A DNA stretch of 64,000 bases from a virus. Shown here piece by piece: positions 1 to 64,000 of this stretch. The notes below the pieces were generated by a model that worked only from the letters and a program-made list of their open reading frames with translations, did not search any database and was not told the DNA's origin. Position 1 is the first letter of the stretch. The number at the start of each line of letters is the position of its first letter. Made by a program: the position numbers and the translations under genes. The DNA lies in the IMG/VR virus record IMGVR_UViG_3300030331_006142, positions 62,001-126,000 of that record. The stretch is one strand, 5' to 3'.

Positions 1-31
1 CGTACACCTTGACCAAGTCACCGATTTTCAC
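1..31 (-). CDS. SH3/KOW-like mini-protein, partial (MKIGDLV start)
   Basis: Only the first ten codons are in the window; the rest lies beyond position 1. It starts at a GTG (position 31) with GGAGG about 6 nt upstream and reads MKIGDLVKVY, the signature N-terminus of the mini-protein family that fills the first 16 kb. The first 14 nt overlap the stop-codon end of the preceding gene, as in the other array junctions. Function unknown. Confidence 0.6.
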   Translation of the reverse strand, partial: MKIGDLVKVY

Positions 32-42
32 TGATGACCTCC
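11..42 (-). repeat. Array junction repeat (SD + start + upstream stop)
   Basis: Copy of the roughly 30-bp junction unit. On the minus strand it contains GGAGG, a GTG start, the first seven codons of one gene (MKIGDLV) and, in another frame, the end (EVISENR-stop) of the previous one. Near-identical copies lie at 1341-1369, 1520-1550, 10897-10926, 11057-11085, 11246-11275, 11421-11451, 11605-11635 and 11793-11823. Confidence 0.85.
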
Positions 43-185
43 AGATTCGCCGCGGGGGCATTTTCGCGTTGACCGGTATCGACAAACATTATCTTAGCAT
101 AACTCCGATGCAAGGCAACTAATAATGCCAGTCTGCCTGAGTCCCGGCAAAGATGATTGAGTCTTACCAAATCACCGACTTTCAT
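18..185 (-). CDS. SH3/KOW-like mini-protein (MKVGDLV family), 55 aa
   Basis: A 55-aa gene starting MKVGDLVRLNHLCRDSG at an ATG (185) and ending NLEVISENR. The family pattern is a GDLV first strand, a hydrophobic central strand and a terminal L-E-V-I-S-E segment, which suggests a small SH3-like beta-barrel (inference from pattern only). It overlaps both neighbours by exactly 14 nt, so translation is probably coupled. No molecular function is known to me. Confidence 0.75.
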   Translation of the reverse strand: MKVGDLVRLNHLCRDSGRLALLVALHRSYAKIMFVDTGQRENAPAANLEVISENR

Positions 186-363
186 TGACTACAGTTAAAT
201 CCTTTTTCCTAATTGACAACGTAGCGCCGTTATCTTTGTTCCATCTAACTACTACCAGATAATCAGCATGAGGGTCGGGGCGAATTACCAGGCCATACCA
301 GTTCTTCCACCTGTCGTGGACTCTTCCCTCTGGGGTATATCTTACCAAGTCCCCGACTTTCAT
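172..363 (-). CDS. SH3/KOW-like mini-protein (MKVGDLV family), 63 aa
   Basis: Starts MKVGDLVRYTPEGRVHD and ends DLTVVNESR. The middle reads YGLVIRPDP...YLVVVRWNKDNG, which matches the array consensus G-hydrophobic-V, then V-x-W, then D/G. The N-terminus overlaps by 4 nt the stop of an upstream single-span membrane peptide. The C-terminus overlaps the next gene's start by 14 nt. Likely a small beta-barrel; function unknown. Confidence 0.8.
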   Translation of the reverse strand: MKVGDLVRYTPEGRVHDRWKNWYGLVIRPDPHADYLVVVRWNKDNGATLSIRKKDLTVVNESR

Positions 364-464
364 ATTATTGCCACCGATAGCATCACGGCAAATGCAATAA
401 CTAGAATTGGAAACATTACAGCTATAATAATTTCCATAATTGCAATCTTATCATCGTCTTTCAC
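360..464 (-). CDS. Single-span membrane micropeptide, 34 aa
   Basis: GTG start (464), then MKDDDKIAIMEIIIAV and a hydrophobic stretch rich in Ile, Val, Ala, Phe and Met that runs to the C-terminus: a charged head of about 8 residues and one membrane span. It uses the same 14-nt start/stop overlap (GTGAAAGACGATGA) as the SH3-like genes, so it sits in the array as a cassette. Too short for homology calls; function unknown. Confidence 0.6.
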   Translation of the reverse strand: MKDDDKIAIMEIIIAVMFPILVIAFAVMLSVAII

Positions 465-621
465 TGATTAACTCGCAACCACTTGTGACATACCAAACAA
501 CTTCTCCTCTGGTGTTGAGGGCTTTGAGTGTTCCACCGTTCTGATTACTATACAGAATCACACCAATATCACTACTGTTCGGTGTGCGATATATGACAAA
601 GTCGCCAGGCTTAAATTTCAC
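451..621 (-). CDS. SH3/KOW-like mini-protein (KFKPGDFV), 56 aa
   Basis: Divergent family member: MKFKPGDFVIYRTPNSSD, then IGVILYSNQNG and an end in GCELISERR. I prefer the GTG at 621 because GGAG lies 6 nt upstream; an ATG at 624 is possible but too close to that site. The ISERR end overlaps the start of the downstream membrane peptide by 14 nt. Confidence 0.7.
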   Translation of the reverse strand: MKFKPGDFVIYRTPNSSDIGVILYSNQNGGTLKALNTRGEVVWYVTSGCELISERR

Positions 622-623
622 CA

Positions 624-854
624 TTATCTCCAAATAGTCACAAAATGACCAAATTCTCTATCAAAAACCTTCACAAGGCCCTCATAATTACCCATCATCA
701 TTACCTTACAGATAGCAGCAATCCTTTCTTCTGAGTACCCTAGTTGTCTACCAAACGTATGCACATACGCCATAAGGGCATGGGCGTTACCATCTGGTCC
801 TGTAAGGTCAATCTCTATTGGCCTGTGTGGCATCTCTTCTTTGCTGCGAATCAT
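624..854 (-). CDS. Conserved phage hypothetical protein (MPHRPIEIDLTGPDG type)
   Basis: 76 aa as drawn. An internal ATG at 833 would give MPHRPIEIDLTGPDGNAHAL, which is how I recall related phage and prophage proteins beginning. The sequence predicts a compact alpha-helical domain with a conserved middle (LGYSEERIAAICKVMMMG) and an aromatic C-terminus (FGHFVTIWR). Its start overlaps the stop of the upstream zinc-finger gene by 4 nt. No function is known. Confidence 0.6.
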   Translation of the reverse strand: MIRSKEEMPHRPIEIDLTGPDGNAHALMAYVHTFGRQLGYSEERIAAICKVMMMGNYEGLVKVFDREFGHFVTIWR

Positions 855-1051
855 CTTCCAACGTGCCTCGCGGTCTGCACCGAGCCAACATACTGGTAGG
901 CTCCCTTGTTATAAGCAGGTGCAGAGCATTTTGCTTTACGGGCCTTTTCGCGGTTGGCAGCGTGGGCGCCACAGTCAAGACAAGTTCTGTAGCCCAGTTC
1001 GAGGCGCCTTGGGTTAAAAGATTCATAACAGATAATGCAAGTAGGATTCAT
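851..1051 (-). CDS. Small zinc-ribbon-like protein
   Basis: 66 aa with two Cys pairs: CIICYESF near the N-terminus and CLDCGAH about 18 residues later, a C-x2-C...C-x2-C pattern suited to one zinc ion. The rest is basic (ANREKARKAK). The ATG at 1051 has GGAGAT 6 nt upstream. It is the first gene after the promoter at 1079-1107. Function unknown; a nucleic-acid or protein adaptor is possible. Confidence 0.6.
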   Translation of the reverse strand: MNPTCIICYESFNPRRLELGYRTCLDCGAHAANREKARKAKCSAPAYNKGAYQYVGSVQTARHVGR

Positions 1052-1078
1052 GGTTATCTCCAGATTATTACTATATAT

Positions 1079-1107
1079 AGTATATCAGCTAAGTGCCTAA
1101 AAGTCAA
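1079..1107 (-). promoter_or_regulatory. Sigma70-type promoter
   Basis: TTGACT, 17-bp spacer, TATACT, upstream of the zinc-ribbon gene at 851-1051. The -35 box lies inside the C-terminal codons of the upstream SH3-like gene. Confidence 0.75.
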
Positions 1108-1358
1108 GGCTTTTTTTTAGCATATTTCAGGTCGCGACGGTCAAAGTATGATTCCCAATAATAATAATTTCCGCGTGTTGCATATTCTCGTTTCTGCGAG
1201 TGATTAAACACAGATTTACACCAAAGAATCTTGTAAGTTCCACAGAAATATGCGCCTCGAACTTCTTTGATAATTCCAACGTCACCATCTCTAATCCAGC
1301 CTGTTCTTTTTATCTTCTTACCATAAGAAGATAATGTAACCAAGTCACCGACTTTCAC
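1104..1358 (-). CDS. SH3/KOW-like mini-protein (MKVGDLV family), 84 aa
   Basis: GTG start at 1358 behind GGAGG. Begins MKVGDLVTLSSYGKKIK, then VGIIKEVRG...YKILWCKS, with a longer basic C-terminus (FDRRDLKYAKKKP) in place of the ISESR end. Overlaps the preceding family member by 14 nt. Last gene of its small operon. Confidence 0.8.
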   Translation of the reverse strand: MKVGDLVTLSSYGKKIKRTGWIRDGDVGIIKEVRGAYFCGTYKILWCKSVFNHSQKREYATRGNYYYWESYFDRRDLKYAKKKP

Positions 1359-1369
1359 TGATAACCTCC
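1341..1369 (-). repeat. Array junction repeat
   Basis: Minus strand: GGAGGTTATCAGTGAAAGTC and onward. It provides the SD, the GTG start and MKVGDLV of 1104-1358, and at the same time VISESR-stop of 1345-1539. Confidence 0.85.
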
Positions 1370-1539
1370 GCTTGTGATTCCCAGAGTGGACCCATCAAAG
1401 TGGGGAATGTTGGAGAACGGGCATCCCATAAGACTTTGAATAGTCTCCTGCGAGATGACAGTGGGCGAGGAACTTCTGCCACGACAATACCAACTCTTTC
1501 CATCCCCCAACTCTCTTTTACCAAATCACCGACTTTCAT
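1345..1539 (-). CDS. SH3/KOW-like mini-protein (MKVGDLV family), 64 aa
   Basis: MKVGDLVKESWGMERVGIVV, then LFKVLWDARSPTF, ending WESQAEVISESR. ATG at 1539, GGAGC 7 nt upstream. The first Shine-Dalgarno overlaps the end of the upstream 96-aa gene. Canonical family member with 14-nt overlap to the next gene. Confidence 0.8.
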   Translation of the reverse strand: MKVGDLVKESWGMERVGIVVAEVPRPLSSRRRLFKVLWDARSPTFPTLMGPLWESQAEVISESR

Positions 1540-1542
1540 CAG

Positions 1543-1833
1543 TTAGCTCCACGGACCTTTAACAACATTCTCTGATTTAATAATCTCTGCCTCCTTTTCA
1601 AGGAAAGCACGATACTCTTCGTTTAGGGTCCAGCCAACTTCCATAGTTTCGTTATTTAGTACGCCTTCGACGCGGCCTTCGCAAATACAGGAAAGCAGCT
1701 CACAAAAAATGGCCTGAGAGTTTGCAGCTTCGAGTACACCTCTATTGTAGGAATCAACAATGAAGTGTAGAACTTTTGTCCCCTGTCGATTGAGATTCTT
1801 TCTTGCTGTAATTGGGTCCACGTAATCAAACAT
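1543..1833 (-). CDS. Hypothetical protein, 96 aa
   Basis: MFDYVDPITARKNLNRQGTK and onward; soluble, mixed helix/strand, acidic C-terminal half (EKEAEIIKSENVV). I do not recognise a family. It is the first gene after the promoter at 1866-1894 and is followed directly by two SH3-like genes. Confidence 0.6.
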   Translation of the reverse strand: MFDYVDPITARKNLNRQGTKVLHFIVDSYNRGVLEAANSQAIFCELLSCICEGRVEGVLNNETMEVGWTLNEEYRAFLEKEAEIIKSENVVKGPWS

Positions 1834-1865
1834 AAAAAACTCCTTAATTTTCAGTTACTTATAAT

Positions 1866-1894
1866 ATAATACACTATCTACGTTGTACTGTCAA
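1866..1894 (-). promoter_or_regulatory. Sigma70-type promoter
   Basis: TTGACA, 17 bp, TATTAT; drives 1543-1833 and the two SH3-like genes behind it. The -35 overlaps the last codons of 1891-2142. Confidence 0.8.
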
Positions 1895-2142
1895 GATAAA
1901 AATCTATAAAAGTTTAATCCATACTGCGTGGGGCGAATGTCATTTTGCGAGAAAACCACCAAACATTGCTCACTGTGAAGTTGCGAAAGCGATTCTTCAA
2001 AAGCGCGGACACTAAAGGGCATCTTGAAGTCTCCACAATACTGCTTAACGAGGTTGCGCAAAAAAGAGCCGGTAACTGACACACCAGGGTGCTGAGGAAC
2101 AGACTCCATTATCAGCGATTTATATCTAAAGTAGTCTTTCAC
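1891..2142 (-). CDS. Hypothetical protein, 83 aa
   Basis: GTG start overlapping the stop of the upstream membrane peptide. MKDYFRYKSLIMESV..., then a segment (FSVRAFEESLSQLHSEQCLV) that looks like a winged-helix recognition region, ending GLNFYRFLS. A small DNA-binding fold is conceivable, but I cannot assign a family. Confidence 0.5.
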   Translation of the reverse strand: MKDYFRYKSLIMESVPQHPGVSVTGSFLRNLVKQYCGDFKMPFSVRAFEESLSQLHSEQCLVVFSQNDIRPTQYGLNFYRFLS

Positions 2143-2231
2143 ATTTTTCTCTTTCTGAAGAAGTCTATCAGAGCCGAGCTGATTACAATTGCCGATACAA
2201 GCAAAAATAAGTCCATAATAAAACTAATCAT
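2139..2231 (-). CDS. Single-span membrane micropeptide, 30 aa
   Basis: MISFIMDLFLLVSAIVISSA followed by LIDFFRKRKM: one hydrophobic span then a strongly basic tail, giving a predicted N-out/C-in topology by the positive-inside rule. GGAGG lies about 10 nt upstream, and the stop overlaps the start of 1891-2142. Function unknown. Confidence 0.6.
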   Translation of the reverse strand: MISFIMDLFLLVSAIVISSALIDFFRKRKM

Positions 2232-2234
2232 ACA

Positions 2235-2423
2235 TCAGTCCTCCCTGTCTCTTGTTCTGCCGTAGAGTTCATCAATCTTTCTCTGCTTCTCGACTTTAAG
2301 CAATATCTGACGCCAAAGTTCTTCTTTCTGCTTTTGGTAGAGTGCGTGGTGGTAGCGATTCCTCAAAAGCATATAGATACCGGCACATAGAACAACCCAC
2401 AATAAAAATTCAAGCTCTGCCAT
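2235..2423 (-). CDS. Small membrane-anchored protein, 62 aa
   Basis: MAELEFLLWVVLCAGIYMLL gives one N-terminal span, followed by a charged amphipathic helix (KQKEELWRQILLKVEKQRK) that would lie in the cytoplasm. Located between an SH3-like-sized gene and a membrane micropeptide in one operon. Function unknown. Confidence 0.6.
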   Translation of the reverse strand: MAELEFLLWVVLCAGIYMLLRNRYHHALYQKQKEELWRQILLKVEKQRKIDELYGRTRDRED

Positions 2424-2428
2424 TGAAG

Positions 2429-2650
2429 TTATCCTTCCAGGATTTCATAGCCGTTAATCGCTGGGTCGGTGTTTACAACATAAATTGTAGCTTTGCTGTC
2501 TCCCGGAAACATAACTTTAATTACATGGCTGTAGTGAGTTTCAACATCTGCGTCGTCAATTTCCACCTTTTGCGCTGCAGTGATGATTCCGATTTTGTTA
2601 TCGCTTGTCTTAATGCTCTTGCCTACCATTCTATAGACCTCGTAACCCAT
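2429..2650 (-). CDS. Hypothetical protein, possible divergent SH3-like, 73 aa
   Basis: MGYEVYRMVGKSIKTSDNKI, then GIITAAQKVEIDDAD and HVIKVMFPGDSKATIYV. The order of glycine-turn, GII strand and KV strand resembles the mini-protein family, but the GDLV start is missing, so the link is tentative. Its 5' end overlaps the 3' end of 2623-2949 by 28 nt. Confidence 0.5.
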   Translation of the reverse strand: MGYEVYRMVGKSIKTSDNKIGIITAAQKVEIDDADVETHYSHVIKVMFPGDSKATIYVVNTDPAINGYEILEG

Positions 2651-2949
2651 ATTTCAAAGTCGCATGGGCAGCCATATCTCTCAATATCATCTTCACTTTC
2701 TCCTAGTCTAATCATTCCATAGTCTTCATCGTGAAGCTGGTAGAGCATGTCCATGAACGCGGTGATGTCAGGGTAATCTTCGTACCACTTAACATGTTGC
2801 CATCGAAAGCTGCCAGCGTCATAGTCCGCGGTGTCGGCGAACTCTATGAGTTCTTGAATGTTGTTATCCATTTCAGCAAAAATCTTAACCACTTTTGCTG
2901 CCTCCGGCGTAAATCTGACTGCAACGTCTGAACGATAGCCCATTTTCAT
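2623..2949 (-). CDS. Conserved phage hypothetical protein (MGYRSDV type), 108 aa
   Basis: The N-terminus MKMGYRSDVAVRFTPEAAKV matches a family I recall as widespread in phages and bacteria, often starting MGYRSDV, without known function. Acidic, rich in aromatic residues (WQHVKWYEDYPD). First gene after a strong promoter; heads an operon of small membrane and hypothetical proteins. Confidence 0.6.
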   Translation of the reverse strand: MKMGYRSDVAVRFTPEAAKVVKIFAEMDNNIQELIEFADTADYDAGSFRWQHVKWYEDYPDITAFMDMLYQLHDEDYGMIRLGESEDDIERYGCPCDFEIWVTRSIEW

Positions 2950-2975
2950 TTTCCTAAACTGTTTAATGTAATACT

Positions 2976-3004
2976 ATTTTACGCTAATTTTATTCTTTTG
3001 TCAA
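2976..3004 (-). promoter_or_regulatory. Sigma70-type promoter
   Basis: TTGACA, 17 bp, TAAAAT; upstream of 2623-2949. The -35 overlaps the end of the SH3-like gene 2979-3203. Confidence 0.75.
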
Positions 3005-3203
3005 GCTTTTTTGCGGTTTTTGTTGAGATTATTTTCCAGCGGTGAGAAGGCCACCATCTAGCATTTCCACTATTATCTAATACCAATATATCATTGACAG
3101 AATCATTGGTCTCCAGCACAAGACCCCATGACATTAGGGATTCCCACTCGTTGGTATTTGTGATATAGCAGGCTACTAAATCGCCGCGGCGCATAAGACT
3201 CAT
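2979..3203 (-). CDS. SH3/KOW-like mini-protein (RRGDLV), 74 aa
   Basis: MSLMRRGDLVACYITNTNEW, then SWGLVLETNDSV and ARWWPSHRWKIIST. The GDLV strand, G-hydrophobic strand and terminal K-I-I-S are those of the array, followed by an extra basic tail. Last gene of the MoxR operon, directly behind the hydroxylase gene. Confidence 0.7.
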   Translation of the reverse strand: MSLMRRGDLVACYITNTNEWESLMSWGLVLETNDSVNDILVLDNSGNARWWPSHRWKIISTKTAKKLDKRIKLA

Positions 3204-3214
3204 AGTAACTATAA

Positions 3215-3640
3215 CTATCTCTTATCAAGCCATTTTACCCTTGTTCCTAGTAAATGGTCCATCAAGGGACATATTACACACCAATTCGCGTTCTGATTTC
3301 TTCCCATATGATGTTCGTAATGCCAGGGCATCCATTTCTTAAAAAAATCAACGTATGTATGACTCATTCGATGCAAGACCATATAAAGAAACCCATAAGC
3401 AATCGCAGTCAAGGCGAAGCAGGGCCAGACAAAAACAAGTGGAACATGCAATAGTACGGCCACCATAGTTAGATAGGTCTCTTTGTGGAAGAGCTTTTCT
3501 TTGTAGTCGGGGTCGTGGTTTTGGTGTCTTCGAGCTACTCCGTGGTGTTTCCAGTGAAACTTAAAGCGGGACTTTCCTTTAGGCTTATGTAATAATATGT
3601 GAACTCCCCAATCAAGGAAATTTGCATACAAAAAGCCCAA
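3215..3640 (-). CDS. Membrane fatty-acid-hydroxylase-superfamily protein (di-iron)
   Basis: About 141 aa with the full eight-histidine signature of the fatty acid hydroxylase/sterol desaturase/carotene hydroxylase superfamily: HILLH (residues 14-18), HWKHH (29-33), HRMSH (90-94) and HYEHH (107-111), with hydrophobic spans at 55-90. Such enzymes hydroxylate or desaturate lipids in the membrane using two irons. The start is uncertain. The only ordinary start is a TTG at 3640 behind GGGGA, yet the open frame continues upstream with hydrophobic coding-like sequence to a TAA at 3713 without ATG or GTG. The substrate cannot be read from the sequence. Possible role: changing host membrane lipid or pigment. 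Confidence 0.75.
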   Translation of the reverse strand: MGFLYANFLDWGVHILLHKPKGKSRFKFHWKHHGVARRHQNHDPDYKEKLFHKETYLTMVAVLLHVPLVFVWPCFALTAIAYGFLYMVLHRMSHTYVDFFKKWMPWHYEHHMGRNQNANWCVICPLMDHLLGTRVKWLDKR

Positions 3641-3716
3641 TAATATCCCCGCTACTACCCCAAGTCGGCATCCTCTGTTTGTGAAAGCTGCGTATGAAAT
3701 TACGCACCCTATTTAA

Positions 3717-3812
3717 CTATTCGTCTACTACTAAAATTACCAAAAGAAAAAAGAAAACAACGATAATCGCGACGAAAGCTCGCCAAAGCATGTACCATTC
3801 AAGCTCTGTCAT
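3717..3812 (-). CDS. Single-span membrane micropeptide, 31 aa
   Basis: MTELEWYMLWRAFVAIIVVF and on through FFLLVILVV to DE. Acidic-aromatic head, one long hydrophobic span, two-residue tail. It directly precedes the membrane hydroxylase, so a partner role is possible but unproven. Confidence 0.6.
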   Translation of the reverse strand: MTELEWYMLWRAFVAIIVVFFFLLVILVVDE

Positions 3813-3836
3813 TGATTACCACCAGGGAGGCTGTCC

Positions 3837-3986
3837 TCATCGCCTTGCCTTCACCAGTCTACTTCTAATTTTATTCTCTTTCACCCACAAGGCATCCTCA
3901 AACGCTTTACTGTGGTCCAGTTGAACGCGGTTATAGACATTCGCGCTGCATACATATATTATAAATTTCTGGTGGTTCTCAAACAT
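3837..3986 (-). CDS. Hypothetical protein, 49 aa
   Basis: MFENHQKFIIYVCSANVYNR and on, with a charged C-terminal helix (WVKENKIRSRLVKARR). The start ATG overlaps the stop of the vWA gene (TAATG), typical of translational coupling. Not recognised. Confidence 0.5.
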   Translation of the reverse strand: MFENHQKFIIYVCSANVYNRVQLDHSKAFEDALWVKENKIRSRLVKARR

Positions 3987-5224
3987 TAATCTACAGCCAC
4001 TACCCTCTCTTTGGTTTCAAAGAAAGGGCGGGATGCATGGCGCTGCGTTGTCATCCACATACGCTGGCACTTGCTTCGTTTGGGCTTGGGGGCACACATG
4101 TCTGTTAAAACAATGTGGCCATCGAAGTTACCATTGTTGACGTACTCCGTGGGAGCGTCAAAGCATGTGCCGCCCGAAAGGACACGTTCGGTTTTTCTTT
4201 TCTGGCCCTTTTTCCATGTAAAGACCTTCGATTCGTCAACTCTTGTATCAAAAGGGACGACCACAAATTCTGCAATCTCTGCCAATTTTCCGAGTTCTGC
4301 AAAGAACTTCCCCAGCATCGTGTCGTCAACTGAGCCTGACTGGTCGATGCTGACAGCTATTCGGGCCGTTCTGTTACTTTTCTTGCCTGGATGGATATAC
4401 GCGTATCTACGATTAATTCTCTTTATCGAGCTGGACCTGTTTGCTCGCTGACTGGCTTTGACAAAAAATCTGAGGACCTTTCGCCAATCTACTTTTGTCT
4501 CTAGGGCCTTCATAACTTCACTTCTCACGGAAGCCGAGACGGAACCCCACGAGTTGTTTTTGGAGCACTCCTCGCCGGCCTTCTTGACTATCTCCTTGAG
4601 TCTTTGGTTGGCTACGTCCTTGGCCTCTTGGGGGCATTTGCCCCAGCCGCTATGGTCGTCTAGGGTATCAATCTCGTCAAGCAAATCCTCAAGCGTCTGT
4701 GGTTTTTTCCCGCTTGGCTGGCCTTCTCCTGAACCTGAAGGAACGCCTTGAGCAGAGTCCGGGTCGGAATCTTGGATTTCACCCTCTTCTTTGCTGGTCC
4801 TCTTCTTTGGAAGGTTTGCAAGATACCACTCTGCGCTTTCTCCGCGAGGGAAATCCTTGAAAAGCCCCTCTCCAGGGATGAGTCCACCCTCCGGTAAGTT
4901 GTCCAAGTGCGAGTTTATAGCCAAGTCTGCTGCAATGTTCCACCTCTTCACAGGTACCCCCTCCGGCATGCGACCAGTCACATGAAGAAATACAACGTGA
5001 TAAAATTCATGTTTTAGGACATCTCTCCTCTCTGCGTCTGTTAGCTTTTGGAAGAACTCCGGGTTGTAAAGCATTTCAAATTGGCTGGTGTCGGGATTAA
5101 CCATAACTCCAGCCGTTGGAATTGCAAAGGTGGCGCGCTTATCAATCCGTCGCGAGATTGATGCAAAAAACGGCTCGTCCATAAGCAGCCGTGCGGTGTG
5201 CATGTTAAGGTCAAAGCTAGTCAT
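3986..5224 (-). CDS. vWA / metallopeptidase-like protein (DUF2201-VWA type)
   Basis: 412 aa. The N-terminal half carries HEFYH (residues 72-76), a zinc-metallopeptidase-type HExxH motif, and the downstream WNIAADLAINSHL typical of the DUF2201 putative peptidase family. A low-complexity Ser/Gly/Glu linker follows. The C-terminal half is a von Willebrand A-like domain with MIDAS motif DQSGS in IAVSIDQSGSVDD and a later VLTD. In bacteria these proteins are partnered by a MoxR-type AAA ATPase, as here (gene immediately upstream, 11 nt gap). The pair probably acts as a metal-dependent chaperone or protease machine; the target is unknown. Confidence 0.8.
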   Translation of the reverse strand: MTSFDLNMHTARLLMDEPFFASISRRIDKRATFAIPTAGVMVNPDTSQFEMLYNPEFFQKLTDAERRDVLKHEFYHVVFLHVTGRMPEGVPVKRWNIAADLAINSHLDNLPEGGLIPGEGLFKDFPRGESAEWYLANLPKKRTSKEEGEIQDSDPDSAQGVPSGSGEGQPSGKKPQTLEDLLDEIDTLDDHSGWGKCPQEAKDVANQRLKEIVKKAGEECSKNNSWGSVSASVRSEVMKALETKVDWRKVLRFFVKASQRANRSSSIKRINRRYAYIHPGKKSNRTARIAVSIDQSGSVDDTMLGKFFAELGKLAEIAEFVVVPFDTRVDESKVFTWKKGQKRKTERVLSGGTCFDAPTEYVNNGNFDGHIVLTDMCAPKPKRSKCQRMWMTTQRHASRPFFETKERVVAVD

Positions 5225-5235
5225 AGTATATCCCC

Positions 5236-6294
5236 TTACTTGGAATCGCCTGCAAGAATCTTAACCAAGTAGTCAGAAACAGAATCTCCGTCTACTTCTG
5301 ATTGGTGGAGCTTGATTGTGTTGTTGATTTCTCCATTACCCAATACAGACCACAACTTCATAGCGACCTCAGAGGGCAGCGTAATAAAGTATCTTGCCAG
5401 GTTGTCCACTTGGCCTTGCTCCATCTCTGTCTTGAAAGCATCTGATGCATCGAACTTATCAATCAGCGCAGTGTGGTCATTGATGCCAAAATCAGCAACC
5501 TTACTCAGCTTGCCATGAACAAGAATGTCCTCGACTGTTACCTGTCTATCGTAATTTTGAACAAAGTCGTTGAACGAAACGGCGGCTTCAAAGCCGACGA
5601 ACGCGGACGTCAAAGTATATAGCGCAGGACTAGCCTCCTCCAAAAGGTTGGCTTGCTGCAGGCACTCATCAAGTCGTTCCCAGGAGCGGCGACTAGGATA
5701 GACCTTGTTGGGTTCGTGGTCGTCTGTGTGCTCAAGGTGCGCCCGGTTTTGGTTAATGAAGTCCCAAGTAATATCTGAAACAGAGTTGTCCTTAGCCCAG
5801 GTCAACCAGTCCTCGACACTAGGCTCGACGTCGAACACAGTCCAGCGGTCGAGTTCGGCTGGGTCCATCTCACCAACTTGGTACTGTGAACCGTGTTCAC
5901 CACCATTCACGGCGGCGAATACAAGCGTGTCCTCGTGTAGTGTATGACCATTGAGCTTGCGACTGTCGGTTAACTCGAAGATGCCTTGACGAACTTCGAT
6001 AGTGGCTCGGTCAACTTCGTCGAGAAACAAAACAACAGGCTTGTCGCAAGCAGTCTTGAACCAGTCTGGTGGATTGAAGCGAGTCGAGTTACCTTCGATA
6101 GAAGGTAAACCAACCAAATCACCCTCGGTCATCTGTGATGCGCGGCGTTCTACGACAGGCAAACCCATGTTATCAGCGAACTGATAAACTACTGTAGATT
6201 TACCAATACCATGACGACCTCGTAACAAGACAGGCTTGCGTACATTGGTAACGTGGTGAACGATGTTTGAGAATGTTGCGAAGTCAACTGCCAT
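5236..6294 (-). CDS. MoxR-family AAA ATPase
   Basis: 352 aa. Walker A GRHGIGKST (about residues 26-34), Walker B VVLFLDEVDRA (about 87-97), followed by sensor-like AAVNGG and a helical C-terminal lid. MoxR ATPases remodel or activate partner vWA proteins, and the partner follows directly. Start ATG behind AAGGAG. First gene after a strong sigma70-type promoter, so probably expressed early. Confidence 0.85.
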   Translation of the reverse strand: MAVDFATFSNIVHHVTNVRKPVLLRGRHGIGKSTVVYQFADNMGLPVVERRASQMTEGDLVGLPSIEGNSTRFNPPDWFKTACDKPVVLFLDEVDRATIEVRQGIFELTDSRKLNGHTLHEDTLVFAAVNGGEHGSQYQVGEMDPAELDRWTVFDVEPSVEDWLTWAKDNSVSDITWDFINQNRAHLEHTDDHEPNKVYPSRRSWERLDECLQQANLLEEASPALYTLTSAFVGFEAAVSFNDFVQNYDRQVTVEDILVHGKLSKVADFGINDHTALIDKFDASDAFKTEMEQGQVDNLARYFITLPSEVAMKLWSVLGNGEINNTIKLHQSEVDGDSVSDYLVKILAGDSK

Positions 6295-6349
6295 GATGAA
6301 TCTCCTTAGTTGTTAGCAGTTATTGGTTACTCTCTCACTGTATATAAAT

Positions 6350-6378
6350 AGTATATCACAGGTGGCTATCAAGGTCAA
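6350..6378 (-). promoter_or_regulatory. Sigma70-type promoter of the MoxR operon
   Basis: TTGACC, 17 bp, TATACT, about 55 bp before the moxR start. A TATAAATA lies here on the opposite (plus) strand but is in the wrong orientation for the genes. Confidence 0.75.
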
Positions 6379-6387
6379 GAACTATTT

Positions 6388-6981
6388 TTATGAAAGTTCT
6401 ACAATTCTCTTAAACGCACTGGAGCGAATATCAGGGTCTAACTCTGTTGAAATCTTTACTGCAAGTTCAGTGTCGCAGCCGGGGGCGCTCAGAATATCAA
6501 TAACATCCGACCTCCTAGACCAAGCCGAATGGTTGCCTGGTGCGCGGCGCTCAGATGCATAAAACCTATCATAAATAGCGTGCAATAAGTCCGTTGGGGT
6601 TCCCTCGGAGCCGTTGCGATTTCCGGTCCAAGAATAGCCGCGGCCGAAGAACGCCCTTTTCATTCGCCAGAATGAGCGATTCCACGAGCTAGGAAACCTG
6701 TTATACAACTGTCGATACCTTTCTGGCTCTTCAATATAATGTCCGTTGGCGACTAGCATTGCTTTGAGGCTGTACCCTTTGTTTACCCTATCCGACCAGA
6801 GCAGGTCTCTTGCCTTCTTGGTCAAGCCGGAGTTTTCTGCCAAGTACCAGTGCGCACGGGCGTAAGGGTGTTCAGCGATTCCGATTTGGATTGCCTCAGG
6901 AAGAAACTGATTTTTGGCCAAACCAATTAATTCTGCAGTAGTCATCCTGTAGATATTGTTTGTTAGTTGCTCAATGGACAT
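6388..6981 (-). CDS. Hypothetical protein, 197 aa
   Basis: Helical repeats in the N-terminal half (HPYARAHWYLAENSGLTKKA) resemble a HEAT- or leucine-rich-variant-like solenoid. The middle carries GRGYSWTGNRNGSEGT, a motif echoed in 13914-14201 (GKGYSWSEDTHGPGGT). Single-gene transcription unit with its own promoter. Function unknown. Confidence 0.6.
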   Translation of the reverse strand: MSIEQLTNNIYRMTTAELIGLAKNQFLPEAIQIGIAEHPYARAHWYLAENSGLTKKARDLLWSDRVNKGYSLKAMLVANGHYIEEPERYRQLYNRFPSSWNRSFWRMKRAFFGRGYSWTGNRNGSEGTPTDLLHAIYDRFYASERRAPGNHSAWSRRSDVIDILSAPGCDTELAVKISTELDPDIRSSAFKRIVELS

Positions 6982-7015
6982 TTATAATCCTTCTTAGGAG
7001 TTGAATAGTTATTAT

Positions 7016-7044
7016 ATAATATCAGAGAAAGTTCAAGAAGTCAA
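7016..7044 (-). promoter_or_regulatory. Sigma70-type promoter
   Basis: TTGACT, 17 bp, TATTAT, upstream of 6388-6981. Confidence 0.75.
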
Positions 7045-7050
7045 GCGAAA

Positions 7051-7269
7051 TTAATCAAAATGCTTTAGCCACTTTGCTCTGACCCAGCGGTCGTCGCCGT
7101 TGATAAAGCGAACCATGCAATGGTATTCATCAATATGCCAGAGACACTGTTCAGTGCTGGTGACATAATTGTTTATTAATTCTGCTTTGACGACAATTCC
7201 TGCTGTTTGTTTTTGGTCTTTTTCCAGGGGACAATAAACTAAGTCCCCAATGTCAAACTTCTGCCTCAT
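7051..7269 (-). CDS. SH3/KOW-like mini-protein (FDIGDLV), 72 aa
   Basis: MRQKFDIGDLVYCPLEKDQK, then AGIVVKAELINN, YHCMVRFINGDDRWVRAKWL. The same strand order as the array but a different C-terminus (KHFD), and its own promoter rather than an overlap. A solo member of the family. Confidence 0.7.
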   Translation of the reverse strand: MRQKFDIGDLVYCPLEKDQKQTAGIVVKAELINNYVTSTEQCLWHIDEYHCMVRFINGDDRWVRAKWLKHFD

Positions 7270-7276
7270 GTATTAT

Positions 7277-7305
7277 CTTATACCACATGAGGCAAAAAAA
7301 ATCAA
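7277..7305 (-). promoter_or_regulatory. Sigma70-type promoter
   Basis: TTGATT, 17 bp, TATAAG, close before 7051-7269; only a short leader. Weaker match than its neighbours. Confidence 0.6.
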
Positions 7306-7341
7306 ATCTTTTTGAAAGAAATTTTCCTTGTCTGTCAGTTA

Positions 7342-7542
7342 TCATTGCGGGTTGACCGGGCGCAGCTCGGCTAACTGATACCAATCTCTTTGGGAAGTTG
7401 TATGGTTTAGCCATCTGACCCTGTAACCGTATGTGGTCGGGTGGCCAAGGTGGTCTGCCAGGTCAATATTTAGCAGAACTCCAAGCAGAACAGAGCTGTT
7501 GGTAGCTTTGCAGTAGAATCTCACCAAATCTCCAACCTTCAC
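7342..7542 (-). CDS. SH3/KOW-like mini-protein (MKVGDLV family), 66 aa
   Basis: GTG start; MKVGDLVRFYCKATNSSVLL, GVLLNIDLADH, YGYRVRWLNHTT, then QLAELRPVNPQ. Overlaps the preceding family member by 4 nt. Last gene of the operon begun at the 8830-8858 promoter. Confidence 0.75.
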   Translation of the reverse strand: MKVGDLVRFYCKATNSSVLLGVLLNIDLADHLGHPTTYGYRVRWLNHTTSQRDWYQLAELRPVNPQ

Positions 7543-7763
7543 TGTTGCCTCTTTCGCCGGGCGTAAGCCAGTTCTCTTCGTGAGTGATTATCGTTGGGAG
7601 TAAGACCGTTCTGGGGCTTTGACCACCTAACCTGATAGGGGTACATACCTTTGTGGATAGCTATAACTAAGCCTAGCTGGCTTGCATCCCGCAATGTAAT
7701 TCTTTTATTGTAATTGCGCAGCTTTCCATAAGCTGAGAGCTTAACCAGGTCGCCCACCTTCAT
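7539..7763 (-). CDS. SH3/KOW-like mini-protein (MKVGDLV family), 74 aa
   Basis: I choose the ATG at 7763, one base after the upstream TGA and behind GGGAAG, over longer in-frame starts. MKVGDLVKLSAYGKLRNYNK, LGLVIAIHKGMYPYQVRWSK, then a basic end (RRELAYARRKRQQ) similar to that of 1104-1358. Confidence 0.75.
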   Translation of the reverse strand: MKVGDLVKLSAYGKLRNYNKRITLRDASQLGLVIAIHKGMYPYQVRWSKPQNGLTPNDNHSRRELAYARRKRQQ

Positions 7764-7764
7764 G

Positions 7765-8280
7765 TCACTTCCCATTGACAAGTTCAAAGTCTCGCTCCGG
7801 ATATCTAGAACGCCCGCGCCATCCAACTGTCTCATTTAGCCAACTTGAATTCTCTCCCCCTGAGAAATGTATCTCCAAATACTTTCCAGAGCAAGAGAGA
7901 ACAATCCCGACTGCATTGTCGTAGCCGCAGCGGATTGCGCGCTTATTGCTTTTCCCCCTAACCAGGGAGCCAACTGGGTATTTAGGCGGAGGTGACTTAA
8001 GTCTATCAATCAACTGAGTACCGTTACTCCAGAATGTTCCCGGAAAATAATCGGTATGAGGGTCGGACTCTTGGCCGACCGCTTTTGTGTGAAAGCTGCT
8101 AACAGATGGTGCGGAGTTTTCATCTTCCCAATCACTCGGCTCGACATACCATGACGCCACAGTATCTTCATAAATAAGCCACTCTTTTCGACGCTTTTTA
8201 TGAGGGTCGTCAGAAGTGATGGGTAGAACCTTAGTGCCAAGACGCTTAAAGAGTTTATTAAGAAATGATTTGTACTTCAT
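7765..8280 (-). CDS. Protein with C-terminal SH3/KOW-like domain, 171 aa
   Basis: The basic N-terminal half (MKYKSFLNKLFKRLGTKVL) is not recognised. From about residue 98 the array pattern appears: KYPVGSLVRGKSNKRAIRCG, AVGIVLSCSGKYLEIHFSGG, then PERDFELVNGK. This looks like a fusion of a unique domain to the mini-protein fold and supports that fold being a stand-alone domain. Start overlaps upstream stop (TAATG). Confidence 0.6.
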   Translation of the reverse strand: MKYKSFLNKLFKRLGTKVLPITSDDPHKKRRKEWLIYEDTVASWYVEPSDWEDENSAPSVSSFHTKAVGQESDPHTDYFPGTFWSNGTQLIDRLKSPPPKYPVGSLVRGKSNKRAIRCGYDNAVGIVLSCSGKYLEIHFSGGENSSWLNETVGWRGRSRYPERDFELVNGK

Positions 8281-8447
8281 TAGTGGACCTCATCGCTCAC
8301 AACGGGTTGGAACATCAACTTAACATCATTGAGCACTTCGGTTAGTACTTCAGCTTTCTCTGGGTTATCGTAGTTTTCGACAAATTTTACATTTAGTAAG
8401 GCAACCAGAGCTGCAACATTAACCGCTTCTTCTAGTGTATCATTCAT
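8280..8447 (-). CDS. Hypothetical protein, 55 aa
   Basis: MNDTLEEAVNVAALVALLNV and on; acidic, mostly helical, ending VVSDEVH. Sits between 8456-8716 and the 171-aa gene with tight spacing. Not recognised. Confidence 0.5.
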   Translation of the reverse strand: MNDTLEEAVNVAALVALLNVKFVENYDNPEKAEVLTEVLNDVKLMFQPVVSDEVH

Positions 8448-8455
8448 GTTCAACC

Positions 8456-8716
8456 TCAATCAACAATGTCTGCTGCAGTGCGAGCGCGGCCGACGTGCTG
8501 GCTTGTGGTCATAGACTGAAAGCCGTGACGGCCTCGTGCTGTGTAATCTCGAAGGACTTTTGCCCCCGTCTTTTCACAAGTGTCACCAATCAATAGGCTG
8601 TAGGAGAACAGCCGCTCTCCATCAGTAGTAAAACAGCCAGTGTGGTTAGATGCTGGTTTGCCTTCTGCCCAAAACTCTGGTACAAGATGGTTGCGAACTT
8701 TCAATACTTTAGTCAT
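8456..8716 (-). CDS. Hypothetical protein, 86 aa
   Basis: Start chosen at the ATG 8716, which overlaps the stop of the membrane micropeptide (ATGA) and has AAGGAC upstream. MTKVLKVRNHLVPEFWAEGK, then a conserved-looking segment ASNHTGCFTTDGERLFSYSL and GHGF-type loops. Not assigned to a family. Confidence 0.5.
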   Translation of the reverse strand: MTKVLKVRNHLVPEFWAEGKPASNHTGCFTTDGERLFSYSLLIGDTCEKTGAKVLRDYTARGRHGFQSMTTSQHVGRARTAADIVD

Positions 8717-8823
8717 TTTGTGTGTCCTTTCACGAACAATGGTGCGACATAGACAGCCGCGATTAAAGCGGCTCCAACCGCCATACAAACAATATCAAGA
8801 ATTTTCATTCTTACTTTTTTCAT
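8713..8823 (-). CDS. Single-span membrane micropeptide, 36 aa
   Basis: MKKVRMKILDIVCMAVGAAL then IAAVYVAPLFVKGHTK. Basic head, one span rich in Ala/Val, basic tail. First gene after the best promoter of the window. Function unknown. Confidence 0.6.
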   Translation of the reverse strand: MKKVRMKILDIVCMAVGAALIAAVYVAPLFVKGHTK

Positions 8824-8829
8824 AATACT

Positions 8830-8858
8830 ATTATACTATGATTCCATAATGATGTCAA
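8830..8858 (-). promoter_or_regulatory. Sigma70 promoter, exact consensus
   Basis: TTGACA, 17 bp, TATAAT: a perfect match to the Escherichia coli consensus, placed inside the end of the MutH-like gene and driving the 8823-7342 operon. Confidence 0.85.
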
Positions 8859-9493
8859 GTGTCTTTTTTTACAATTTCTTTTCCGAACGATGCACGTAGA
8901 AAGAACGCCATGTACTTATTTTTGAGCTGGGTACCCTTATAAAGTAAGGGAGTGTAAGTTCCATCTGATTTTTTACTAGCCTTGGTGCGAATCTGAAGTA
9001 ATCCATTAGGACCATTGATTGTGTGCAATAGCTCTCGCGATGAGTGGGCGCGCCTGATTTGTGAAGAAATATAATTATAATCTTCTTTGAGCTTTTCATA
9101 GCATTCAGGTGAATTCACTTGGTTAATGGTCTTGGACTTGATGAAGGTGCCGTCTTTCTTGTCAAAACCAGCAAATATTGTTTGCTTTAGTTTTTGGAAT
9201 ACTTTGCTGTCTTTAAACGAAGTCGGATTGTCGACAATATCCGGCAAACAATGACCCAGAGAAGTGATTGCAATAGATTCACCCACTGTAAAAGTCTTCA
9301 ACTCTCCATCGGTCATGTCCGTCAAATCAGAACCGTTTTTAATACCCAGTGCGGACTCTAGGATTTGTCCTCTTTCGCCCTTGTTGGCACCAGGCTTAGG
9401 AAGTTGGTCGAAATCGAATGTGTTCAGCATACCCTCAACTTGAGCAGTTGATAGCTTTGCGGAGTCGATAATATTATTTGCGCTGCTTGTCAT
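8855..9493 (-). CDS. MutH/Sau3AI-family DNA endonuclease
   Basis: 212 aa. The block GERGQILESALG (E46) followed by SDLTDMTDGELKT (D56/D59, E64, K66) matches the catalytic Glu...Asp...Glu-x-Lys arrangement of MutH and Sau3AI, metal-dependent nucleases that recognise GATC. Start at ATG 9493 behind GAGAG; it overlaps the upstream 53-aa gene by 20 nt. There is no MutS or MutL in the window, so a repair role is not supported locally. The near-total absence of GATC from this DNA fits a nuclease that attacks host DNA while sparing the phage. Specificity is inferred from the family, not shown. Confidence 0.75.
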   Translation of the reverse strand: MTSSANNIIDSAKLSTAQVEGMLNTFDFDQLPKPGANKGERGQILESALGIKNGSDLTDMTDGELKTFTVGESIAITSLGHCLPDIVDNPTSFKDSKVFQKLKQTIFAGFDKKDGTFIKSKTINQVNSPECYEKLKEDYNYISSQIRRAHSSRELLHTINGPNGLLQIRTKASKKSDGTYTPLLYKGTQLKNKYMAFFLRASFGKEIVKKDT

Positions 9494-9635
9494 TCTTGAT
9501 TCTCTCAATCTCTTCCATGACCCTCACTCTATCATCGCTTGGTAGAGATGTCAAGATTTTTGTTGTCTCCGGTTTTGGAAACTCTACTAAATGACGAGCA
9601 ATACGTCGAATGTGTGCAATTGACCTAATTTCCAT
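9474..9635 (-). CDS. Hypothetical protein, 53 aa
   Basis: MEIRSIAHIRRIARHLVEFP and on; basic, helical, ends in an EEIERIKNDKQRK helix. GGAGG 6 nt before the ATG. It overlaps the start of the MutH-like gene and is co-transcribed with it, so it could modulate the nuclease; that is inference from position only. Confidence 0.5.
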   Translation of the reverse strand: MEIRSIAHIRRIARHLVEFPKPETTKILTSLPSDDRVRVMEEIERIKNDKQRK

Positions 9636-9636
9636 G

Positions 9637-9747
9637 TTAGCCTCCAATTAAAGTTGTCACAAACTGCTTAATGCCGGTGATGCCGATAAAATCTCCGGCC
9701 AAAAATAATGCAACAACAAAAAATAATTTACCAATAAAATCAAACAT
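9637..9747 (-). CDS. Single-span membrane micropeptide, 36 aa
   Basis: MFDFIGKLFFVVALFLAGDF then IGITGIKQFVTTLIGG. A hydrophobic N-terminal span and a short amphipathic end. Overlaps the upstream stop; the downstream gene's SD lies in its last codons. Confidence 0.55.
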   Translation of the reverse strand: MFDFIGKLFFVVALFLAGDFIGITGIKQFVTTLIGG

Positions 9748-9913
9748 TTACAATACCGTACCTTCTTATTGAATCAATCTTCCAATCGCTACCAAAGTGC
9801 AGTCGGCGAATGTATGCCCAAGATGCAACTTCCGCAAAGGACTGCCTAGCAACGGTTTCAGTAACAATCTCAGCCGTGTCTGGATTTAAGAACTCTATAA
9901 TGTATGCGTCCAT
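9740..9913 (-). CDS. Hypothetical protein, 57 aa
   Basis: MDAYIIEFLNPDTAEIVTET, VARQSFAEVASWAYIRRLHF, ending RRYGIVNV. Soluble alpha/beta. Its ATG lies in the stop of 9913-10167 (TAATG). Not recognised. Confidence 0.5.
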   Translation of the reverse strand: MDAYIIEFLNPDTAEIVTETVARQSFAEVASWAYIRRLHFGSDWKIDSIRRYGIVNV

Positions 9914-10167
9914 TAGTGATGACCAGGATACATGGTCTGCATCGCATGGTAGCAGTCTGCCGCATCGACTCGGCTTGGGTTTCTCTTTGTGTTGTCAACC
10001 AATCTAAGATTAGCATATACTTTCTTGTTCTTAATATCCAAATCTAGACCCACCACTCGCCCAATATATGAGTAGCCCGACATCCTTACTCTAACCCTGT
10101 CACCCGCCTTGATTTTATTAGGGTTCCATTGGTCAAACAATTTTTCAATGTCTCTGTTTGATACCAT
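9913..10167 (-). CDS. SH3/KOW-like protein (KAGDRV), 84 aa
   Basis: A short helical N-terminus (MVSNRDIEKLFDQW), then IKAGDRVRVRMSGYSYIGRV, VYANLRLVDNTKR and a helical tail. Of the family this one most resembles a KOW motif. First gene of the operon ending with the MutH-like nuclease. Confidence 0.65.
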   Translation of the reverse strand: MVSNRDIEKLFDQWNPNKIKAGDRVRVRMSGYSYIGRVVGLDLDIKNKKVYANLRLVDNTKRNPSRVDAADCYHAMQTMYPGHH

Positions 10168-10194
10168 TTTTTAACCTTTCATAGTTACATTATT

Positions 10195-10223
10195 ATTATA
10201 CATTACCTCGACTAAAAAGTCAA
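10195..10223 (-). promoter_or_regulatory. Sigma70-type promoter
   Basis: TTGACT, 17 bp, TATAAT, just after the tRNA-Leu gene; drives the KOW-like/MutH operon. Confidence 0.8.
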
Positions 10224-10232
10224 GAAAAAAAG

Positions 10233-10314
10233 TAGCTAGGGCGGGACTCGAACCCGCATACCCGGAGGCGGCAGATTTTAAGTCTGCTGTGTATACCAAT
10301 TCCACCACCTAGCC
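10233..10314 (-). tRNA. tRNA-Leu (anticodon TAA)
   Basis: Acceptor arms GGCTAGG/CCTAGCT pair (one G-T); anticodon stem-loop GCAGA-CTTAAAA-TCTGC; long variable arm typical of leucine; T-arm GCGGG-TTCGAGT-CCCGC. No encoded CCA. Confidence 0.92.
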
Positions 10315-10318
10315 ATGT

Positions 10319-10395
<77 letters not shown>

Positions 10396-10404
10396 ATATA
10401 ATTA

Positions 10405-10476
10405 GGCGTGTGGTGAGAATCGAACTCACATCATCAGCTTGGAAGGCTGAGGTAATGGCCGTTATACGACACACGC
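10405..10476 (-). tRNA. tRNA-Gly (anticodon TCC)
   Basis: Acceptor GCGTGTG/CACACGC, anticodon stem-loop TCAGC-CTTCCAA-GCTGA, T-arm GTGAG-TTCGATT-CTCAC. No encoded CCA. Confidence 0.9.
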
Positions 10477-10483
10477 GTGATTG

Positions 10484-10556
10484 TGGAGCATCTGGGACTC
10501 GAACCCAGAACCAGCGGATTAAAAGTCCGATGCGCTGCCAATTGCGCCAATGCTCC
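10484..10556 (-). tRNA. tRNA-Lys (anticodon TTT)
   Basis: Acceptor GGAGCAT/ATGCTCC, anticodon stem-loop with CTTTTAA loop, T-arm CTGGG-TTCGAGT-CCCAG. First tRNA of the four-gene cluster, starting directly after the stop of the 50-aa gene. Confidence 0.92.
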
Positions 10557-10709
10557 TCATGCCCTAATTATTCTCCCAAACTTAATCTTCGAGCCATGCA
10601 ACTCCAAGAGCGTCTTCTTCTTTTTCTCACAAATCTTTTTCGTTGCATAAATATGCTCCTTTGGTTCTTTGCCGATTCGATACTCTAAATGATAAATCGC
10701 TGTACTCAT
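10557..10709 (-). CDS. Hypothetical basic protein, 50 aa
   Basis: MSTAIYHLEYRIGKEPKEHI, YATKKICEKKKKTLLELHGS, ending KFGRIIRA; very lysine-rich. The ATG overlaps the stop of the upstream SH3-like gene (ATGA), and its own stop abuts the tRNA-Lys 5' end, so it shares a transcript with the tRNAs. Not recognised. Confidence 0.5.
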   Translation of the reverse strand: MSTAIYHLEYRIGKEPKEHIYATKKICEKKKKTLLELHGSKIKFGRIIRA

Positions 10710-10915
10710 ACTGATTTCTCTACTTTTCTCAAGGAATGGCCGCCAGTCCAGAAGACACCATAGTCGTCTGCCCAGCGGACCCTATAAGTTGGTTCTGACA
10801 CGGCGCCATCGACGCCCCAGCGCTCCTGAATATCGATGATGATACCAACCCGGAGATAGTGGGGGCTGTCCTCGATAAGCCCATCTCGCTTCATTACTAA
10901 ATCACCGACTTTCAC
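10706..10915 (-). CDS. SH3/KOW-like mini-protein (MKVGDLV family), 69 aa
   Basis: GTG start; MKVGDLVMKRDGLIEDSPHY, LRVGIIIDIQERWG, EPTYRVRWADDYGVFWTGGH, then SLRKVEKSV. Last gene of the six-gene overlapping array 11811-10706. Confidence 0.8.
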   Translation of the reverse strand: MKVGDLVMKRDGLIEDSPHYLRVGIIIDIQERWGVDGAVSEPTYRVRWADDYGVFWTGGHSLRKVEKSV

Positions 10916-10926
10916 TGATTAGCTCC
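10897..10926 (-). repeat. Array junction repeat
   Basis: SD (GGAGC), GTG start and MKVGDLV of 10706-10915 combined with LISESR-stop of 10902-11075. Confidence 0.85.
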
Positions 10927-11075
10927 AATTCTCTTTTGTGCAAGAAAACAATTGTGCCAGAATTCAACAATACATCGTAATACATACCATCTCCACTCAA
11001 CATACTGTAGACTAATCCATATTTGTTGCCATGATATATCTTCGGTAGAATCCTGACTAAATCACCGACTTTCAC
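10902..11075 (-). CDS. SH3/KOW-like mini-protein (MKVGDLV family), 57 aa
   Basis: GTG at 11075; MKVGDLVRILPKIYHGNKYG, LVYSMLSGDGMYYDVLLNSG, then HKRELELISESR. 14-nt overlaps on both sides. The shortest clean version of the family core, useful for defining its minimum fold. Confidence 0.75.
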   Translation of the reverse strand: MKVGDLVRILPKIYHGNKYGLVYSMLSGDGMYYDVLLNSGTIVFLHKRELELISESR

Positions 11076-11085
11076 TTATAACTCC
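11057..11085 (-). repeat. Array junction repeat
   Basis: Minus strand GGAGTTATAAGTGAAAGTCG and onward: SD, GTG, MKVGDLV of 10902-11075; the preceding gene ends VISESR. Confidence 0.85.
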
Positions 11086-11265
11086 TATGCTTGGATGTCC
11101 TTGACTGAACCACCCATTACCATCTCCAGTTTGCCACACAATGAAAACCTGGTCTCCATCCGGATGGGTTATAATCTTCTGGACAAGCCCAAAGTCCACC
11201 TTAACATGGTTTTCTCCCAAATATTTATACTCAGCGTACCACTGAACCAAATCACCGACTTTCAC
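11062..11265 (-). CDS. SH3/KOW-like mini-protein (MKVGDLV family), 67 aa
   Basis: GTG start; MKVGDLVQWYAEYKYLGENH, VDFGLVQKIITHPDGDQVFI, VWQTGDGNGWFSQ, end GVISESR. 14-nt overlaps on both sides. Confidence 0.8.
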   Translation of the reverse strand: MKVGDLVQWYAEYKYLGENHVKVDFGLVQKIITHPDGDQVFIVWQTGDGNGWFSQGHPSIGVISESR

Positions 11266-11275
11266 TGATAACCTT
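11246..11275 (-). repeat. Array junction repeat
   Basis: AAGG in place of GGAGG, then the shared GTG and MKVGDLV codons; the upstream gene ends KVISESR. Confidence 0.8.
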
Positions 11276-11440
11276 CAGTGCTTTGTAACTCCACAATCTT
11301 TTGCCCTGCGCGGTGATGACGTGAACGTCAGGATTCAAGAACGCACTCTCATCATAACTCGGGCACTTACCAGCATAACCTAGGCCGGTCACGATTCCTG
11401 TGTGGCCTTGCCCATTTCTAACTAAATCACCGACCTTCAC
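11252..11440 (-). CDS. SH3/KOW-like mini-protein (MKVGDLV family), 62 aa
   Basis: GTG start; MKVGDLVRNGQGHTGIVTGL, then FLNPDVHVITAQGKRLWSYK and ALKVISESR. 14-nt overlaps on both sides. Confidence 0.8.
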   Translation of the reverse strand: MKVGDLVRNGQGHTGIVTGLGYAGKCPSYDESAFLNPDVHVITAQGKRLWSYKALKVISESR

Positions 11441-11451
11441 TTATAACCTCC
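11421..11451 (-). repeat. Array junction repeat
   Basis: GGAGGTTATAAGTGAAGGTC and onward: GTG and MKVGDLV of 11252-11440, with EVISEGR-stop of 11427-11624. Confidence 0.85.
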
Positions 11452-11624
11452 AAGTCCTCGACCCAGTCCCAATCTCTTTGAATCCCGCATGTCCTGCGCT
11501 TTGGTGGCCACAGTACACGAACTCTATCACCAGATGGAATCCTTAAAAACTCTACAGCACATCCAACTAGGCCCTGCAAGCCAGTGTGGTAACTCCTGTA
11601 TTTGACCAAATCACCGACCTTCAC
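11427..11624 (-). CDS. SH3/KOW-like mini-protein (MKVGDLV family), 65 aa
   Basis: GTG start; MKVGDLVKYRSYHTGLQGLV, GCAVEFLRIPSGDRVRVLWP, ending DWVEDLEVISEGR. The R-V-L-W strand followed by a polar loop and D-L-E-V-I is the clearest statement of the family C-terminus. Confidence 0.8.
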   Translation of the reverse strand: MKVGDLVKYRSYHTGLQGLVGCAVEFLRIPSGDRVRVLWPPKRRTCGIQRDWDWVEDLEVISEGR

Positions 11625-11635
11625 TTATCACCTCC
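11605..11635 (-). repeat. Array junction repeat
   Basis: GGAGGTGATAAGTGAAGGTC and onward: GTG and MKVGDLV of 11427-11624, with EVISEGR-stop of 11611-11811. Confidence 0.85.
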
Positions 11636-11811
11636 ATCTCTAAATCTCCCCAATCAAAGGATTCTTGTGTATAAGTCTCAACATCTCCGTCGCAGAAGAG
11701 CATTGTCCATTCAAGTCGGCCAGGATACGATGGTGGGTGGTCAGAATCTATCACGAGGGCGTAGTAAACACCTTCTGCGAAGCCTAGTTTTACTAAATCA
11801 CCGACTTTCAT
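11611..11811 (-). CDS. SH3/KOW-like mini-protein (MKVGDLV family), 66 aa
   Basis: First gene of the six-member array; ATG at 11811 behind AGGAGAA, preferred over a start further upstream that would run towards the tRNA-Arg. MKVGDLVKLGFAEGVYYALV, RLEWTMLFCDGDVE, ending LEMEVISEGR. Confidence 0.8.
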   Translation of the reverse strand: MKVGDLVKLGFAEGVYYALVIDSDHPPSYPGRLEWTMLFCDGDVETYTQESFDWGDLEMEVISEGR

Positions 11812-11823
11812 TTGTCTTCTCCT
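11793..11823 (-). repeat. Array junction repeat, first copy
   Basis: AGGAGA, spacer, ATG and the MKVGDLV codons; here no gene ends in the repeat, since a tRNA-Arg lies upstream. It marks the head of the array. Confidence 0.75.
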
Positions 11824-11832
11824 GAAGCGTAG

Positions 11833-11896
<64 letters not shown>

Positions 11897-11906
<10 letters not shown>

Positions 11907-12004
11907 TTATTAGGCTCATACTTTACATTAACATAGATAAACAAAATACCTGAGCCGATTATTGAGAAAAGCAAGAACAAGTCTCCAATCATTTCAATAT
12001 TCAT
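11897..12004 (-). CDS. Single-span membrane micropeptide, 35 aa
   Basis: MNIEMIGDLFLLFSIIGSGI, LFIYVNVKYEPNKPR. The TAG stop lies within the 5' strand of tRNA-Arg (10-nt overlap). The ATG overlaps the stop of 12001-12192. Weak SD; coupling likely. Confidence 0.55.
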
Positions 12005-12192
12005 TGTACCACCTTGGTAAGCATATGTCTAGGAAAATCTTGAACTTTTGCATGCTCATCCCATGTAATATATATTCTGAACCAGTCTTCGTCGATTTGA
12101 GAGAAGACGACGCCCTTAGTTTGGTTAGGGAGTGGCTTGATTTGTTTGCTAGACACAACGTAAACCAAATCTCCAACTTTTACAGGCGACAT
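12001..12192 (-). CDS. SH3/KOW-like mini-protein (PVKVGDLV), 63 aa
   Basis: ATG at 12192 overlaps the upstream TGA and has AGGAGA about 9 nt before it. MSPVKVGDLVYVVSSKQIKP, GVVFSQIDEDWFRIYITWDE, ending RHMLTKVVQ. Family core with a diverged C-terminus. Confidence 0.75.
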   Translation of the reverse strand: MSPVKVGDLVYVVSSKQIKPLPNQTKGVVFSQIDEDWFRIYITWDEHAKVQDFPRHMLTKVVQ

Positions 12193-12581
12193 CAACACCA
12201 GTCTCCTATATCTGAAAAAATATCAACACTATTCTTCTTTTCTTGCCTTTCTCTGTGTCTTTTTAGGTTTTCATTTTTTACTTTTTCTTTCTCCTCTTCA
12301 TGAAGGTCCAGAATAGCGGCGCTGTGAGTAATCATATAGCTTGAATCACCGCCCTGATACACTCTTAGTTTCTCTCCCGTAGAGAGAGTTAGTGTCGGGT
12401 CTCTATCTTTTATATATTTGTTAGTCACCACGTCCCACGGATACACCATCTTCTCCACTGTTCTCATCGAACCGCCAGAAACCTGAATGTATGGCACCTT
12501 AAATTTTCCAAAATTATTCGCGTGCAAAAAAACGCGCGTGCCGTCAACCAGAAAGGAAATAGATTTTATTTTATTTTGCAC
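12192..12581 (-). CDS. Hypothetical protein, 129 aa
   Basis: The N-terminal two thirds look like beta-strands (SISFLVDGTRVFLHANNFGK); the last third is a highly charged helix (DLHEEEKEKVKNENLKRHRE). Followed by an SH3-like gene with a 3-nt overlap. Not recognised. Confidence 0.55.
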   Translation of the reverse strand: MQNKIKSISFLVDGTRVFLHANNFGKFKVPYIQVSGGSMRTVEKMVYPWDVVTNKYIKDRDPTLTLSTGEKLRVYQGGDSSYMITHSAAILDLHEEEKEKVKNENLKRHRERQEKKNSVDIFSDIGDWC

Positions 12582-13261
12582 TTTTTTGCCCTCTTTAGGT
12601 CAGACTCATGAGCGTAGATGGGAGCCACCTCTCCTGTAAGTAGTACCTGATACATTCTGGAACCCCTAGCTGCGCGAGTTACTGGTCTTGCATCTGTCTT
12701 AATAACAAAGCCTACCTTGTCAACCATCTTACGACGGACAGACCTGTTGGGATATGAGAAGCCATCATCAGATACATTAGCAATGTCAATCTTGTTGGTT
12801 GCTCTGATTTGCACGGTATCTCCAACATTGAATTTTAACTCTTCTTCATAGTTCTTCAGGACTTTCAAGGAATACTTATTGTTGGTAAACTTTAAGAAAT
12901 CCGATTCGACAAAGAAGAAATTATCTTTGTCCGATAAGGCTTCATCAACAAGAGGTCTATAATAGGGCGGATTGGCTTTGTAGTAGTATGCAACTTTTAG
13001 ACAAAGGTCTCTGTGATAATCTGACCAACATTCTTTCCAGTATTGCTTCTCTGCTATAACCACATCAGTATACTTTGCTTCGATTTTGTCTATTGTCCTG
13101 ATTTGGCTTTCCGAAAGATAATCTCGTTTTTTGCTTTGCTCAAGCACAGACTCAAGAAAGCCCTTTTCCCACATATCTTCTTGTGGTTCCGAGTTCTCAT
13201 ACACTCGGTCGAGTAAACATTCCAGTTGAAATGTGGTCGGAGTGTTCTTGGCCTGGTTCAT
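12566..13261 (-). CDS. Protein with C-terminal SH3/KOW-like domain, 231 aa
   Basis: The N-terminal 135 residues are charged and helical, with no family I know. From about 145: LKFNVGDTVQIRATNKIDIA, KVGFVIKTDARPV, MYQVLLTGEVAPIYAHESDL. This is the array fold with a longer loop. A second example of the domain fused to something else, after 7765-8280. Confidence 0.6.
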   Translation of the reverse strand: MNQAKNTPTTFQLECLLDRVYENSEPQEDMWEKGFLESVLEQSKKRDYLSESQIRTIDKIEAKYTDVVIAEKQYWKECWSDYHRDLCLKVAYYYKANPPYYRPLVDEALSDKDNFFFVESDFLKFTNNKYSLKVLKNYEEELKFNVGDTVQIRATNKIDIANVSDDGFSYPNRSVRRKMVDKVGFVIKTDARPVTRAARGSRMYQVLLTGEVAPIYAHESDLKRAKKCKIK

Positions 13262-13437
13262 GGGTTCACCTTCTTAAGAGAAGACCTCATGACCTTCAAT
13301 GCTCTACTTTGCCCTGCCCAGAGAACAGTAACAATAGCATCGCCGCTAAAAATATTTGACTCAATAACTTCAACAAGAACACCAGGCTTCGCATTACGAG
13401 TGCTATTGGTGCCAATAACTAAGTCACCAGCTTTCAT
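13258..13437 (-). CDS. SH3/KOW-like mini-protein (MKAGDLV), 59 aa
   Basis: ATG at 13437 with AAGGAG 6 nt upstream, chosen over an ATG at 13452. MKAGDLVIGTNSTRNAKPGV, LVEVIESNIFSGDAIVTVLW, then RSSLKKVNP. First gene after its promoter. Confidence 0.75.
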   Translation of the reverse strand: MKAGDLVIGTNSTRNAKPGVLVEVIESNIFSGDAIVTVLWAGQSRALKVMRSSLKKVNP

Positions 13438-13464
13438 CCAAAACTCCTTCATTGTTATATTATA

Positions 13465-13493
13465 ATAATATCAGATACTTGTAGGTTTGTCAA
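13465..13493 (-). promoter_or_regulatory. Sigma70-type promoter
   Basis: TTGACA, 17 bp, TATTAT; drives 13258-13437 and probably the genes down to the tRNA-Arg and the six-gene array, since no other promoter is obvious before it. Confidence 0.8.
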
Positions 13494-13669
13494 GGTTTTA
13501 TTTCAGAAATATCATACACTAATTCTGCACAATGATACCACCCCGGAGGTGCAGTGGGCTTGGTCCAAATCATGTATGCCATAAAGTTATTTATTTGCAG
13601 ACATTGACCGAAGCAAGAAAATCTTGTTGAATAGTAAACTGTGTTTTTCTTCAACGACGCTTTTTTCAT
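13490..13669 (-). CDS. Hypothetical small protein, possible diverged SH3-like, 59 aa
   Basis: The ATG at 13669 overlaps the upstream TGA. It lacks the GDLV start (MKKASLKKNTVYYSTRFSCF) but ends YMIWTKPTAPPGWYHCAELV then YDISEIKP, similar to the strand-W-loop-strand end of the family. Possibly a degenerate or recombined member. Confidence 0.45.
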   Translation of the reverse strand: MKKASLKKNTVYYSTRFSCFGQCLQINNFMAYMIWTKPTAPPGWYHCAELVYDISEIKP

Positions 13670-13917
13670 CAAGAATATGAGTATTCTAATTTTTTTATTC
13701 GAGCGGCAAAATTGATATTTTTTGCCGGGACATCACCCGGTGAAACAAATTCCACCTCCGAGTCTTTGAGTTCTGCCCATTCTCCGTTTTCTTCAAAGAC
13801 ACAAAGATGTTTTTGCGTATTCATGTCAGTAGCGACATACATTCCAATTTTGCCCTTCAGGTCTAGGCCAAACAAGTCGTAGTGAACCAGAACTTTGACT
13901 TCTTCTCCTCTTTTCAT
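13669..13917 (-). CDS. SH3/KOW-like protein (KRGEEVKV), 82 aa
   Basis: ATG behind AAGGAG. MKRGEEVKVLVHYDLFGLDL, KGKIGMYVATDMNTQKHLCV, FEENGEWAELKDSEVEFVSP, then an extra helix. Same strand order as the array but an acidic C-terminus. Confidence 0.6.
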   Translation of the reverse strand: MKRGEEVKVLVHYDLFGLDLKGKIGMYVATDMNTQKHLCVFEENGEWAELKDSEVEFVSPGDVPAKNINFAARIKKLEYSYS

Positions 13918-14201
13918 TTCGACTCCTTGCGAATGAGGCCAGTTTGCCTAAGCAAGTCAGCGATGCCCTGGGTAAGCGATAATCTAGCTGCTTCGCTACC
14001 AAAGTTACACTGCCCATTTTTTTGCTCCTCAAGAAAATCCCTGATTGCGATAAAGACTTTCTCGTAATTGTTATCTGCCTCTGAAAGGTTTTTCGTATCT
14101 AAATTATCAACTGTAAAACCAGAAGCTGTACGTTCTGTTCCTCCGGGGCCGTGAGTATCTTCTGACCATGAATATCCCTTGCCTTTTCTGATGTTTCTCA
14201 A
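13914..14201 (-). CDS. Hypothetical protein with GYSW-x4-G-x2-GT motif, 95 aa
   Basis: N-terminal MRNIRKGKGYSWSEDTHGPG followed by GTERTASG; the same motif occurs in 6388-6981. The C-terminal half is helical (VFIAIRDFLEEQKNGQCN). It overlaps both neighbours by 4 nt. Not assigned. Confidence 0.5.
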   Translation of the reverse strand: MRNIRKGKGYSWSEDTHGPGGTERTASGFTVDNLDTKNLSEADNNYEKVFIAIRDFLEEQKNGQCNFGSEAARLSLTQGIADLLRQTGLIRKESK

Positions 14202-14392
14202 CGTGAAAACTCGCTTTCGTTTGCTACCAACAGCAATGAATCAGCCAACTCGAATGCCGAAGCAGCGTCCAAGTCTATTCTGTAGTCCCCTCCGATGAGG
14301 AGAGTGACGCATCTATTTTCTTGGAAAATTTCCGCTAAAATTACATCTCCGTCCGGAGTGTTCAAATAAAATTCATTCTTCTCTGAAGTCAC
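14198..14392 (-). CDS. Hypothetical protein, 64 aa
   Basis: GTG start at 14392 inside the stop of the previous gene (GTGA overlap), preferred over a longer version. MTSEKNEFYLNTPDGDVILA, EIFQENRCVTLLIGGDYRID, then a helix (AFELADSLLLVANESE). Beta-sheet then helix; not recognised. Confidence 0.5.
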   Translation of the reverse strand: MTSEKNEFYLNTPDGDVILAEIFQENRCVTLLIGGDYRIDLDAASAFELADSLLLVANESEFSR

Positions 14393-14607
14393 TTTTCTCT
14401 CTTTTTTGTTACCTGCGCAGGTTCTTCTTGGATTTGTTGCAGCTTCCAATATTTATACTTAACTATGCTGCCCTCCATAAGGCCAGATTCTATAATCACA
14501 TTATAGTGGTCTTCGCCGATTCGGCCGACGATTTTACCCCTTGTTTTCAAGGGCTTGCCAAATGGATAATCCAAAATCCACACTTTTGTATTTCTTTTTA
14601 ATGCCAT
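14389..14607 (-). CDS. SH3-like mini-protein (KVWILDYP), 72 aa
   Basis: ATG at 14607. MALKRNTKVWILDYPFGKPL, GKIVGRIGEDHYNVIIESGL, IVKYKYWKLQQI, then a charged tail. Strand order fits the family, but GDLV is replaced by KVWIL. Confidence 0.55.
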   Translation of the reverse strand: MALKRNTKVWILDYPFGKPLKTRGKIVGRIGEDHYNVIIESGLMEGSIVKYKYWKLQQIQEEPAQVTKKREK

Positions 14608-14641
14608 ACTATAAATATGACATAGCAAATAAAATAGCGCT

Positions 14642-15562
14642 CTAAGAATCGCGGAGCTTTAACAGAGCCTTTTCTTTCTTTTTACATTCTAGCATAATAT
14701 CATGCTGCTGTCCATAAGAATTTACTGGCTTTTTGATAAAATCTGAATGAGCTTGTGGGCGAATTTTTGGGTCGCCCTGTTCAACAGCTCTCGACTCTGA
14801 GACGTGAACAACGGGGTCGATTCCTTCTGGCCAGGTTGAGGCTGCGAGTTCGAGGGCTTTTCGCTCTGTGAGTCCTCCTGTGCAGAATCTATGGTGATGG
14901 TAATCGAAAACAATCGGGATTCCAGTTTCGTGATAAATCTTTTCATAAATTTCCTTTACAGACCACATGCTCGCTTTGTCGTCATTCTCCAATGTAAAGC
15001 GCATCTTAGTGTTTTTGTCCAAACCTCCTGGCTTGTGGAAATTTTCAATGAAACGCTTTGCTGTCGCTTCTTTGTCTCCATATGTGCCGCCGACGTGGAT
15101 GTTGATTTTGTTGTAGTGACTAGGAAAGAAGCCCATCATGTCAAAAATGCGAGAATGGTTGTTCAGTTCCTTATACGTTTTTTCCACAACACCTTGCTTT
15201 GGCGATGCCAGGCAGCAGAACGGCCCGGGATGAAAAGTTAAGCGGTGACCGTTAGAGACTGCGTACTCGCCAATCCTAGCTAGGGTCCTACGGATAATGG
15301 AAATGTCCGGCAAATCGTCGTACTCGTACTCTGAGGCCCAAGGGAAGATGTCTGACGACATGCGATAGAATCTAATGTCTTGTTGTTCGTTCCAATCGAG
15401 AATCTTTTCAAGGTCGAGCACGTTTTGCAATGCTAGTTCACTCGCACGATGGAGACCCTCCTTGAGGAAAGTTCGCTTAATCATTGAGCGGTTGGTTGTA
15501 ATACGCTTAGATTTAGGCACATCAGATAGGGTCATGTTGATACAGGCGTATCCGTAGTTCAT
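14642..15562 (-). CDS. uvsE: UV-damage endonuclease (UvsE/UvdE)
   Basis: 306 aa, the normal length for the family. TIM-barrel motifs are intact: MNYGYACINMTLS start, FYRMSSDIFPW, LTFHPGPFCCLASP, INIHVGGTYGDKEATAKRF, FTLENDD, PIVFDYHHHRFC and the HVSESRA metal-binding end. The enzyme nicks DNA 5' of cyclobutane dimers and 6-4 products, starting excision repair. It lets phage DNA survive sunlight and fits a surface-water habitat. Single gene with its own promoter. Confidence 0.92.
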   Translation of the reverse strand: MNYGYACINMTLSDVPKSKRITTNRSMIKRTFLKEGLHRASELALQNVLDLEKILDWNEQQDIRFYRMSSDIFPWASEYEYDDLPDISIIRRTLARIGEYAVSNGHRLTFHPGPFCCLASPKQGVVEKTYKELNNHSRIFDMMGFFPSHYNKINIHVGGTYGDKEATAKRFIENFHKPGGLDKNTKMRFTLENDDKASMWSVKEIYEKIYHETGIPIVFDYHHHRFCTGGLTERKALELAASTWPEGIDPVVHVSESRAVEQGDPKIRPQAHSDFIKKPVNSYGQQHDIMLECKKKEKALLKLRDS

Positions 15563-15593
15563 GATTGTTCCTTGTTGTTATGGTTGTTTATAA

Positions 15594-15622
15594 AGTATAA
15601 CTTATTTGTTTATGAATGTCAA
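15594..15622 (-). promoter_or_regulatory. Sigma70-type promoter of uvsE
   Basis: TTGACA, 17 bp, TATACT, about 32 bp before the uvsE start. Confidence 0.8.
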
Positions 15623-15918
15623 TCAAAAAAATAACAGTTTTCTCGCTGCCACTCTAGATTTCTTTCTGCGCAATCTGAACTTCTAAGGAGCCAACAAAAA
15701 TCAGTCTCAAAACCTGTGGAACATTGATGAGTACAGCTTTCCGCAGAAGGACTCATCAATCCATGAATCTCCGTGTCAACGCTGTAGCAGACCCAGACAC
15801 TATCCGGGCGACTTGGGGATGATGGGCTACCAGCACTTAAAGTGGATTCATATGTCGGCTGAGTTTGCTCTAGACAGGAGACAATCAAAATGGAAAAAAT
15901 GATAATAACCCGACTCAT
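15619..15918 (-). CDS. Small cysteine-rich lipoprotein, 99 aa
   Basis: The N-terminus MSRVIIIFSILIVSCLEQTQ has a short positive end, a hydrophobic core and an IVSC lipobox, so it is a likely signal-peptidase II substrate with Cys15 lipidated. A Ser/Pro linker follows, then six further cysteines (VCYS, SCTHQCSTG, FCWLL, DCAE, NCYFFD) suited to disulphides. It would sit in the periplasm or outer membrane. Superinfection exclusion is one possibility (inference). ATGA overlap with the Smr gene. Confidence 0.65.
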   Translation of the reverse strand: MSRVIIIFSILIVSCLEQTQPTYESTLSAGSPSSPSRPDSVWVCYSVDTEIHGLMSPSAESCTHQCSTGFETDFCWLLRSSDCAERNLEWQRENCYFFD

Positions 15919-16340
15919 TCTTCAGATATTTCCAAGGCGCCAAAATTGTTCGCGGTGTCGGTCAGGCGCCATCCGTATTCTTCTACAATTTTTTCTACAA
16001 TTTTTCTCATTTTGTCTGACTTTCCTGTCACTATCTTGCATGGAAGCTCAACAAAGTTCAAGAATTCTCTCACTTTTTCATCCACCTTGTCGTGCTGAGT
16101 ACCGTGCAAATCTAACATGCGGTCTGTTCTTTTTTTTCTTCTTCTTTTTGTGTTCGCATATCTTACATCAACGTCTGGGAGCTTTTTGCTGTCAATTGAG
16201 TTCCAGACATGTGCTTTTGAAGTTCTACAAACCCTTTCGCGAAAAAAATAATATACGTAACCCTTTGTTACCTTAGTCACGACCCCAGCATTTTCGCCTG
16301 CTACTAAAAGGTCTCCTTTTTTTAATTTATACAGTTTCAT
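15915..16340 (-). CDS. SH3/KOW-like domain fused to Smr nuclease domain
   Basis: 141 aa from the ATG at 16340. Residues 1-40: MKLYKLKKGDLLVAGENAGV, VTKVTKGYVYYFF, the mini-protein pattern. After a basic linker (TKRRRKKRTDR) residues 75-130 form an Smr domain: LDLHGTQHDKVDEKVREFL with the DLHG motif, then IVTGKSDKMRKIVEKIVEEY in the position of the usual HGxG loop. Smr domains of MutS2-type proteins nick DNA or cleave RNA. The HGxG-type motif is altered to TGKS, so activity is uncertain. Confidence 0.7.
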   Translation of the reverse strand: MKLYKLKKGDLLVAGENAGVVTKVTKGYVYYFFRERVCRTSKAHVWNSIDSKKLPDVDVRYANTKRRRKKRTDRMLDLHGTQHDKVDEKVREFLNFVELPCKIVTGKSDKMRKIVEKIVEEYGWRLTDTANNFGALEISEE

Positions 16341-16638
16341 CACTCTCACCTATTTTTGGAAGCTCCAACTTGAAAAGCCAGTTTGTAGAAACTAGCCCCG
16401 ATGTATCACTAATTTTATTTTTCTTTGAAACCATCTTCTTAAAAAAAAATTCATGGGCTGTGTTTGGCAACATCTGCACTACTGCCACTTCGCGGTGGTT
16501 TCTGTTTTTTCCACTTTCATTATACCCATAAACATCAACTATGTCAAGAAGAATCCCAATCCAAACTTTTCCGTAAAGAACGTGATATACAAGGTCACCT
16601 ACCTTGAGTTCTCTGATTTTCGATTTCTTGCTCTGCAT
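16327..16638 (-). CDS. SH3/KOW-like protein (ELKVGDLV), 103 aa
   Basis: MQSKKSKIRELKVGDLVYHV, VWIGILLDIVDVYGYNESG, REVAVVQML, a Lys-rich loop, then WLFKLELPKIGESDETV. A larger family member with an N-terminal extension. Overlaps an upstream membrane micropeptide by 44 nt, which is unusual. Confidence 0.65.
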   Translation of the reverse strand: MQSKKSKIRELKVGDLVYHVLYGKVWIGILLDIVDVYGYNESGKNRNHREVAVVQMLPNTAHEFFFKKMVSKKNKISDTSGLVSTNWLFKLELPKIGESDETV

Positions 16639-16699
16639 AGTGTGCCACGACCCCCAAAGTAATTAAGGAGGTAATCCACAGAACAATCAAAATAGGCAT
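16595..16699 (-). CDS. Single-span membrane micropeptide, 34 aa
   Basis: MPILIVLWITSLITLGVVAH, YAEQEIENQRTQGR. One span then a charged tail. It overlaps the next gene by 44 nt, which lowers confidence, but the composition and strand order match the other micropeptides. Confidence 0.45.
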   Translation of the reverse strand: MPILIVLWITSLITLGVVAHYAEQEIENQRTQGR

Positions 16700-16703
16700 A
16701 ATT

Positions 16704-16796
16704 TTATCCAAAATTTTCAAAATAATAAAAAATATAAGCAGTAATCAAGGCTGATGCAATCGCGCAGGGCCAATCGATGCCCCTCCCATTAAACAT
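16704..16796 (-). CDS. Single-span membrane micropeptide, 30 aa
   Basis: MFNGRGIDWPCAIASALITA, YIFYYFENFG. The ATG overlaps the stop end of the LeuA-domain-like gene by 8 nt. One span. Function unknown. Confidence 0.5.
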   Translation of the reverse strand: MFNGRGIDWPCAIASALITAYIFYYFENFG

Positions 16797-17382
16797 AAGT
16801 ATTTACACTTGTTAATGCAGCCAAGTCATTTAGTATACCCTGCACAACGTCGTACCTATTCCTCTTCTTCGCGTCGTCTAGAAAGAGCCTCAAAGAGCGA
16901 AATGTCCTATCGCAATTTACATAAAACTCAAAAGACTTGATTATAGACTCAAAACTTGCATTGACTATTGACTTCGAAGTTGTGGTGAAGTCCGCTCTAT
17001 CATTCTGAGCAGTTTTGAGAGAAAAGGTCACACAAACTTTAGCATCTGAGGCCGAGGTCTTGCTCGAATAGGAAAACGCTGGGAGGACATTCAACCCAAC
17101 CAAACTAATGCTCCCAAGAGACGGATATTGTGGCGTAAGCAATCGACTACAACAGGAGAATACTGCGTCCACGAAGCCACAGCCCTCTGCAGAGGAAAAA
17201 GAATGCTGGTACACCTGTTTGCCGCGGCGCTCTTCAAAGGAAAAATCTACATTTGTTTTTTCGCAGTCAGCGGTCTCGGTGATGCAAATTTGACCTGGGA
17301 CAAAGCATGTCTTTTCTGATTTCAGAATTTTGTCAAAAATAGCTTTTATGTTCTCTCTTTTGAAATCACCGGGGGTTTTCAT
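16789..17382 (-). CDS. Protein with LeuA-like regulatory (allosteric) domain
   Basis: 197 aa. Residues about 88-155 (LVGLNVLPAFSYSSKTSASD, AKVCVTFSL, then a loop and SIVNASFESIIKSFEFYV) read like the C-terminal dimerisation/leucine-sensing domain of isopropylmalate and citramalate synthases: a V-x-V-x-x-S/F strand, then the N/E-A-S-x-x-A/S-x-x-x-S-x-E-Y helix. No catalytic TIM barrel is present here. The tail (DDAKKRNRYDVVQGILNDLA) is helical. A stand-alone regulatory domain could bind an amino acid or disturb the host enzyme; this is inference. Confidence 0.45.
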   Translation of the reverse strand: MKTPGDFKRENIKAIFDKILKSEKTCFVPGQICITETADCEKTNVDFSFEERRGKQVYQHSFSSAEGCGFVDAVFSCCSRLLTPQYPSLGSISLVGLNVLPAFSYSSKTSASDAKVCVTFSLKTAQNDRADFTTTSKSIVNASFESIIKSFEFYVNCDRTFRSLRLFLDDAKKRNRYDVVQGILNDLAALTSVNTYV

Positions 17383-17383
17383 T

Positions 17384-19900
17384 TTATTCTAGTCTTTCTA
17401 AACCTGCTGAAACTTTGAATACACTTTGGACGTTTGTCAGCCTCTTTGTGTCTCTTATGATTCTTGACTTTACATCTTCTGGAGCATTCATCTGCCCGGG
17501 GACAGATGGTATAAACTTTACTGAGAGACCTGCTATGTATCTTCCTTCTGATATTTTCTGGTTTTTAATAACAACAGTAACAATTGTCACATTTGGAAGT
17601 GCGCGAAGGTCTGCCAGTATATCATCAAGGCCGCGGGAGCGATTCTCTTCAAGAGTGAGGCCGTAAGACAACATACAATAGAATTTGTAAATACCTCGCT
17701 GGCGGCTTCTTCCTTTTTCTTCGTTTATTGTTTCTTCTATCTTACTATAAAATTGATTCTTTGTCAAGCGTTCTCTGCCAAAATATTTCTGTATTTGCTC
17801 TTGAAGCTTTTCTTTTTCTTTTCTTGCTTCTATATTTATGTTGCGTTGAATATTTTTCCTCTGCCTTTTAATAGAATATTTTAGCTCTCTTTCTTGTTCA
17901 GAATTAAGCGTTGCCGTGTCAACCACTCGGCCTGTATTTCTTATTTCGGAGCCTGCCCATTTTTCTACAAAAAGAGGGTCTAGTAACTCGTTGTCTAGTA
18001 TCCATTGGGCCAACTCTGTGTCGAGGTTAAACAAAATCTGTCTCAATCTTCTTGCGAAAATCTTAGCGTATGCGGTATAGCGGTATCCTTGTGTCGGCAT
18101 ATGCCGGTCGTCTTTCATGTAAGAATTGTAGATTAGTTTCTTTTTAATATCAATATCAACCCCAGGATACGCTATTACTTTGTTTGTTATCTTGGAACTG
18201 TTTGTTCCAGATGTTTTTGACGTGTATTCTACAAAATAATCAACAACTTCTTGTGGGAGCTTTGGTAATTCCGAAAGAGCAACAAGAAGTCGGTCTTGTG
18301 CAGTTTTTACTAAAATCTTTTTCCCTTCTTTTGATTTTTGGAAATCAAATATCCTTTTGACTGTGGCTTGGTTTGCAACGATGACGTCAGACCTAAAATT
18401 ATCATTTGCCCTTGTAATTTTTGCATATTCTGGGCTGGCCGTGTGCAGATAGTGTGCAAGAGTAGTTATGTATACATTGTTGGTGGGCCGACTACTTGAT
18501 GCTTGCCTTTGAACCATCTCTGGTGACAATAAGAAATCTACTATCTCTTGCCTTGCTTTCGGGTCTTGGCGAGCGATTGTGGATAAAAAGAAGACCTGCT
18601 GCTTTCGCAAAGAGTTCCTATCATTTTCATCATCCCTAGGTGTTGGGTCAAGCAACTCATCTTTCATCTCTTCATACACTGCTCTGGCAAGGATGTGGTT
18701 TGTTTCTTTACCGTAGTGCTCTAAATAATTTTGCTGTGAGCCCGGGCTTAACATGGGTTCTATGTGAGCGCCAATGCCAGCACGGTACCCCAACTTTGCT
18801 ATTCGTACTATATCTGGTAGCTCTAGATATCTATTTTCTGATAACCTGTCGATAATATTATGAAGATGTCGCTGGTCTTTTTCTTCGCCCCAAAGACGCA
18901 TTTCATCAAGATACTCATTGCCGCCCCTCTCTGCCACTATTCCCTCAAACCTATCTAATATGTACCGAACCACCTCGGGGTCGTTGTGGCTGGCTCCTTC
19001 CTTCGCCATATAAGCGTTTTCAAAAAACTTGTCACCCTCCAGCTCAGCCTGAAAATCCTCTACTCCAAGGATAGCCTGGTAATCGCCGTTGGTAATATAG
19101 TCGAAGTCTGTGGTCTTTAACCACTGTTTTATCATTGGGCGATACTTTGGAACTGGTGGTTCGTTCTGTTTTCCTTTTATTTGGTCCACTCTTCCACCAC
19201 TCACAACCTCTATTGTTGCATGAGGCGTGTTACTGCGATTGCGGAGAGAATAAATAGTGACTCTGCCTGATGCGACTGAGTCACAATACCCTCCGACACA
19301 GTGGCCCATGTTGTCACCTTCAGTCCCCAAATCTTCTGGGGGGACTTTGACAATAGTAAAACCGTTTCCAAAGTCATACACAACGTCTTTAGTTTTGTAC
19401 GGGCCTGCGTCGTCCTCTTTACCCTTGAACTGTTCGTGCCACTCTTCAGACAAATCAAATACTTGTTGAAAAGTCATTTCCCAGATATTCTGTGGGATAT
19501 TTTGAGCCCCGTTAAAGTAATCTGCAATGTACCTTACATCATTGTTGTATACCCTTAGTTCTTCAGGGCGGTCAATAGTGTCCACGAACCCATTAACTTC
19601 AGTTTCATTATAGCGGATTGCATTGCCGAGCCATTTAGCAAACCTTTTTCTGCCAATATTCGGAAAATGATTATCTGGTAGCGACTCCATCCAGTCTACA
19701 ATTCCTGTCGGAAATATTGGATTTAGATATTTAGGGTCACGTTCCAAGCCTTGGATGCGAGCAAAGTAATCTCGTATCTCTTCGTCTTGAAACTTGGGCA
19801 TCTCTTTCTGTATTGCCTTTATGTTTATGTTTCGCAGAATTTTTGCGTCTTGCTGCGCTTCTTGAAGATATTGCTTCCACTTGCTGTAAAAATTTGACAT
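17384..19900 (-). CDS. PcfJ-like large protein, 838 aa
   Basis: Around residues 180-260: TEGDNMGHCVGGYCDSVASG, TIYSLRNRSNTPHATIEVV, QIKGKQNEPP. The HCVG-x-Y, S-L-R, P-x-A-T-I-E and Q-x-x-G-x-x-N motifs define the PcfJ-like family, often seen in phages and plasmids and of unknown biochemical role. The long C-terminal part is helical and basic (RRLRQILFNLDTELAQWIL), with no other domain I recognise. First gene of an operon that continues with the LeuA-like, micropeptide, SH3-like, Smr and lipoprotein genes. Confidence 0.7.
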   Translation of the reverse strand: MSNFYSKWKQYLQEAQQDAKILRNINIKAIQKEMPKFQDEEIRDYFARIQGLERDPKYLNPIFPTGIVDWMESLPDNHFPNIGRKRFAKWLGNAIRYNETEVNGFVDTIDRPEELRVYNNDVRYIADYFNGAQNIPQNIWEMTFQQVFDLSEEWHEQFKGKEDDAGPYKTKDVVYDFGNGFTIVKVPPEDLGTEGDNMGHCVGGYCDSVASGRVTIYSLRNRSNTPHATIEVVSGGRVDQIKGKQNEPPVPKYRPMIKQWLKTTDFDYITNGDYQAILGVEDFQAELEGDKFFENAYMAKEGASHNDPEVVRYILDRFEGIVAERGGNEYLDEMRLWGEEKDQRHLHNIIDRLSENRYLELPDIVRIAKLGYRAGIGAHIEPMLSPGSQQNYLEHYGKETNHILARAVYEEMKDELLDPTPRDDENDRNSLRKQQVFFLSTIARQDPKARQEIVDFLLSPEMVQRQASSSRPTNNVYITTLAHYLHTASPEYAKITRANDNFRSDVIVANQATVKRIFDFQKSKEGKKILVKTAQDRLLVALSELPKLPQEVVDYFVEYTSKTSGTNSSKITNKVIAYPGVDIDIKKKLIYNSYMKDDRHMPTQGYRYTAYAKIFARRLRQILFNLDTELAQWILDNELLDPLFVEKWAGSEIRNTGRVVDTATLNSEQERELKYSIKRQRKNIQRNINIEARKEKEKLQEQIQKYFGRERLTKNQFYSKIEETINEEKGRSRQRGIYKFYCMLSYGLTLEENRSRGLDDILADLRALPNVTIVTVVIKNQKISEGRYIAGLSVKFIPSVPGQMNAPEDVKSRIIRDTKRLTNVQSVFKVSAGLERLE

Positions 19901-19906
19901 AGTAAT

Positions 19907-19935
19907 ACTATAACCTTTTTACTATAAATAGTCAA
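19907..19935 (-). promoter_or_regulatory. Sigma70-type promoter
   Basis: TTGACT, 17 bp, TATAGT, immediately before the PcfJ-like gene; nearly leaderless spacing. Confidence 0.7.
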
Positions 19936-19956
19936 GTGGAAGCTAAGGTGTTTGTT

Positions 19957-20385
19957 TTATTCGATATCAATCGAAACTGGCTTTGCTTCAGGTCTTTGTG
20001 GGACCCTCACCGTCAAGAGGCCGTTCTCAAAGGATGCTTTAGCGTTTGATAAATCTAAGTTATCATCGTAGTTTACATAGGTCCTAGTAAAGTTCCTACG
20101 AGCAATTCTTTTCCTTTTCAAATTTTCCTCATTGGCGTTGCCAGTAATTGTTATCGTCCTTTTACCGGGCTGTATATCAATAGCCAACTCTTTCTTCTTG
20201 AAACCAGCCAAAGCAAACTCCAACACTGTTGAGCCATCGTCATCTCGATAAATGTCGGCAACTGGATAGCCCTGTGTTGATGCCTTTAGGTGAGTTGGAA
20301 AGTCACTAAAAAAGTTGTCAAAAACCTCATTAATGACTTTATGTCCCAGTAGACCCGGGCGGTATGTGGTAGTAATTGCATTCAT
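19957..20385 (-). CDS. Hsp20-family small heat-shock protein
   Basis: 142 aa from the ATG at 20385 (AAGGAGG about 9 nt upstream), preferred over an earlier in-frame start. Alpha-crystallin domain: VADIYRDDDGSTVLEFALAG, FKKKELAIDI, ITITGNANEENLKRKRIARR, then FENGLLTVRVP. An ATP-independent holdase that keeps proteins soluble; common in large marine phages, where it may aid virion protein folding together with GroEL. Confidence 0.93.
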   Translation of the reverse strand: MNAITTTYRPGLLGHKVINEVFDNFFSDFPTHLKASTQGYPVADIYRDDDGSTVLEFALAGFKKKELAIDIQPGKRTITITGNANEENLKRKRIARRNFTRTYVNYDDNLDLSNAKASFENGLLTVRVPQRPEAKPVSIDIE

Positions 20386-20462
20386 TATTGTTTCCTCCTT
20401 ATTAAGCAAGTTACTTTTTGTTGTTTATGGTCAGTTCCTTTCGGCAACCGTCCCATAAGTAT

Positions 20463-20490
20463 ATTATAATCACAAATTAAAAGATGTCAA
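20463..20490 (-). promoter_or_regulatory. Sigma70-type promoter of hsp20
   Basis: TTGACA, 16 bp, TATAAT, with a leader of about 70 nt before the hsp20 SD. Confidence 0.75.
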
Positions 20491-20831
20491 TAAAAAAGTT
20501 GAATTAAAATTATAAGAATCGCTAAAGACAAGCAAATCATAGTTTTTGCGGTGAACATCGACTCAGATAAAAGAAACCAAGTCAAAATTGGAAATATTAT
20601 TATTCCCGTTGAAGAGCCTATAAATCTGGCGGACCAAACAGAGCCTGTAGATTCAACAACTATACGCCAGGCGTACCAAAAAGCTATAGATGTTGGCGCG
20701 CCAATCAAAAACGCAGCCTCAATGGGTCTATCTTTCCACCACTCTGAAACATATTGTGCGTTCAGTTGAAACCACCCCAACACCTGTCCCACTAAAAAAA
20801 GAAATATTCCAATATAAATCATGGGCGTCAA
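20487..20831 (-). CDS. Integral membrane protein, four spans, 114 aa
   Basis: Hydrophobic segments at about 4-20 (IYIGIFLFLVGQVLGWF), 38-58 (EAAFLIGAPTSIAFWYAW), 68-88 (FIGSSTGIIIFPILTWFLL) and 95-114 (ICLSLAILIILIQLFY). Small multispan protein; the length and four spans recall half-size drug/metabolite transporters, but no signature residue is visible. Could also be holin-like. Not resolved. Confidence 0.6.
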   Translation of the reverse strand: MTPMIYIGIFLFLVGQVLGWFQLNAQYVSEWWKDRPIEAAFLIGAPTSIAFWYAWRIVVESTGSVWSARFIGSSTGIIIFPILTWFLLSESMFTAKTMICLSLAILIILIQLFY

Positions 20832-21196
20832 TTTTCCAAAAAACGTATGTTTCCAATTCCAAGCTCAAAAGATGTCATAAGGGAGTGAGCGATAGTAGCT
20901 ATGACTTTCACTTCTGCGCCTGGCAGGAAGACAGACTCTACATACGCTTCCTTAGCTTGTTCTATCAAATCTGATAAAGTTGACATTAGGGCCCTGCACG
21001 AAACATTCAATTCCATTAAAATCATAACATCGGGATTGGATAGACGATACTGTCCCATGTAATGGCCTTCCATTAAGGAATCAATCTTTTCTAGATTCTT
21101 TGCTACCGGACCATACAAGCCTTTTAGTGTGGTCACACCAATCTCGGCTAAAGGCTCCTTGACATCACTCAATTTAGCCTCCTTGGCCGTCATCAA
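20828..21196 (-). CDS. Hypothetical helical protein, 122 aa
   Basis: MMTAKEAKLSDVKEPLAEIG, GVTTLKGLYGPVAKNLEKID and further amphipathic helices. ATGA overlap with the membrane protein gene downstream and 23-nt overlap with the glutaredoxin gene upstream. Not recognised. Confidence 0.55.
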   Translation of the reverse strand: MMTAKEAKLSDVKEPLAEIGVTTLKGLYGPVAKNLEKIDSLMEGHYMGQYRLSNPDVMILMELNVSCRALMSTLSDLIEQAKEAYVESVFLPGAEVKVIATIAHSLMTSFELGIGNIRFLEN

Positions 21197-21443
21197 GATA
21201 GTCTAAAAGGTCAGTGTAGCCACCAACCTTTTTGGTATATCCAGTCTCTAAATCGTTAGACAATATAATTGGAACAGTTTCCTGATTATGAAAAGACTTG
21301 TAGTCATCTAAGATTTCAGACCTATCGCAATAATCTAAAAAAACATATTGCTTTCTTTGGGCGGACAAGAAATTTTGTGCCATGATACAAAAACTACAAC
21401 TGGACCTTCCAATAATTATATACCTCTGTTTTTTGTTATCCAT
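21174..21443 (-). CDS. Glutaredoxin-like protein
   Basis: 89 aa. Thioredoxin fold with redox motif CSFC in IIGRSSCSFCIMAQNFL (about residues 15-18), the TVP cis-proline segment (NQETVPIIL) and a GGYTD glutathione-side motif. A likely reductant for ribonucleotide reductase or other thiol enzymes. Confidence 0.85.
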   Translation of the reverse strand: MDNKKQRYIIIGRSSCSFCIMAQNFLSAQRKQYVFLDYCDRSEILDDYKSFHNQETVPIILSNDLETGYTKKVGGYTDLLDYLDDGQGG

Positions 21444-21726
21444 TCAGCAAAATCCTTTTTCCTATTTGCGATTCCTCGATTTGAGAAAAAAGTTCTTCAC
21501 TTGAGCCGAAAACAACAATTTCTTCTGTTTTGTGGCCATGGGATAACCTAACTACACAAAACCTTTTATCAGAGTGCTCTAATCCCTCTGACTTCAGAAA
21601 GTCTTCCACTCCAGAGTGGTCTGATATAGATACGATATTAGAAGGATTTACATATAAAGGTTTTGAGGTGACCTCTCTTTTATATCCTTGGTTTTCAACC
21701 GAAAGTGTTAATAATTTTAATAACAT
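21436..21726 (-). CDS. Hypothetical protein, 96 aa
   Basis: MLLKLLTLSVENQGYKREVT, VNPSNIVSISDHS, VVRLSHGHKTEEIVVFGSSE. The layout resembles flagellar FlbD-like/LytTR-type small beta proteins (I-x-V-x-P-x-x-I), but the match is weak. Overlaps the glutaredoxin start by 8 nt. Function unknown. Confidence 0.5.
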   Translation of the reverse strand: MLLKLLTLSVENQGYKREVTSKPLYVNPSNIVSISDHSGVEDFLKSEGLEHSDKRFCVVRLSHGHKTEEIVVFGSSEELFSQIEESQIGKRILLNG

Positions 21727-21733
21727 ATAAACC

Positions 21734-22009
21734 CTAGGGCCCTCCTATACTCTTTAGAACAAAAGCCCCAATAAGGCCAATCACAGTGGTGAACAGCGTC
21801 CAAATCATTCTGGAGCTGGTCCTCTTCCAGGATTCCAGCTCTCTTAATCTGGCATAAAGACCCTGGTCGGGGTTATATACTGCTTCTTTTATTTTTGCAA
21901 TGTGGTCTGACATTTCTTCCTGTTTGTCTTGCATGACGTCCATACCTGAGCAAATTTTATCTAACTTGCTCTGCATTGACATCATACACACTTTGTTATC
22001 TTCTGTCAT
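21734..22009 (-). CDS. Coiled-coil protein with C-terminal membrane anchor, 91 aa
   Basis: Residues 10-60 form a heptad-rich coil (MQSKLDKICSGMDVMQDKQE), residues 68-88 a span (MIWTLFTTVIGLIGAFVL). The layout is that of XhlA/haemolysin-type phage proteins, which assist holins in Gram-positive phages. A lysis role is possible; no other holin is clear here. Confidence 0.5.
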   Translation of the reverse strand: MTEDNKVCMMSMQSKLDKICSGMDVMQDKQEEMSDHIAKIKEAVYNPDQGLYARLRELESWKRTSSRMIWTLFTTVIGLIGAFVLKSIGGP

Positions 22010-22051
22010 AGTGGCGCCCTCCTTGTGACTACACTATTAAGTAGTGCCAGT

Positions 22052-23617
22052 CTAGTGGACTATGCTGTGATTAGTCAACAAAAGGGTACCGGCAACAGAG
22101 ACTGCATTCTTTAATGCACATCTCGTAACCTTGGCAGGGTCAATAATGCCTGACTCGAAAAGATTTTCTTTTTTTCCTGTTAGAAAATTGAACCCCTCCA
22201 TATCTCCGCACTCACCAATTGTGATGCTTAAGACTTCTGGATTGTGCCCTGCGTTTTGAGCCATTGTGCTAAAGGGGGACTGCAAGGCCTTTTTGAAGAT
22301 TCCCAAGGAAGCTGCCTGCTCTTCGTTATCAAAATCTATATCCATAGCCTGCGAAATGTGAAGCAATGTCATGCCTCCTCCCAATACAATGCCCTCTTGT
22401 TGTGCAGAGTTGACTGCCTCGAGGGCGTCCTCAATCCGATGCTTTTTTTCAATGAGCTCTACCTCAGAATTTGCTCCAACCCTAATAATAGCAACGCCAG
22501 AAGAGAGACGAGTGATTCTGTCTTGCAGCCGTTGAGCTGCATGTAGGTCGTCAGTATCATTGATTTCATTTTTAATCTCCTCAATTCTATTCTCGACAAG
22601 TTCGTAGTCACCCTCGCCATCGACAACAGTTGTTCTGTTCTTGGCAATCTCGATAGATGCTGCCTGGCCGAAGTCAGTAAGTGACACCTCTGTTACTTTG
22701 TGACCTAGAGACTGCTGAAAGAATTTTGCCCCTGTTGCTGTTGCAAGGTCTGACAGGATACCTCTGCGGTCTTCTCCATAACTTGGAGCCTTGACTGCTG
22801 CCACCTTCATCGAGCCACGAATAGTGTTCATGATAAGGGCGGCGAGAGCTTGTCCCTCAATCTCATCTGCGATAATAATAAATGGTCTGCCTTCCCTTGC
22901 TGCTATCTCTAGGGCTGGGAGGATATCGTTTACTTGGTCAATCTTACTATCTGTGATAAGAAACATAGGATTGTCATACTTTGCCAAGCCTCTACGCTCA
23001 TCAGTCACGAATGCTCTAGCGGCATAGCCAGACTGAAACTTGAAACCCTCAACAAGTTCAAGCTTTGTTTCATGAGACTTTGCGTCCTCAACAGACACAG
23101 AGCCGTTCTTACCAATCTTATCTACCGCTGTTGCGATTAGGTCTCCGATAACTTTATCATTGTTGGCAGAGATAGTAGCAACGTGTCGGATATCCTCGAC
23201 AGATGAGATAGGCTTTGCTAAATCAGCAATGCCCTCACAGGCGACCTCACAGCACTTCTCCAGCCCACGTTTAATTTCGATAGGACTAACGCCACTCTCG
23301 ATGTGTTTGTGAGCCTGTCGTAGCAGTTCTCGGGCTAGAATAGTGCTTGTGGTCGTGCCGTCGCCTGCTTCGGCGTTAGTCATGGCAGAAACCTGCTTTA
23401 CAACTTCTGCCCCAGCATTCATAAACGGGTCTTCGAAACTCATATTCTGAGCAACTGTGACTCCGTCTTTTGTAATGAAGGGTCTCTTATCTTTTTGCTG
23501 GATAAGAACATTTTGTCCCTTGGGGCCAAGGGTAGCCGCAACATAATCGGCAAGGGTGTTCACCCCTTCTAGGACTTTGTTGCGCAAAGCCCAGCCGTTC
23601 TCTAGTTTAGTAGTCAT
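22052..23617 (-). CDS. groEL: Phage GroEL chaperonin
   Basis: 521 aa. Equatorial motifs AATLGPKGQNVLI, KDGVTVAQ, EAGDGTTTSTILA, LGGGMTLLHI; apical-domain segments also align (IIIADEIEGQALAALI). Shorter than bacterial GroEL (about 548 aa) and without the Gly-Gly-Met tail. It forms the folding chamber; phage versions assist capsid or other virion proteins. A candidate GroES-type partner lies 14 kb away at 37766-38113. Own sigma70-type promoter. Confidence 0.95.
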   Translation of the reverse strand: MTTKLENGWALRNKVLEGVNTLADYVAATLGPKGQNVLIQQKDKRPFITKDGVTVAQNMSFEDPFMNAGAEVVKQVSAMTNAEAGDGTTTSTILARELLRQAHKHIESGVSPIEIKRGLEKCCEVACEGIADLAKPISSVEDIRHVATISANNDKVIGDLIATAVDKIGKNGSVSVEDAKSHETKLELVEGFKFQSGYAARAFVTDERRGLAKYDNPMFLITDSKIDQVNDILPALEIAAREGRPFIIIADEIEGQALAALIMNTIRGSMKVAAVKAPSYGEDRRGILSDLATATGAKFFQQSLGHKVTEVSLTDFGQAASIEIAKNRTTVVDGEGDYELVENRIEEIKNEINDTDDLHAAQRLQDRITRLSSGVAIIRVGANSEVELIEKKHRIEDALEAVNSAQQEGIVLGGGMTLLHISQAMDIDFDNEEQAASLGIFKKALQSPFSTMAQNAGHNPEVLSITIGECGDMEGFNFLTGKKENLFESGIIDPAKVTRCALKNAVSVAGTLLLTNHSIVH

Positions 23618-23641
23618 GCAACCTCTCTTTGTTATACTACT

Positions 23642-23669
23642 ATTATAATCTATTTTGAAAAAATGTCAA
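23642..23669 (-). promoter_or_regulatory. Sigma70-type promoter of groEL
   Basis: TTGACA, 16 bp, TATAAT, about 25 bp before the groEL start. Confidence 0.75.
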
Positions 23670-23676
23670 GCGTTTT

Positions 23677-25173
23677 TTATTCAGCTGCTGACTTTTCTTC
23701 CACAGCTGATATCGCTTCGTCGGTTGCCTCTTTTAAGGATGCCAAGTCTGACCTAGCTGAGAGGGCATACTCTTTCCGGGCGTCGCCATCTGCGGTACCG
23801 ATAAAGTATTTTGAAACATTTTCATTAAATCTAGCAAGAAAAGTATAAACAGGGGTTATGGTCTTTCTCATTATATCTCCATAAATAAGCCATGTTTTTT
23901 TGAGCTGCTCTTCGCCCAAGAGAACAAACGCAATCTCTCGTTCATTAGCTATATTCTTTGCTTGCTGTGGTGTGAATTCGAATTGGGCTTGGTTTTTATA
24001 TCCCGCTGTTTGACGCAAGGCATTTAAAATGTTTTCTTTATTTCCTGCCTCTATTGCCGCCTGTACTGCGTTAAACTGCGCGGCGGACCCAAACAGCCTG
24101 GTTGCTTTTACGCTCTTTGCATAGTCCTCTTCAGAGAACCCTACTAGTGCTGTTGGTAGCTTTTCAGATGACTCTATCGCGTTCATCAGCCTTTCTCGGT
24201 CAGTACGCAGAGAATAGTTCGCTTTGCCAAGCACCTTTTCAGAAAACTTGACCTGGAAGGCTCTTTCACCTAAGTCCTCTAGGGCAGCGAGTAGCTCCTC
24301 TTTGTTTTTTACTGGTTTTGAAGTCTTTACGAACTTTTTAAACGGGTCGTAAAAAACTTGTATATAATTTTGTAGCGTGATTTCAAATTCACTGAATAAG
24401 AGACTATCAGATGCGCCAGAACCAGAGCGGCGGGCATCTAAATAAACTACGTGGTCTCTACCTCCGGCAAAGTGCTCAACCATGTTTCTCCATGAACCCT
24501 TAACAGCTGTAGTTGGATTGAGTAGCTTTAGAGAATATTCTTTATCTCCAAGCTTTACATCGGTTATTGGCTTGCCTGTTGCTTCATCATCTTCTTCCAC
24601 GTCTGTAATCTGAACTGAGCCCTCACCAAACAAGCCAGCCAAAAAACCTTCGAAGATGAAGCCGCCGGCTGCTTCTGTGAACTGGGCCAAGATTGTGCTC
24701 AAAACTTCTAGGACAACCATTGTAGAAAGTATATCCCCAACAGATGCAAGTTGAACCTTACCAGTCGCGACGTTGTTGATGTGAGATAATTTCTCTTCGA
24801 GAGTGCCACCCGGGATGCCCCTTGTGAAACCCTCTATGATTTTTCTATCTTTAGATTCTGGAACGCCCCAGTCCTCTGATATTCTAAGCTTTGGTAAGCC
24901 TAGCCTTATTTCGTCAGCGGATATTTCTTCCTCTTCTTTTAGAAGCTGCTGAACGCTTTTATTTTCATTCATGCTTCTTGAGACTTTTGAGTAATCAATT
25001 CCCGAAAATATCTCTGTAAGAGTGTTACTAAAGAAGTCGTCAGATATCAAACTTCTCTCTTTCTCTGTTAAAGTTTCATTGTATACTTCTTCAATAAGCT
25101 TAAAAAGATTGCTCTTGTTAGAGAGTATTGGTTTCTTGTTGTTTTCAGATAAGAATTCTTTGTGCCAGGTCAT
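23677..25173 (-). CDS. Large hypothetical protein, possible PD-(D/E)XK-like core, 498 aa
   Basis: N-terminal acidic helical region, then a segment (AGGFIFEGFLAGLFGEGSVQ, ITDVKLGDKEYSLKLL, TAVKGSWRNMVEHF) in the order helix with a conserved Glu, Asp strand, S-x-K strand, as in restriction-endonuclease-like folds. The C-terminal third is helical and ends in Ala/Glu-rich sequence. The usual (D/E)-x-K is S-L-K here, so catalysis is doubtful. I recall similar proteins in marine phages labelled only as structural or unknown. No sigma70-type promoter precedes it. Confidence 0.5.
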   Translation of the reverse strand: MTWHKEFLSENNKKPILSNKSNLFKLIEEVYNETLTEKERSLISDDFFSNTLTEIFSGIDYSKVSRSMNENKSVQQLLKEEEEISADEIRLGLPKLRISEDWGVPESKDRKIIEGFTRGIPGGTLEEKLSHINNVATGKVQLASVGDILSTMVVLEVLSTILAQFTEAAGGFIFEGFLAGLFGEGSVQITDVEEDDEATGKPITDVKLGDKEYSLKLLNPTTAVKGSWRNMVEHFAGGRDHVVYLDARRSGSGASDSLLFSEFEITLQNYIQVFYDPFKKFVKTSKPVKNKEELLAALEDLGERAFQVKFSEKVLGKANYSLRTDRERLMNAIESSEKLPTALVGFSEEDYAKSVKATRLFGSAAQFNAVQAAIEAGNKENILNALRQTAGYKNQAQFEFTPQQAKNIANEREIAFVLLGEEQLKKTWLIYGDIMRKTITPVYTFLARFNENVSKYFIGTADGDARKEYALSARSDLASLKEATDEAISAVEEKSAAE

Positions 25174-25193
25174 AATATATCTCCTCTATATAA

Positions 25194-25859
25194 TTAGATT
25201 ATTTCGTCCGCAATACCCAAGTTTATTGCTTCTTCTGCGGAGATGTATACATCACGTTGGGTCTTGAGCATTTTCTTGATTTTGGCTTTTGTCATTTTAG
25301 TGTAGCTGGCCAACACTTCAATATACCTGTCCTGAATCCATTTAATTTCCTCTAGTTCGTTCTCCATATTGAAGATTGTGCCTCCAGCACCGGCCATTAC
25401 ACTGTGGAGCATAATGCGGCAATTTTTGCCGATTTTTCTCTTTCCCTTCGTGCCGGCAGCGAGAATCGGGACGCCGGCGGACATCACTTTTCCGATGCCA
25501 TGAGTGGATATATCGCAAGTGCTTTTCTTGATGGACGCCATAACATCTAAAATGGAGAACATATCAGATGCACAACCCCCATGAGTGGAGACATACATGT
25601 TAATTGGCCTAGAAACAACAATTTCTCTACTCTCTAGGTCAGAGGGGTCTTCAAGGGTGCTGACATGCGACGTACCTTCGAGATATAGCAAGCTTGCTAC
25701 CACCTCAGAGCCCTTTTGTTCGGTTATATCCCCATACAAACTTATAGTTCTAAGTTCGTGTGTTTCGGGCACGGGGGGCTGAATATTATTTATAATAACA
25801 ATCTGCTCTTCTTTACTTATGCTTTTCGTTTTCTTTTTTTCTTTTGTTTTTTTGCTCAT
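25194..25859 (-). CDS. clpP: ClpP-family serine protease
   Basis: 221 aa. After a Lys-rich N-terminus: SLYGDITEQKG, INMYVSTHGGCASDMFSILD, then GIGKVMSAGVPILAAGTKGK with the catalytic Ser in MSAG, and RIMLHSVMAGAGGT with the His. The catalytic Asp would lie in the following helix region. ClpP forms tetradecameric protease rings. In a phage it could act as head-maturation protease (S14-type) or as a subunit competing with host ClpP; position between virion-like and sigma-like genes does not decide. Confidence 0.85.
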   Translation of the reverse strand: MSKKTKEKKKTKSISKEEQIVIINNIQPPVPETHELRTISLYGDITEQKGSEVVASLLYLEGTSHVSTLEDPSDLESREIVVSRPINMYVSTHGGCASDMFSILDVMASIKKSTCDISTHGIGKVMSAGVPILAAGTKGKRKIGKNCRIMLHSVMAGAGGTIFNMENELEEIKWIQDRYIEVLASYTKMTKAKIKKMLKTQRDVYISAEEAINLGIADEII

Positions 25860-26125
25860 GAAGCCTCTGTTGTGTTAAAGCCTTCCGCTTGGAAATGGGA
25901 AAGCAGGTTGTCTATCTCTTTTTCTGTTGTGTTTTTTTTTGCAAATATTAAAATTTTGCTTTTTTTTCTTAAATCTACGCCCTCTGCGGATAGCAGCCAA
26001 TCTCTTGTGATAAAATATTTTTCAAGCAAATCTTTGTCTTTTTTTGCTGGAAAGTCTAATTGAACCTTGCAGGATGTGGTTGATTCATCAAACCAATAGC
26101 TCAATTTTTTATTTTTAGGAACCAT
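25856..26125 (-). CDS. Hypothetical protein, 89 aa
   Basis: ATG at 26125 preferred: GGAGGG lies about 9 nt upstream. MVPKNKKLSYWFDESTTSCK, VQLDFPAKKDKDLLEKYF, ILIFAKKNTTEKEIDNLLSH. Mixed alpha/beta; ATGA overlap with clpP. Not recognised. Confidence 0.55.
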   Translation of the reverse strand: MVPKNKKLSYWFDESTTSCKVQLDFPAKKDKDLLEKYFITRDWLLSAEGVDLRKKSKILIFAKKNTTEKEIDNLLSHFQAEGFNTTEAS

Positions 26126-26197
26126 AACAAATGCCCTCCGGTAAATCAAAAGCACTTGTTAATAACTATATTATCAAACTTTGTTTGGAAAATCTAT

Positions 26198-26224
26198 AAA
26201 AAAAAGCCCCATTAGGGGCTTTTT
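26198..26224 (-). terminator. Rho-independent terminator
   Basis: Six-bp stem AGCCCC/GGGGCT with a 4-nt loop, followed on the minus strand by eight T. It ends the transcript of the acidic protein gene. T/A runs on both sides make it nearly symmetric. Confidence 0.88.
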
Positions 26225-26245
26225 AAAATGAGTGTGTGTTTTGCC

Positions 26246-26779
26246 TTATCTTACTCTTTCTCTGATAAGCCTTTTTGCTACTCTCTTTAAAACTTCTTGA
26301 ACTATATCATCCTGCATATCGTCACTCATTTCTTCCCCTTCAGGTTCGTCCATATCGAGGTCCATATCCTCTTCAGCATCGAGGTCATCCTCCATATCCT
26401 CTGAGGCCATCGCCTCTTTTAGACGCTCGCCGAGGTCGATTAACAGTTGAGCTTCCTCTTCTGTTAGGCTCATATCTGCCTCCCCCAAATCCATTTCCAT
26501 ATCTTCGGGCTCTTCATCCTCTGGCATATCGTCCATGTCTTCGAGCTCTTCACCGCCTTCTTCATCTTCTTCCTCTTCTTCAAAGAGGTATTCGTCGGTC
26601 GCTTCTGTGACTTCTTCTTCGACTGCTTCTGTGACTTCTTCTTCGACTGCTTCTTCGAGGTCTTTGTCTTTCTTGTTTGCTATTTCGCCAATGAAGTTGT
26701 CCGTCAGTGGGCCAACGTTTGCAAGCTTCATGAACCGGCGGATTGTATTTTCATTTAGTAGGCTTTTATTGTCACTCAT
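26246..26779 (-). CDS. Highly acidic protein, possible head scaffold/core protein
   Basis: 177 aa. N-terminus SLLNENTIRRFMKLANVGPL, then a very long Glu/Asp-rich stretch with short direct repeats (EEVTEAVEEEVTEA) and a basic helical end (IVQEVLKRVAKRLIRERVR). Acidic middle with a helical basic C-terminus is the composition of T4-type prohead core/scaffold proteins. It stands alone between a late-type motif and a terminator, so it is probably made in quantity. Assignment is inference. Confidence 0.5.
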   Translation of the reverse strand: MSDNKSLLNENTIRRFMKLANVGPLTDNFIGEIANKKDKDLEEAVEEEVTEAVEEEVTEATDEYLFEEEEEDEEGGEELEDMDDMPEDEEPEDMEMDLGEADMSLTEEEAQLLIDLGERLKEAMASEDMEDDLDAEEDMDLDMDEPEGEEMSDDMQDDIVQEVLKRVAKRLIRERVR

Positions 26780-26828
26780 TTTCTAGATAATCTCCTTGTT
26801 TTCTGTAGAAAAGCATTGTAAAACACAG

Positions 26829-26839
26829 TAGTAAATAGT
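26829..26839 (-). promoter_or_regulatory. Candidate phage late promoter motif ACTATTTACTA
   Basis: Exact 11-mer, about 50 bp before the acidic protein start, also found before the tail sheath gene and before 63603-63833. No -35 TTGACA accompanies it. Confidence 0.5.
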
Positions 26840-26855
26840 TGTGGCAAATACAAAA

Positions 26856-27062
26856 TCACTTTTTTATTCTTTTTGATAATTTCTTCAAAGCAAGCTTCTC
26901 TATTTGAGAAACCCTTACCAAGGATATGCCCAATCTTTTTGCAATCTGGTCCAATGTCATCGAGCCGTTTTTTCTTATGGATTCGTAGATACAATTATTA
27001 TCTTCTGGGTAATCTATCCAGCACCTTTCTTTGTCTTTGCAGTCGCAATGTTTATCACTCAT
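26856..27062 (-). CDS. Mini sigma-factor-like protein (sigma70 region 4 HTH)
   Basis: 68 aa. Cysteine-rich start (CDCKDKERC), then MTLDQIAKRLGISLVRVSQI, EKLALKKLSKRIKK, which is the helix-turn-helix and trailing helix of sigma70 region 4. No region 2, so not a complete sigma factor; it could bind -35-like DNA or the RNA polymerase flap and redirect transcription. It lies directly upstream of the acidic protein gene with the late-type motif. Confidence 0.7.
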   Translation of the reverse strand: MSDKHCDCKDKERCWIDYPEDNNCIYESIRKNGSMTLDQIAKRLGISLVRVSQIEKLALKKLSKRIKK

Positions 27063-27067
27063 AATCT

Positions 27068-27376
27068 TTATTCAAAATCCTCCTCAATTATATCATATAA
27101 AAAGCTTTCTTCTTCAGTAGACAAAGCTAAATCTGAAAGAATCTCTTGGCCAAGGTTATAATCCCTTTGTGTGGCTTTGCGTTTTCTCTTCCCCATTGTG
27201 CTGCATTTTTGTTTAATTTTGTTTACAGCTAACAAAACATTTTCATCTTTCTCCAAGTAAAGCTTAACAATTCCTCGAAAAAAATCACCTTGCGTAATGG
27301 AGTCGTATCGCAAGCGAACAATCATTCTTGCGTGATTCTCGTCATCACTCTCAAAAACAATTTTTTTACTTTTCAT
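27068..27376 (-). CDS. Hypothetical protein, 102 aa
   Basis: Start at the ATG 27376, overlapping the IMPDH stop by 11 nt; an upstream TTG is possible. MKSKKIVFESDDENHARMIV, RLRYDSITQGDFFRGIVKLY, then a basic segment KQKCSTMGKRKRKATQRD. The first half resembles a ribbon-helix-helix/phage transcription-regulator layout. Not assigned. Confidence 0.5.
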   Translation of the reverse strand: MKSKKIVFESDDENHARMIVRLRYDSITQGDFFRGIVKLYLEKDENVLLAVNKIKQKCSTMGKRKRKATQRDYNLGQEILSDLALSTEEESFLYDIIEEDFE

Positions 27377-28412
27377 TTCTGAGGATGTGAGTACTACTTT
27401 CAACCTGGCCGGCGTTGCTCTGCTTTATGAACCGAGCTCGGACTTGGAGCTCTCGAATACTCCTAGCTCCAGAGTAAGAAAGCCCAGATTTCACATTTCT
27501 GGCCACCTTGTCCAACAACTCCTCTATGGGACCCTTGTATTGTACAGTTGTTGATACACCTTCTAAAGAACGCGCATTTCCCCTCCAAGCAATCTGAGCT
27601 TCTGGTGAGGCCATTCCTCTGTAGACCTTATATTTATTACTCTCTGAAGTGTTCAGCACTTCACCCGGGGTTGCATCTGTGCCTGCTAACATTGAACCCA
27701 GCATTACGAAGTCGGCGCCGGCGCCAAGGGCCTTGACGATGTCCCCGGAATTCTTTATGCCGCCGTCGGCAATAATGGTCGCACCATCAACCAATGAGCA
27801 ATCCAAAATGGATTGGAAGGTAGGCACTCCGTGCCCTGTCTGAATTCTGGTTGAGCATATGGAGCCTCCGCCGATTCCAATCCGAACTGCATCGGCGCCC
27901 CAAGATGACAGTTCCATGTATGCTTCGGGTGTTGCAACGTTGCCCGCCATAATAAGCACGTCTTCGCCGTAGGAGTCCTTAAGAGTTTTTAGTGCTGACT
28001 CTACCAATGTGTGGTGACCATGCGCGACGTCAATACACAAGATTCTTACACCGGCAGAAATTAGGAGTTTAGCTCTTTTAAGGTAATCGTCAGTGGTACC
28101 AATAGCTGCCGATAGTCGCTCTGAGTAAGGATGTGACTCTTCTTCAAGTCTCATCTTGACGGATGCGAACGTACTTGCTTGAGATACCGGCAAGTTGTAC
28201 CTATGCAATATGCCTAGGCCATTAAGTTTGGCCATGGCGTACATCATCTCCGATTCTGTCACGGTGTCCATTGGGCTAGATATAATTGGCAAGGCGAATT
28301 CGCAGTCTCCAATACTAGATGCCAAAGACACTTCTTCTCTTGTATTTATCGAGCTTTTCTGTGGCTCAAGCAACACATCATCAAAACAATGAGCCTGTTT
28401 AATTTTTAACAT
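27366..28412 (-). CDS. IMP dehydrogenase / GMP reductase family enzyme
   Basis: 348 aa from the ATG at 28412 (GGGAG upstream). TIM barrel with FDDVLLEP start, PIISSPMDTVTE, IGIGGGSICSTR (catalytic Cys), GVPTFQSILDC, IADGGIKNSGDIVKALGAGA, YKVYRGMASPEAQ flap and VQYKGPIEELL. No CBS regulatory domains, which normally lie inside IMPDH, so it should escape that feedback control. IMPDH activity (IMP to XMP) is my preferred call, but GMP reductase cannot be ruled out by eye. Confidence 0.85.
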   Translation of the reverse strand: MLKIKQAHCFDDVLLEPQKSSINTREEVSLASSIGDCEFALPIISSPMDTVTESEMMYAMAKLNGLGILHRYNLPVSQASTFASVKMRLEEESHPYSERLSAAIGTTDDYLKRAKLLISAGVRILCIDVAHGHHTLVESALKTLKDSYGEDVLIMAGNVATPEAYMELSSWGADAVRIGIGGGSICSTRIQTGHGVPTFQSILDCSLVDGATIIADGGIKNSGDIVKALGAGADFVMLGSMLAGTDATPGEVLNTSESNKYKVYRGMASPEAQIAWRGNARSLEGVSTTVQYKGPIEELLDKVARNVKSGLSYSGARSIRELQVRARFIKQSNAGQVESSTHILRNEK

Positions 28413-28413
28413 T

Positions 28414-28644
28414 TTAGGATTCTCCCTCTGTTCCATCTAAGCAATTAAGGCACTTCAAAAGTATACTGTCATCTTTTTTTGTCATGTGCCATTCATCTAT
28501 ATTCTCTCCGGGTAAGGGCTGATATCCACAATAAGCACACTGAACCCTGTCTTTGTACTCTTTCATTCTTTTTTTGAATTCTTTCATAAAAGCTTTTTTC
28601 GCAAAAAGAAGCTGCTTTCTCTTAACTTTTCTCGCAATACCCAT
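28414..28644 (-). CDS. Small zinc-ribbon protein, 76 aa
   Basis: Basic helical N-terminus (ARKVKRKQLLFAKKAF) then CAYCGY and, about 25 residues on, CLNCLDG, a C-x2-C pair arrangement for one zinc. The last codon region abuts the IMPDH start. Function unknown; nucleic-acid binding is plausible. Confidence 0.6.
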   Translation of the reverse strand: MGIARKVKRKQLLFAKKAFMKEFKKRMKEYKDRVQCAYCGYQPLPGENIDEWHMTKKDDSILLKCLNCLDGTEGES

Positions 28645-29099
28645 TATGTGTTCCCTGTTGAGCCCAAGGCGCCCGCGCCCCTATCAGTGGCTCCGCCGTA
28701 TAGTTCTTCGGCCGTGGTGACCTCCAATAAAGCAGGACTCTCTATCTTAATAAATACTCCTTGGGCCACTTTATGTCCCGGATGAATAATTTGTATCTCT
28801 GAGCCAATGTTATGGAGGTTAACAAATATCTCCCCTGTATAGCCTTCGTCCACAACGCAGGCGCCTGCGATGAGCGAGCGTTTCGAAGCAATTCCAGACT
28901 TATTCATAACCTGCAGCATGCAGCCCCGGGGGACCTCCATTTTTAACCCTGTTGGAAGTAGTCGCGACTCTCCAGGGGAAATTGTCACACTATCTTCAGA
29001 ATCTGGACAATAAAAAAAGTCCATGCCTGCATCTGTCCTATGAGCCCGGGTGGGTAACTTGGCTGTCGCTCGAACCCTGTAAACCTTAACTTTATTCAC
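28644..29099 (-). CDS. dut: dUTP pyrophosphatase
   Basis: 151 aa trimeric dUTPase with all five motifs: RTDAGMDFF (1), MNKSGIASKRSL (2), GACVVDEGYTGEI (3), HPGHKVAQGVFIK (4) and ATDRGAGALGSTG (5). It hydrolyses dUTP to dUMP, which feeds the phage ThyX and keeps uracil out of DNA. Confidence 0.93.
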   Translation of the reverse strand: MNKVKVYRVRATAKLPTRAHRTDAGMDFFYCPDSEDSVTISPGESRLLPTGLKMEVPRGCMLQVMNKSGIASKRSLIAGACVVDEGYTGEIFVNLHNIGSEIQIIHPGHKVAQGVFIKIESPALLEVTTAEELYGGATDRGAGALGSTGNT

Positions 29100-29100
29100 T

Positions 29101-29745
29101 TTAACACACCTCTCTATTAATTAAATCACTTTCTTTTATAAGGGTGTAAGTAAAACTGTTCCCCCACTTGTCTGCGGCCTTTTCACAGGTTTCCATAAAT
29201 TCATAAAAATCCCGACTGCTTTGAAACACTTGGCAGCCAGCTGAGACGCCCCCAGTGTTAATTCTGGCATCTGAGCCAAACTGCCTATGAATATTAATAC
29301 CAAACCAACCTTCTTCTTCCGGGGCGTGATAATCTGGGACTGCGTCTCTGTTATTATCTCTTACAACCCTGACCTTTGCACCGCGCTGAATGAGTGCTGT
29401 ATATTTTCTCTTGCCGTTGTGAAGGCCAATCTTGTACGTTGAACGATACTGGTCTGGTACGAGTATTGCTGTGCCTTTGTGCCGGACTGATTTGATTGGG
29501 TTCTTCAGGATGCTTGTCCCCGGCTCAGTAGTTGCTGGATATATATCACACACCCAATTGCCATTCACTTTATAGAAAACATTCAGGAAGTCGTCAAACT
29601 TTGAAGCATCTCCTGATTCATTCCTGACTCCTACGATATTCAGGTTATAATTTCCATTCTCAAAAAAAGCATACCCCTTTTGAGAGAAAGCTTTCTTATA
29701 TTGTTCTACCATAACTTTGGCAGAAAGTCCAGTTAATTTAGCCAT
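29101..29745 (-). CDS. L,D-transpeptidase-like (YkuD-type) protein, possible cell-wall enzyme
   Basis: 214 aa. The block FGINIHRQFG followed by NTGGVSAGCQVFQS gives His then Ser-x-Gly-Cys, like the H...S-x-G-C signature of YkuD L,D-transpeptidases. No signal peptide is visible. ATAGGAG lies in the DnaE stop codon region. It could cut or modify peptidoglycan as an endolysin-type enzyme; no other lysin is evident in the window. Family assignment is by motif only. Confidence 0.5.
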   Translation of the reverse strand: MAKLTGLSAKVMVEQYKKAFSQKGYAFFENGNYNLNIVGVRNESGDASKFDDFLNVFYKVNGNWVCDIYPATTEPGTSILKNPIKSVRHKGTAILVPDQYRSTYKIGLHNGKRKYTALIQRGAKVRVVRDNNRDAVPDYHAPEEEGWFGINIHRQFGSDARINTGGVSAGCQVFQSSRDFYEFMETCEKAADKWGNSFTYTLIKESDLINREVC

Positions 29746-29755
29746 TTTTATTCTC

Positions 29756-32700
29756 CTATGCTAAAAGCTTAAACATTTTTCTGACACTGAAGGTGGAAAA
29801 CCCCCAATTTGGGTCATACTTCAACCTTGCCATGTATGGTCGGTTAATATGTATGATATCCCTCTCCGGGTCAACGCCCCAGCATCTAATTGTATTAGTT
29901 TCATTGTTGTCATCAATAACCTTGACGACAAAAAAGTTTTTACCGTTCTTTGACTTCTTTAGTTTACACTCCCTTGGAATGAACCAAGTCACACCCAGCT
30001 CTGGGTCATATTCTGAAATGGGGGGGATATAAAGTTCGTTAAGTTTGTTTCTTACCGTTTCAGTTATGACAGAGCTAATCGGGAAAACACCGGTTAGATT
30101 AACTAAGGATTCGAGCTTCTCTTCTTCACTGAAGTCCCCCTCTGGTTCGTACTTTGCGATATTTTCCTCTAGGTTTTTCAGCTTCCTTGGGCGGTCGACG
30201 CAAACTGCCGACCAAAAATGGCGGAGGCCCGAGAACCTCTCGTCAACCAAGTCGTTGAGTGCTTGTGCGCGACATAGAGCATCTAGAGCCTTTTTATTGA
30301 GCTTTGAATATTTAACCTTGTCGTGAAACAAAAAGTCTTCAACCGTGTTAAATGGCCTGTGTTCAATAATCTGCTGAATAGCGACTGCGCCGAGGCCCTT
30401 GATAGATGTTAGGGGTTGGACCAATGTCTTACTATCTTCGCTAATCTCCCAATTCACACCCGAAGTGTTTATGTTCAGAGGCTCAACGATATATCCCATT
30501 GATTTTGCGGTGGCAATAGCTCTCTCTTTTCTGGTTTCGGGCTCCTTATCCAAGAAGGCAGCTAGCCATTCGGCTGGATAGTAGTTGAGTAACCAAGCGC
30601 ACTGATAGGACAAGATACAGTAAGAAACTGCATGAGATTTATTGAAGCCATAGCCTGAAAAGTATTCAAACTTGTTCCAAAGCTCTCTTGCCTCGTGCGA
30701 GGCCATACCCTTCTCGAGGCAGCCCTTATGAAATTTGTCAAAGATTTTATCTTTCTCTTCTGCAACTACCCCTGTACCTTTCTTGGTTAAGAGTTTGCGG
30801 AGCTTGTTGCCTTCATCTAGGGTCAGGTTCTTGCCAAGCTTGTGAGCCAGAAGCGCGATTTGCTCTTGAAAAATAAGAAAACCATACGTTTCCTGAGTTA
30901 CATCACGAACAGTTTGGTTCTGATACTCTACCTCATCCGGCTCTTGTTTTGCTCCGATGAACATCTTGTCAACGCCGGCTGACAGTGGGCCGGGTCGGTA
31001 GATAGAGGTAATCGCCGCAAGGTCTGTAATATTGTCTGGCTTTGCATTTTTGCAGAACGATTGTGCTCCGGGTTCTGTAAATTGGAAGATACCAGCCCAT
31101 TTGCCTTTGTGGAATACATTTCGCCAGACCTGACTGTCATCTAGGTCAATCTTGTCTGGGTGCAGATGCTCATTGTAAAAGTTCCTGACCTGTTCAAATG
31201 TTGGGTTATCGATTCCATGGTGTCTCTTTAGGATACGCTCAACGGCGCCTTCTACCATTCTAAGAGAAGCCAAACCAAGAATATCAAACTTAATAAAACC
31301 CATGGGCTCAAGATGTCTAACATTTTGTCCTTCACTCCAAGGTGTCTGACGGACACCACCACTATTAATTAGTGGCATCCACTCATCTAGTCTCTCGCCA
31401 ATCACCACACCACCGGCATGACGACTAGCAGAACGAGTCTGGCCATAGAGCGTTTCGACATGGGTCTTGATGTGTGGATATTTCTCCAAGAATTTTTGAA
31501 GCGTTTCAGAATACATCATTAGTTCTTCGAATGTCGGAGCATAAACACCAGCTGTAATGCCGTGTGCTTTCTTCGCAGGCGGCGTAGCTTCATGAACCAT
31601 CTTACTGGTCACATTGTTCACCTCTGTAAACTCAATACCATAGAACTTTGAAATGTCCTTGATAAGAGAACGAAGCTGTAATGTGTTCCAGTTAGTGATA
31701 GGCACAACTGTATCATCACCCCACTCATCAATCAGATATTCCTTCAGAACCATCGGGTCGGATACATCATAGTCAATATCTGGATAGCCTGAGCCGCCCT
31801 TGGTTAAAAACCGCTCAAACTGAAGACCATACTTGATTGGGTCAACCTGCGTAATGCCAAGAACATAAGACACCAAGGAGCCGGCGGCAGAGCCGCGCCC
31901 AGGACCAACAAGCTGTTTCTCGACAGCCATATCAGAAATAGCTTTCATTGTCAAGAAGTATTTAGAGAAGCCTCGACCATCAATGATATCGACCTCGTAC
32001 TTCAACCTCTCGGCATATTCTTTGTTCTCTGCGAGACCAAGGCTCCTAGCTCCCTCAACACATAAAGCAGCAAGAGTTTGCCCTGCCGTACTACCTTCTG
32101 GCACAACAAAGTCTGGAAGGCGAACCTCATTGTCTGGTAGAAAGTTTGCGATACGCTCGTGGGCAATATAGTAAGTTCTCTTGATGGACTCAAGAACAAG
32201 CTTGTCGTCATACTCTACTCCAACTGACTTGGAGTAATTCTTGTATGCTTCCCACATCTGGTCTCCGTTCTTGGGATACAACTCGTATCCAATCTCCTCG
32301 ACAGAAATAGGCAATTCCTCAGATAAATAATCTGGTCTGCCTTTGCCCAACCAGCCGAGGCGCTTGTATAACTCTCTGTCTTTCCAGACATTCTCATTGT
32401 AGTAGTGAGAATCCGCAGTTGATATCAAGTCGATGCCAAACTCATAGTGCATCTGAATGATATACTGGTTTAGTTCGTGCTGTTCTGGAATGTTGTTCCA
32501 CTGTAACTCGCCATACCATCGGTCACCAAAGATAGACTGCATCTTTTGTGTCGTGCTTCTCATTGCATCAAGGACAGCATCCGGGCCTTCGTCACGATTT
32601 TCCCAATAGTTTCCAGCGTATACACCACCAAGACAGGCACTGGCTGCAATGACGCCCTTGTTGTATTTCTTCAGCAAAGCATAGTCAACTCGTGGATAGC

Positions 32701-33190
32701 GATAGAAGTTATCGCCAACATAACTGGTTGAAATCATTTTGAAAATGTTTTGTAAACCTTCTTGGTCTTGCGCAAGGAGAATAAGGTGTCGTCTACGATT
32801 TAGGACAGACTTCATCTTTTTCTTTGAAGCTTCGTTCTCGACGGTTGTACCCGATGAGCCATCTTCATACTCTGACTTCTTCTTCGCTGCTGCTTTGATT
32901 TGTTCGTATTCTTTCTTCCACTTTGCAACAGATGGAATGAAATATGCCTCAACACCAAAGATTGGTTTGAAGTCTTTTCCTGACTTCTTCATTTTCTTGG
33001 CATGAAGAACTTGTCCTGCGAGACCATTAGCATTCCCATGGTCAGTAAGTGCAAGGGCGTCCATGCCATTTTCATAAGCAAAGTCCATATGTTCTGCTGG
33101 GTACCCGAGGGCGTCAAAGGGTGAGCCCGCGACGGAATGGGCATGAAGCCCGACAAAAGGAATACTAGGCTTATTTCTGGACATTTGCAA
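29756..33190 (-). CDS. dnaE: DNA polymerase III alpha-subunit type (family C) polymerase
   Basis: 1144 aa. PHP domain at the start (FVGLHAHSVAGSPFDALG, LALTDHGN), palm motifs GRGSAAGSLVSYVLGIT (about 432) and YPDIDYDVSD (about 469, two catalytic Asp), fingers GIFQFTEPGAQ and IYRPGPL, the GYGFNKSHAVSY element and an OB-like C-terminus. A replicative-type polymerase; phages usually carry family A or B instead. I favour the TTG start (33190) because GGAGG lies 6 nt before it, though an ATG at 33184 is possible. No separate proofreading or clamp gene is visible here. Confidence 0.92.
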   Translation of the reverse strand: MQMSRNKPSIPFVGLHAHSVAGSPFDALGYPAEHMDFAYENGMDALALTDHGNANGLAGQVLHAKKMKKSGKDFKPIFGVEAYFIPSVAKWKKEYEQIKAAAKKKSEYEDGSSGTTVENEASKKKMKSVLNRRRHLILLAQDQEGLQNIFKMISTSYVGDNFYRYPRVDYALLKKYNKGVIAASACLGGVYAGNYWENRDEGPDAVLDAMRSTTQKMQSIFGDRWYGELQWNNIPEQHELNQYIIQMHYEFGIDLISTADSHYYNENVWKDRELYKRLGWLGKGRPDYLSEELPISVEEIGYELYPKNGDQMWEAYKNYSKSVGVEYDDKLVLESIKRTYYIAHERIANFLPDNEVRLPDFVVPEGSTAGQTLAALCVEGARSLGLAENKEYAERLKYEVDIIDGRGFSKYFLTMKAISDMAVEKQLVGPGRGSAAGSLVSYVLGITQVDPIKYGLQFERFLTKGGSGYPDIDYDVSDPMVLKEYLIDEWGDDTVVPITNWNTLQLRSLIKDISKFYGIEFTEVNNVTSKMVHEATPPAKKAHGITAGVYAPTFEELMMYSETLQKFLEKYPHIKTHVETLYGQTRSASRHAGGVVIGERLDEWMPLINSGGVRQTPWSEGQNVRHLEPMGFIKFDILGLASLRMVEGAVERILKRHHGIDNPTFEQVRNFYNEHLHPDKIDLDDSQVWRNVFHKGKWAGIFQFTEPGAQSFCKNAKPDNITDLAAITSIYRPGPLSAGVDKMFIGAKQEPDEVEYQNQTVRDVTQETYGFLIFQEQIALLAHKLGKNLTLDEGNKLRKLLTKKGTGVVAEEKDKIFDKFHKGCLEKGMASHEARELWNKFEYFSGYGFNKSHAVSYCILSYQCAWLLNYYPAEWLAAFLDKEPETRKERAIATAKSMGYIVEPLNINTSGVNWEISEDSKTLVQPLTSIKGLGAVAIQQIIEHRPFNTVEDFLFHDKVKYSKLNKKALDALCRAQALNDLVDERFSGLRHFWSAVCVDRPRKLKNLEENIAKYEPEGDFSEEEKLESLVNLTGVFPISSVITETVRNKLNELYIPPISEYDPELGVTWFIPRECKLKKSKNGKNFFVVKVIDDNNETNTIRCWGVDPERDIIHINRPYMARLKYDPNWGFSTFSVRKMFKLLA

Positions 33191-33401
33191 TTACGGCCTC
33201 CAAATCAGACTTAATCAAATTAAGGTCTTCTAGAATTTCTTCTTGTTTTTGTTTGTTTTGCACAATTCCACCAAACAAGTCACGAAAAAATAACTGCTGG
33301 TCTGTGCTCATTGTAGCAAAAGTAAGTGGCAGCTTGGCTGCTTCCTTCGTGTGATATGCCAAGTCATCGTAGACTTGCTCTAATGTTTCTCTATCTTTCA
33401 T
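33171..33401 (-). CDS. Hypothetical helical protein, 76 aa
   Basis: ATG at 33401 with AAGGA 5 nt upstream. MKDRETLEQVYDDLAYHTKE, LFFRDLFGGIVQNKQKQEEI, then another helix. Its end overlaps the DnaE start by 20 nt. A polymerase accessory role is only a guess from position. Confidence 0.5.
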   Translation of the reverse strand: MKDRETLEQVYDDLAYHTKEAAKLPLTFATMSTDQQLFFRDLFGGIVQNKQKQEEILEDLNLIKSDLEAVIANVQK

Positions 33402-33421
33402 TTTTTTCCTTTCAGGATTTT

Positions 33422-34255
33422 TCAAATAAAATAAGGCTTTCTCATGTTTTTGGACATGCCCTTAAAGATTAAATTACTAGCATAGAAGCTCCTCAAGGAG
33501 TCCCAACTGTCAAGTGTATAATATTTTTCTATCTCTATCATTTCTTGTACATCTATTTTATCATGTTTAAATATTTTGTCAAGTGTAAAATGCCTAGCTG
33601 ACCAACGTTCTTCGATGGGTAAGCCTTTATCCCCGCCAGTGTTACTCTCATTGAGTTGCCTGCGAAAAAGCAACCAGTCCTCAGGCGTGAAGCTGAAGGG
33701 GAGATATAAGCCATCCCTAACTGACTTTCCTTTATGAAAGCCGTATATCTTTTTGCCGGCCCTTATATCTGCGCGGTGTTTTTTCATTGCCAATGGAGAA
33801 TATATTGCACAAGGGAATGATACAAAGTAGCTGCTTGGTATTGCCCATTTTGATATTTTTTTTGAAACCACAAAAGATGTTAAAGCGCCGTGCAAAACAG
33901 ACCACCCTAAGCTATCTATCCTGTTTCTATGCTTCTGTAGAATAGGAGTATAAAATATTGAAATGTATTCTTTTTTGTAGTCGGGATATTTTTTAAAGTT
34001 CCAGCTATCGTATATTACAGGGTCTAATATATAGTCTCCAAGTCTTTTCCTAATTAGTGGTGACGTACTGTCATTGCACACTATCCAAATGCTCTTACAA
34101 CCCACATAAGCGCACTCCTTTACAGAACGCTCGACTGCTAAAAAGTCCGGTGCAATAGGCTGCAGCACGTCTGGCCATGGGAGATTAAGTTCTTCTTTTC
34201 TTCCCGCAATTGGGACAATGCCAACTAAATTCCTATTTACATGTGGTGTATCCAC
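33422..34255 (-). CDS. Nucleotidyltransferase-like (GT-A fold) protein, 277 aa
   Basis: N-terminal LVGIVPIAGRKEELNLPWPD, VLQPIAPDFLAVERSVKECA, IWIVCNDSTSPLIRKRLGDY follows the order of sugar-nucleotidyltransferases: I-x-P-x-A-G-R, L-P, a helix, then a strand. The middle is rich in aromatic residues. The signature G-x-G-T-R is replaced by GIVPIAGRKE. Possible role in DNA or surface sugar modification; unproven. Confidence 0.5.
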   Translation of the reverse strand: MDTPHVNRNLVGIVPIAGRKEELNLPWPDVLQPIAPDFLAVERSVKECAYVGCKSIWIVCNDSTSPLIRKRLGDYILDPVIYDSWNFKKYPDYKKEYISIFYTPILQKHRNRIDSLGWSVLHGALTSFVVSKKISKWAIPSSYFVSFPCAIYSPLAMKKHRADIRAGKKIYGFHKGKSVRDGLYLPFSFTPEDWLLFRRQLNESNTGGDKGLPIEERWSARHFTLDKIFKHDKIDVQEMIEIEKYYTLDSWDSLRSFYASNLIFKGMSKNMRKPYFI

Positions 34256-35024
34256 TATAAAATTCCTCTACTGAAGGGTTTATAAACTTGATTCTATCGC
34301 TGTCAAAATATTCATTGTTATCTTCCTCGAATAAAATTCTCTCTACATGCTCGACGGTGACCCTCCTAAGCTTAGGTTTGGAGTTTGGTTGTGGAGCTTT
34401 TTCATAAACTCCTGCATAGCCAGCATCAGCCAGACAACTCCTTAGCTTGAACATTGCCATTGTATCTGAATAATTAAAATCATGCAAGTCTTTTTCTTCT
34501 AGTCTTGACAGCGTTATCGCATCTGTTACCCTTTTTGCTCCATCGACTCGGCCAGAATTGTAGAAACAGGCCTTGAAAACTAATTTATCTAGCGTGTTAA
34601 TTGGCGATAAGTTTTCTTTCTTGGTCCCCAGCCTGGAAAGCTTGAAGTCGTCAATAACTAAAAATGTTTTCGGTTTTGCGATTTTTACAGGGTTTTCAAA
34701 AGTAATATTCGCATTGTCGCAAATGTAACACTTCTCAAAAGTATAACTCGCCAAAAGGTCATTTCCAAATAATTTTAGACTATTATCCGACACCCTTATT
34801 CTTTTTGTTTCTTTCTCTGTCAGGTTCGCACCCACGAAACTTAAGATGTTTTGAATTTCATCAAATATCTCTCTCTTTCCCTTCATTCCGAGAAAAGACT
34901 GCTTTTCTGGGTCATCAAAGAAGAAAGGACGAAAAGTACAATTCGCAATGAAATGGTATTGATTGTAGAAAGCGTACATTATTGAGGCAAGAGAGTGGCC
35001 GATAACGATGTTCTTTATAAACAC
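34233..35024 (-). CDS. Hypothetical protein with Rossmann-like start, 263 aa
   Basis: MFIKNIVIGHSLASIMYAFY has the strand-G-x-x-x-A/S-helix start of nucleotide-binding folds (IVIGHSLAS), but no later signature is clear. CYICDN is a lone Cys pair. Overlaps the nucleotidyltransferase-like gene by 23 nt, and the two are probably co-translated. Function unknown. Confidence 0.5.
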   Translation of the reverse strand: MFIKNIVIGHSLASIMYAFYNQYHFIANCTFRPFFFDDPEKQSFLGMKGKREIFDEIQNILSFVGANLTEKETKRIRVSDNSLKLFGNDLLASYTFEKCYICDNANITFENPVKIAKPKTFLVIDDFKLSRLGTKKENLSPINTLDKLVFKACFYNSGRVDGAKRVTDAITLSRLEEKDLHDFNYSDTMAMFKLRSCLADAGYAGVYEKAPQPNSKPKLRRVTVEHVERILFEEDNNEYFDSDRIKFINPSVEEFYSGYTTCK

Positions 35025-37081
35025 ATCAACTCTGACGCGAAAATATAAGCAGGTTCAAATGGATAAGACATAAGTGCTGCCTGGGGACCCTCCTCTCTCG
35101 GAAGACACGCCTCGTCAATTATAGACATCAAATCATTATACATGCTTAGTGCATCAGATGTGAGCTGGAAATTGCGACCCCCGGTCGCAATTGCCATATC
35201 TTCCCAATCTCCGTTGAAGGGTTTAGAGAATGTGTACAACTTTAAATTGATTGAGGCCGCGGCCGTGGCAGCAACAATCTCCGCAGTTATAGGGCGCCCG
35301 GGGCCCTCAGGGTCATCTGCATCTCGGAGATAAGATTGTTCATCCTCATCAGAGAACACAATAATGACCCTAGCCGAGTTATCTCTCCAGTTTATAATAA
35401 AATTCTCCTTATCTGGTAAACTACTCGTATCCCTCCACCAACTGGTTGCTGCTATGTCCACAGGAGCATCCTGTGAGATGTTTCTTGTGGATAGATATAT
35501 AGCATCGAGTAGCATTTCACTGCCTGTATCCATGCCTTCGTCGCCTAAAGCAGAAAAACTTGCAAGAAATTGTTCGAAGGGAGAAATATTTGATACCAAA
35601 ACCAAGGTTTCATCCCCATCCTCAACAAACTCTTTTGGACCCACAATCAGCCCCCACTGAAGTGGTTCTTCCGCCCTAAAGTGAGTGGAGAACCGATTGA
35701 GAGCTATTTTTACTGCCTCGATTTCATCATCCATAGACCCAGACCAATCAATTATAAACAAAATATCTGTTTCCCTTATTTCCTCTCCGTAATCAACAAC
35801 TCCATCACAGTCATTATCGGCGCCGTCACATATCTCTTCCTGAGGTGTCACTTCGCCCAAACAAAAGCCGGCTTGAAAATTATTATCTACATCGTTGCCC
35901 CAGGCGCCGCGTGAGCAGTACATCTCTCCGGGCGAACAGACTCCCACAAACAATGTTTCTGGCTGGGCCGTATAACAAGCTTGGGTTAAATCCTCGTCGA
36001 TGGACTCATCACAATCCTCGTCGAAATTGTTGCAATCCTCCTGCTGTAAGACAATACCGATGCGCGGGTCGCATGGTGGTGGCTCTGGTACTGGGAGATA
36101 TGTGCACAATGCCGCACAGTCAGTCATTCTCATCTCTGTGCAGTTCTCATCTACGCATTCACACGTCTTAAAACCCTGGCCGCACAAAAGCGGACTCTCA
36201 AAGCAAGGCATCAAGTTTCCCACATCGTCCGCGGTGCACAGGCAATTCAGTTCTTCGTCTATTTGTCCGTCGCAATCGTTGTCTTCGCCATCACATTCCT
36301 CATCCGAAGGCTGAGTTGCGGTGCATGATATCCAATTGCCAGCCATACATGTTTCTATCCCCCTTTCACAGGCGGTCTCGCATGGCCGGACAAGTTCTTC
36401 ATCAATTGTTCCGTCGCAGTCGTTATCAACGTTATCGCAGATATCTTGGGGCACTGGGCCGCAGGCATCGCAAACATTCCTTTGCTCTTCATCAATTTCG
36501 CCGTCACAGTCGTCGTCCTTATAGTTACACCTCTCTTCTTCCGGTTCGCAAACTATACACTCTCCATACTCAATATTGCCTTTGGAACATAAGATTTGTT
36601 GTTGACCCTCAACGCCCTCTATTTCACATCGAACAGAAATTGTAATATCATTCTCAATCCCCGGGGGGCACTGAAGGATAGTGTTGCAGCCACTCCTAGA
36701 CAACACCTCGTTTGGAGGGCATGTCAAGTCCTGGCTCCTGTCGCAAACTTCGAACATGTCATTACAGATATTCATCACAACTTCGGACGCTTGCACGCCT
36801 AACCCACTAGGAGGGCAATACCACATCTGACGCTGGCAACACTCAGGCTTACAATCGCAAAAGTTATCCTCTGAGCTGGTAACCCTCTCACATGGGTCGA
36901 TATATGCGTCAGGAAAGAGAAAATCAATATAATAAATATCTGCGTATGCAGCATCTAGCAGGCTCGAATCTACAGATATTCTATGTGCATCTGGATTCAT
37001 GGAGGAACTGACAGAATTATCGCTGCAAGATACAAGTGCAGAGACCGTAAGAAAACAAATAAGATTTACAGTGTTGTTCAT
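35015..37081 (-). CDS. MopE-type metal-binding-repeat lipoprotein with vWA domain
   Basis: 688 aa from the ATG at 37081, which overlaps the thyX stop (ATGA). Signal MNNTVNLICFLTVSALVSCS with lipobox ALVSC. Five acidic repeats of the Cu-binding MopE motif type follow, for example DEECDGEDNDCDGQIDEE and EEICDGADNDCDGVVD. A von Willebrand A domain comes last, with MIDAS DWSGSMDDE in ILFIIDWSGSMDDE. Many cysteines. It should be exported and lipid-anchored. Such proteins are common in Myxococcota-like bacteria and strange in a phage, suggesting acquisition from the host line. Possible role: surface display or adhesion. Confidence 0.8.
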   Translation of the reverse strand: MNNTVNLICFLTVSALVSCSDNSVSSSMNPDAHRISVDSSLLDAAYADIYYIDFLFPDAYIDPCERVTSSEDNFCDCKPECCQRQMWYCPPSGLGVQASEVVMNICNDMFEVCDRSQDLTCPPNEVLSRSGCNTILQCPPGIENDITISVRCEIEGVEGQQQILCSKGNIEYGECIVCEPEEERCNYKDDDCDGEIDEEQRNVCDACGPVPQDICDNVDNDCDGTIDEELVRPCETACERGIETCMAGNWISCTATQPSDEECDGEDNDCDGQIDEELNCLCTADDVGNLMPCFESPLLCGQGFKTCECVDENCTEMRMTDCAALCTYLPVPEPPPCDPRIGIVLQQEDCNNFDEDCDESIDEDLTQACYTAQPETLFVGVCSPGEMYCSRGAWGNDVDNNFQAGFCLGEVTPQEEICDGADNDCDGVVDYGEEIRETDILFIIDWSGSMDDEIEAVKIALNRFSTHFRAEEPLQWGLIVGPKEFVEDGDETLVLVSNISPFEQFLASFSALGDEGMDTGSEMLLDAIYLSTRNISQDAPVDIAATSWWRDTSSLPDKENFIINWRDNSARVIIVFSDEDEQSYLRDADDPEGPGRPITAEIVAATAAASINLKLYTFSKPFNGDWEDMAIATGGRNFQLTSDALSMYNDLMSIIDEACLPREEGPQAALMSYPFEPAYIFASELMCL

Positions 37082-37785
37082 TCTTCTCTCTTTCTTTGGA
37101 AAGCGCTTACAGAAATTGGGTAATGCTGGAGCGCTATCTCCATACACGCCTTTGCAACCTGCTGAATCTCCCATTGGGCCCCGTCGTGAATGCGCAGTGA
37201 AACAAACTTTAATAAATTGTGCAAATTTACGGTTCCATAGTATTCGGTGTATAAATTTTGCGGCAAAACTCCGCGGGCCTGCTCTCTACAAACTCCCGCT
37301 TCAATCATAGCGTTGTAAAGATTCAAACTTCTAGAGTTATGCATTTTGACAGCATTCGAGGCAGATTCATACCCTATTTGTAAATAAGCAGAATCAAGAG
37401 TTGGGTTAACCAACTCATTGTTGCTAGCCTGGCGGTTGCTTTTGTGCTGTGTTCTAAATTTTGGCGGACTATAGAACCTCATGTCAACACCGGTGTACCT
37501 TCTGCTAATCTCATTGTAGGCCCAGGTTCTATGCCTGTGGTGCTGAGAACGTATGAACAGTGGAACAGTAAAACGCATAGTAATCGTACAGTGTTCAAAT
37601 GGACTGGTGTGGTTGTGCTGAATAAGGTAATTTATAAGTTTAATGTCTTTCTCGTCGAGAAAGTGCTTCTCTGCCCCGAAAGAGACTCTTGCTGCATTAA
37701 CGACTGTTAAATCACTACCCATGTGGGAAACGTATTCTACTTTTCCTATTCCATCTTCGAATAAATCATAAGTCTTCTGCTTCAT
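37078..37785 (-). CDS. thyX: FAD-dependent thymidylate synthase ThyX
   Basis: 235 aa. Signature RHRTWAYNEISRRYT (RHR-x7-S-x-R) and substrate-binding ends QARGVLPQNLYTEYY and LRIHDGAQWEIQ. It methylates dUMP to dTMP using FAD and methylene-tetrahydrofolate. With dUTPase and RNR it makes a dTTP supply line. Confidence 0.95.
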   Translation of the reverse strand: MKQKTYDLFEDGIGKVEYVSHMGSDLTVVNAARVSFGAEKHFLDEKDIKLINYLIQHNHTSPFEHCTITMRFTVPLFIRSQHHRHRTWAYNEISRRYTGVDMRFYSPPKFRTQHKSNRQASNNELVNPTLDSAYLQIGYESASNAVKMHNSRSLNLYNAMIEAGVCREQARGVLPQNLYTEYYGTVNLHNLLKFVSLRIHDGAQWEIQQVAKACMEIALQHYPISVSAFQRKREE

Positions 37786-38113
37786 TGAACCCTCTTAAAA
37801 AGCCCATCACATAATTCTCTAAAATTACCGTGTATTTCTTATCTCTATACTCGATTTCCTCAGTCATTGAAGAGTCAATAATTATTGTCCTCTTTTCTCT
37901 TTCTAGGGATTTAATCTTCTGAAAAGCCATCGAGCAATCTGGTGCAATTTCTAGAACGGTAGCCGCGACGTAGCGGCTGTTTTTGTTCTCTTTGTAGTCA
38001 TCGGGCAGAATGACTGCGCTTTTTTGCTCTTCTCGGTGTTCTAGATTTTTATGTACTATAATTGTCAAGTGCCTATTCAAAGGCTTCAAAACCGGGGCTA
38101 CCTTATTATACAT
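37766..38113 (-). CDS. GroES/gp31-like co-chaperonin candidate, 115 aa
   Basis: PVLKPLNRHLTIIVHKN, then EEQKSAVILPDDYKENKN at the place of the GroES mobile loop, YVAATVLEIAPDC, TIIIDSSMTEEIEYRDKKYT, and the end VILENYVMGFL, parallel to the I-x-E-x-D-I-L-A end of GroES. Size slightly above GroES (97) and like T4 gp31 (111). If right, it caps the phage GroEL encoded at 22052-23617. By-eye alignment, so moderate confidence. Confidence 0.55.
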   Translation of the reverse strand: MYNKVAPVLKPLNRHLTIIVHKNLEHREEQKSAVILPDDYKENKNSRYVAATVLEIAPDCSMAFQKIKSLEREKRTIIIDSSMTEEIEYRDKKYTVILENYVMGFLRGFNEAEDL

Positions 38114-38378
38114 TGTTAATTGTCCTTACTGTTCTCTTTAATCTGTTAAAGTAATCCGTCAATTGCTCCATATCGGTGTCTGATTTCACCAGCCTGTAAG
38201 CCTTTACAGCTAGTCTCATTTCTTCCTTCGAGAGCCAGCCATTTTCATCATAAGATTCACGTAGGTCTCTTCTTTGTTCTTTGAAGGGTTCCATTGCATC
38301 TTCAATGGCAGCAAATTCTTTTACAAAATTGGAAAGGTGTTCTTCGGTTGTTAGTAGTTTATCATCGTTGGAACTCAT
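38106..38378 (-). CDS. Hypothetical helical protein, GapR/DUF2312-like layout, 90 aa
   Basis: LSNFVKEFAAIEDAMEPFKE, QRRDLRESYDENGWLSKEEM, RLAVKAYRLVKSD. The order (helix with F-V-x-x-x-x-x-I-E, charged helix, G-x-x-x-x-x-L/M-R-x-A/V-V-K) recalls GapR/DUF2312 DNA-supercoil-binding proteins, but acidic residues dominate here. First gene of a long operon. Tentative. Confidence 0.4.
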   Translation of the reverse strand: MSSNDDKLLTTEEHLSNFVKEFAAIEDAMEPFKEQRRDLRESYDENGWLSKEEMRLAVKAYRLVKSDTDMEQLTDYFNRLKRTVRTINNV

Positions 38379-38408
38379 TTTTACTCCTTCGTGTTAAGTT
38401 CTTTTAAT

Positions 38409-38437
38409 ATGATATTATATTATATCGTAGATGTCAA
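38409..38437 (-). promoter_or_regulatory. Sigma70-type promoter
   Basis: TTGACA, 17 bp, TATCAT, about 30 bp before 38106-38378. Probably starts the operon through the GroES-like, thyX, lipoprotein and dnaE genes. Confidence 0.65.
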
Positions 38438-38442
38438 GAGGT

Positions 38443-38757
38443 TTAAACAGAAAAACTCTCACCGCAACCACAAGTTCTTTTTGCGTTTGGGTTTAAAAAT
38501 TTAAATCCAGACTGATTTAATTCATTTACAAAATCTATTTGTGTTCCCATCAAATAAAGATAGCTTTTTGGGTCAACATAGATGTTGATACCACAACTCT
38601 CTAATATCCGGTCGGTAGGTTCCGGGTTGTCAAACTTTAAATTATATGTGAATCCTGAGCATCCCCCTCCTCGCACTCCAGCTCTGACACCAGTTTCTTC
38701 TTTATCTTCGAGAAGTGCTTTTATCTTCGCCGCGGCGGATTGAGTTAAAGCTATCAT
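38443..38757 (-). CDS. IscA/ErpA-type iron-sulfur carrier protein
   Basis: 104 aa, the usual length. Conserved cysteines C33 (RGGGCSGFTY) and C96/C98 (RTCGCGESFSV) are present. A-type carriers deliver Fe-S clusters to target enzymes. ATGA overlap with the RNR gene upstream; a link to an Fe-S enzyme in the phage or host is likely, though class II RNR itself needs no cluster. Confidence 0.92.
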   Translation of the reverse strand: MIALTQSAAAKIKALLEDKEETGVRAGVRGGGCSGFTYNLKFDNPEPTDRILESCGINIYVDPKSYLYLMGTQIDFVNELNQSGFKFLNPNAKRTCGCGESFSV

Positions 38758-40616
38758 ACGAACTTCACTTCGCAGGAGCCACCGGCGCAGGCGACCTCAC
38801 CTTTGAGGTCAGTGTTATCTTCTTCTTCCGTAACCTTGGTAAGGTCGATACTAGTAAGAGATGCCATAAGCGCTTCGTAAGTTTCTTTCGAACAATCCTC
38901 AAATGGTGCTTGTTTATAAGTGTGGTCCGAGAATGGTAGGACAGATAAGCCATTGTAACTACTACGATTTTCCCACATCCATTCACCAACATCAACCCAC
39001 TCTGCATCCTTGATGGAGATGGTGGCAGAAATATTATGAGTATTTTGACCTTTACGAAAGCCCGGGCGGACCCACTCATCAGTTACATATTTTACTCGCT
39101 TTAACAATTGCAAAGCGGACTCAGACCTAAGAATTGAGCCCTCTGGGGCCTTTTGCGGGATAGAAATAACAGCAGTTGTATGTGGGCTGAAGTATTCGTC
39201 CTCAATAAGCTCTGGGTGATTTGCTGCCAGGTGTGCATATATTGGTTCATTTTTGCCAACGCGGATGCGGCGGATATAATAATCGTTATGCCAAGCATGG
39301 ATACCAGAACTGGTACCCAAAGTTAAACTTGTTGTGCCGGCGGGCTTAACGCAGGTTGTTCTCGCCGCGGGTTTAATACCGATTAACTCTGCAACCCGGG
39401 CGTTCTCTTCTTTGACTCGGCTAGCCGCTTCTTTCATGTCTAGGGCAAGAATGGCGCCTGAGGCAATGCCTGTCATCGATACGCCGATAAGTGCGTCCCT
39501 TTCTGTTGTTCTTCGCCAAACGTCGCGAAGATAGTGAAAATCTGTGTAGCTGGCCTGTAGGGTGCCGATAAATGCTGCGGCCTTTACTCTTTCGTTCAAG
39601 TCTTCTTGGGACTCGACATTTGATACATTCACCTCTGTGAGGTTACAGAACTGAAATGGCCTAAGGCCAATCTCACAACAAGGGTTTGTTCCCCAGTCTT
39701 TATCATTAGAAAAGTAGAAGCCAGGCTCACCAGCACCAGATGCCTTCACTCTATCCCACAAGTCCATAAAATATTCTCTATCAATCTTATGGCGAAGAAG
39801 GACGACAGAGTTGTTTGCCCTACCGCGTTGGGGGTTGGTTTCCCACCAATTGCCAGTCTTTGCAGCAATCATATCCTCGTCATCAGCCGAGAATAGTGAA
39901 ATCAGAGCTGCACGGCGGATGCCGCCGGCTAAGACGGCATCTGCAATATGACAAATTATGTCATGTACCTCGATTGGGGCCAATTTATCCCCGTTGTCCT
40001 TCTGAGATAACATTCCCTCTAATTTCACTAAACACTCACGTAGTGGTTGCGGCCCGGGGGCCTTGCCCCCAGAAGTAATGAGTGCTGCGCCTTTTGGGCG
40101 GATATCTGAATAATCGAAGCGGAGGCGAGAGCCCCCATTGAAGTATGAGCGCACCAAAGCCTTTACTGCGTCAGCCCACCCTTCAATTGAGTCATTTACA
40201 AGAAAGCGGCGTGTTCTCTTTGGGTTTGGTTTTGTAATCTCTGGCAGCTTTTCTACATGGTGCTTTTGCACGCTGTAGCCAACACCAGTGCCTCCAAGTA
40301 ACAAGAACATTGCCTCTCCAAAGCAGCGCCAGTCGTCTGCTGGCATGAATGCACAATTAAAAATTCGATTCGGTGCAACCTCGATGGGCTTGCCCCCAAA
40401 CTGCATCGAACGCATTGATGGCAACACTTTCCTATCAAAAACCATCTTGTAGGCTTTTCTTATCTGAAGTTCAAGTTCTGGGAAATTTTTTAGATGCATA
40501 TTCATGTTTCTGGTGACTAATTCGTTCCAGGTTTCTCTTCTCTTCTCACTCTCCAAGTATCTTGCATACTTCATATGCACTGTAATTTCAGATAATATCT
40601 TGTTCGATAGCTTCAT
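38754..40616 (-). CDS. nrdJ: Class II (adenosylcobalamin-dependent) ribonucleotide reductase
   Basis: 620 aa. RTPR-type monomeric class II signs: VLPSMRSMQFGGKPIEVAP, FNCAFMPADDW (Cys near 90), LLLGGTGVGYSVQ (near 110), NPCCEIGLRPFQFCNLTEVN (catalytic Cys and Glu, near 312) and a CAGGSC redox tail near 607-612. Reduces ribonucleotides using a B12-derived radical, so it works with or without oxygen but needs B12 from the host. About 120 residues shorter than the Lactobacillus enzyme. Confidence 0.9.
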   Translation of the reverse strand: MKLSNKILSEITVHMKYARYLESEKRRETWNELVTRNMNMHLKNFPELELQIRKAYKMVFDRKVLPSMRSMQFGGKPIEVAPNRIFNCAFMPADDWRCFGEAMFLLLGGTGVGYSVQKHHVEKLPEITKPNPKRTRRFLVNDSIEGWADAVKALVRSYFNGGSRLRFDYSDIRPKGAALITSGGKAPGPQPLRECLVKLEGMLSQKDNGDKLAPIEVHDIICHIADAVLAGGIRRAALISLFSADDEDMIAAKTGNWWETNPQRGRANNSVVLLRHKIDREYFMDLWDRVKASGAGEPGFYFSNDKDWGTNPCCEIGLRPFQFCNLTEVNVSNVESQEDLNERVKAAAFIGTLQASYTDFHYLRDVWRRTTERDALIGVSMTGIASGAILALDMKEAASRVKEENARVAELIGIKPAARTTCVKPAGTTSLTLGTSSGIHAWHNDYYIRRIRVGKNEPIYAHLAANHPELIEDEYFSPHTTAVISIPQKAPEGSILRSESALQLLKRVKYVTDEWVRPGFRKGQNTHNISATISIKDAEWVDVGEWMWENRSSYNGLSVLPFSDHTYKQAPFEDCSKETYEALMASLTSIDLTKVTEEEDNTDLKGEVACAGGSCEVKFV

Positions 40617-41996
40617 TTATCCTGCTCCTCCTTGTTCTCTTTTAAATGATTGGTACTTTTTCTTTAGATTCTCTAGCCTTTCTTTGGAAGACTTCTCCAT
40701 TATATCGCTGACCGATTCGTTAGTCTGGTTTAAAACCTTCACTTTTACGCAACTCGTATCCATAAATATGGGATAAACCAAGCCATCAGGTCCGTTTCTA
40801 TTTTTTGCCACAAAAATGCGACCCTGGTTATTGTTTTTATCTTCAATAGTCCTTGAGACTGTAAAAATAAAATCTGCCACAAAACACTTATTAAAAGCCT
40901 CAGAAATTGACTCCATGGTGATGACTTCTGCGTTTAGCCCAGACCTGTTCGTTTGTGAGGCCGTCCACACAGGGCATTCAAACTCTTGAGCCATGCCTCT
41001 CAATTCTTCGTAAATAGTCTCCAGCTGGTGTCTTTTTTCATCTCTTTTTGTTGATTCTGGGCGGATGAGGTCACCATAGTCAACGATTATCATATCAGGA
41101 GAAAAATCTCTCCTTCTTAATTTATCAATATGGTTCCTAATGGTCTGAATGGAAGCTGACCGTGTTGGGTACTCCTTTACAATCAGCTTTCCTGACAGGT
41201 CTTTTATTTCATCATATATCTTCTCTTTGAAGACGCTGAGATTTTTCAGCTCTACGCCTGTGATGGCTGAGTCGTACCTTCCTGCTACTATGGTGTCTCC
41301 AAGCTCCAGAGTATAGTGAAGGACGTTCTTACCTGCCTTAATTGCTTGAGCGCCTAAATGAACAAGAACCATCGACTTTCCGGCGCCAGTAGGCGCCACC
41401 ACAACTCCTAATTCACCTTTACCCAGGCCGCCCTTCGCGATGTCGTCTATTTGCTTCCATCCGGTTGTTATTGGGTTTCTAGCCTTTATTTCAAAACGCT
41501 TCTCAAAGTCAGCCAGATATTCATAACCCAAAGTGTTATCTGAGCCTAATTTTAGTGCTCCGTCGATAATCTTGGACACCTCGTCAAAAGAAGAGGACTT
41601 AATCAAATCAACTGACTTAATCAGAGCTTCTTTCAATTTTTGCTTTTTGCAGAAATCAAGTGCAGTATCTTTGATATAATCAGCACTATTCGGTATCTTC
41701 CCATTTGCGAGTACTCTCGCGTAATATTCTCGTATTCTAACTTTGACCGACTCTGCTTCGCCATCCAAACCTGTTCGTATGATGGAATGCATAATATTAG
41801 ATGTGGGGTGGACTCCATACTTTTTCCTATAATCCTTGATTTTTTTAACAAACACTCTAAGATGTTTGAGTTCCAAAAAGCCCAGGTCTAGCACTTCAAA
41901 CATCTGGTCTGCAAACGCTCTATCGTTTAGTACAAGATGGCACAAATCTTCTTGAAATGATTTTCCAAATTTTGAAAAACTAACTGTGACTTCCAT
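40617..41996 (-). CDS. Replicative DNA helicase (DnaB/gp41-like)
   Basis: 459 aa. Helical N-terminal domain, then RecA-like core: ITTGWKQIDDIAKGGLGKGE, Walker A VVVAPTGAGKS (about 199-208), Walker B MIIVDYGDLI, H4-like WTASQTNRSGL and the arginine-finger strand VAKNRNGPDG. It unwinds the fork ahead of the polymerase. Neighbours are RNR and the 5'-3' exonuclease. No primase is fused or adjacent in the window. Confidence 0.9.
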   Translation of the reverse strand: MEVTVSFSKFGKSFQEDLCHLVLNDRAFADQMFEVLDLGFLELKHLRVFVKKIKDYRKKYGVHPTSNIMHSIIRTGLDGEAESVKVRIREYYARVLANGKIPNSADYIKDTALDFCKKQKLKEALIKSVDLIKSSSFDEVSKIIDGALKLGSDNTLGYEYLADFEKRFEIKARNPITTGWKQIDDIAKGGLGKGELGVVVAPTGAGKSMVLVHLGAQAIKAGKNVLHYTLELGDTIVAGRYDSAITGVELKNLSVFKEKIYDEIKDLSGKLIVKEYPTRSASIQTIRNHIDKLRRRDFSPDMIIVDYGDLIRPESTKRDEKRHQLETIYEELRGMAQEFECPVWTASQTNRSGLNAEVITMESISEAFNKCFVADFIFTVSRTIEDKNNNQGRIFVAKNRNGPDGLVYPIFMDTSCVKVKVLNQTNESVSDIMEKSSKERLENLKKKYQSFKREQGGAG

Positions 41997-42046
41997 TTTC
42001 TCTCTTCTTGTTGTGTGTATTAGGTACTTAGGTTTTGTTTTTTTGT

Positions 42047-43009
42047 TTATTCCGAAAAGGAAGTAATAATATCATTAAATTTTTGTTCCAAGTCTTGCAT
42101 ATTGACGGTTAAGACTCCGTCTTTTATCATCAATTTCCGCATTTCGGTTTGGTTGTAGTGTGGCGCATATTCTTCAAAGGTTTCGTCGATTCTGCTTTTA
42201 CACTGGACTGACATCTGCGGAGAGGAAAGCTGCATGATGTTATAGTTCTCTTCTATGATTCTTTCAGAGTCCAAAACACTGCTGTATACCTTTTGCTTGT
42301 TTTCCTCTTTCTTACACTCGTGTAGGATATCATCAATAAAGCAATCATTATCCTCCTTGAGGAAAGAAAACCGCTTGGCGACTGTACCAAGACCAACACG
42401 AGGCACACCAGCAAGGTTGTCGCTTGGGTCTCCAGCCATGGCGCGCGCCAAAGCGAAGTTTCTAGGGTGGATACCAAACTTCTCGATTACAGTATTAGTG
42501 TTCAATACCTCTTTCTGAATTGGTCTGAATAGCAGGGTTTTGTTATCTAGCAGTTGAATAAAATCCTTGTCAGCAGATACAATAACCTTTTGCCAGTCCT
42601 CAAACATCGAAGAAGACTTGATATATGAGATTACATCGTCTGCTTCTACTTCTGGTTCCATGAATTGGACCATTGGTGTTTGGTTCAGGTATTCAATGAC
42701 CCGTAGCTGCTGCCAGAGCTTGTTGTTGTCTGTATCTTGGGCTGTCATCTCATCAGAGTTCCAATTGACCCTAAGGGGTTTTCTACCCGCCTTGTAATTT
42801 TTGTTCATGGCTCTGCGTTTCTTAGAGCCGCCCTTACCATCCCATACCACAACAATCATATCAGGGTCGATTTCCCTGGTAATTTTATTCATGATATTTA
42901 TAAATGTCCTCATGCCGCCAATAGGCTGACCATTAGGGTTCTTGCTTGGGTCTACAATATAGCCTCTGATAAACTGATTGAATGCGTCGACAATCATTAC
43001 TCTCTTCAT
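42047..43009 (-). CDS. 5'-3' exonuclease / flap endonuclease (PIN-type)
   Basis: 320 aa from the ATG at 43009 (GGAGAAG upstream). MKRVMIVDAFNQFIRGYIVD, DMIVVVWDGKGGSKKRRAMN, EVEADDVISYIK, VIVSADKDFIQLLDNKT, GDPSDNLAGVPRVGLGTVAK are the metal-binding Asp/Glu and H3TH motifs of the PolA-exo/T4 RNase H/FEN family. Removes RNA primers and flaps. This matters because the family-A polymerase here lacks that domain. Confidence 0.92.
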   Translation of the reverse strand: MKRVMIVDAFNQFIRGYIVDPSKNPNGQPIGGMRTFINIMNKITREIDPDMIVVVWDGKGGSKKRRAMNKNYKAGRKPLRVNWNSDEMTAQDTDNNKLWQQLRVIEYLNQTPMVQFMEPEVEADDVISYIKSSSMFEDWQKVIVSADKDFIQLLDNKTLLFRPIQKEVLNTNTVIEKFGIHPRNFALARAMAGDPSDNLAGVPRVGLGTVAKRFSFLKEDNDCFIDDILHECKKEENKQKVYSSVLDSERIIEENYNIMQLSSPQMSVQCKSRIDETFEEYAPHYNQTEMRKLMIKDGVLTVNMQDLEQKFNDIITSFSE

Positions 43010-43019
43010 TTTCTTCTCC

Positions 43020-43046
43020 AAAAAAAAGCCCGGCTTAGAGCCGGGC
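43020..43046 (-). terminator. Rho-independent terminator after recA
   Basis: Eight-bp GC-rich stem GCCCGGCT/AGCCGGGC with a 3-nt loop and eight T on the minus strand. The SD of the exonuclease gene (GGAGAAG) starts directly after the T run. Confidence 0.9.
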
Positions 43047-43058
43047 AGGGTGTGGGTG

Positions 43059-44195
43059 CTAATCGACTTCTACCGGGGGGTCTTCCGTATCATAGAAGTC
43101 ATCAGCTTTGCCTTCTCTATTCTTGAATTTCATAATAACATCTTCGTCCATAATTGTCAAGACACTTGTTCTAAAGTCTTCCTTCTGAAGTTTTTCAGTC
43201 CACATCTTGCGTTGGAACTTCTCTTCCGAGCCGTCATTTTTCACAAGCGTAAACCAGGCCCCGGATTGCTTAAGTCTCTCGGATACCTGAATGGCGTCGA
43301 ACCAACTTTCCTCATCTTGGACACCGATATCCTCGTCACCCCAAAGAATCTTGAAGTTACAGGTTCTGCCGGCAGTGCCGAAGCGAGACTTTTCAAGCTT
43401 CACCTTAACTTCAGAGCCAACGCGGTAGCCGTTATCATCCGTAATAAAGGATGCTTTTGCTTTTCTAGCCGTGAGCCAAACTCGAAGAGAATAAGCATAG
43501 GACATAGCTTTGCCTCCCGGTGTGAAATAGGGGGTTGTCATTGCTTCTGCTGGGGTCCTCGCCGCCATGTTAGTCTTTAATTGATTAAGAACCAGCAACG
43601 TCGCATTTGCATCAGCAATAGGAATGGTCAGCTTAGCCATCCCTTTTGACAGAATCCTTGGCTTTACAGCCATTGATGACTGGGGGTTGAAATCACCCTC
43701 CACATCGGAAATTGAAGGTGTCAAGGCTAACGAATCCCAAATGAATAGCCATTTATTGCCCGTCCCCAATAATTCTTCAATCGTCTCCAGAACAAATTCT
43801 ACGGATTCCGCCTGAACATACATAAGTCTTTCCAAGTCGCAGCCGGCGCGCTCGAGAAAACTTGGGTCAAGGGCCGACTCAGAATCAAAGTAAACCACAT
43901 CAATGCCCATTTTTTGGGCATTTCCAGCCACCTGTGCTGCCATAAACGACTTGCCTGTCGCTTCTAGGCCTGCAATCTCTGAAATTTTACCAACTGGAAT
44001 ACCTGCGAGTTTACCCTTGCAAATGATTGAGTCAAGCCACCTTGAGCCCGTGGGAATCCACTCGTTCACCTCTGTTGGGTTATTGTTTTGTAACGAATGG
44101 GCAACCTCTCGGCCTGCTTTTTTATTGATAATACTTCTAACTGAAGCGATGTCGAGAGAGCCTTTTTTTAGTTTTGCAATTTTTGACTTAGCCAA
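43059..44195 (-). CDS. RecA/UvsX recombinase
   Basis: 378 aa. Walker A EIAGLEATGKSFMAAQ (about 75-82), catalytic region VVYFDSESALDPSFL, Walker B KWLFIWDSLAL, L2-like TPGGKAMSYAYSLRVWL. More like RecA than UvsX in motif order but phage-like in sequence. Catalyses strand exchange for recombination-dependent replication. Co-transcribed with the gp32-like gene (13-nt gap) and ended by a strong terminator. Confidence 0.92.
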   Translation of the reverse strand: MAKSKIAKLKKGSLDIASVRSIINKKAGREVAHSLQNNNPTEVNEWIPTGSRWLDSIICKGKLAGIPVGKISEIAGLEATGKSFMAAQVAGNAQKMGIDVVYFDSESALDPSFLERAGCDLERLMYVQAESVEFVLETIEELLGTGNKWLFIWDSLALTPSISDVEGDFNPQSSMAVKPRILSKGMAKLTIPIADANATLLVLNQLKTNMAARTPAEAMTTPYFTPGGKAMSYAYSLRVWLTARKAKASFITDDNGYRVGSEVKVKLEKSRFGTAGRTCNFKILWGDEDIGVQDEESWFDAIQVSERLKQSGAWFTLVKNDGSEEKFQRKMWTEKLQKEDFRTSVLTIMDEDVIMKFKNREGKADDFYDTEDPPVEVD

Positions 44196-44208
44196 AATAT
44201 TTTCTCCC

Positions 44209-44961
44209 CTAAGTGTTTAATAGGTCGTTAAAAGCAGCCTCGACTGCTGAGGTTTCAGAATTTTCTGTTCCGTACTTTTCAACCTCTGAGTTTCCCTCTC
44301 CTGAGCAGAGAAATTGGTCTAAAATGCTTTGCACCTCTTCGGTTGTTTTTCTTTCAAAAATTTCATCAAAGTTTGGGATAGTCTCTAACAGTTCTGCGCA
44401 TCGCTCGTCTCCGCCGACTACATCGTCGCAAAGAACTGTTTTTCTCGGTCGGGGTCGAATGTCTGTTCGTGGAAAGCTTGCGCCGGGCAACTTACCATAC
44501 ATTAGCTTCAAATCGTTTCCAGTTTCCGGGTCGGTGATGTCCCCATAATCTGGGTCCAGAACGATAGTGAGTAACTTCTCATATGCCATCTTGCCATATC
44601 CCCAAACCTTAATGCCCTCAGACTCCTCACCTCGCACTAAGACAGGCGAGAAGAAGCGCTGCTTTGCAAACAAGTCTTTCGCCTGCTTTTTGCTATCTTC
44701 GGTACCCTCGTTCCAAAGTTTGTTTGCGAAATCACAAACAGGACAGTTATCACCAAAGTTTCTCTTTGGGCACAAAAAGCTTCGTGCATCCCCCACGTTA
44801 TAGTGGAAGTACCTCTCCTTAAAGGGGTCTCCATCCGGGGTAGAAACAATTCGAATATTGCTTTCGCCGTCCTCTGGGCGCCAAAAATTATTTCTCTTTC
44901 CGTCACCCTTTCCATTAAGCTTATCAAGCTTTGCCTTCATTGCGTCTAAATTAAGTGCCAT
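44209..44961 (-). CDS. Single-stranded DNA-binding protein (gp32-like)
   Basis: 250 aa. Short basic N-terminal arm (MKAKLDKLNG) as used by gp32 for cooperativity, NFWRPEDGESNIRIVSTPDG, then FLCPKRNFGDNCPVCDFANK with the Cys/His zinc site, OB-fold strands (GIKVWGYGKMAYEKLL) and an acidic C-terminus (NSETSAVEAAFNDLL) for partner binding. The leader contains a hairpin (45012-45031) that may be an autoregulatory site as in T4 gene 32. Confidence 0.88.
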   Translation of the reverse strand: MALNLDAMKAKLDKLNGKGDGKRNNFWRPEDGESNIRIVSTPDGDPFKERYFHYNVGDARSFLCPKRNFGDNCPVCDFANKLWNEGTEDSKKQAKDLFAKQRFFSPVLVRGEESEGIKVWGYGKMAYEKLLTIVLDPDYGDITDPETGNDLKLMYGKLPGASFPRTDIRPRPRKTVLCDDVVGGDERCAELLETIPNFDEIFERKTTEEVQSILDQFLCSGEGNSEVEKYGTENSETSAVEAAFNDLLNT

Positions 44962-45011
44962 ATTTATATCCTCCTATGGTCGTGTTGTTTTTTTGCACCT
45001 TGGCTATAGCA

Positions 45012-45031
45012 GGTCGGCAAATATCCCGACC
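45012..45031 (-). promoter_or_regulatory. 5'-leader hairpin of the gp32-like gene
   Basis: Six-bp inverted repeat GGTCGG/CCGACC with an 8-nt A/T-rich loop, starting within a few bases of the predicted transcript start and some 50 nt before the ATG. No T run follows, so it is not a terminator. T4 gp32 represses its own mRNA through a leader structure; the analogy is inference. Confidence 0.55.
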
Positions 45032-45041
45032 AACTTTAATA

Positions 45042-45070
45042 ATCATACTATAAAATTAGTTTTCTGTCAA
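45042..45070 (-). promoter_or_regulatory. Sigma70-type promoter of the gp32-recA operon
   Basis: TTGACA, 17 bp, TATGAT, with the -35 in the last codons of the FtsZ-like gene. Confidence 0.75.
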
Positions 45071-45910
45071 TAGATAATTTTGAATTTTTGGCGAATGATA
45101 TTCTACATAGACATAGTCTGACTCGTACTTTGTCGGGTAAATACCGAAATACACTTTCATGTTGTCTGAAATTTTACTTTTAATGTTTTCAGTCAATTCT
45201 CTTAATAAATTCCCTTCAGACTTTAGTTTTTGCTCATTTATACCAAAATAGTATATCACCTCCGTTCCCTGCTTGAAAGGAAAAAACACTTTGTCTTCAC
45301 ACTGCAGGTTGCTAATCCCGATAGTCTTTATCCTTGATGATTCTTTTATCTTAGAAAAAGTTGAAAAAATTGGTTTTGTGTTTTTGAAGACCTCAATCAT
45401 GTGATAAGAATCGCAAAAAATATCATTAATTTGTTCAAAGTATTCGAATACGTTTATGGACTCAACCAAGCTTTCCACAGCCCGATTTGAAACTAGCGTG
45501 ATTTCTTCGAACAGCCCAGAGCGCGCATATTCTTGAAGCACGTTTTTAACTGTTCTCTCTTGCAATTTTTGCTGCTCTGAGCATAACTCTGTGTCTGGTT
45601 CAAAATAGACTACTTTAATATTTATTGATTTTTTATAAAAATACTCTAATAATCTAAGAGCCATGGCACTGGTTTTTGATGCTCCGCAAACAAAGAGTGT
45701 CACTTCCTTTTTGATGTGTTTCAAGAAATTAATTTTAGATATATTCTCAAAAGACTCATACTCTTCAGGGTCTGTGTATTCTGGGATAATGTAAGAATTT
45801 TTTGACTTGCTTCCTGAATTTTTTACACTATATAAAGCATAGTTGCCGTATTTTTCCAGCGAAGAAGCAATTGCATCTGCAGCATTTCCAAGTGTCAAGA
45901 TATTTTTCAA
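45056..45910 (-). CDS. Divergent FtsZ/tubulin-like protein, 284 aa
   Basis: The order of elements follows FtsZ: NILTLGNAADAIASSLEKYG (compare the GGGNA start), VTLFVCGASKTSAMALRLLE (74-90, the place of GGGTGTGA), IKVVYFEPDTELCSEQQKLQ (the F-E-G-R region), ITLVSNRAVESLVES (the I-x-N-D/R-x-L strand) and NVFEYFEQINDIF (the A-F-x-x-A-D/N helix). The tubulin signature G-G-G-T-G-T/S-G is degraded to G-A-S-K-T-S-A, so GTP binding may differ. It is cotranslated with the polymerase gene upstream (ATGA). Could form filaments or bind host FtsZ. Confidence 0.5.
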   Translation of the reverse strand: MKNILTLGNAADAIASSLEKYGNYALYSVKNSGSKSKNSYIIPEYTDPEEYESFENISKINFLKHIKKEVTLFVCGASKTSAMALRLLEYFYKKSINIKVVYFEPDTELCSEQQKLQERTVKNVLQEYARSGLFEEITLVSNRAVESLVESINVFEYFEQINDIFCDSYHMIEVFKNTKPIFSTFSKIKESSRIKTIGISNLQCEDKVFFPFKQGTEVIYYFGINEQKLKSEGNLLRELTENIKSKISDNMKVYFGIYPTKYESDYVYVEYHSPKIQNYLLTEN

Positions 45911-47055
45911 ATTTTCACCCTTCTCATTTCTCCGTAATTCTTACCGATACTGACTGTTGAAAGAAACTCTCCAAACATATTTTTCTCAAACTCCTTCTTC
46001 AAAGGAGCAACCAAGTGATGTTCACTTTGTGCAAAATCCAGCACCACAGAGTCATGCATAGTAAAGGCAACAAAGCTCTTCTTTCCTCTCAATAGGTTCA
46101 TTATATTATAACAGCTATTTAAGACTATATCACTAGTTGTAGATTGTGTCAAGTAGTTTAGAGCCCTTCTTTCGTCAGTCTCTAGCTTTCTTCCAAAGGG
46201 AGTCTTTATCCGTCCGTTTTCATAATGCTTTTCATAAGCGCGCTTGTCATAGAACTTTTCTAGGTTTTTATCCTTTGCTTCTGGGTTATAAAGCCACGCA
46301 AAAAATTTTGCTTTTACTTCTTTTCTTGATTTTGAGCTTTGCTTTATGATTTCTCTGTTAAATTCATGAATATCATAATTCGGTTGTGGTTGACCTGAGA
46401 GAGAAAGCAGAGTTCTTACCTCTGCCCCATTTAGGTCTATTTCCAAAAAAACATCGTTTTTAGGAAGAAGATTTTTCCTTTCTTCTTTTGAAATATTTAA
46501 AATAGGAAAGGAACCCCTTTTAGTCGCAAGGCGACCAGTGGAAGAAGAGAAAATATCATACTTTATCTTTCTTTCAGAATCAGAAAAAGTTATTTTTTGC
46601 CTTGCTATCTCTTGGGTTATTACGTGTATTTTGTGCAAAATATCATAATGACTAGGGGCTGATAGTCTCTTGGCAGATTCTCTAATTATATCTTCTCTAC
46701 AAGAAAACCACTTACTCATCATGTGGTCAGGCAACAAGTCAAAAAAGCAACCTTTGCGAATGTCTACTTTTGCCGTGACTGCGGCTAGTTTTTGGGCTTT
46801 TATCATCTGCTCGTAAGACCTAATCTGATTAAGTTGGTCTGCTGACGCGGACGATAGGGTTTCAAATCTCCCATTATCGGAATAGAGAGATAAAAAAACT
46901 ATATTCTTTTCATATTCTGCAAAAACTGGTGAGTACGTCCAAGAATAGCTGGTCTCTTGCAGACTTTGGTCGATGGTGTCTCTATCAAAAATAAAGCGAT
47001 TTTTAAAAAAGGCGCCATGGCAATTATTTTCAAAATCTAGTGTCTGTATAATCAT
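45907..47055 (-). CDS. Short family-A DNA polymerase
   Basis: 382 aa, about the size of a bare polymerase domain. Motif A FLEIDLNGAEVRTLLSLSG (about 206, D kept, usual DYSQIELR), motif B-like KSRKEVKAKFFAWLYNPEAK (about 246), TPFGRKL, and motif C FTMHDSVVLDF (about 335; usual HDE). There is no 3'-5' or 5'-3' exonuclease domain. A second polymerase besides DnaE; could serve in primer filling or repair. The Ser in place of Glu in motif C is unusual but the catalytic Asp is intact. Confidence 0.8.
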   Translation of the reverse strand: MIIQTLDFENNCHGAFFKNRFIFDRDTIDQSLQETSYSWTYSPVFAEYEKNIVFLSLYSDNGRFETLSSASADQLNQIRSYEQMIKAQKLAAVTAKVDIRKGCFFDLLPDHMMSKWFSCREDIIRESAKRLSAPSHYDILHKIHVITQEIARQKITFSDSERKIKYDIFSSSTGRLATKRGSFPILNISKEERKNLLPKNDVFLEIDLNGAEVRTLLSLSGQPQPNYDIHEFNREIIKQSSKSRKEVKAKFFAWLYNPEAKDKNLEKFYDKRAYEKHYENGRIKTPFGRKLETDERRALNYLTQSTTSDIVLNSCYNIMNLLRGKKSFVAFTMHDSVVLDFAQSEHHLVAPLKKEFEKNMFGEFLSTVSIGKNYGEMRRVKI

Positions 47056-47061
47056 TCTCTT

Positions 47062-47090
47062 AGTTTACAACAAAATAAGCTGAAAGTCAA
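47062..47090 (-). promoter_or_regulatory. Sigma70-type promoter of the polA-like/FtsZ-like operon
   Basis: TTGACT, 17 bp, TAAACT, just before the polymerase start; separates replication genes from the virion genes upstream. Confidence 0.7.
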
Positions 47091-48211
47091 GAAATAATCA
47101 TCTTAAAAATTTCAACACATATTTGTCCAATTTTGCCATACGCCTGCTCTACTCCGTAGAGCTCGTGAGCTAGCTCAACTTGCTTGAAAGTTATATCTAA
47201 GTTTATCTGGTCAAGTACTCCAAACTCTAAAAGCCTAATCTTTAACAGCATTTTAAGCATCCGCAGCTCTGACACTGGGTCAGAAAAAAAACTCATTCTC
47301 CAGTTGTTGCTCGCAGAAAGAGGGTCTGAAAGGAACAATTGGTTATAAGTGCGCATCAAAAAATCCTGAATGTCATAAAGGTCGTCGTTTTGCGAGTTAT
47401 CTCTGTAAATTGAATCCAATACTTCATGAGAGTTAAAAGAACTGTGGTTTTCACTAATCTCATAGTCTACTGTTTCGTGCCTTATTAGGGTCTTGACTAT
47501 CTCACTTTCTAAGTCCGCATACAGTCTCCAGGGAATATTTTTATCAACCATAAACCCGGCGGCATGGGCATATTCACAGTAGCATCTAAAGTCTTCACTC
47601 TGCACCATTCTTCCTTTGATTTCATCGTCATCAAAATCCTCTCCGGCTAAATCAAGCACTAGTCCGGTTGTATAAACTGTGTTTTTGTCCGATAAGAGAA
47701 ACCCTGACCTTGACACAGGTATATCCTCAAGGGTCCGCTCCATTAAAAACTCTACAGAGTTTAAAAAATCTAAAAAATTAGGATTAACCATGCCGGACTG
47801 CTCTAGCTCATTTGCATAGTGAATAATCATGTTTTTCTGGTGGGCCTCGTAAGCTTCTTCAAAATCCTGATAGGAATGCACAGGGTTGATTCCCAGGAGA
47901 CCTTCGGGAAAGTTTCTGGTTGAGGCCGATATGCGCTCCAGATAATCTTCTCTAAAGAGAGAGAAAGCTCTTTCAACAAAATTTATAGCTCGCAATGACG
48001 AAGGGTTGTCAGGTATATCATTCAAAATAGAATCTTCAGACAAAAAATATACCGGTTCGAACCGGTGATTTAAAAATCCATAGTAATGGCTCTCATAAAG
48101 TGTATCAATTTGGCCCGGAATGCTGATGAGCCTTTTATACTTTTCTCTCTCTGAGAACTCTGTTCTCAAGTTAGACGTCTGGCCCCCTCTGAATACTATT
48201 CTTACTGTCAT
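47087..48211 (-). CDS. Putative virion/baseplate protein, 374 aa
   Basis: No motif recognised. Mostly helical, acidic, aromatic-rich (FEEAYEAHQKNMIIHYANEL). It overlaps by one base the 953-aa structural gene and is the last gene of the virion cluster, so a structural or assembly role is likely from context only. Confidence 0.5.
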   Translation of the reverse strand: MTVRIVFRGGQTSNLRTEFSEREKYKRLISIPGQIDTLYESHYYGFLNHRFEPVYFLSEDSILNDIPDNPSSLRAINFVERAFSLFREDYLERISASTRNFPEGLLGINPVHSYQDFEEAYEAHQKNMIIHYANELEQSGMVNPNFLDFLNSVEFLMERTLEDIPVSRSGFLLSDKNTVYTTGLVLDLAGEDFDDDEIKGRMVQSEDFRCYCEYAHAAGFMVDKNIPWRLYADLESEIVKTLIRHETVDYEISENHSSFNSHEVLDSIYRDNSQNDDLYDIQDFLMRTYNQLFLSDPLSASNNWRMSFFSDPVSELRMLKMLLKIRLLEFGVLDQINLDITFKQVELAHELYGVEQAYGKIGQICVEIFKMIIS

Positions 48212-51072
48212 TAGGTTTTTCCTTTCCCTTTCGGTGGCGTGTATTCCGTTGCAGTAGCCCCTCTAGAGGTATCATCCCTTGCTATTGTTCTAGGGTTGGT
48301 TCCTATTTCTTTTTCTCTTGCGAGGCGCTCGATAGACTTATCACTTTCTTTTGTGATAGCTGACGAGGAAACACCACCGCTGGAGTCTATCCTTACGACC
48401 CTGATGCCGGTAGGCGTACTGACTTCATATTTGACTGAGCCGTCTGAATTTGATGTTCGACTGATTACTCCCGAAATATTTGAGGCTAAACTGTCATCAT
48501 TTGGATTCATTAGATAATCATTAGCTAACGCGTCGGCAGTGGCAACAGAGAGAACTCGGGAGCCGCTTGAGTCCCTTATGTTTTCCAAGCCTGTCCTAGT
48601 TACGCTTGACTGTGCGCTGCGTAAGCGCGGGGATGGAGTTGAAGAAATCTGGGCAACAGAATCTGGCGTAGCACTTAAAACCTGAGAAGGCGTTTCTCCC
48701 AAAACAGAATCTGCGACTGGAACAGCGCTGGTTAAACCTCCGGAAGCTCTGGCATGGTCACCAAACGTACATTCAAGAACAGTTTCAGCTGCACCGTTGG
48801 TTATTGTAGTTACAACTCTTAATATGGTGTAGTATCCCCCAAGGCCCAGACGGTAAGAAGGCGAAGCTTTATCCGAGGGGCTGCCAAACCCTATACTACT
48901 TGGGTTCACGAATATTCTTGCCCCAGGCACGAACAAATTGTTTCCAAACATTGTTATAGTCGCGTTATATGGCACCTTTAGTTCATCATATAGTCCAACC
49001 TGATTAGTCATAAGCTGTTCTCTTGCGTATGGCACGTCAAAGCGACTAAAATTAATTTCTTTTATTAGTCCCCTGTTTTTACCTATAAGGAAATGATATA
49101 TACCCGCTTTTATGTCTTCCCACTGGAGGCCTCGACGTCCTGAGCTGTTTTGCTTATCGGGACTCTGATAAATAAACAAGTAATCACATTCATCATCGAT
49201 TCTTAATGGCTCTTTATCCCTTAATGGTGCTGGCATTTTCTCTATATTTACCTTCACATTATTGCTTATCTCTCCCCTGAGGTGGGTTGCTGAAAAGGTC
49301 GAAGAAGTAAAGACAGGCCTGGTTTTAAGTATTCTAGGTGCAATGTCAGAAGTGGCCCAATAAGACTCTCCGAACGCCTTGGGAAGAAGTTCTTGATGGC
49401 AATCTTTTAAAAACTCACTAAGAGTGTAGGTGCTTCTATCTTTTGTGTATATCTTATCATACATATACTTTTGGTACAATTCAAGAGATATTGGAACGTC
49501 AGCAATGTTTACTGTTGTGGCACCCACGTCTCCGTTGGGGCCGCCGCCTTCGGGCTTGACATACTTATAAGTTACGTTTGATAGCATAACTCTATACCTA
49601 GTTAAATTTAACCTGCTTTCTTCCAAAACTTTTATTATTTTATCTCTTTCTTTCTGTGTTTTCTTTTTAAGCTTTTCGTAAAAATGGTGTTCAATTGTAA
49701 GATGTGTAGGCAAATTATTTCCTGCTGCGGCCCTTCTCACTATCTCTATAGACTCGTTAAGAGTCTGAACATATCTTTCAAAAAAGCTTTCTACTAAATC
49801 ACCAAAAAATATATAATGAATCTCTCTTTTAGAGTTGTCGAAAGCGTTTAGGCGTTCCTGAAGAGTTTTTCCCTGCTTCAGCAGTCTGATTGTTTGTTCG
49901 GCTGTTTTTGTAGGTGTCTTCTTGGCTCTTTTTATTTCGGTCGTAGTCAAAGTCGACCAGTTTTTCATGTATAGGAGCTGTTCTTTCGTTAGGTGAAATG
50001 TACTGAATTTTTCCATCTCTTTTGGAGATACAGTTACTGATAACAATTTGCCTCTAGACTCTGCATATGCTAGTATTGCGCCGGCCTCTGATGCTTTTGC
50101 CGACTGCGTTCTCTGTAGTTCTGCTTCAGACTCTGCGGATGCATTGCTTGGAACTTGACTAGGCGAAGACTCCTTTTTACTATCGTCTGCTAAGGTTCTA
50201 ATGTCTGCTTCTCTTATTACCTCTTCAACAGAGGAGACTACACTGTATATGCTGCTTCTTATTGTGTTCACCCTAGCAGTATAATCTATAGAGATAGTTG
50301 CAGTGCCGTCTTGGTTAACATTTATAGAATGATTGAATACATTCATTCTCAGCGTCTGGCGGGTTGCTATAATTTCATCAATTTCTTCTTGTGTAAAAAT
50401 ATCCCTTCTATCATCGGATATCGTATAACCTAAAGTTGCCTCTATCTCTATGGGTCTGGCTAGCTCATTGCCAGTCACTGGTACACCCCCCACAGAGGAT
50501 TTCGTATTTGTCTGGCCTGCAATGGACAAAGTAAACAAATCTGCCAGGGGCGCATAGCCTGGAGGGGGGTTGAAAATATTATCTAGCTGGTCTACAAAAA
50601 TTTCTAAATTTGCAGTTAAATATTTCGGTGCAGTGAAGGGGTCTGTGCCTTCTGTCTTTACAGAAAAGGTGCGGACACCCACAGCGCCGGCAGTTTTGCC
50701 CTTGGCGCTTGCTGCTCTGTATTCTGAATTAAAATCGGAAGTTATTGGCAGATAAAAAGGCTGGAACCGACCAGTTCCGCCAAAAACCTTCCTAAATCTC
50801 AGCTCTGGGACGAGTGCCGTAATTTTCTGAGTTTCCAAATTAAATAAATGCGGATATATCGCGGGCTTTCCAGAGCGCTTGGGCGTGGCGGCGATAGAAA
50901 TAAGATTTTCAGGTGTGTACTTTCCTAACAGCTTATGAACTTTGGTCTTCTTTCCCCGAGGGTCGACTTTCGAAGACTTAATTGCATCAGGCTGGTGAGA
51001 CAGCAAATATATCAGCATCGCTTGGGGGTGAAAGCTGTTTAAGGTTGGCTTTGGTCTTTTAGTTAAAGTCAA
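48211..51072 (-). CDS. Large virion structural protein (baseplate/hub candidate), 953 aa
   Basis: Beta-rich central region (EIEATLGYTISDDRRDIFTQ, TATISIDYTARVN), a helical Lys-rich stretch around 440-490, further beta-rich sequence (YDELKVPYNATITMFGNNLF, GARIFVNPSSIGFGS) and a Ser-rich disordered C-terminus. It follows the LysM wedge-like gene, where a baseplate hub or arm protein would be expected. Specific T4 equivalent not recognised. Confidence 0.6.
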   Translation of the reverse strand: MTLTKRPKPTLNSFHPQAMLIYLLSHQPDAIKSSKVDPRGKKTKVHKLLGKYTPENLISIAATPKRSGKPAIYPHLFNLETQKITALVPELRFRKVFGGTGRFQPFYLPITSDFNSEYRAASAKGKTAGAVGVRTFSVKTEGTDPFTAPKYLTANLEIFVDQLDNIFNPPPGYAPLADLFTLSIAGQTNTKSSVGGVPVTGNELARPIEIEATLGYTISDDRRDIFTQEEIDEIIATRQTLRMNVFNHSINVNQDGTATISIDYTARVNTIRSSIYSVVSSVEEVIREADIRTLADDSKKESSPSQVPSNASAESEAELQRTQSAKASEAGAILAYAESRGKLLSVTVSPKEMEKFSTFHLTKEQLLYMKNWSTLTTTEIKRAKKTPTKTAEQTIRLLKQGKTLQERLNAFDNSKREIHYIFFGDLVESFFERYVQTLNESIEIVRRAAAGNNLPTHLTIEHHFYEKLKKKTQKERDKIIKVLEESRLNLTRYRVMLSNVTYKYVKPEGGGPNGDVGATTVNIADVPISLELYQKYMYDKIYTKDRSTYTLSEFLKDCHQELLPKAFGESYWATSDIAPRILKTRPVFTSSTFSATHLRGEISNNVKVNIEKMPAPLRDKEPLRIDDECDYLFIYQSPDKQNSSGRRGLQWEDIKAGIYHFLIGKNRGLIKEINFSRFDVPYAREQLMTNQVGLYDELKVPYNATITMFGNNLFVPGARIFVNPSSIGFGSPSDKASPSYRLGLGGYYTILRVVTTITNGAAETVLECTFGDHARASGGLTSAVPVADSVLGETPSQVLSATPDSVAQISSTPSPRLRSAQSSVTRTGLENIRDSSGSRVLSVATADALANDYLMNPNDDSLASNISGVISRTSNSDGSVKYEVSTPTGIRVVRIDSSGGVSSSAITKESDKSIERLAREKEIGTNPRTIARDDTSRGATATEYTPPKGKGKT

Positions 51073-51080
51073 TTTGCATC

Positions 51081-51428
51081 TTACCTTTCACGAGTGGCTA
51101 TAGAGAGCATCTTGTCGACAGGGAAGGGTATGTACACAGTATCCCCGATTTTAAAGTGTAAATCTGTTGGCTTTTTATTATACCAAGCTATAACCCACCA
51201 ATAATCTGGATTTCCATAGTATTTATCTGCCAATTTATACAGCTTTGTCCCTATCTCGAAAACTTCTCTTTTCTCAAACAGCCCGTCCAGCCTATCCTCT
51301 TCTGTTATAGCATTGTATGGCATTTTTGTTAAGATTTTCACTTTTTCAACAAATCTTCTATCGTGTATGCTTTCTCTCATCTTAGAATCATTTATAACTA
51401 TGTCTCTATAGTCGTTCCTATTTGGCAT
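51081..51428 (-). CDS. LysM-like baseplate wedge protein (gp53-like)
   Basis: 115 aa. The C-terminal 55 residues, KLYKLADKYYGNPDYWWVIA, WYNKKPTDLHFKIGDTVYIP, form a LysM-type domain (Y-x-x-A-x-x-x-Y, W-x-x-I-x-x-x-N, G-x-x-I/V-Y-I-P). T4 gp53 and related small tail proteins carry such a domain. Position between hub-like and tail-cap-like genes agrees. Confidence 0.7.
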   Translation of the reverse strand: MPNRNDYRDIVINDSKMRESIHDRRFVEKVKILTKMPYNAITEEDRLDGLFEKREVFEIGTKLYKLADKYYGNPDYWWVIAWYNKKPTDLHFKIGDTVYIPFPVDKMLSIATRER

Positions 51429-51452
51429 TTCAGGGCTTCTCCTTTTTTGTCA

Positions 51453-52121
51453 CTATCTTCCATTCAATAAATCGTCCGCGGTGGTGGGCGAGACGGTGGT
51501 CGCGGGTCCAGTTCTGCGATTATTTGTGTCCGAGCCGTATGGAAATCTATCTGTTATAAAGTTTTTATCTGCACTACTCCAACCAAGCTCCTGTTCGTGC
51601 TGTGGTGTGAAGTTAAGGTCTATGTTAAACTCTTTTGGGTATAAGTTTCCGCTTTTCTCATCAAAAAAGCCCATTTCCTTGTTCGGATTAAGAGATACGC
51701 CGTCGATGCAGCCCAAAAGTCCACCGCCAAGTGGTGTAGTTATGAAATTTACAAATTTTATCCTCACAAGTGGTGGGCCCTGGATTGTTCTTCCAGAATT
51801 AAATCCTTTGGCTAATTTTTCACTGTATACAGGATACAGCATTTTTGTTAAAATTGCAAATTTATCAAGATTCTCTTTTGCCGACCTAAAATTTGGAGAT
51901 AAGACCGAAAATCCAATCTTTATCGTTCGGGCGGTCGCAGAGTATGGTTTAACTGGGTCGTTTCTTCCATAAATTTGCTCGGTTCCCCACGTAACTGAGT
52001 AGCTATCTTGAAAATCCGTGAGAAATGCTGGAAATTCAACCACTGATGCAGTTGCTACATGGGTTATTCTTATAATTTGATTTTTAGCTTTTGCTATTTT
52101 TCCAAAGTCTGTGTAAGACAT
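51453..52121 (-). CDS. Baseplate/tail-tube-cap protein, 222 aa
   Basis: Begins MSYTDFGKIAKAKNQIIRIT; strands around FPAFLTDFQDSYSVTWGTEQ, IYGRNDPVKPYSATARTIKI and GFSVLSPNFRSAKENLDKFA are like tail-tube-fold junction proteins (T4 gp48/gp54 region). Ser/Thr-rich tail. Assignment from fold-like pattern and from position after the tape measure. Confidence 0.55.
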   Translation of the reverse strand: MSYTDFGKIAKAKNQIIRITHVATASVVEFPAFLTDFQDSYSVTWGTEQIYGRNDPVKPYSATARTIKIGFSVLSPNFRSAKENLDKFAILTKMLYPVYSEKLAKGFNSGRTIQGPPLVRIKFVNFITTPLGGGLLGCIDGVSLNPNKEMGFFDEKSGNLYPKEFNIDLNFTPQHEQELGWSSADKNFITDRFPYGSDTNNRRTGPATTVSPTTADDLLNGR

Positions 52122-52150
52122 AAAATATGCTCTCCCATATATGTATTATA

Positions 52151-53962
52151 TTAAGCGCCCATCAAATTCATTTTTAGTTCCGTGTCGGCGCCAAATAGAC
52201 TGCGATGCCGAGTTTTGCCCATGCTGGCGAGCTTGCTGAGGAAATTTTCAGTAGCCTCCTTATCAAGTTCAACGCTAACCTTAGTCGCTTTTACCTTTGT
52301 TTCGCCCTGAGCCACAAATGTAGGGCTTCTTGTTATAACTTTGGCCTGTGGTCCAATATCACTGGTGGGGCGCGGCGGCTGCTTGACCGGCGTTGGGTTG
52401 TTTCTTCCTGTTGGTGCTGGCATGCCCGGGCGTGGGACGATGACCGACTCTCGAAGAAACGCGCGCGACAATTTGGCGGCGCCGCCGACCGCGACGGGCG
52501 ACAATACTTTTTTAATACCGCCACCCACCGCGTCCTTGATTCTCTCGAAAGTGCCCCCAGAGACCTTATTCCCATCTTTATCTTCCCCGGTGAAGATGCC
52601 CGCGACGTCTTCAGCCACGCCCGGGCCACTGATGGTCGCCAAGAAAGCGCCGGACTTATCTAAACTCAATTGTAGTTTTTGGCCGTAGTCTATTCCAAGA
52701 CGCGGGTCCATCCCCAAGTCCTGAAACTGCTGATTTTCTCCAAACCTTCTCCCTTCCAGAAACCCGACGGCTGAGCGAGTGGCTTCTGATGTTCTCCCTC
52801 TTGCAACTCGAACTAACTCCTCCAAAGGATACCGAAAAGAGCGCAGACTTTTTTCTAAATCCTCAAAAGCATCTCGGGTTTGCATTACCGCTTCGTTAGC
52901 CTTCTTTTGTTCAAATTGAGCCATGTCTTGTCTGTTTACTTTATCCATACCTACACCGCCGGCCTTGAGCTGGCCAGTGCGGAGGAACCTACGTGCCTCC
53001 TCTGGTGTCATGTTTAAAGTGGATGCCACTGCTTTTAATTCGAATTTTCCAATGTTTTCCAGGCGACCGCCCATTCTGGCCTGCAGTTGTTCCCTAACTC
53101 TTTTTGCGCGGGTTGCCTCGTCCATGGATAACAGCTCTACACTATTGAAAACAGAGTCTCCTAGTATTTGATTTAACCTTCCGGCCATTTGGGCAGAGCC
53201 CTCAAAAGTATCCAAAGAATCGCCAAAAGAACCAGCAAGCTTGCTAAAGTCCAAGCCTGTTTGTCGCGACATCTTCGAAAGCTTCGCAAAATTTTCCATT
53301 ATCTTTCCGGCGCTGTAAGCAAAGTTCTTTTGCGCATATTCAAAATTTGCGGTTAATTCTTGTGGCGCAATTGCTAAGTTTTGCTGCAAAGTTACCAACT
53401 GGTTGGACATTTGGTTTATTTGTTCTGAGCCTGCATTGAACGCGAAGACGCTACTATCTACAACCCTCCCGAAGCTAGCCATATCGTAGCCTGCTGCGGC
53501 GAGTTTTGTGCTAATATCAGTCAAACCGGACCTAAATTGTTTAGAAACAAGGCCGAAACCCTTAAAATCTTTTTTGAGTCCCGATAGAGCCAGTTGAGCT
53601 GCCTCTAAATTTCCGGTAAGTCGGAGGCTGGTCTCGATGGCCGAATCTATTTCAGAGCTAAAGTCTTGGAACTGCCTTGTATATCCTGCCTTAGTGAACT
53701 CTTCTAGTTCTGCCCTGTATAATCTTGCGGACTCTGTCACTCTTTGGTAGGTATCAAGATTTTTATCTAAACCAAAAGTTATTTTGGTTAATTCTTTAAG
53801 CATTTCATCGACGCCCTTGATTACAGGCGCTGAGACTGCGCCGGCGACGGCTTCGGTTTTGCCGCTGCCGGGCTTTTCAACAATCTTTTTAGCTAGCTTT
53901 TTAGCGGCGGCCTTCTCCATGCCGGCATCAATAAGTGCTTTTTCGATTTCCCTCTGATTCAT
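52151..53962 (-). CDS. Tail tape-measure-like protein
   Basis: 603 aa, close to T4 gp29 (590). Long helical run (TESARLYRAELEEFTKAGYT, ETSLRLTGNLEAAQLALSGL, INQMSNQLVTLQQNLAIAPQ) with few charged clusters, a Gly/Pro linker near 500 and a small C-terminal domain. In the usual place downstream of the tail-assembly-chaperone-like gene. Confidence 0.65.
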   Translation of the reverse strand: MNQREIEKALIDAGMEKAAAKKLAKKIVEKPGSGKTEAVAGAVSAPVIKGVDEMLKELTKITFGLDKNLDTYQRVTESARLYRAELEEFTKAGYTRQFQDFSSEIDSAIETSLRLTGNLEAAQLALSGLKKDFKGFGLVSKQFRSGLTDISTKLAAAGYDMASFGRVVDSSVFAFNAGSEQINQMSNQLVTLQQNLAIAPQELTANFEYAQKNFAYSAGKIMENFAKLSKMSRQTGLDFSKLAGSFGDSLDTFEGSAQMAGRLNQILGDSVFNSVELLSMDEATRAKRVREQLQARMGGRLENIGKFELKAVASTLNMTPEEARRFLRTGQLKAGGVGMDKVNRQDMAQFEQKKANEAVMQTRDAFEDLEKSLRSFRYPLEELVRVARGRTSEATRSAVGFLEGRRFGENQQFQDLGMDPRLGIDYGQKLQLSLDKSGAFLATISGPGVAEDVAGIFTGEDKDGNKVSGGTFERIKDAVGGGIKKVLSPVAVGGAAKLSRAFLRESVIVPRPGMPAPTGRNNPTPVKQPPRPTSDIGPQAKVITRSPTFVAQGETKVKATKVSVELDKEATENFLSKLASMGKTRHRSLFGADTELKMNLMGA

Positions 53963-54045
53963 TTATCTTTAGCCTCCGTAAAACAAAAGAGTAATTGCTC
54001 CAGTATACTTTATAATTAGGCGAGAAACTATATATTTTAAAAGTT

Positions 54046-54153
54046 TTAACTATTCTGGTCTTGGTAGTGTTTTGCGATTCTGTTTAAAAACCACTTTCTT
54101 AGACCAACTGGTAAGTTGTAGGATTCGGTAAAAGAAAATTCACCAAATTTCAT
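54046..54153 (-). CDS. Small tail-assembly ORF, 35 aa, or frameshift extension of 54197-55093
   Basis: From ATG 54153: MKFGEFSFTESYNLPVGLRK, WFLNRIAKHYQDQNS. The frame is open upstream to about 54240 and codes LSEEYQEQVVYEEIFSL just before the ATG, with no good start. It is in a shifted frame relative to the end of the gp26-like gene. GAGGAG precedes the ATG at about 12 nt. Tail chaperone genes just before a tape measure often use programmed frameshifts, so it may be the second half of a fusion. Confidence 0.5.
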   Translation of the reverse strand: MKFGEFSFTESYNLPVGLRKWFLNRIAKHYQDQNS

Positions 54154-54196
54154 AAGAGAAAAAATCTCCTCATAAACGACCTGTTCTTGGTACTCT

Positions 54197-55093
54197 TCAC
54201 TCAGCCCAAAACCAGCCCAATGAAAAGGGCACCTCCTTTTCCGCTATAGCGTGACAAGATGGGCATTCTACTGTTTGTTTTGTTTCCATTGATGGCATGA
54301 CTTTGTTATGTATCGACCTTATTTTCCTGACATCTCTAGCGGGTAAAACTTCTGCAAGTTTGTTTAAGTTCGTTAGGTCTACAATGCCGGCGGCTTCAAC
54401 TAGAACCATTCGAATAAACTCCACACTATCAATAAAAGGCAATCCAAGCTTTTCTTTTTGCTTTTTTGCCTGGTCTAGAGTCAACAAGTCTCTTGGTGAA
54501 AGAAGCCTTATCTTAACAGGTAGTCCTGTAATTGGAAGTTTGAAAGAAAAGGTGTTGCTCTGCTCTGAGTACTCCCACTCCTCCGATGTCGAAGGCTTGG
54601 TCGATGCGTTCTTGTTATCTTCTAAAATCTTTGATAAGCTCGCTTTAAAGTCCACAACTTCATCACAAGAATCGCAAGAAGTCGTGAATTCAACTTCGTC
54701 CCCGTACCCGGTTTTTCGGGCAGACATTAATATAGCCATCTTGTCGCATTCTAAAAAATCTTTTGCTTTTGCATCAGTCCCAATGATTATTGAATCTATA
54801 AGCTTATCAAAAACAGTGCCCTGCTCAACATAACTTCTATTTGTAAGTATATCTTCCTCAACTGCAGTGAGAGCTTTGACTTCTATAGACTCTACGCCAT
54901 GTAGTGGGCTCTCTTCGTTATAAAGAAGCCCGCAACTAGGCAAAAAAACAGTCTCTGTCGACACAACAAAAGACAACCCAAATGGGTTTTGTTCTACAAA
55001 ATTTGGCGGTATTCCAGGATTCGACGGTGCAGGCGCCTGGGGGGCCTGAGTTTTGACTTCTTGCGCTGAAGTTCTTTTTGAATTTCTTGACAT
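54197..55093 (-). CDS. gp26-like baseplate hub / tail assembly protein with zinc site
   Basis: 298 aa. After a Pro-rich N-terminus, LSFVVSTETVFLPSCGLLYN, HGVESIEVKALTAVEEDILT, then Cys pairs TTSCDSCDEVVDFK and VECPSCHAIAEKEV, ending SLGWFWAE. The pattern with a C-x2-C pair in the middle and another at the end is what I associate with T4-type gp26-like proteins of marine phages. Lies between the tail tube and tape measure genes, where tail-assembly chaperones are found. Confidence 0.6.
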   Translation of the reverse strand: MSRNSKRTSAQEVKTQAPQAPAPSNPGIPPNFVEQNPFGLSFVVSTETVFLPSCGLLYNEESPLHGVESIEVKALTAVEEDILTNRSYVEQGTVFDKLIDSIIIGTDAKAKDFLECDKMAILMSARKTGYGDEVEFTTSCDSCDEVVDFKASLSKILEDNKNASTKPSTSEEWEYSEQSNTFSFKLPITGLPVKIRLLSPRDLLTLDQAKKQKEKLGLPFIDSVEFIRMVLVEAAGIVDLTNLNKLAEVLPARDVRKIRSIHNKVMPSMETKQTVECPSCHAIAEKEVPFSLGWFWAE

Positions 55094-55157
55094 ATATCCT
55101 CTTTTAACTAAAAACTAAAATTATAAACTAAATGTGCCGGAGACTTTATAATCCGCC

Positions 55158-55814
55158 TCAGCCATCATTATCCCCACCATAGTTACCTGGTCTCACCGTG
55201 GACGGGAATTCGGCCCGAGCGTCGGCTTGGGCGTTGACGTTCCAAATGCGTCCAGCAGGGCCCCCAGTGCTTGGAATCGCATCTGCAGCGGCTAGCGGGA
55301 CGAGCTCTTCAATATAAGCAAAATCGTACTTTAAGTTGATTGTGATGTTCAGCAATTCATCACTTCCATAATCCAGGTCCCCAAAATCAACACTCGTTAT
55401 TAGTGGATTTTTAAGAACCCAAGTTTCCAAAGCCTTTGTAGGGTCGCCATCTGCCCCGAGTTGCTTTATCTTTATTTCGCCTCCCAGTGCATCAACCATA
55501 CCTTCTTTGGAAATTGTTCTTGCTGTGGCTTCAGCATAGTTTGTTGGTATAACATATCCAGAATTTTCCAATATTCGATACAAGCTCATTGTTGAGTCCG
55601 GTGCGACAGGGTCGACAATAGTAATGCTAACGTCCTGCCATGTTACGCGGCCGGGATAGTTGAATTCATAGTTTAAATACTGGTGTGGTGTTGTTGCCAC
55701 GTCATAGCTTGGCTTTTTCACGCTTTTTACAACAAACTGCGGACATCCAGTCCAGAAAAGAAGCCATCTAAACTGCCTCTTTGGTTCTACTGATTTTTGA
55801 CTCCAAAATGCCAT
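55158..55814 (-). CDS. Tail tube protein (gp19-like)
   Basis: 218 aa. The N-terminus MAFWSQKSVEPKRQFRWLLF and strands YLNYEFNYPGRVTWQDVSIT, LGGEIKIKQLGADGDPTKAL, LLNITINLKYDFAYIEE are typical of T4 gp19-type tubes. Adjacent to the sheath gene as usual. Hexameric rings stack into the inner tube. Leader shows TTAATATAAT but no TTGACA. Confidence 0.85.
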   Translation of the reverse strand: MAFWSQKSVEPKRQFRWLLFWTGCPQFVVKSVKKPSYDVATTPHQYLNYEFNYPGRVTWQDVSITIVDPVAPDSTMSLYRILENSGYVIPTNYAEATARTISKEGMVDALGGEIKIKQLGADGDPTKALETWVLKNPLITSVDFGDLDYGSDELLNITINLKYDFAYIEELVPLAAADAIPSTGGPAGRIWNVNAQADARAEFPSTVRPGNYGGDNDG

Positions 55815-55865
55815 TATTTTATGTCTCCCTATTAATATATAGATTATATTAAAATATTTTATTTA

Positions 55866-58800
55866 TTAATCGCTGTATCCTGCCCCAGTTCTTGTTATAA
55901 CAAAATCAATTGCAATGAACTCAATCGAGCGCGCTGGCTTGAGGAATATCTTAGCATACATTATGTTTCTGTCAATAAGGTCAGGGGTGGTAGTTGTGCC
56001 GTCAAGGACAACCTTAAAATCTGTTAAGCCAAACTCCGTTTTAACATCTTCCAAGAACGGTACCACCTGTCCGGTAAATCGCGCCCAGGTTGCTGGAACA
56101 TTCTGGTCAAACAAAAGTTGACTCGAAATTCTTGAAATCCTCTTTTTAACAAAAATTAACATTCTTCTTACATTAATTCTATCTAAAGCTGACTGTGTCA
56201 ACTGTAAGGTCTTTTGACCGAAAATGACTAACCCTTCCGACACAAACGAAGCAATAGGATTAATATTAGCCTCATAAAGAACATCTCGGTCTCTTGATAG
56301 CAAGTGTTCTGAAACTCCTTCGACTGTCAAGCCCACAACTTCGTTAGTTAAGCCGCCCCTTGTAAAGCCGGCTGGGGCGAACCATGGCTTCTTTGTGGCG
56401 TCAGTATATGCCATTGCTCCAAGGGCAATAACTGATGGCGGAAGCCATACAGCTGGTCCGTTATTCGGGTCTCTAACTTTAACCCATGGGTAATATGCAC
56501 ACCCATAACTTGAGTTTATTTGTCTTTCAGTGAGGGCAATGGCCGCTTTTCTAGCACTGGATTGGTCAACTCGGTCCTTGAAACTAGTACACTCTTCTTG
56601 TGCTGGCGGTATATAGACATTTGGAAGGTCTATAATTGCTAAAGAATCCGCTCTTGCTTCGCAAACCCTAACAAGTCTCTCTGTGAGCGTCTTGTTGGTT
56701 ATACCTGGCATTAGTGCCAGCTGATGTTCGACAATTTCTGGGTCGGATATCATATCGATTGCTCTCTCAACGCTAGCGTATGCATAGCTTGATTGGGCTG
56801 TGGCGTCGGGCCCGAGAGCGTCGGCACTCATGTTGAATGGGTCCATTTCCGTAATGTCCACTCCGTCAAAGCCTCCGCACATTGGGATTCTAAAGCTATT
56901 AACTAGGTCTGTGAGCGACGTTGGAGAGCCCTGGTCGAGCGAGGTATATGCTTGGCCCGGGCGGACACCGCCAGCAAAATTAACTATGGCTAGTTTTCCA
57001 TTTGCATCGTCTGTTTCCGTAAAGTTTCCGTTTCCGCCGGCGTTATTTCCTGACGTGCCTCTTGTTTTTTGCGTAATAGTAACAACGTTATTTACAGCCG
57101 TTGCAGTGATACCGATAGCTGCTTGAACTGGATTTGTGCCAATTACAGTTGCTATTTTTGCAGCGACGGCGTTGGCCGCGGCCTGGCGCTCGGCTGCGTC
57201 GGCACTATTAAGACCGGCTTGCTCTGCAGCAACACCAACTATAAATCGGTCACCAGGGTTCGTACTGCCGTCGACAGTGTTTATAGCTGTCTTAAAAATA
57301 AACGACTTTGTAGTTCCAGCAGCATCAGTTATGTCAAAACGACTGTCACTAGACATTGACGCACGATTTGTGTTGATTGTTAAAGTAGCAGTTGCAGCTG
57401 GTGAAAGATGAGAATCTTCTCTGTGGTATACTGCAGTTCGGTCGGGCCATTCGACCAGGTTTACAGCTGGTACGGCTGATGAGCCCGTAACGACTATTTG
57501 GTCCAAACTAAAAACATATGAATGTTTTGTATTTGCATCTGCTATGCCATTACCCTGAGGAGTCAGGAAATCACTTTCTGGCATTCTTCTATAATAGTCA
57601 CAGGAGCCTTTCAAGACTGGATTTTCGTTCAGCTCAACGTCGCCGCGGCCAATAGGATATGGTGTGCCTCCGAAAGGATTAAAAGTATCTGCGCCGCCAG
57701 GCACTTGCGAACCAGTTATAACCTGCGGTAAGGTTGGCCATTCGACTGTGAAAGTCGTTGGTGCCAGCTCACCGGCGCCTGGTCTGTAATTAGATAAATC
57801 AACTTTGCCGTTAATCCAGGTAGACATTGTATACTCGCCATTCGACCCGGAGGCTGCAGCGTGGTCTTTAGGGACCACTGGTCCTAAGAAACCAAACGGA
57901 ACTGCACGAATGTTTTCTAAGTCACCTTCCGCTACTTCTGTCGACATGTCCACTCTGATATAAGGGTTTGTATTATTGTAGCTATTGTAAGAGCGGTTGA
58001 CCTTTGCGGCAGAATCCCACTCAAAATATCTGTCTCCTATAACTCTTGCAATATATCTGCTTGATTTTGGATTTAAATTTAAGTTATCCCACCTTTCTTG
58101 AAGACGAGGGAGCCCTTCGCCTACAGGTAAATAATATACCGCTAGCGAGAAAGTCCCATACGGGTCAGGGTCGCCCTGGAACTTAATCTTAATATTTTCA
58201 ATTTGGACGTATTGAGAGTTTCCTTGCTCTCCGTCTTGTAAACTAATAATTCTAAATAACTTTTGGGCCTTTAAGGGGTCATAAGTACTACTGTCTCCAG
58301 TGTGCTGGCCTATTACCCATCCAGACTTCGCTGGGGACAACTGATGTTTAGTGCTTTTAAAATCTTCAAAATTCTCGGAGAGTTTTGCCACAAAAACAAA
58401 CTGGGTGGTGGTAGTCTGCTTGCCTGCTCTGGCCTGCTCTTGTCGTAATGATTGGACGTAAGAATTATCAAAAGTTTCTCCTAGCCAATAAGATTCGGCC
58501 AAAGAGCCTGATGGTGGGCTTTTAATTCTAGTGTTTGTTTGTACCGGATTCGTATTCAGCTTGTTTCTAATATACAGGTTCTTATCTTGTTCAATAAATG
58601 ATACTAACTGGGTTCGTTGACCCAAAGAGTTAGAAATATTCAACCCAAAAGAATGCGGGTTTTGCACTTCGCCCATGAGTCCTGAACCTATTTTTACTGG
58701 GATGCTGGCATTGGTCGATGCGCTGACCAAGCAGGCTTCGGCTGTTACCACTTGGTTGTTACCGTCTTTGCCGTACACACCAACAGAGAATTTTTCATCT

Positions 58801-59270
58801 GGAGAATAAATCGTACCTGCGAGGAAAGCTTTTGCTGTGGTGGCGCTAGAGGTGGAAGGAATCACAAATATCCCGTAAGTATTGCCATTAGTTCCTAGGT
58901 CCCAGCCGGCCAGGCCGCTATCAAGGGCATTGCGGTCGCTAACACCCAAAAGTCGAACTACTGTCAGTGGTGGTTGTGAGTCCATCGGTGCGTTAAAATA
59001 AGAGTAAGCTGCATATGGTGCAGGAGAAGTTGCTTGCAATCCGTTACCTTCTCTCCATGGGTCATCACCTTCTGACCCGGGTATTGTGCGACCAAAAGTA
59101 TTCTCAAAATCAACAAGGCTTCCTACCTGGACAGGTTTCATCGCAGGCCCTTTTCTAAATCGACCTATGACGACAGGGCCGATTCCGGCCGGGATTTGAG
59201 GCAACTGACTATTGTCAATTTCCTTCAAGAAAACTCCAGGGGAGACAAATTTAAATTTTTTAACAGACAT
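55866..59270 (-). CDS. Contractile tail sheath protein (gp18-like), large
   Basis: 1134 aa from the ATG at 59270 (GAGGAGA upstream). N-terminus KFVSPGVFLKEIDNSQLPQI, PAGIGPVVIGRFRKGPAMKP and C-terminal QTLQLTQSALDRINVRRMLI, FIAIDFVITRTGAGYSD are conserved sheath ends that interlock in the assembled sheath. T4 gp18 has 659 residues; the surplus is a large central insertion, including a beta domain at about 630-790 (SFIFKTAINTVDGSTNPGDR, VVTITQKTRGTSGNNAGG) similar to one in 59422-63096. The insertion probably faces outward. Confidence 0.9.
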   Translation of the reverse strand: MSVKKFKFVSPGVFLKEIDNSQLPQIPAGIGPVVIGRFRKGPAMKPVQVGSLVDFENTFGRTIPGSEGDDPWREGNGLQATSPAPYAAYSYFNAPMDSQPPLTVVRLLGVSDRNALDSGLAGWDLGTNGNTYGIFVIPSTSSATTAKAFLAGTIYSPDEKFSVGVYGKDGNNQVVTAEACLVSASTNASIPVKIGSGLMGEVQNPHSFGLNISNSLGQRTQLVSFIEQDKNLYIRNKLNTNPVQTNTRIKSPPSGSLAESYWLGETFDNSYVQSLRQEQARAGKQTTTTQFVFVAKLSENFEDFKSTKHQLSPAKSGWVIGQHTGDSSTYDPLKAQKLFRIISLQDGEQGNSQYVQIENIKIKFQGDPDPYGTFSLAVYYLPVGEGLPRLQERWDNLNLNPKSSRYIARVIGDRYFEWDSAAKVNRSYNSYNNTNPYIRVDMSTEVAEGDLENIRAVPFGFLGPVVPKDHAAASGSNGEYTMSTWINGKVDLSNYRPGAGELAPTTFTVEWPTLPQVITGSQVPGGADTFNPFGGTPYPIGRGDVELNENPVLKGSCDYYRRMPESDFLTPQGNGIADANTKHSYVFSLDQIVVTGSSAVPAVNLVEWPDRTAVYHREDSHLSPAATATLTINTNRASMSSDSRFDITDAAGTTKSFIFKTAINTVDGSTNPGDRFIVGVAAEQAGLNSADAAERQAAANAVAAKIATVIGTNPVQAAIGITATAVNNVVTITQKTRGTSGNNAGGNGNFTETDDANGKLAIVNFAGGVRPGQAYTSLDQGSPTSLTDLVNSFRIPMCGGFDGVDITEMDPFNMSADALGPDATAQSSYAYASVERAIDMISDPEIVEHQLALMPGITNKTLTERLVRVCEARADSLAIIDLPNVYIPPAQEECTSFKDRVDQSSARKAAIALTERQINSSYGCAYYPWVKVRDPNNGPAVWLPPSVIALGAMAYTDATKKPWFAPAGFTRGGLTNEVVGLTVEGVSEHLLSRDRDVLYEANINPIASFVSEGLVIFGQKTLQLTQSALDRINVRRMLIFVKKRISRISSQLLFDQNVPATWARFTGQVVPFLEDVKTEFGLTDFKVVLDGTTTTPDLIDRNIMYAKIFLKPARSIEFIAIDFVITRTGAGYSD

Positions 59271-59314
59271 ATCGAGTATTCTCCTCAAAAGGTACTAAAA
59301 TAGGGATATCACTT

Positions 59315-59325
59315 TAGTAAATAGT
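59315..59325 (-). promoter_or_regulatory. Candidate phage late promoter motif ACTATTTACTA
   Basis: Exact 11-mer about 45-55 bp before the sheath start, downstream of the terminator of the fibre-like gene, where a new late transcript must begin. Confidence 0.55.
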
Positions 59326-59354
59326 TTTACTATCTTTCAAAAGAATAAAAGAAA

Positions 59355-59386
59355 GAAAAAGAACACCCCGGCAGAAACCGGGGTGT
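59355..59386 (-). terminator. Rho-independent terminator after the fibre-like gene
   Basis: Stem of 9 bp (ACACCCCGG/CCGGGGTGT) with a 6-nt loop, followed on the minus strand by TTCTTTTTC. Separates the 1224-aa gene from the sheath. Confidence 0.88.
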
Positions 59387-59421
59387 TTTGAGGGACACAA
59401 AGGCGGGAAAGTAATAAAACT

Positions 59422-62400
59422 TTAAAGCTTTATGTACTTAACGACCATCTCGTCTTGGGCACCCAAACTGGTTGCTCCCTTGAGAGACAATGTTGCACCA
59501 GAAATAGAGTAGTCTACATCTTGGGTCTGCAAAAGACCATTGATGTAGACAGAAATGGCGTCCGGGGCTGAGTCTCCACCTGCAGGTGTTGCTGTCAAGT
59601 CACCGACAGCACCGGAGACAGCAACAGCACCAGAGTTAAAGACGTCTTCTACAAAGTTTGCAGCGATATAAGTCTTAAATCTGCTGATGTCTGCTCTTCT
59701 TAGTGTACCGCCATCCGAAATCATGATTTCATCAGTATCAGCCACGGCTGCACCAATATCAGTCTGACCTGAGATAACATTGTTATTAAGCATTGAGCCT
59801 TCAATTGCAGTGGATGCAATAGTTAAAGCACCACCGTCAGCTACAGTTGCATCGCCAGAAATATTGCCGTAGTAGTGATTCTGAAGACTGTCGACGCCGA
59901 CCTTCTTAAGTGTACCACCGTCACTAATCATCAATTCATCTGCATCAGCGATGTCAGCATGTGCTAATTCTGTTTGACCAGAAATAACATTGTCGTTAAG
60001 CATTGAGCCCTCAACTGCATCAGCAGCAATGGTTAAAGCACCGCCGGCAGCGATAGTAGCATCACCACTGACGTTACCAAAGATTGCATCCTCCATGTTA
60101 GAGAATGTAATCTTCTTCTCTGTTCCGTCATCTGAGAAGACGAAGTGGTCACCCTGCGCAACACCTGTTCCGCCAAGAGCAGAAAGTTCGTCGATATCAA
60201 GTGATAATACACCACTGGATACGCCGATACCTGCACCGGCCATGGCAGTAGCCAGGTCAGCGACACTCTCCTTCTTGGTTGCATTGCTGTCATTGGCATC
60301 AATGATGAGGATGCTGTCAGCAGCAACATCAACAGCAGCCGCTGAAACCTCATTCAAATCAACCGCGAAGACACCGGATGTTGCAGAGAGGCCGGAGCCA
60401 GCCATAGCGGTTGCCAAGTCTGCAATACTCTCCTTTTTGGAAGCATTGCTATCATTAGCATCTACAATAGCTATCGAGTCGTTAGCCACATCAACTGCCG
60501 CGGCGGTAAGTTCATTCAAGTCGACTGACAACACTGCCGAGGCAGCTGCAAGGCCGTTACCAGCAAACAAGGTTGCTAGAGCATCGGTCGTTGTTCTCTG
60601 TTCGGTTGAACCATCAGAATCAAGCGTCAAGAATGAATCAGATGCAGCAGGAGTAACTGCGCTGAACTCGGACATGTCAACAGAAAGAACGCCTGCTGAG
60701 TGGGCTAGGCCGGCGCCTGCGACTCCGGACTGGACCTTTACTGCACCGTCCGCCGACAAGACAGAGGTGTCATTAATTCTAAAGTCCATGCCAGAGGCTA
60801 GGTTGAGGTCGTGTGACAAGTCCCATGCCGGGTTTGAGGAATCTCCATCGTAAAGGAAGGATGCCAATGGGCTCTTTCCTGCGTCGAGGCCAACAGAAAT
60901 ACCTGCGCCGTCTGCAGCGGCTATAGCAGAATTTGTTGAGCCAGAAGCAACAACTAGTGCCAAATCAGCAATAGAGACAACTGTTGAGTTAACCGTCGTT
61001 GTTGTTCCTCCAACTGTAAGGTCACCAGTCAAGGTAAGGCCAGTGAACTGAGGACTGTCTCCAGTGCCAACACCCAAACTTGTACGGGCAGTGTTACCAC
61101 TTTCGTAAGCGAAGGCACCAGCACCTGTTGCAACGATAAACTCACCGTCAGCTGAAGCTGCACCGAGGGTTTCAAGGTCTTCAAAAATAGCATTGTTCAT
61201 CTTTGAAGCAACAATTGAACCAGCAAGCATTGCGTTAGTAACACCAGAGGCCTTAATGCGAAGAGCGTCCGAATTTGTCTCGATGGAGCTGTCATCAACC
61301 CCAACAGACAAGACGCCACTTGATGCCGCGAGGCCGTCGCCGGCTGCAGCTGTCATCAAGTCCGCAATACTTTCTTTCTTAGTTGCATTGCTGTCGTTAG
61401 CATCAATAAAAAGGATACTATCAGCCCCGACCGCAACGTCGGCAGCGGAAACCTCATTTAAGTCAACTGCTAGTACAGAGTTGGTAGCAGAAAGACCAGA
61501 ACCTGCGAAAAGAGTTGCTAGGTCTGCAAGTGATTCCTTCTTGGTCTCACCGGATGCACCACCATCAAGGAACATGATGTAGTCACCATTAGCAATAGCA
61601 GCTTCAGTAGTAAGAGCCAACATGTCTTTTGCAAGACTATCGACACCAAACTTCTTGAGCGTGCCACCGTCACTAATCATGAGTTCGTCGGCGGCTGCCA
61701 AACTACCTTGTGCTAACTCTGTCTGGCCAGAGATAACATTATCGTTAAGCATTGAACCTTCAACTGCATCTGCAGCGATGGTTAAGGCGCCACCGGCAGC
61801 GATTGTTGCGTCACCTGAAATGACGCCAAAAATTGTATCTTCAAAATCACTAAATGTAATTTTGGTTACGGTCGAATTAGAACTATCGGCCGCAAAAGTA
61901 AGAACGTCAGTCTGCCCAATAGAAGCAGCTGACAACGAGTTATAATCAAGCTTGAGCGCCGGTTTGGTTGAAGAATCTGCCTTTAGACCTGCACCTTTTG
62001 CTACCTGCTCTGCTGAAATTGTTAGTCGATTAGCCACGCTAGAACCTCCTCCTCCACCGCCGCCGCCTCCGCCTTCTGCGGAGCCGCCTGTAAAACTAGT
62101 TACAGAAAAATTAGTGGAGTCATTTGTTGATATGGTTGTATTGCCCGCTGTACCGTGGGCGTCATTCGTTAAACTAACTGTCGTTCCGGAACCTGCAGCT
62201 GTTATGGCGATTGGCATCGAATTAATGCGCTGCCTTAGAGCGGTTGCAAGCTCCGTTGCTGTCAGGTTGGATGAACTAAGGGAATCATGTGAGCCGGCTC
62301 GAGATGCGTATGCAGCCTCGATAGGGCCATCGATGCGCACGAGCCTCGAAGTTGTCTGATGAGTAGTTCCCATGCACATAAAATCAGTACCAGAAGACGC

Positions 62401-63096
62401 TGACCAAGTGCCACTAGCCCTCTCAAGGCCAACAGAAATACCCGCATGTTCGGGACCCAAATCTGAACTATTTGGAGAAATCAATTTCAAATATGGATAA
62501 CTTATGTTGCCATCCGAGAGAGACGACCCTGAGCCGCCGTTGGAGTAGTGTATTATATCCACCGAAACATCAAAACTATCATTATCAATCGCGTCTTTAA
62601 CACACTTAAAAACACCAAACATAACTGCACCTATACGGGCGGAACCTCCACAATTCTCGGCGCCGACCTCATACACCCCAGTAGAGATTTTACGAGCATT
62701 TGAATTGGTGCCTGAAAAGATTGAGGTACCAGATTGCCCGGATGTTGCAGTAGAAAATTGGATACTTATAGTATTACCCACCGTATCTGATATTATCATT
62801 TTTGCCGGGCGAGTGCCATCAAGGCCCCAATCGTCATCAAATGTACTATATGTATGTGTGGTATTTGAATTACCAAAATTCACTACCATCAAAGGCCTTG
62901 AATTTGAGGTGCTTGTTCCAAACTTATACACCAGAGGTGCTGCGTTAGGAGTATCTCCAGGGTGGCCCGCTGATGCACCATTTGTAATAAAAGTAATGGT
63001 ACTAAACGCGTTGCCCTGGCCGTCATCAATTGCAATACTTGAGGTATTGTTAGCAGGATTGGAGTTTATAACTATACTGCCTGTTGCTTTTGCCAT
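59422..63096 (-). CDS. Repetitive tail-fibre / adhesin-like virion protein
   Basis: 1224 aa. N-terminal beta domain of about 340 residues (STITFITNGASAGHPGDT, VSLTNDAHGTAGNTTIS), a run of ten Gly, then repeats of about 50 residues such as ADSILFIDANDSNATKKESI, ADLATAMAGSGLSATSGVLA, VDLNEVSAA, and a second repeat type (DATIAAGGALTIAADAVEGS, MLNDNVISGQTELA, DELMISDGGTLKK). The end (GLLQTQDVDYSISGATLSLK) is a fibre-tip-like domain. Low cysteine, high Ala/Asp/Ser. Probably a fibre or whisker binding the host. Own terminator. Confidence 0.75.
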   Translation of the reverse strand: MAKATGSIVINSNPANNTSSIAIDDGQGNAFSTITFITNGASAGHPGDTPNAAPLVYKFGTSTSNSRPLMVVNFGNSNTTHTYSTFDDDWGLDGTRPAKMIISDTVGNTISIQFSTATSGQSGTSIFSGTNSNARKISTGVYEVGAENCGGSARIGAVMFGVFKCVKDAIDNDSFDVSVDIIHYSNGGSGSSLSDGNISYPYLKLISPNSSDLGPEHAGISVGLERASGTWSASSGTDFMCMGTTHQTTSRLVRIDGPIEAAYASRAGSHDSLSSSNLTATELATALRQRINSMPIAITAAGSGTTVSLTNDAHGTAGNTTISTNDSTNFSVTSFTGGSAEGGGGGGGGGGSSVANRLTISAEQVAKGAGLKADSSTKPALKLDYNSLSAASIGQTDVLTFAADSSNSTVTKITFSDFEDTIFGVISGDATIAAGGALTIAADAVEGSMLNDNVISGQTELAQGSLAAADELMISDGGTLKKFGVDSLAKDMLALTTEAAIANGDYIMFLDGGASGETKKESLADLATLFAGSGLSATNSVLAVDLNEVSAADVAVGADSILFIDANDSNATKKESIADLMTAAAGDGLAASSGVLSVGVDDSSIETNSDALRIKASGVTNAMLAGSIVASKMNNAIFEDLETLGAASADGEFIVATGAGAFAYESGNTARTSLGVGTGDSPQFTGLTLTGDLTVGGTTTTVNSTVVSIADLALVVASGSTNSAIAAADGAGISVGLDAGKSPLASFLYDGDSSNPAWDLSHDLNLASGMDFRINDTSVLSADGAVKVQSGVAGAGLAHSAGVLSVDMSEFSAVTPAASDSFLTLDSDGSTEQRTTTDALATLFAGNGLAAASAVLSVDLNELTAAAVDVANDSIAIVDANDSNASKKESIADLATAMAGSGLSATSGVFAVDLNEVSAAAVDVAADSILIIDANDSNATKKESVADLATAMAGAGIGVSSGVLSLDIDELSALGGTGVAQGDHFVFSDDGTEKKITFSNMEDAIFGNVSGDATIAAGGALTIAADAVEGSMLNDNVISGQTELAHADIADADELMISDGGTLKKVGVDSLQNHYYGNISGDATVADGGALTIASTAIEGSMLNNNVISGQTDIGAAVADTDEIMISDGGTLRRADISRFKTYIAANFVEDVFNSGAVAVSGAVGDLTATPAGGDSAPDAISVYINGLLQTQDVDYSISGATLSLKGATSLGAQDEMVVKYIKL

Positions 63097-63181
63097 TTAA
63101 AATCCTCCTGTTTTTAAAAGTTTACAGGTTGAATATTAATATTATATTATAAAATTAAAATGAATATCGGATAAAACAAAA

Positions 63182-63592
63182 TTAATCTTTCTTGAAAGCA
63201 ACTTTATCTTCTGGGCTGGACGGTAACTCAACTGAATATCCCTCTGTGGGGATTGAATACTTTTCTTTTAGCTCGTTTAGTTCGGAAAAAGTCTCCTTCT
63301 TCTTATCTTTTATCAAGCTTAAAATCTTGTGCTTCTTTTCCTCAAAATCAATCAAAAGCTCAACTAGGGCGCTTTTTAATTTTCGAACCTCTAATATTGA
63401 GTCGAAAACTTTTCCTGATTCCTCTTCTGTACATTCTAAGTAGTCTACTGGTTCCTCAATAGACTCTTCTTTTTCTGGTTCGGGCTCGGGCTCGGGCTCA
63501 AGTTCAAGTTCAGGTTCAGCTTTTGGTGCATCTTCATCCTCCATGGATTCCATCGACGCAACGAGGTCTTTTAATTTGTCTAAAATACTCAT
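63182..63592 (-). CDS. Acidic coiled-coil protein, 136 aa
   Basis: ATG at 63592 with AGGAG upstream, preferred over an earlier start. MSILDKLKDLVASMESMEDE, a Glu/Pro repeat (ELELEPEPEPEPE), then helices KVFDSILEVRKLKSALVELL and HKILSLIKDKKKETFSELNE. Possibly a small virion or assembly protein; not recognised. Confidence 0.55.
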   Translation of the reverse strand: MSILDKLKDLVASMESMEDEDAPKAEPELELEPEPEPEPEKEESIEEPVDYLECTEEESGKVFDSILEVRKLKSALVELLIDFEEKKHKILSLIKDKKKETFSELNELKEKYSIPTEGYSVELPSSPEDKVAFKKD

Positions 63593-63602
63593 AATTCTAC
63601 TC

Positions 63603-63833
63603 CTATGAAAATAAAACTTTTTTAAGGTTTCTAACATTGTTATCAAACTTGCAAAAATCAGATTCTAGAAACTCTAAGGACTTAATTCTACAATCTTGCT
63701 TTGTGTCGTCAAATTGAAAATAAAATTTTCCATTTTCTAATCTGCGGCAGGAAAGAAGCTTTATTCCCTGCAATTGCAGATATGCAGCGATTCCGATATC
63801 GCTGGTTACAAAATGCTGAGGCTGTTCGCTCAT
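63603..63833 (-). CDS. DUF5659-like small protein, 76 aa
   Basis: ATG at 63833. MSEQPQHFVTSDIGIAAYLQ, LQGIKLLSCRRLENGKFYFQ, FDDTKQDCRIKSLEF. The T-S-D-I-x-x-A-A-Y-L, G-x-x-L and F-x-F-D-D pattern is that of DUF5659, common in phage tail regions and of unknown role. Preceded by the late-type motif. Confidence 0.6.
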   Translation of the reverse strand: MSEQPQHFVTSDIGIAAYLQLQGIKLLSCRRLENGKFYFQFDDTKQDCRIKSLEFLESDFCKFDNNVRNLKKVLFS

Positions 63834-63863
63834 TTTTTTCACTATCTCCTAGTTTGCTTTTAC

Positions 63864-63874
63864 TAGTAAATAGT
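63864..63874 (-). promoter_or_regulatory. Candidate phage late promoter motif ACTATTTACTA
   Basis: Third exact copy of the 11-mer, 31 bp upstream of the 63833 start. Confidence 0.5.
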
Positions 63875-63892
63875 GCGTTATTGGGGTAGGTC

Positions 63893-64000
63893 CTAAGCTT
63901 CGTTGTCTTTTCTGAGGAAATAACCCTTTTCTCCGGGTTCGGTGGGTAATTTTAATTCATAAGATATTTCCGAACTGACGTTCATGGTCTTCTGAAGCTC
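63893..64000 (-). CDS. Unidentified CDS, C-terminal 35 residues only
   Basis: Open frame entering at the window edge: ELQKTMNVSSEISYELKLPT, EPGEKGYFLRKDNEA, then TAG. Coding bias and strand match its neighbours. Too short to identify. Confidence 0.5.
   Translation of the reverse strand, partial: ELQKTMNVSSEISYELKLPTEPGEKGYFLRKDNEA

Follow-up and report, generated by a model that had tools for sequence, protein, structure and literature searches.

A MutH/Sau3AI-like nuclease encoded without a detected methylase in a marine phage genome devoid of GATC

The nuclease gene and its product

The window analyzed in this work, a stretch of 64,000 nucleotides, corresponds to positions 62,001-126,000 (G000:C1:62001-126000) of a 130,653-base IMG/VR record (G000) that belongs to a marine virus of bacteria. 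On its minus strand, an open reading frame starting with ATG at 9493 and running to 8855 encodes a protein of 212 aa, which is predicted from profile matches, a modeled structure and alignment to be a GATC-specific endonuclease of the MutH/Sau3AI-like PD-(D/E)XK type. The protein matches phrog_15364 (E 1.8e-89), a family without assigned function. Just upstream of the start codon, at 9526-9554 on the minus strand, lies a sigma-70-like promoter (TTGACA-17-TAGAGT, with TG before the -10 element), identified by consensus match only, which is probably the nuclease's own promoter in a region where 9 promoter-like sites were found versus 4.1 expected. A perfect consensus promoter (TTGACA-17-TATAAT; 8830-8858, minus strand) is located directly past the stop codon of the nuclease.

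The gene resides in a variable islet (6982-12565), whose flanking genes (6388-6981 and 12566-13261) are conserved in the relative G045; the records of G045 and of another relative, G047, contain no homologue of the nuclease. Between 7051 and 13452 on the minus strand, near tRNA genes, there is a run of short ORFs starting with or containing MKVGDLV-type sequences (e.g., 7342-7542, 10706-10915, 11062-11265, 11252-11440, 11427-11624, 11611-11835 and 12001-12198), which apparently form a paralogous family. Among the other genes of the phage, an IMP dehydrogenase-like gene (window 27366-28436) and a short adenylosuccinate-synthetase gene (G000:C1:43332-44336, or L007:3332-4336, minus strand), the latter conserved in the clade and closer to PurA than to PurZ, represent phage purine metabolism. 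A 382-aa protein (45907-47055, minus strand) has only a weak match to family A DNA polymerases, in a phage that apparently encodes a DnaE-like polymerase (29756-33190) as well, and a further ORF (16789-17382, minus strand) weakly matches the LeuA allosteric (dimerisation) domain, just under the Pfam cut-off. The genes psbA and psbD are absent from the window phage, so nothing points to a cyanobacterium as its host, and the possibility that it is itself a cyanophage was rejected.

A structural model of the nuclease was obtained with AlphaFold2 from 30 family members (pLDDT 87.5, pTM 0.84). In a Foldseek comparison of this model with the PDB, significant matches were confined to MutH (E 8e-8, including MutH-GATC DNA complexes) and Sau3AI (E 2.4e-5), both of which are GATC enzymes, while BcnI and PvuII were not significant; the predicted fold places the protein in the MutH/Sau3AI group of PD-(D/E)XK nucleases. 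Among profile models, the NCBIfam MutH model NF003458 matched residues 32-210 (E 2.2e-7) at 30.2 bits, well below the equivalog cut-off of 243, whereas the Pfam MutH model PF02976 had no match in G000, the nuclease included, and the only Pfam match of the nuclease was a weak one to MvaI_BcnI. Alignment with hhalign to E. coli MutH paired K48, E56, D70, E77, K79, R184 and K186 of MutH with K38, E46, D59, E64, K66, R169 and K171 of the window protein. The catalytic residues, in the MutH-like pattern E46...D59...E64-L-K66, are invariant across 88 family sequences, and the DNA-contact residues K38, R169 and K171 are invariant or nearly so in the same set. The sequence-only reading had proposed a MutH/Sau3AI-like nuclease with an E...D...ELK catalytic pattern, and both proposals are thereby borne out. 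From fold and residues, the enzyme is predicted to be GATC-specific. MutH of E. coli and Haemophilus is its best fold match, with aligned catalytic and key contact residues. Sau3AI shares the MutH fold and cuts the site predicted for the window protein, but it has two MutH-like domains (chains of about 465 residues) and a cognate C5-cytosine methylase, whereas the window protein has one domain and no detected methylase partner.

One position sets the window protein apart from the rest of its family. Residue 198, aligned with Tyr212 of MutH, is Tyr in each of the 87 relatives and Phe in the window protein alone, which thus lacks the strand-discrimination tyrosine. Tyr212 of MutH has been reported as methylation-sensing (PMC3848065), a role also named in the title of Friedhoff 2003 as cited in the reference list of PMC10940147. 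The substitution suggests relaxed methyl discrimination and would be in keeping with an enzyme for which sparing methylated DNA is no longer necessary, which we regard as a lead. The finding that a MutH-like mitochondrial gene was non-toxic when tested in E. coli (PMC8099122) is a warning that MutH-like genes can be inactive.

Absence of GATC and the mode of its loss

The window contains no GATC, versus 186, 221 and 236 sites expected from second-order Markov, dinucleotide and mononucleotide models, respectively. The other 15 palindromic 4-mers have observed/expected (O/E) ratios of 0.87-1.20 in the window, and the next most depleted 4-mer has a ratio of 0.72. The absence spans the whole window (1-64000) and continues through the entire record, where a single site falls far below expectation, as in site avoidance: no GATC is present, where the second-order model predicts 338 and the dinucleotide model 411. 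Among 4-mers in the record, GATC has z = -22.7 and the runner-up -8.6, while GATG, GATA and CATC, each one base off GATC, are in excess. Markov expectations and this isolated z rule out chance or base composition as the cause. No degenerate palindrome besides GATC comes near zero in the record, which, together with the fold search, excludes an MvaI/BcnI specificity of the nuclease. The claims made from the sequence alone, that GATC is wholly missing from the 64 kb and that composition would predict a couple of hundred sites, have therefore held, and the comparison of GATC and other palindromic 4-mers with Markov expectation proposed at that time finds only GATC so depleted, in the window and in the record.

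The observation extends beyond the record. Contig G029, which is 99.99% identical to G000 across a 16.2-kb overlap, reaches 52.4 kb past it, and this extension has no GATC versus about 166 expected. Since two other contigs, G028 and G029, agree with G000 and both lack GATC, an assembly artefact was rejected. Synteny with G045 (190.7 kb) puts the distance that separates the outer ends of G000 and G029 at about 4.5 kb or less, inside large structural genes; nearly all of the ~185-kb genome is thus covered, and the remaining gap could hide a gene.

The traces of the loss are visible in codon usage. The Asp codon preceding C is GAC in 256 cases and GAT in none, although GAT makes up 64% of Asp codons at other positions; likewise, ATC accounts for 0 of 315 Ile codons following G and for 23% elsewhere. 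In 39 genes common to G045 and the window phage (71% nucleotide identity), none of the 158 GATC sites of G045 is kept, while other palindromes in the shared genes are retained at 15-31%. At 109 of these 158 sites the amino acids are the same in the window phage, the most frequent replacement being GACC. The comparison with G047 gave the same picture (130 sites, none kept). The purge of GATC is specific, complete and largely synonymous.

Nuclease relatives and GATC depletion among phages

The nuclease family was found only in phages: tblastn with the nuclease retrieved 25 Synechococcus phage records, an alignment-based scan detected the family in 134 viral contigs, and in about 85,000 prokaryote genomes scanned in a similar way, where distant relatives could be missed, none was detected. 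A single-sequence scan of the viral contigs found nothing. The nucleases of Kyanoviridae cyanophages are 54-67% identical to the window protein. In S-IOM18, S-RS29, WH25-B, S-RIM8 and KBS-M-1A, a DNA methylase gene is followed within about 70 bp by the nuclease gene, and in S-8S29 (L003:21202-22680) a Dam methylase and a MutH-like nuclease are fused into one 492-aa protein. This fusion protein is annotated just as DNA adenine methylase; across the Kyanoviridae, such pairs or fusions are mostly annotated as hypothetical. The partner methylases of S-IOM18 and S-8S29, the two that were tested, belong to the Dam family TIGR00571 (E about 1e-78, above cut-off), and Dam-type genes were found in every one of the four complete isolate genomes inspected, as well as in all three nuclease-positive records that measure at least 200 kb. 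Judged by sequence, the combination resembles a GATC restriction-modification module carried by phages. In the nuclease tree, the window protein groups with the Dam-adjacent cyanophage nucleases (support 0.84), in a topology whose inner nodes lack resolution.

The cognate methyltransferase that defines a type II restriction-modification system is thus present in the cyanophage relatives and was not detected in G000 or G029. The models PF02086 (Dam-type) and PF00145 had no match in either contig, PF01555 had none in G000, and scans for DPPY/NPPY methylase motifs gave no credible match. A methylase hidden in the contig was rejected on these negative results, the gap of about 4.5 kb or less being the part that remains. 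The Kyanoviridae phages that share the nuclease family (S-IOM18, S-RIM8, S-8S29; phrog_15364) have a Dam methylase and partly GATC-depleted genomes that keep some sites, whereas in the window phage no methylase was detected and no site is left, and its nuclease has Phe at the Tyr212 position. The predicted recognition of GATC by the nuclease has indirect support from its retained equivalents of MutH K48, R184 and K186, from the Dam partner in relatives and from the GATC-specific depletion.

Depletion of GATC accompanies the nuclease across phages. The pooled GATC O/E was 0.51 in 33 non-redundant nuclease carriers, versus 1.20 in 72 cyanophage loci where no nuclease was detected (p 3e-12, rank test) and 1.00 in the window phage's 77 tail-sheath relatives (p 7e-13, rank test), the loci being non-independent through shared ancestry and the controls often being fragments, in which a missing nuclease is no proof that the phage lacks one. 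Among cultured cyanophages, S-PM2, Syn9 and S-SM2, which have no nuclease, show ratios of 0.93-1.37, and carriers 0.15-0.77. For most other palindromes, the difference between carriers and cyanophage controls is smaller than for GATC. Avoidance of CCGG, GGCC and AGCT is seen in cyanophages with the nuclease and in those without it; in the T4-like cyanophages (L181-L183, L195-L263 and the nuclease-positive loci), the pooled O/E of CCGG is 0.02 without and 0.35 with the nuclease, and the ratios are 0.10-0.14 for GGCC and 0.15-0.25 for AGCT.

Within the clade of the window phage, the nuclease was found in none of 37 sheath-relative records. G045 and G047, which are syntenic with the window phage and 84-89% identical to it in RNR and DnaE, contain 687 GATC versus 739 expected and 629 versus 610 expected, respectively, in their full sequences. 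The sole GATC-free member found in the clade is the one that carries a GATC-type nuclease. Another sheath relative, G054 (L147, L264-L272; 185,578 bases), is depleted of GATC over its whole length, to about 0.2 of expectation, and neither a homologue of this nuclease nor a MutH-family enzyme, Dam-type methylase or C5 methylase was detected in it; a scan of 49 of its proteins showed no GATC enzyme among the matches listed. This case shows that something other than the nuclease can deplete GATC in the clade. Two short fragments of sheath relatives (L131 and L132) have GATC ratios of 0.12-0.18.

Possible role of the nuclease and of GATC elimination

We consider it probable that the protein is a solitary endonuclease that cuts GATC in non-self DNA, with the host chromosome as the foremost candidate, and that self-immunity is provided by elimination of sites and not by methylation. 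The nuclease, predicted to be GATC-specific and of the MutH/Sau3AI fold, would act on DNA foreign to the phage; cutting of the host chromosome, the likeliest target, would halt host function and supply nucleotides, and the DNA of competing phages would be the second possible target. Related phages would protect themselves by the Dam-type methylase adjoining or fused to the nuclease, whereas the window phage, with no detected methylase, would have had every GATC of its ~185-kb genome removed, mostly by synonymous substitution. With all sites gone, the phage would be immune to its own enzyme whatever the methylation state, and other DNA in the cell could be destroyed with no chemical mark on the phage DNA. 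The packaged restriction enzymes of chloroviruses are held responsible for early degradation of host DNA (PMC7019647), and by this parallel host degradation would be the likeliest purpose here as well. The chlorovirus systems (CviAII and others) likewise comprise a site-specific endonuclease that is encoded by the virus, recognizes a short site and has a proposed role in early host-DNA degradation, as is predicted for the window phage; however, these viruses are unrelated to it, the enzyme families are unrelated as far as known, and chloroviruses protect their DNA by an adjacent methylase, whereas the window phage has no detected methylase and no site.

The same enzyme might instead serve mainly against co-infecting or superinfecting phages, including those with Dam-methylated DNA, with Phe198 relaxing methyl discrimination. 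This reading overlaps the one just given, the main target being the sole difference, and it draws on the Phe found only in the window protein, where 87 of 87 relatives have a Tyr aligned with the methylation-sensing Tyr212, and on the richness of same-clade relatives in GATC. We regard it as possible but somewhat unlikely, as the chlorovirus precedent fits host degradation and exclusion by the enzymes was put to the test in that system and rejected (PMC7019647). The main rival reading, conceivable though unlikely and already named in the sequence-only reading, is that GATC was purged under host restriction, either of the DpnII/Sau3AI type or of the DpnI type in combination with Dam, the MutH-like gene being coincidental or having another role. 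Complete elimination from a large genome has a precedent in Staphylococcus phage K, with no GATC in 140 kb, which is explained as escape from host Sau3A in an account that, in the part available to us, mentions no phage-encoded GATC nuclease (PMC6532042). Taken with the avoidance of CCGG, GGCC and AGCT by cyanophages that have no known phage nuclease for them, phage K indicates that host pressure alone can purge a site, and the depletion in G054, where no nuclease was detected, counts in favor of host-driven avoidance. Against it, the syntenic relatives G045 and G047 retain GATC while the single GATC-free clade member carries the nuclease, GATC depletion accompanies this nuclease family across distantly related phages, and the nuclease retains all catalytic and contact residues.

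Two further explanations carry far less weight. Protection of the phage DNA by a base substitution such as 2-aminoadenine, with the GATC loss unrelated, is suggested by the adenylosuccinate-synthetase gene in G000 and its relatives; yet the protein is nearest to ordinary short PurA, keeps the catalytic Asp motif and matches PurZ structures much more weakly, and relatives with the same gene keep GATC. The gene is ambiguous but nearer to PurA than to PurZ, and 2-aminoadenine DNA was rejected as highly improbable. A role in mismatch repair or replication on the phage DNA, as might be proposed from MutH being the closest structural match, is scarcely credible: MutH is a mismatch-repair nickase acting on hemimethylated DNA, and the phage genome has neither GATC sites to act on, which makes such repair impossible, nor a methylase to mark strands.

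Target avoidance instead of modification, the possibility raised by the sequence-only reading, is thus the best supported, on the strength of a GATC-type fold and residues, Dam-paired relatives, the lack of both methylase and GATC here, and the GATC retained by relatives without the nuclease. We infer an active enzyme that cuts GATC, is produced in infection and turns on host DNA, as well as a purge brought about by the nuclease; the link between nuclease and purge is correlational, being drawn from one complete evolutionary case and a family-wide trend, with phage K, G054 and a possible host restriction set beside it. Also weighing against this view are the dependence of MutH itself on activation by MutL and its mainly nicking activity, together with the failure of PF02976 to match the window protein. 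A bolder form of this view, held tentatively, is restriction without modification, in which immunity would come solely from target elimination, Phe198 would free the enzyme, and GATC in any adenine-methylation state may be cut in host or rival DNA.

As far as sequence can indicate, a viral restriction in which modification would be replaced by target-site elimination is well supported. It is assumed that a restriction enzyme must be accompanied by a methylase for protection; in this phage, from which several hundred GATC sites have been removed and none left, sequence appears to replace chemistry as the means of protection. The family phrog_15364 gains a suggested function, and a Dam-nuclease pair, once fused, is described in cyanophages. 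Together, these phages offer a testable evolutionary series, from relatives without the nuclease and with normal GATC, through cyanophages with nuclease and Dam and partial depletion, to the window phage with the nuclease alone and no GATC.
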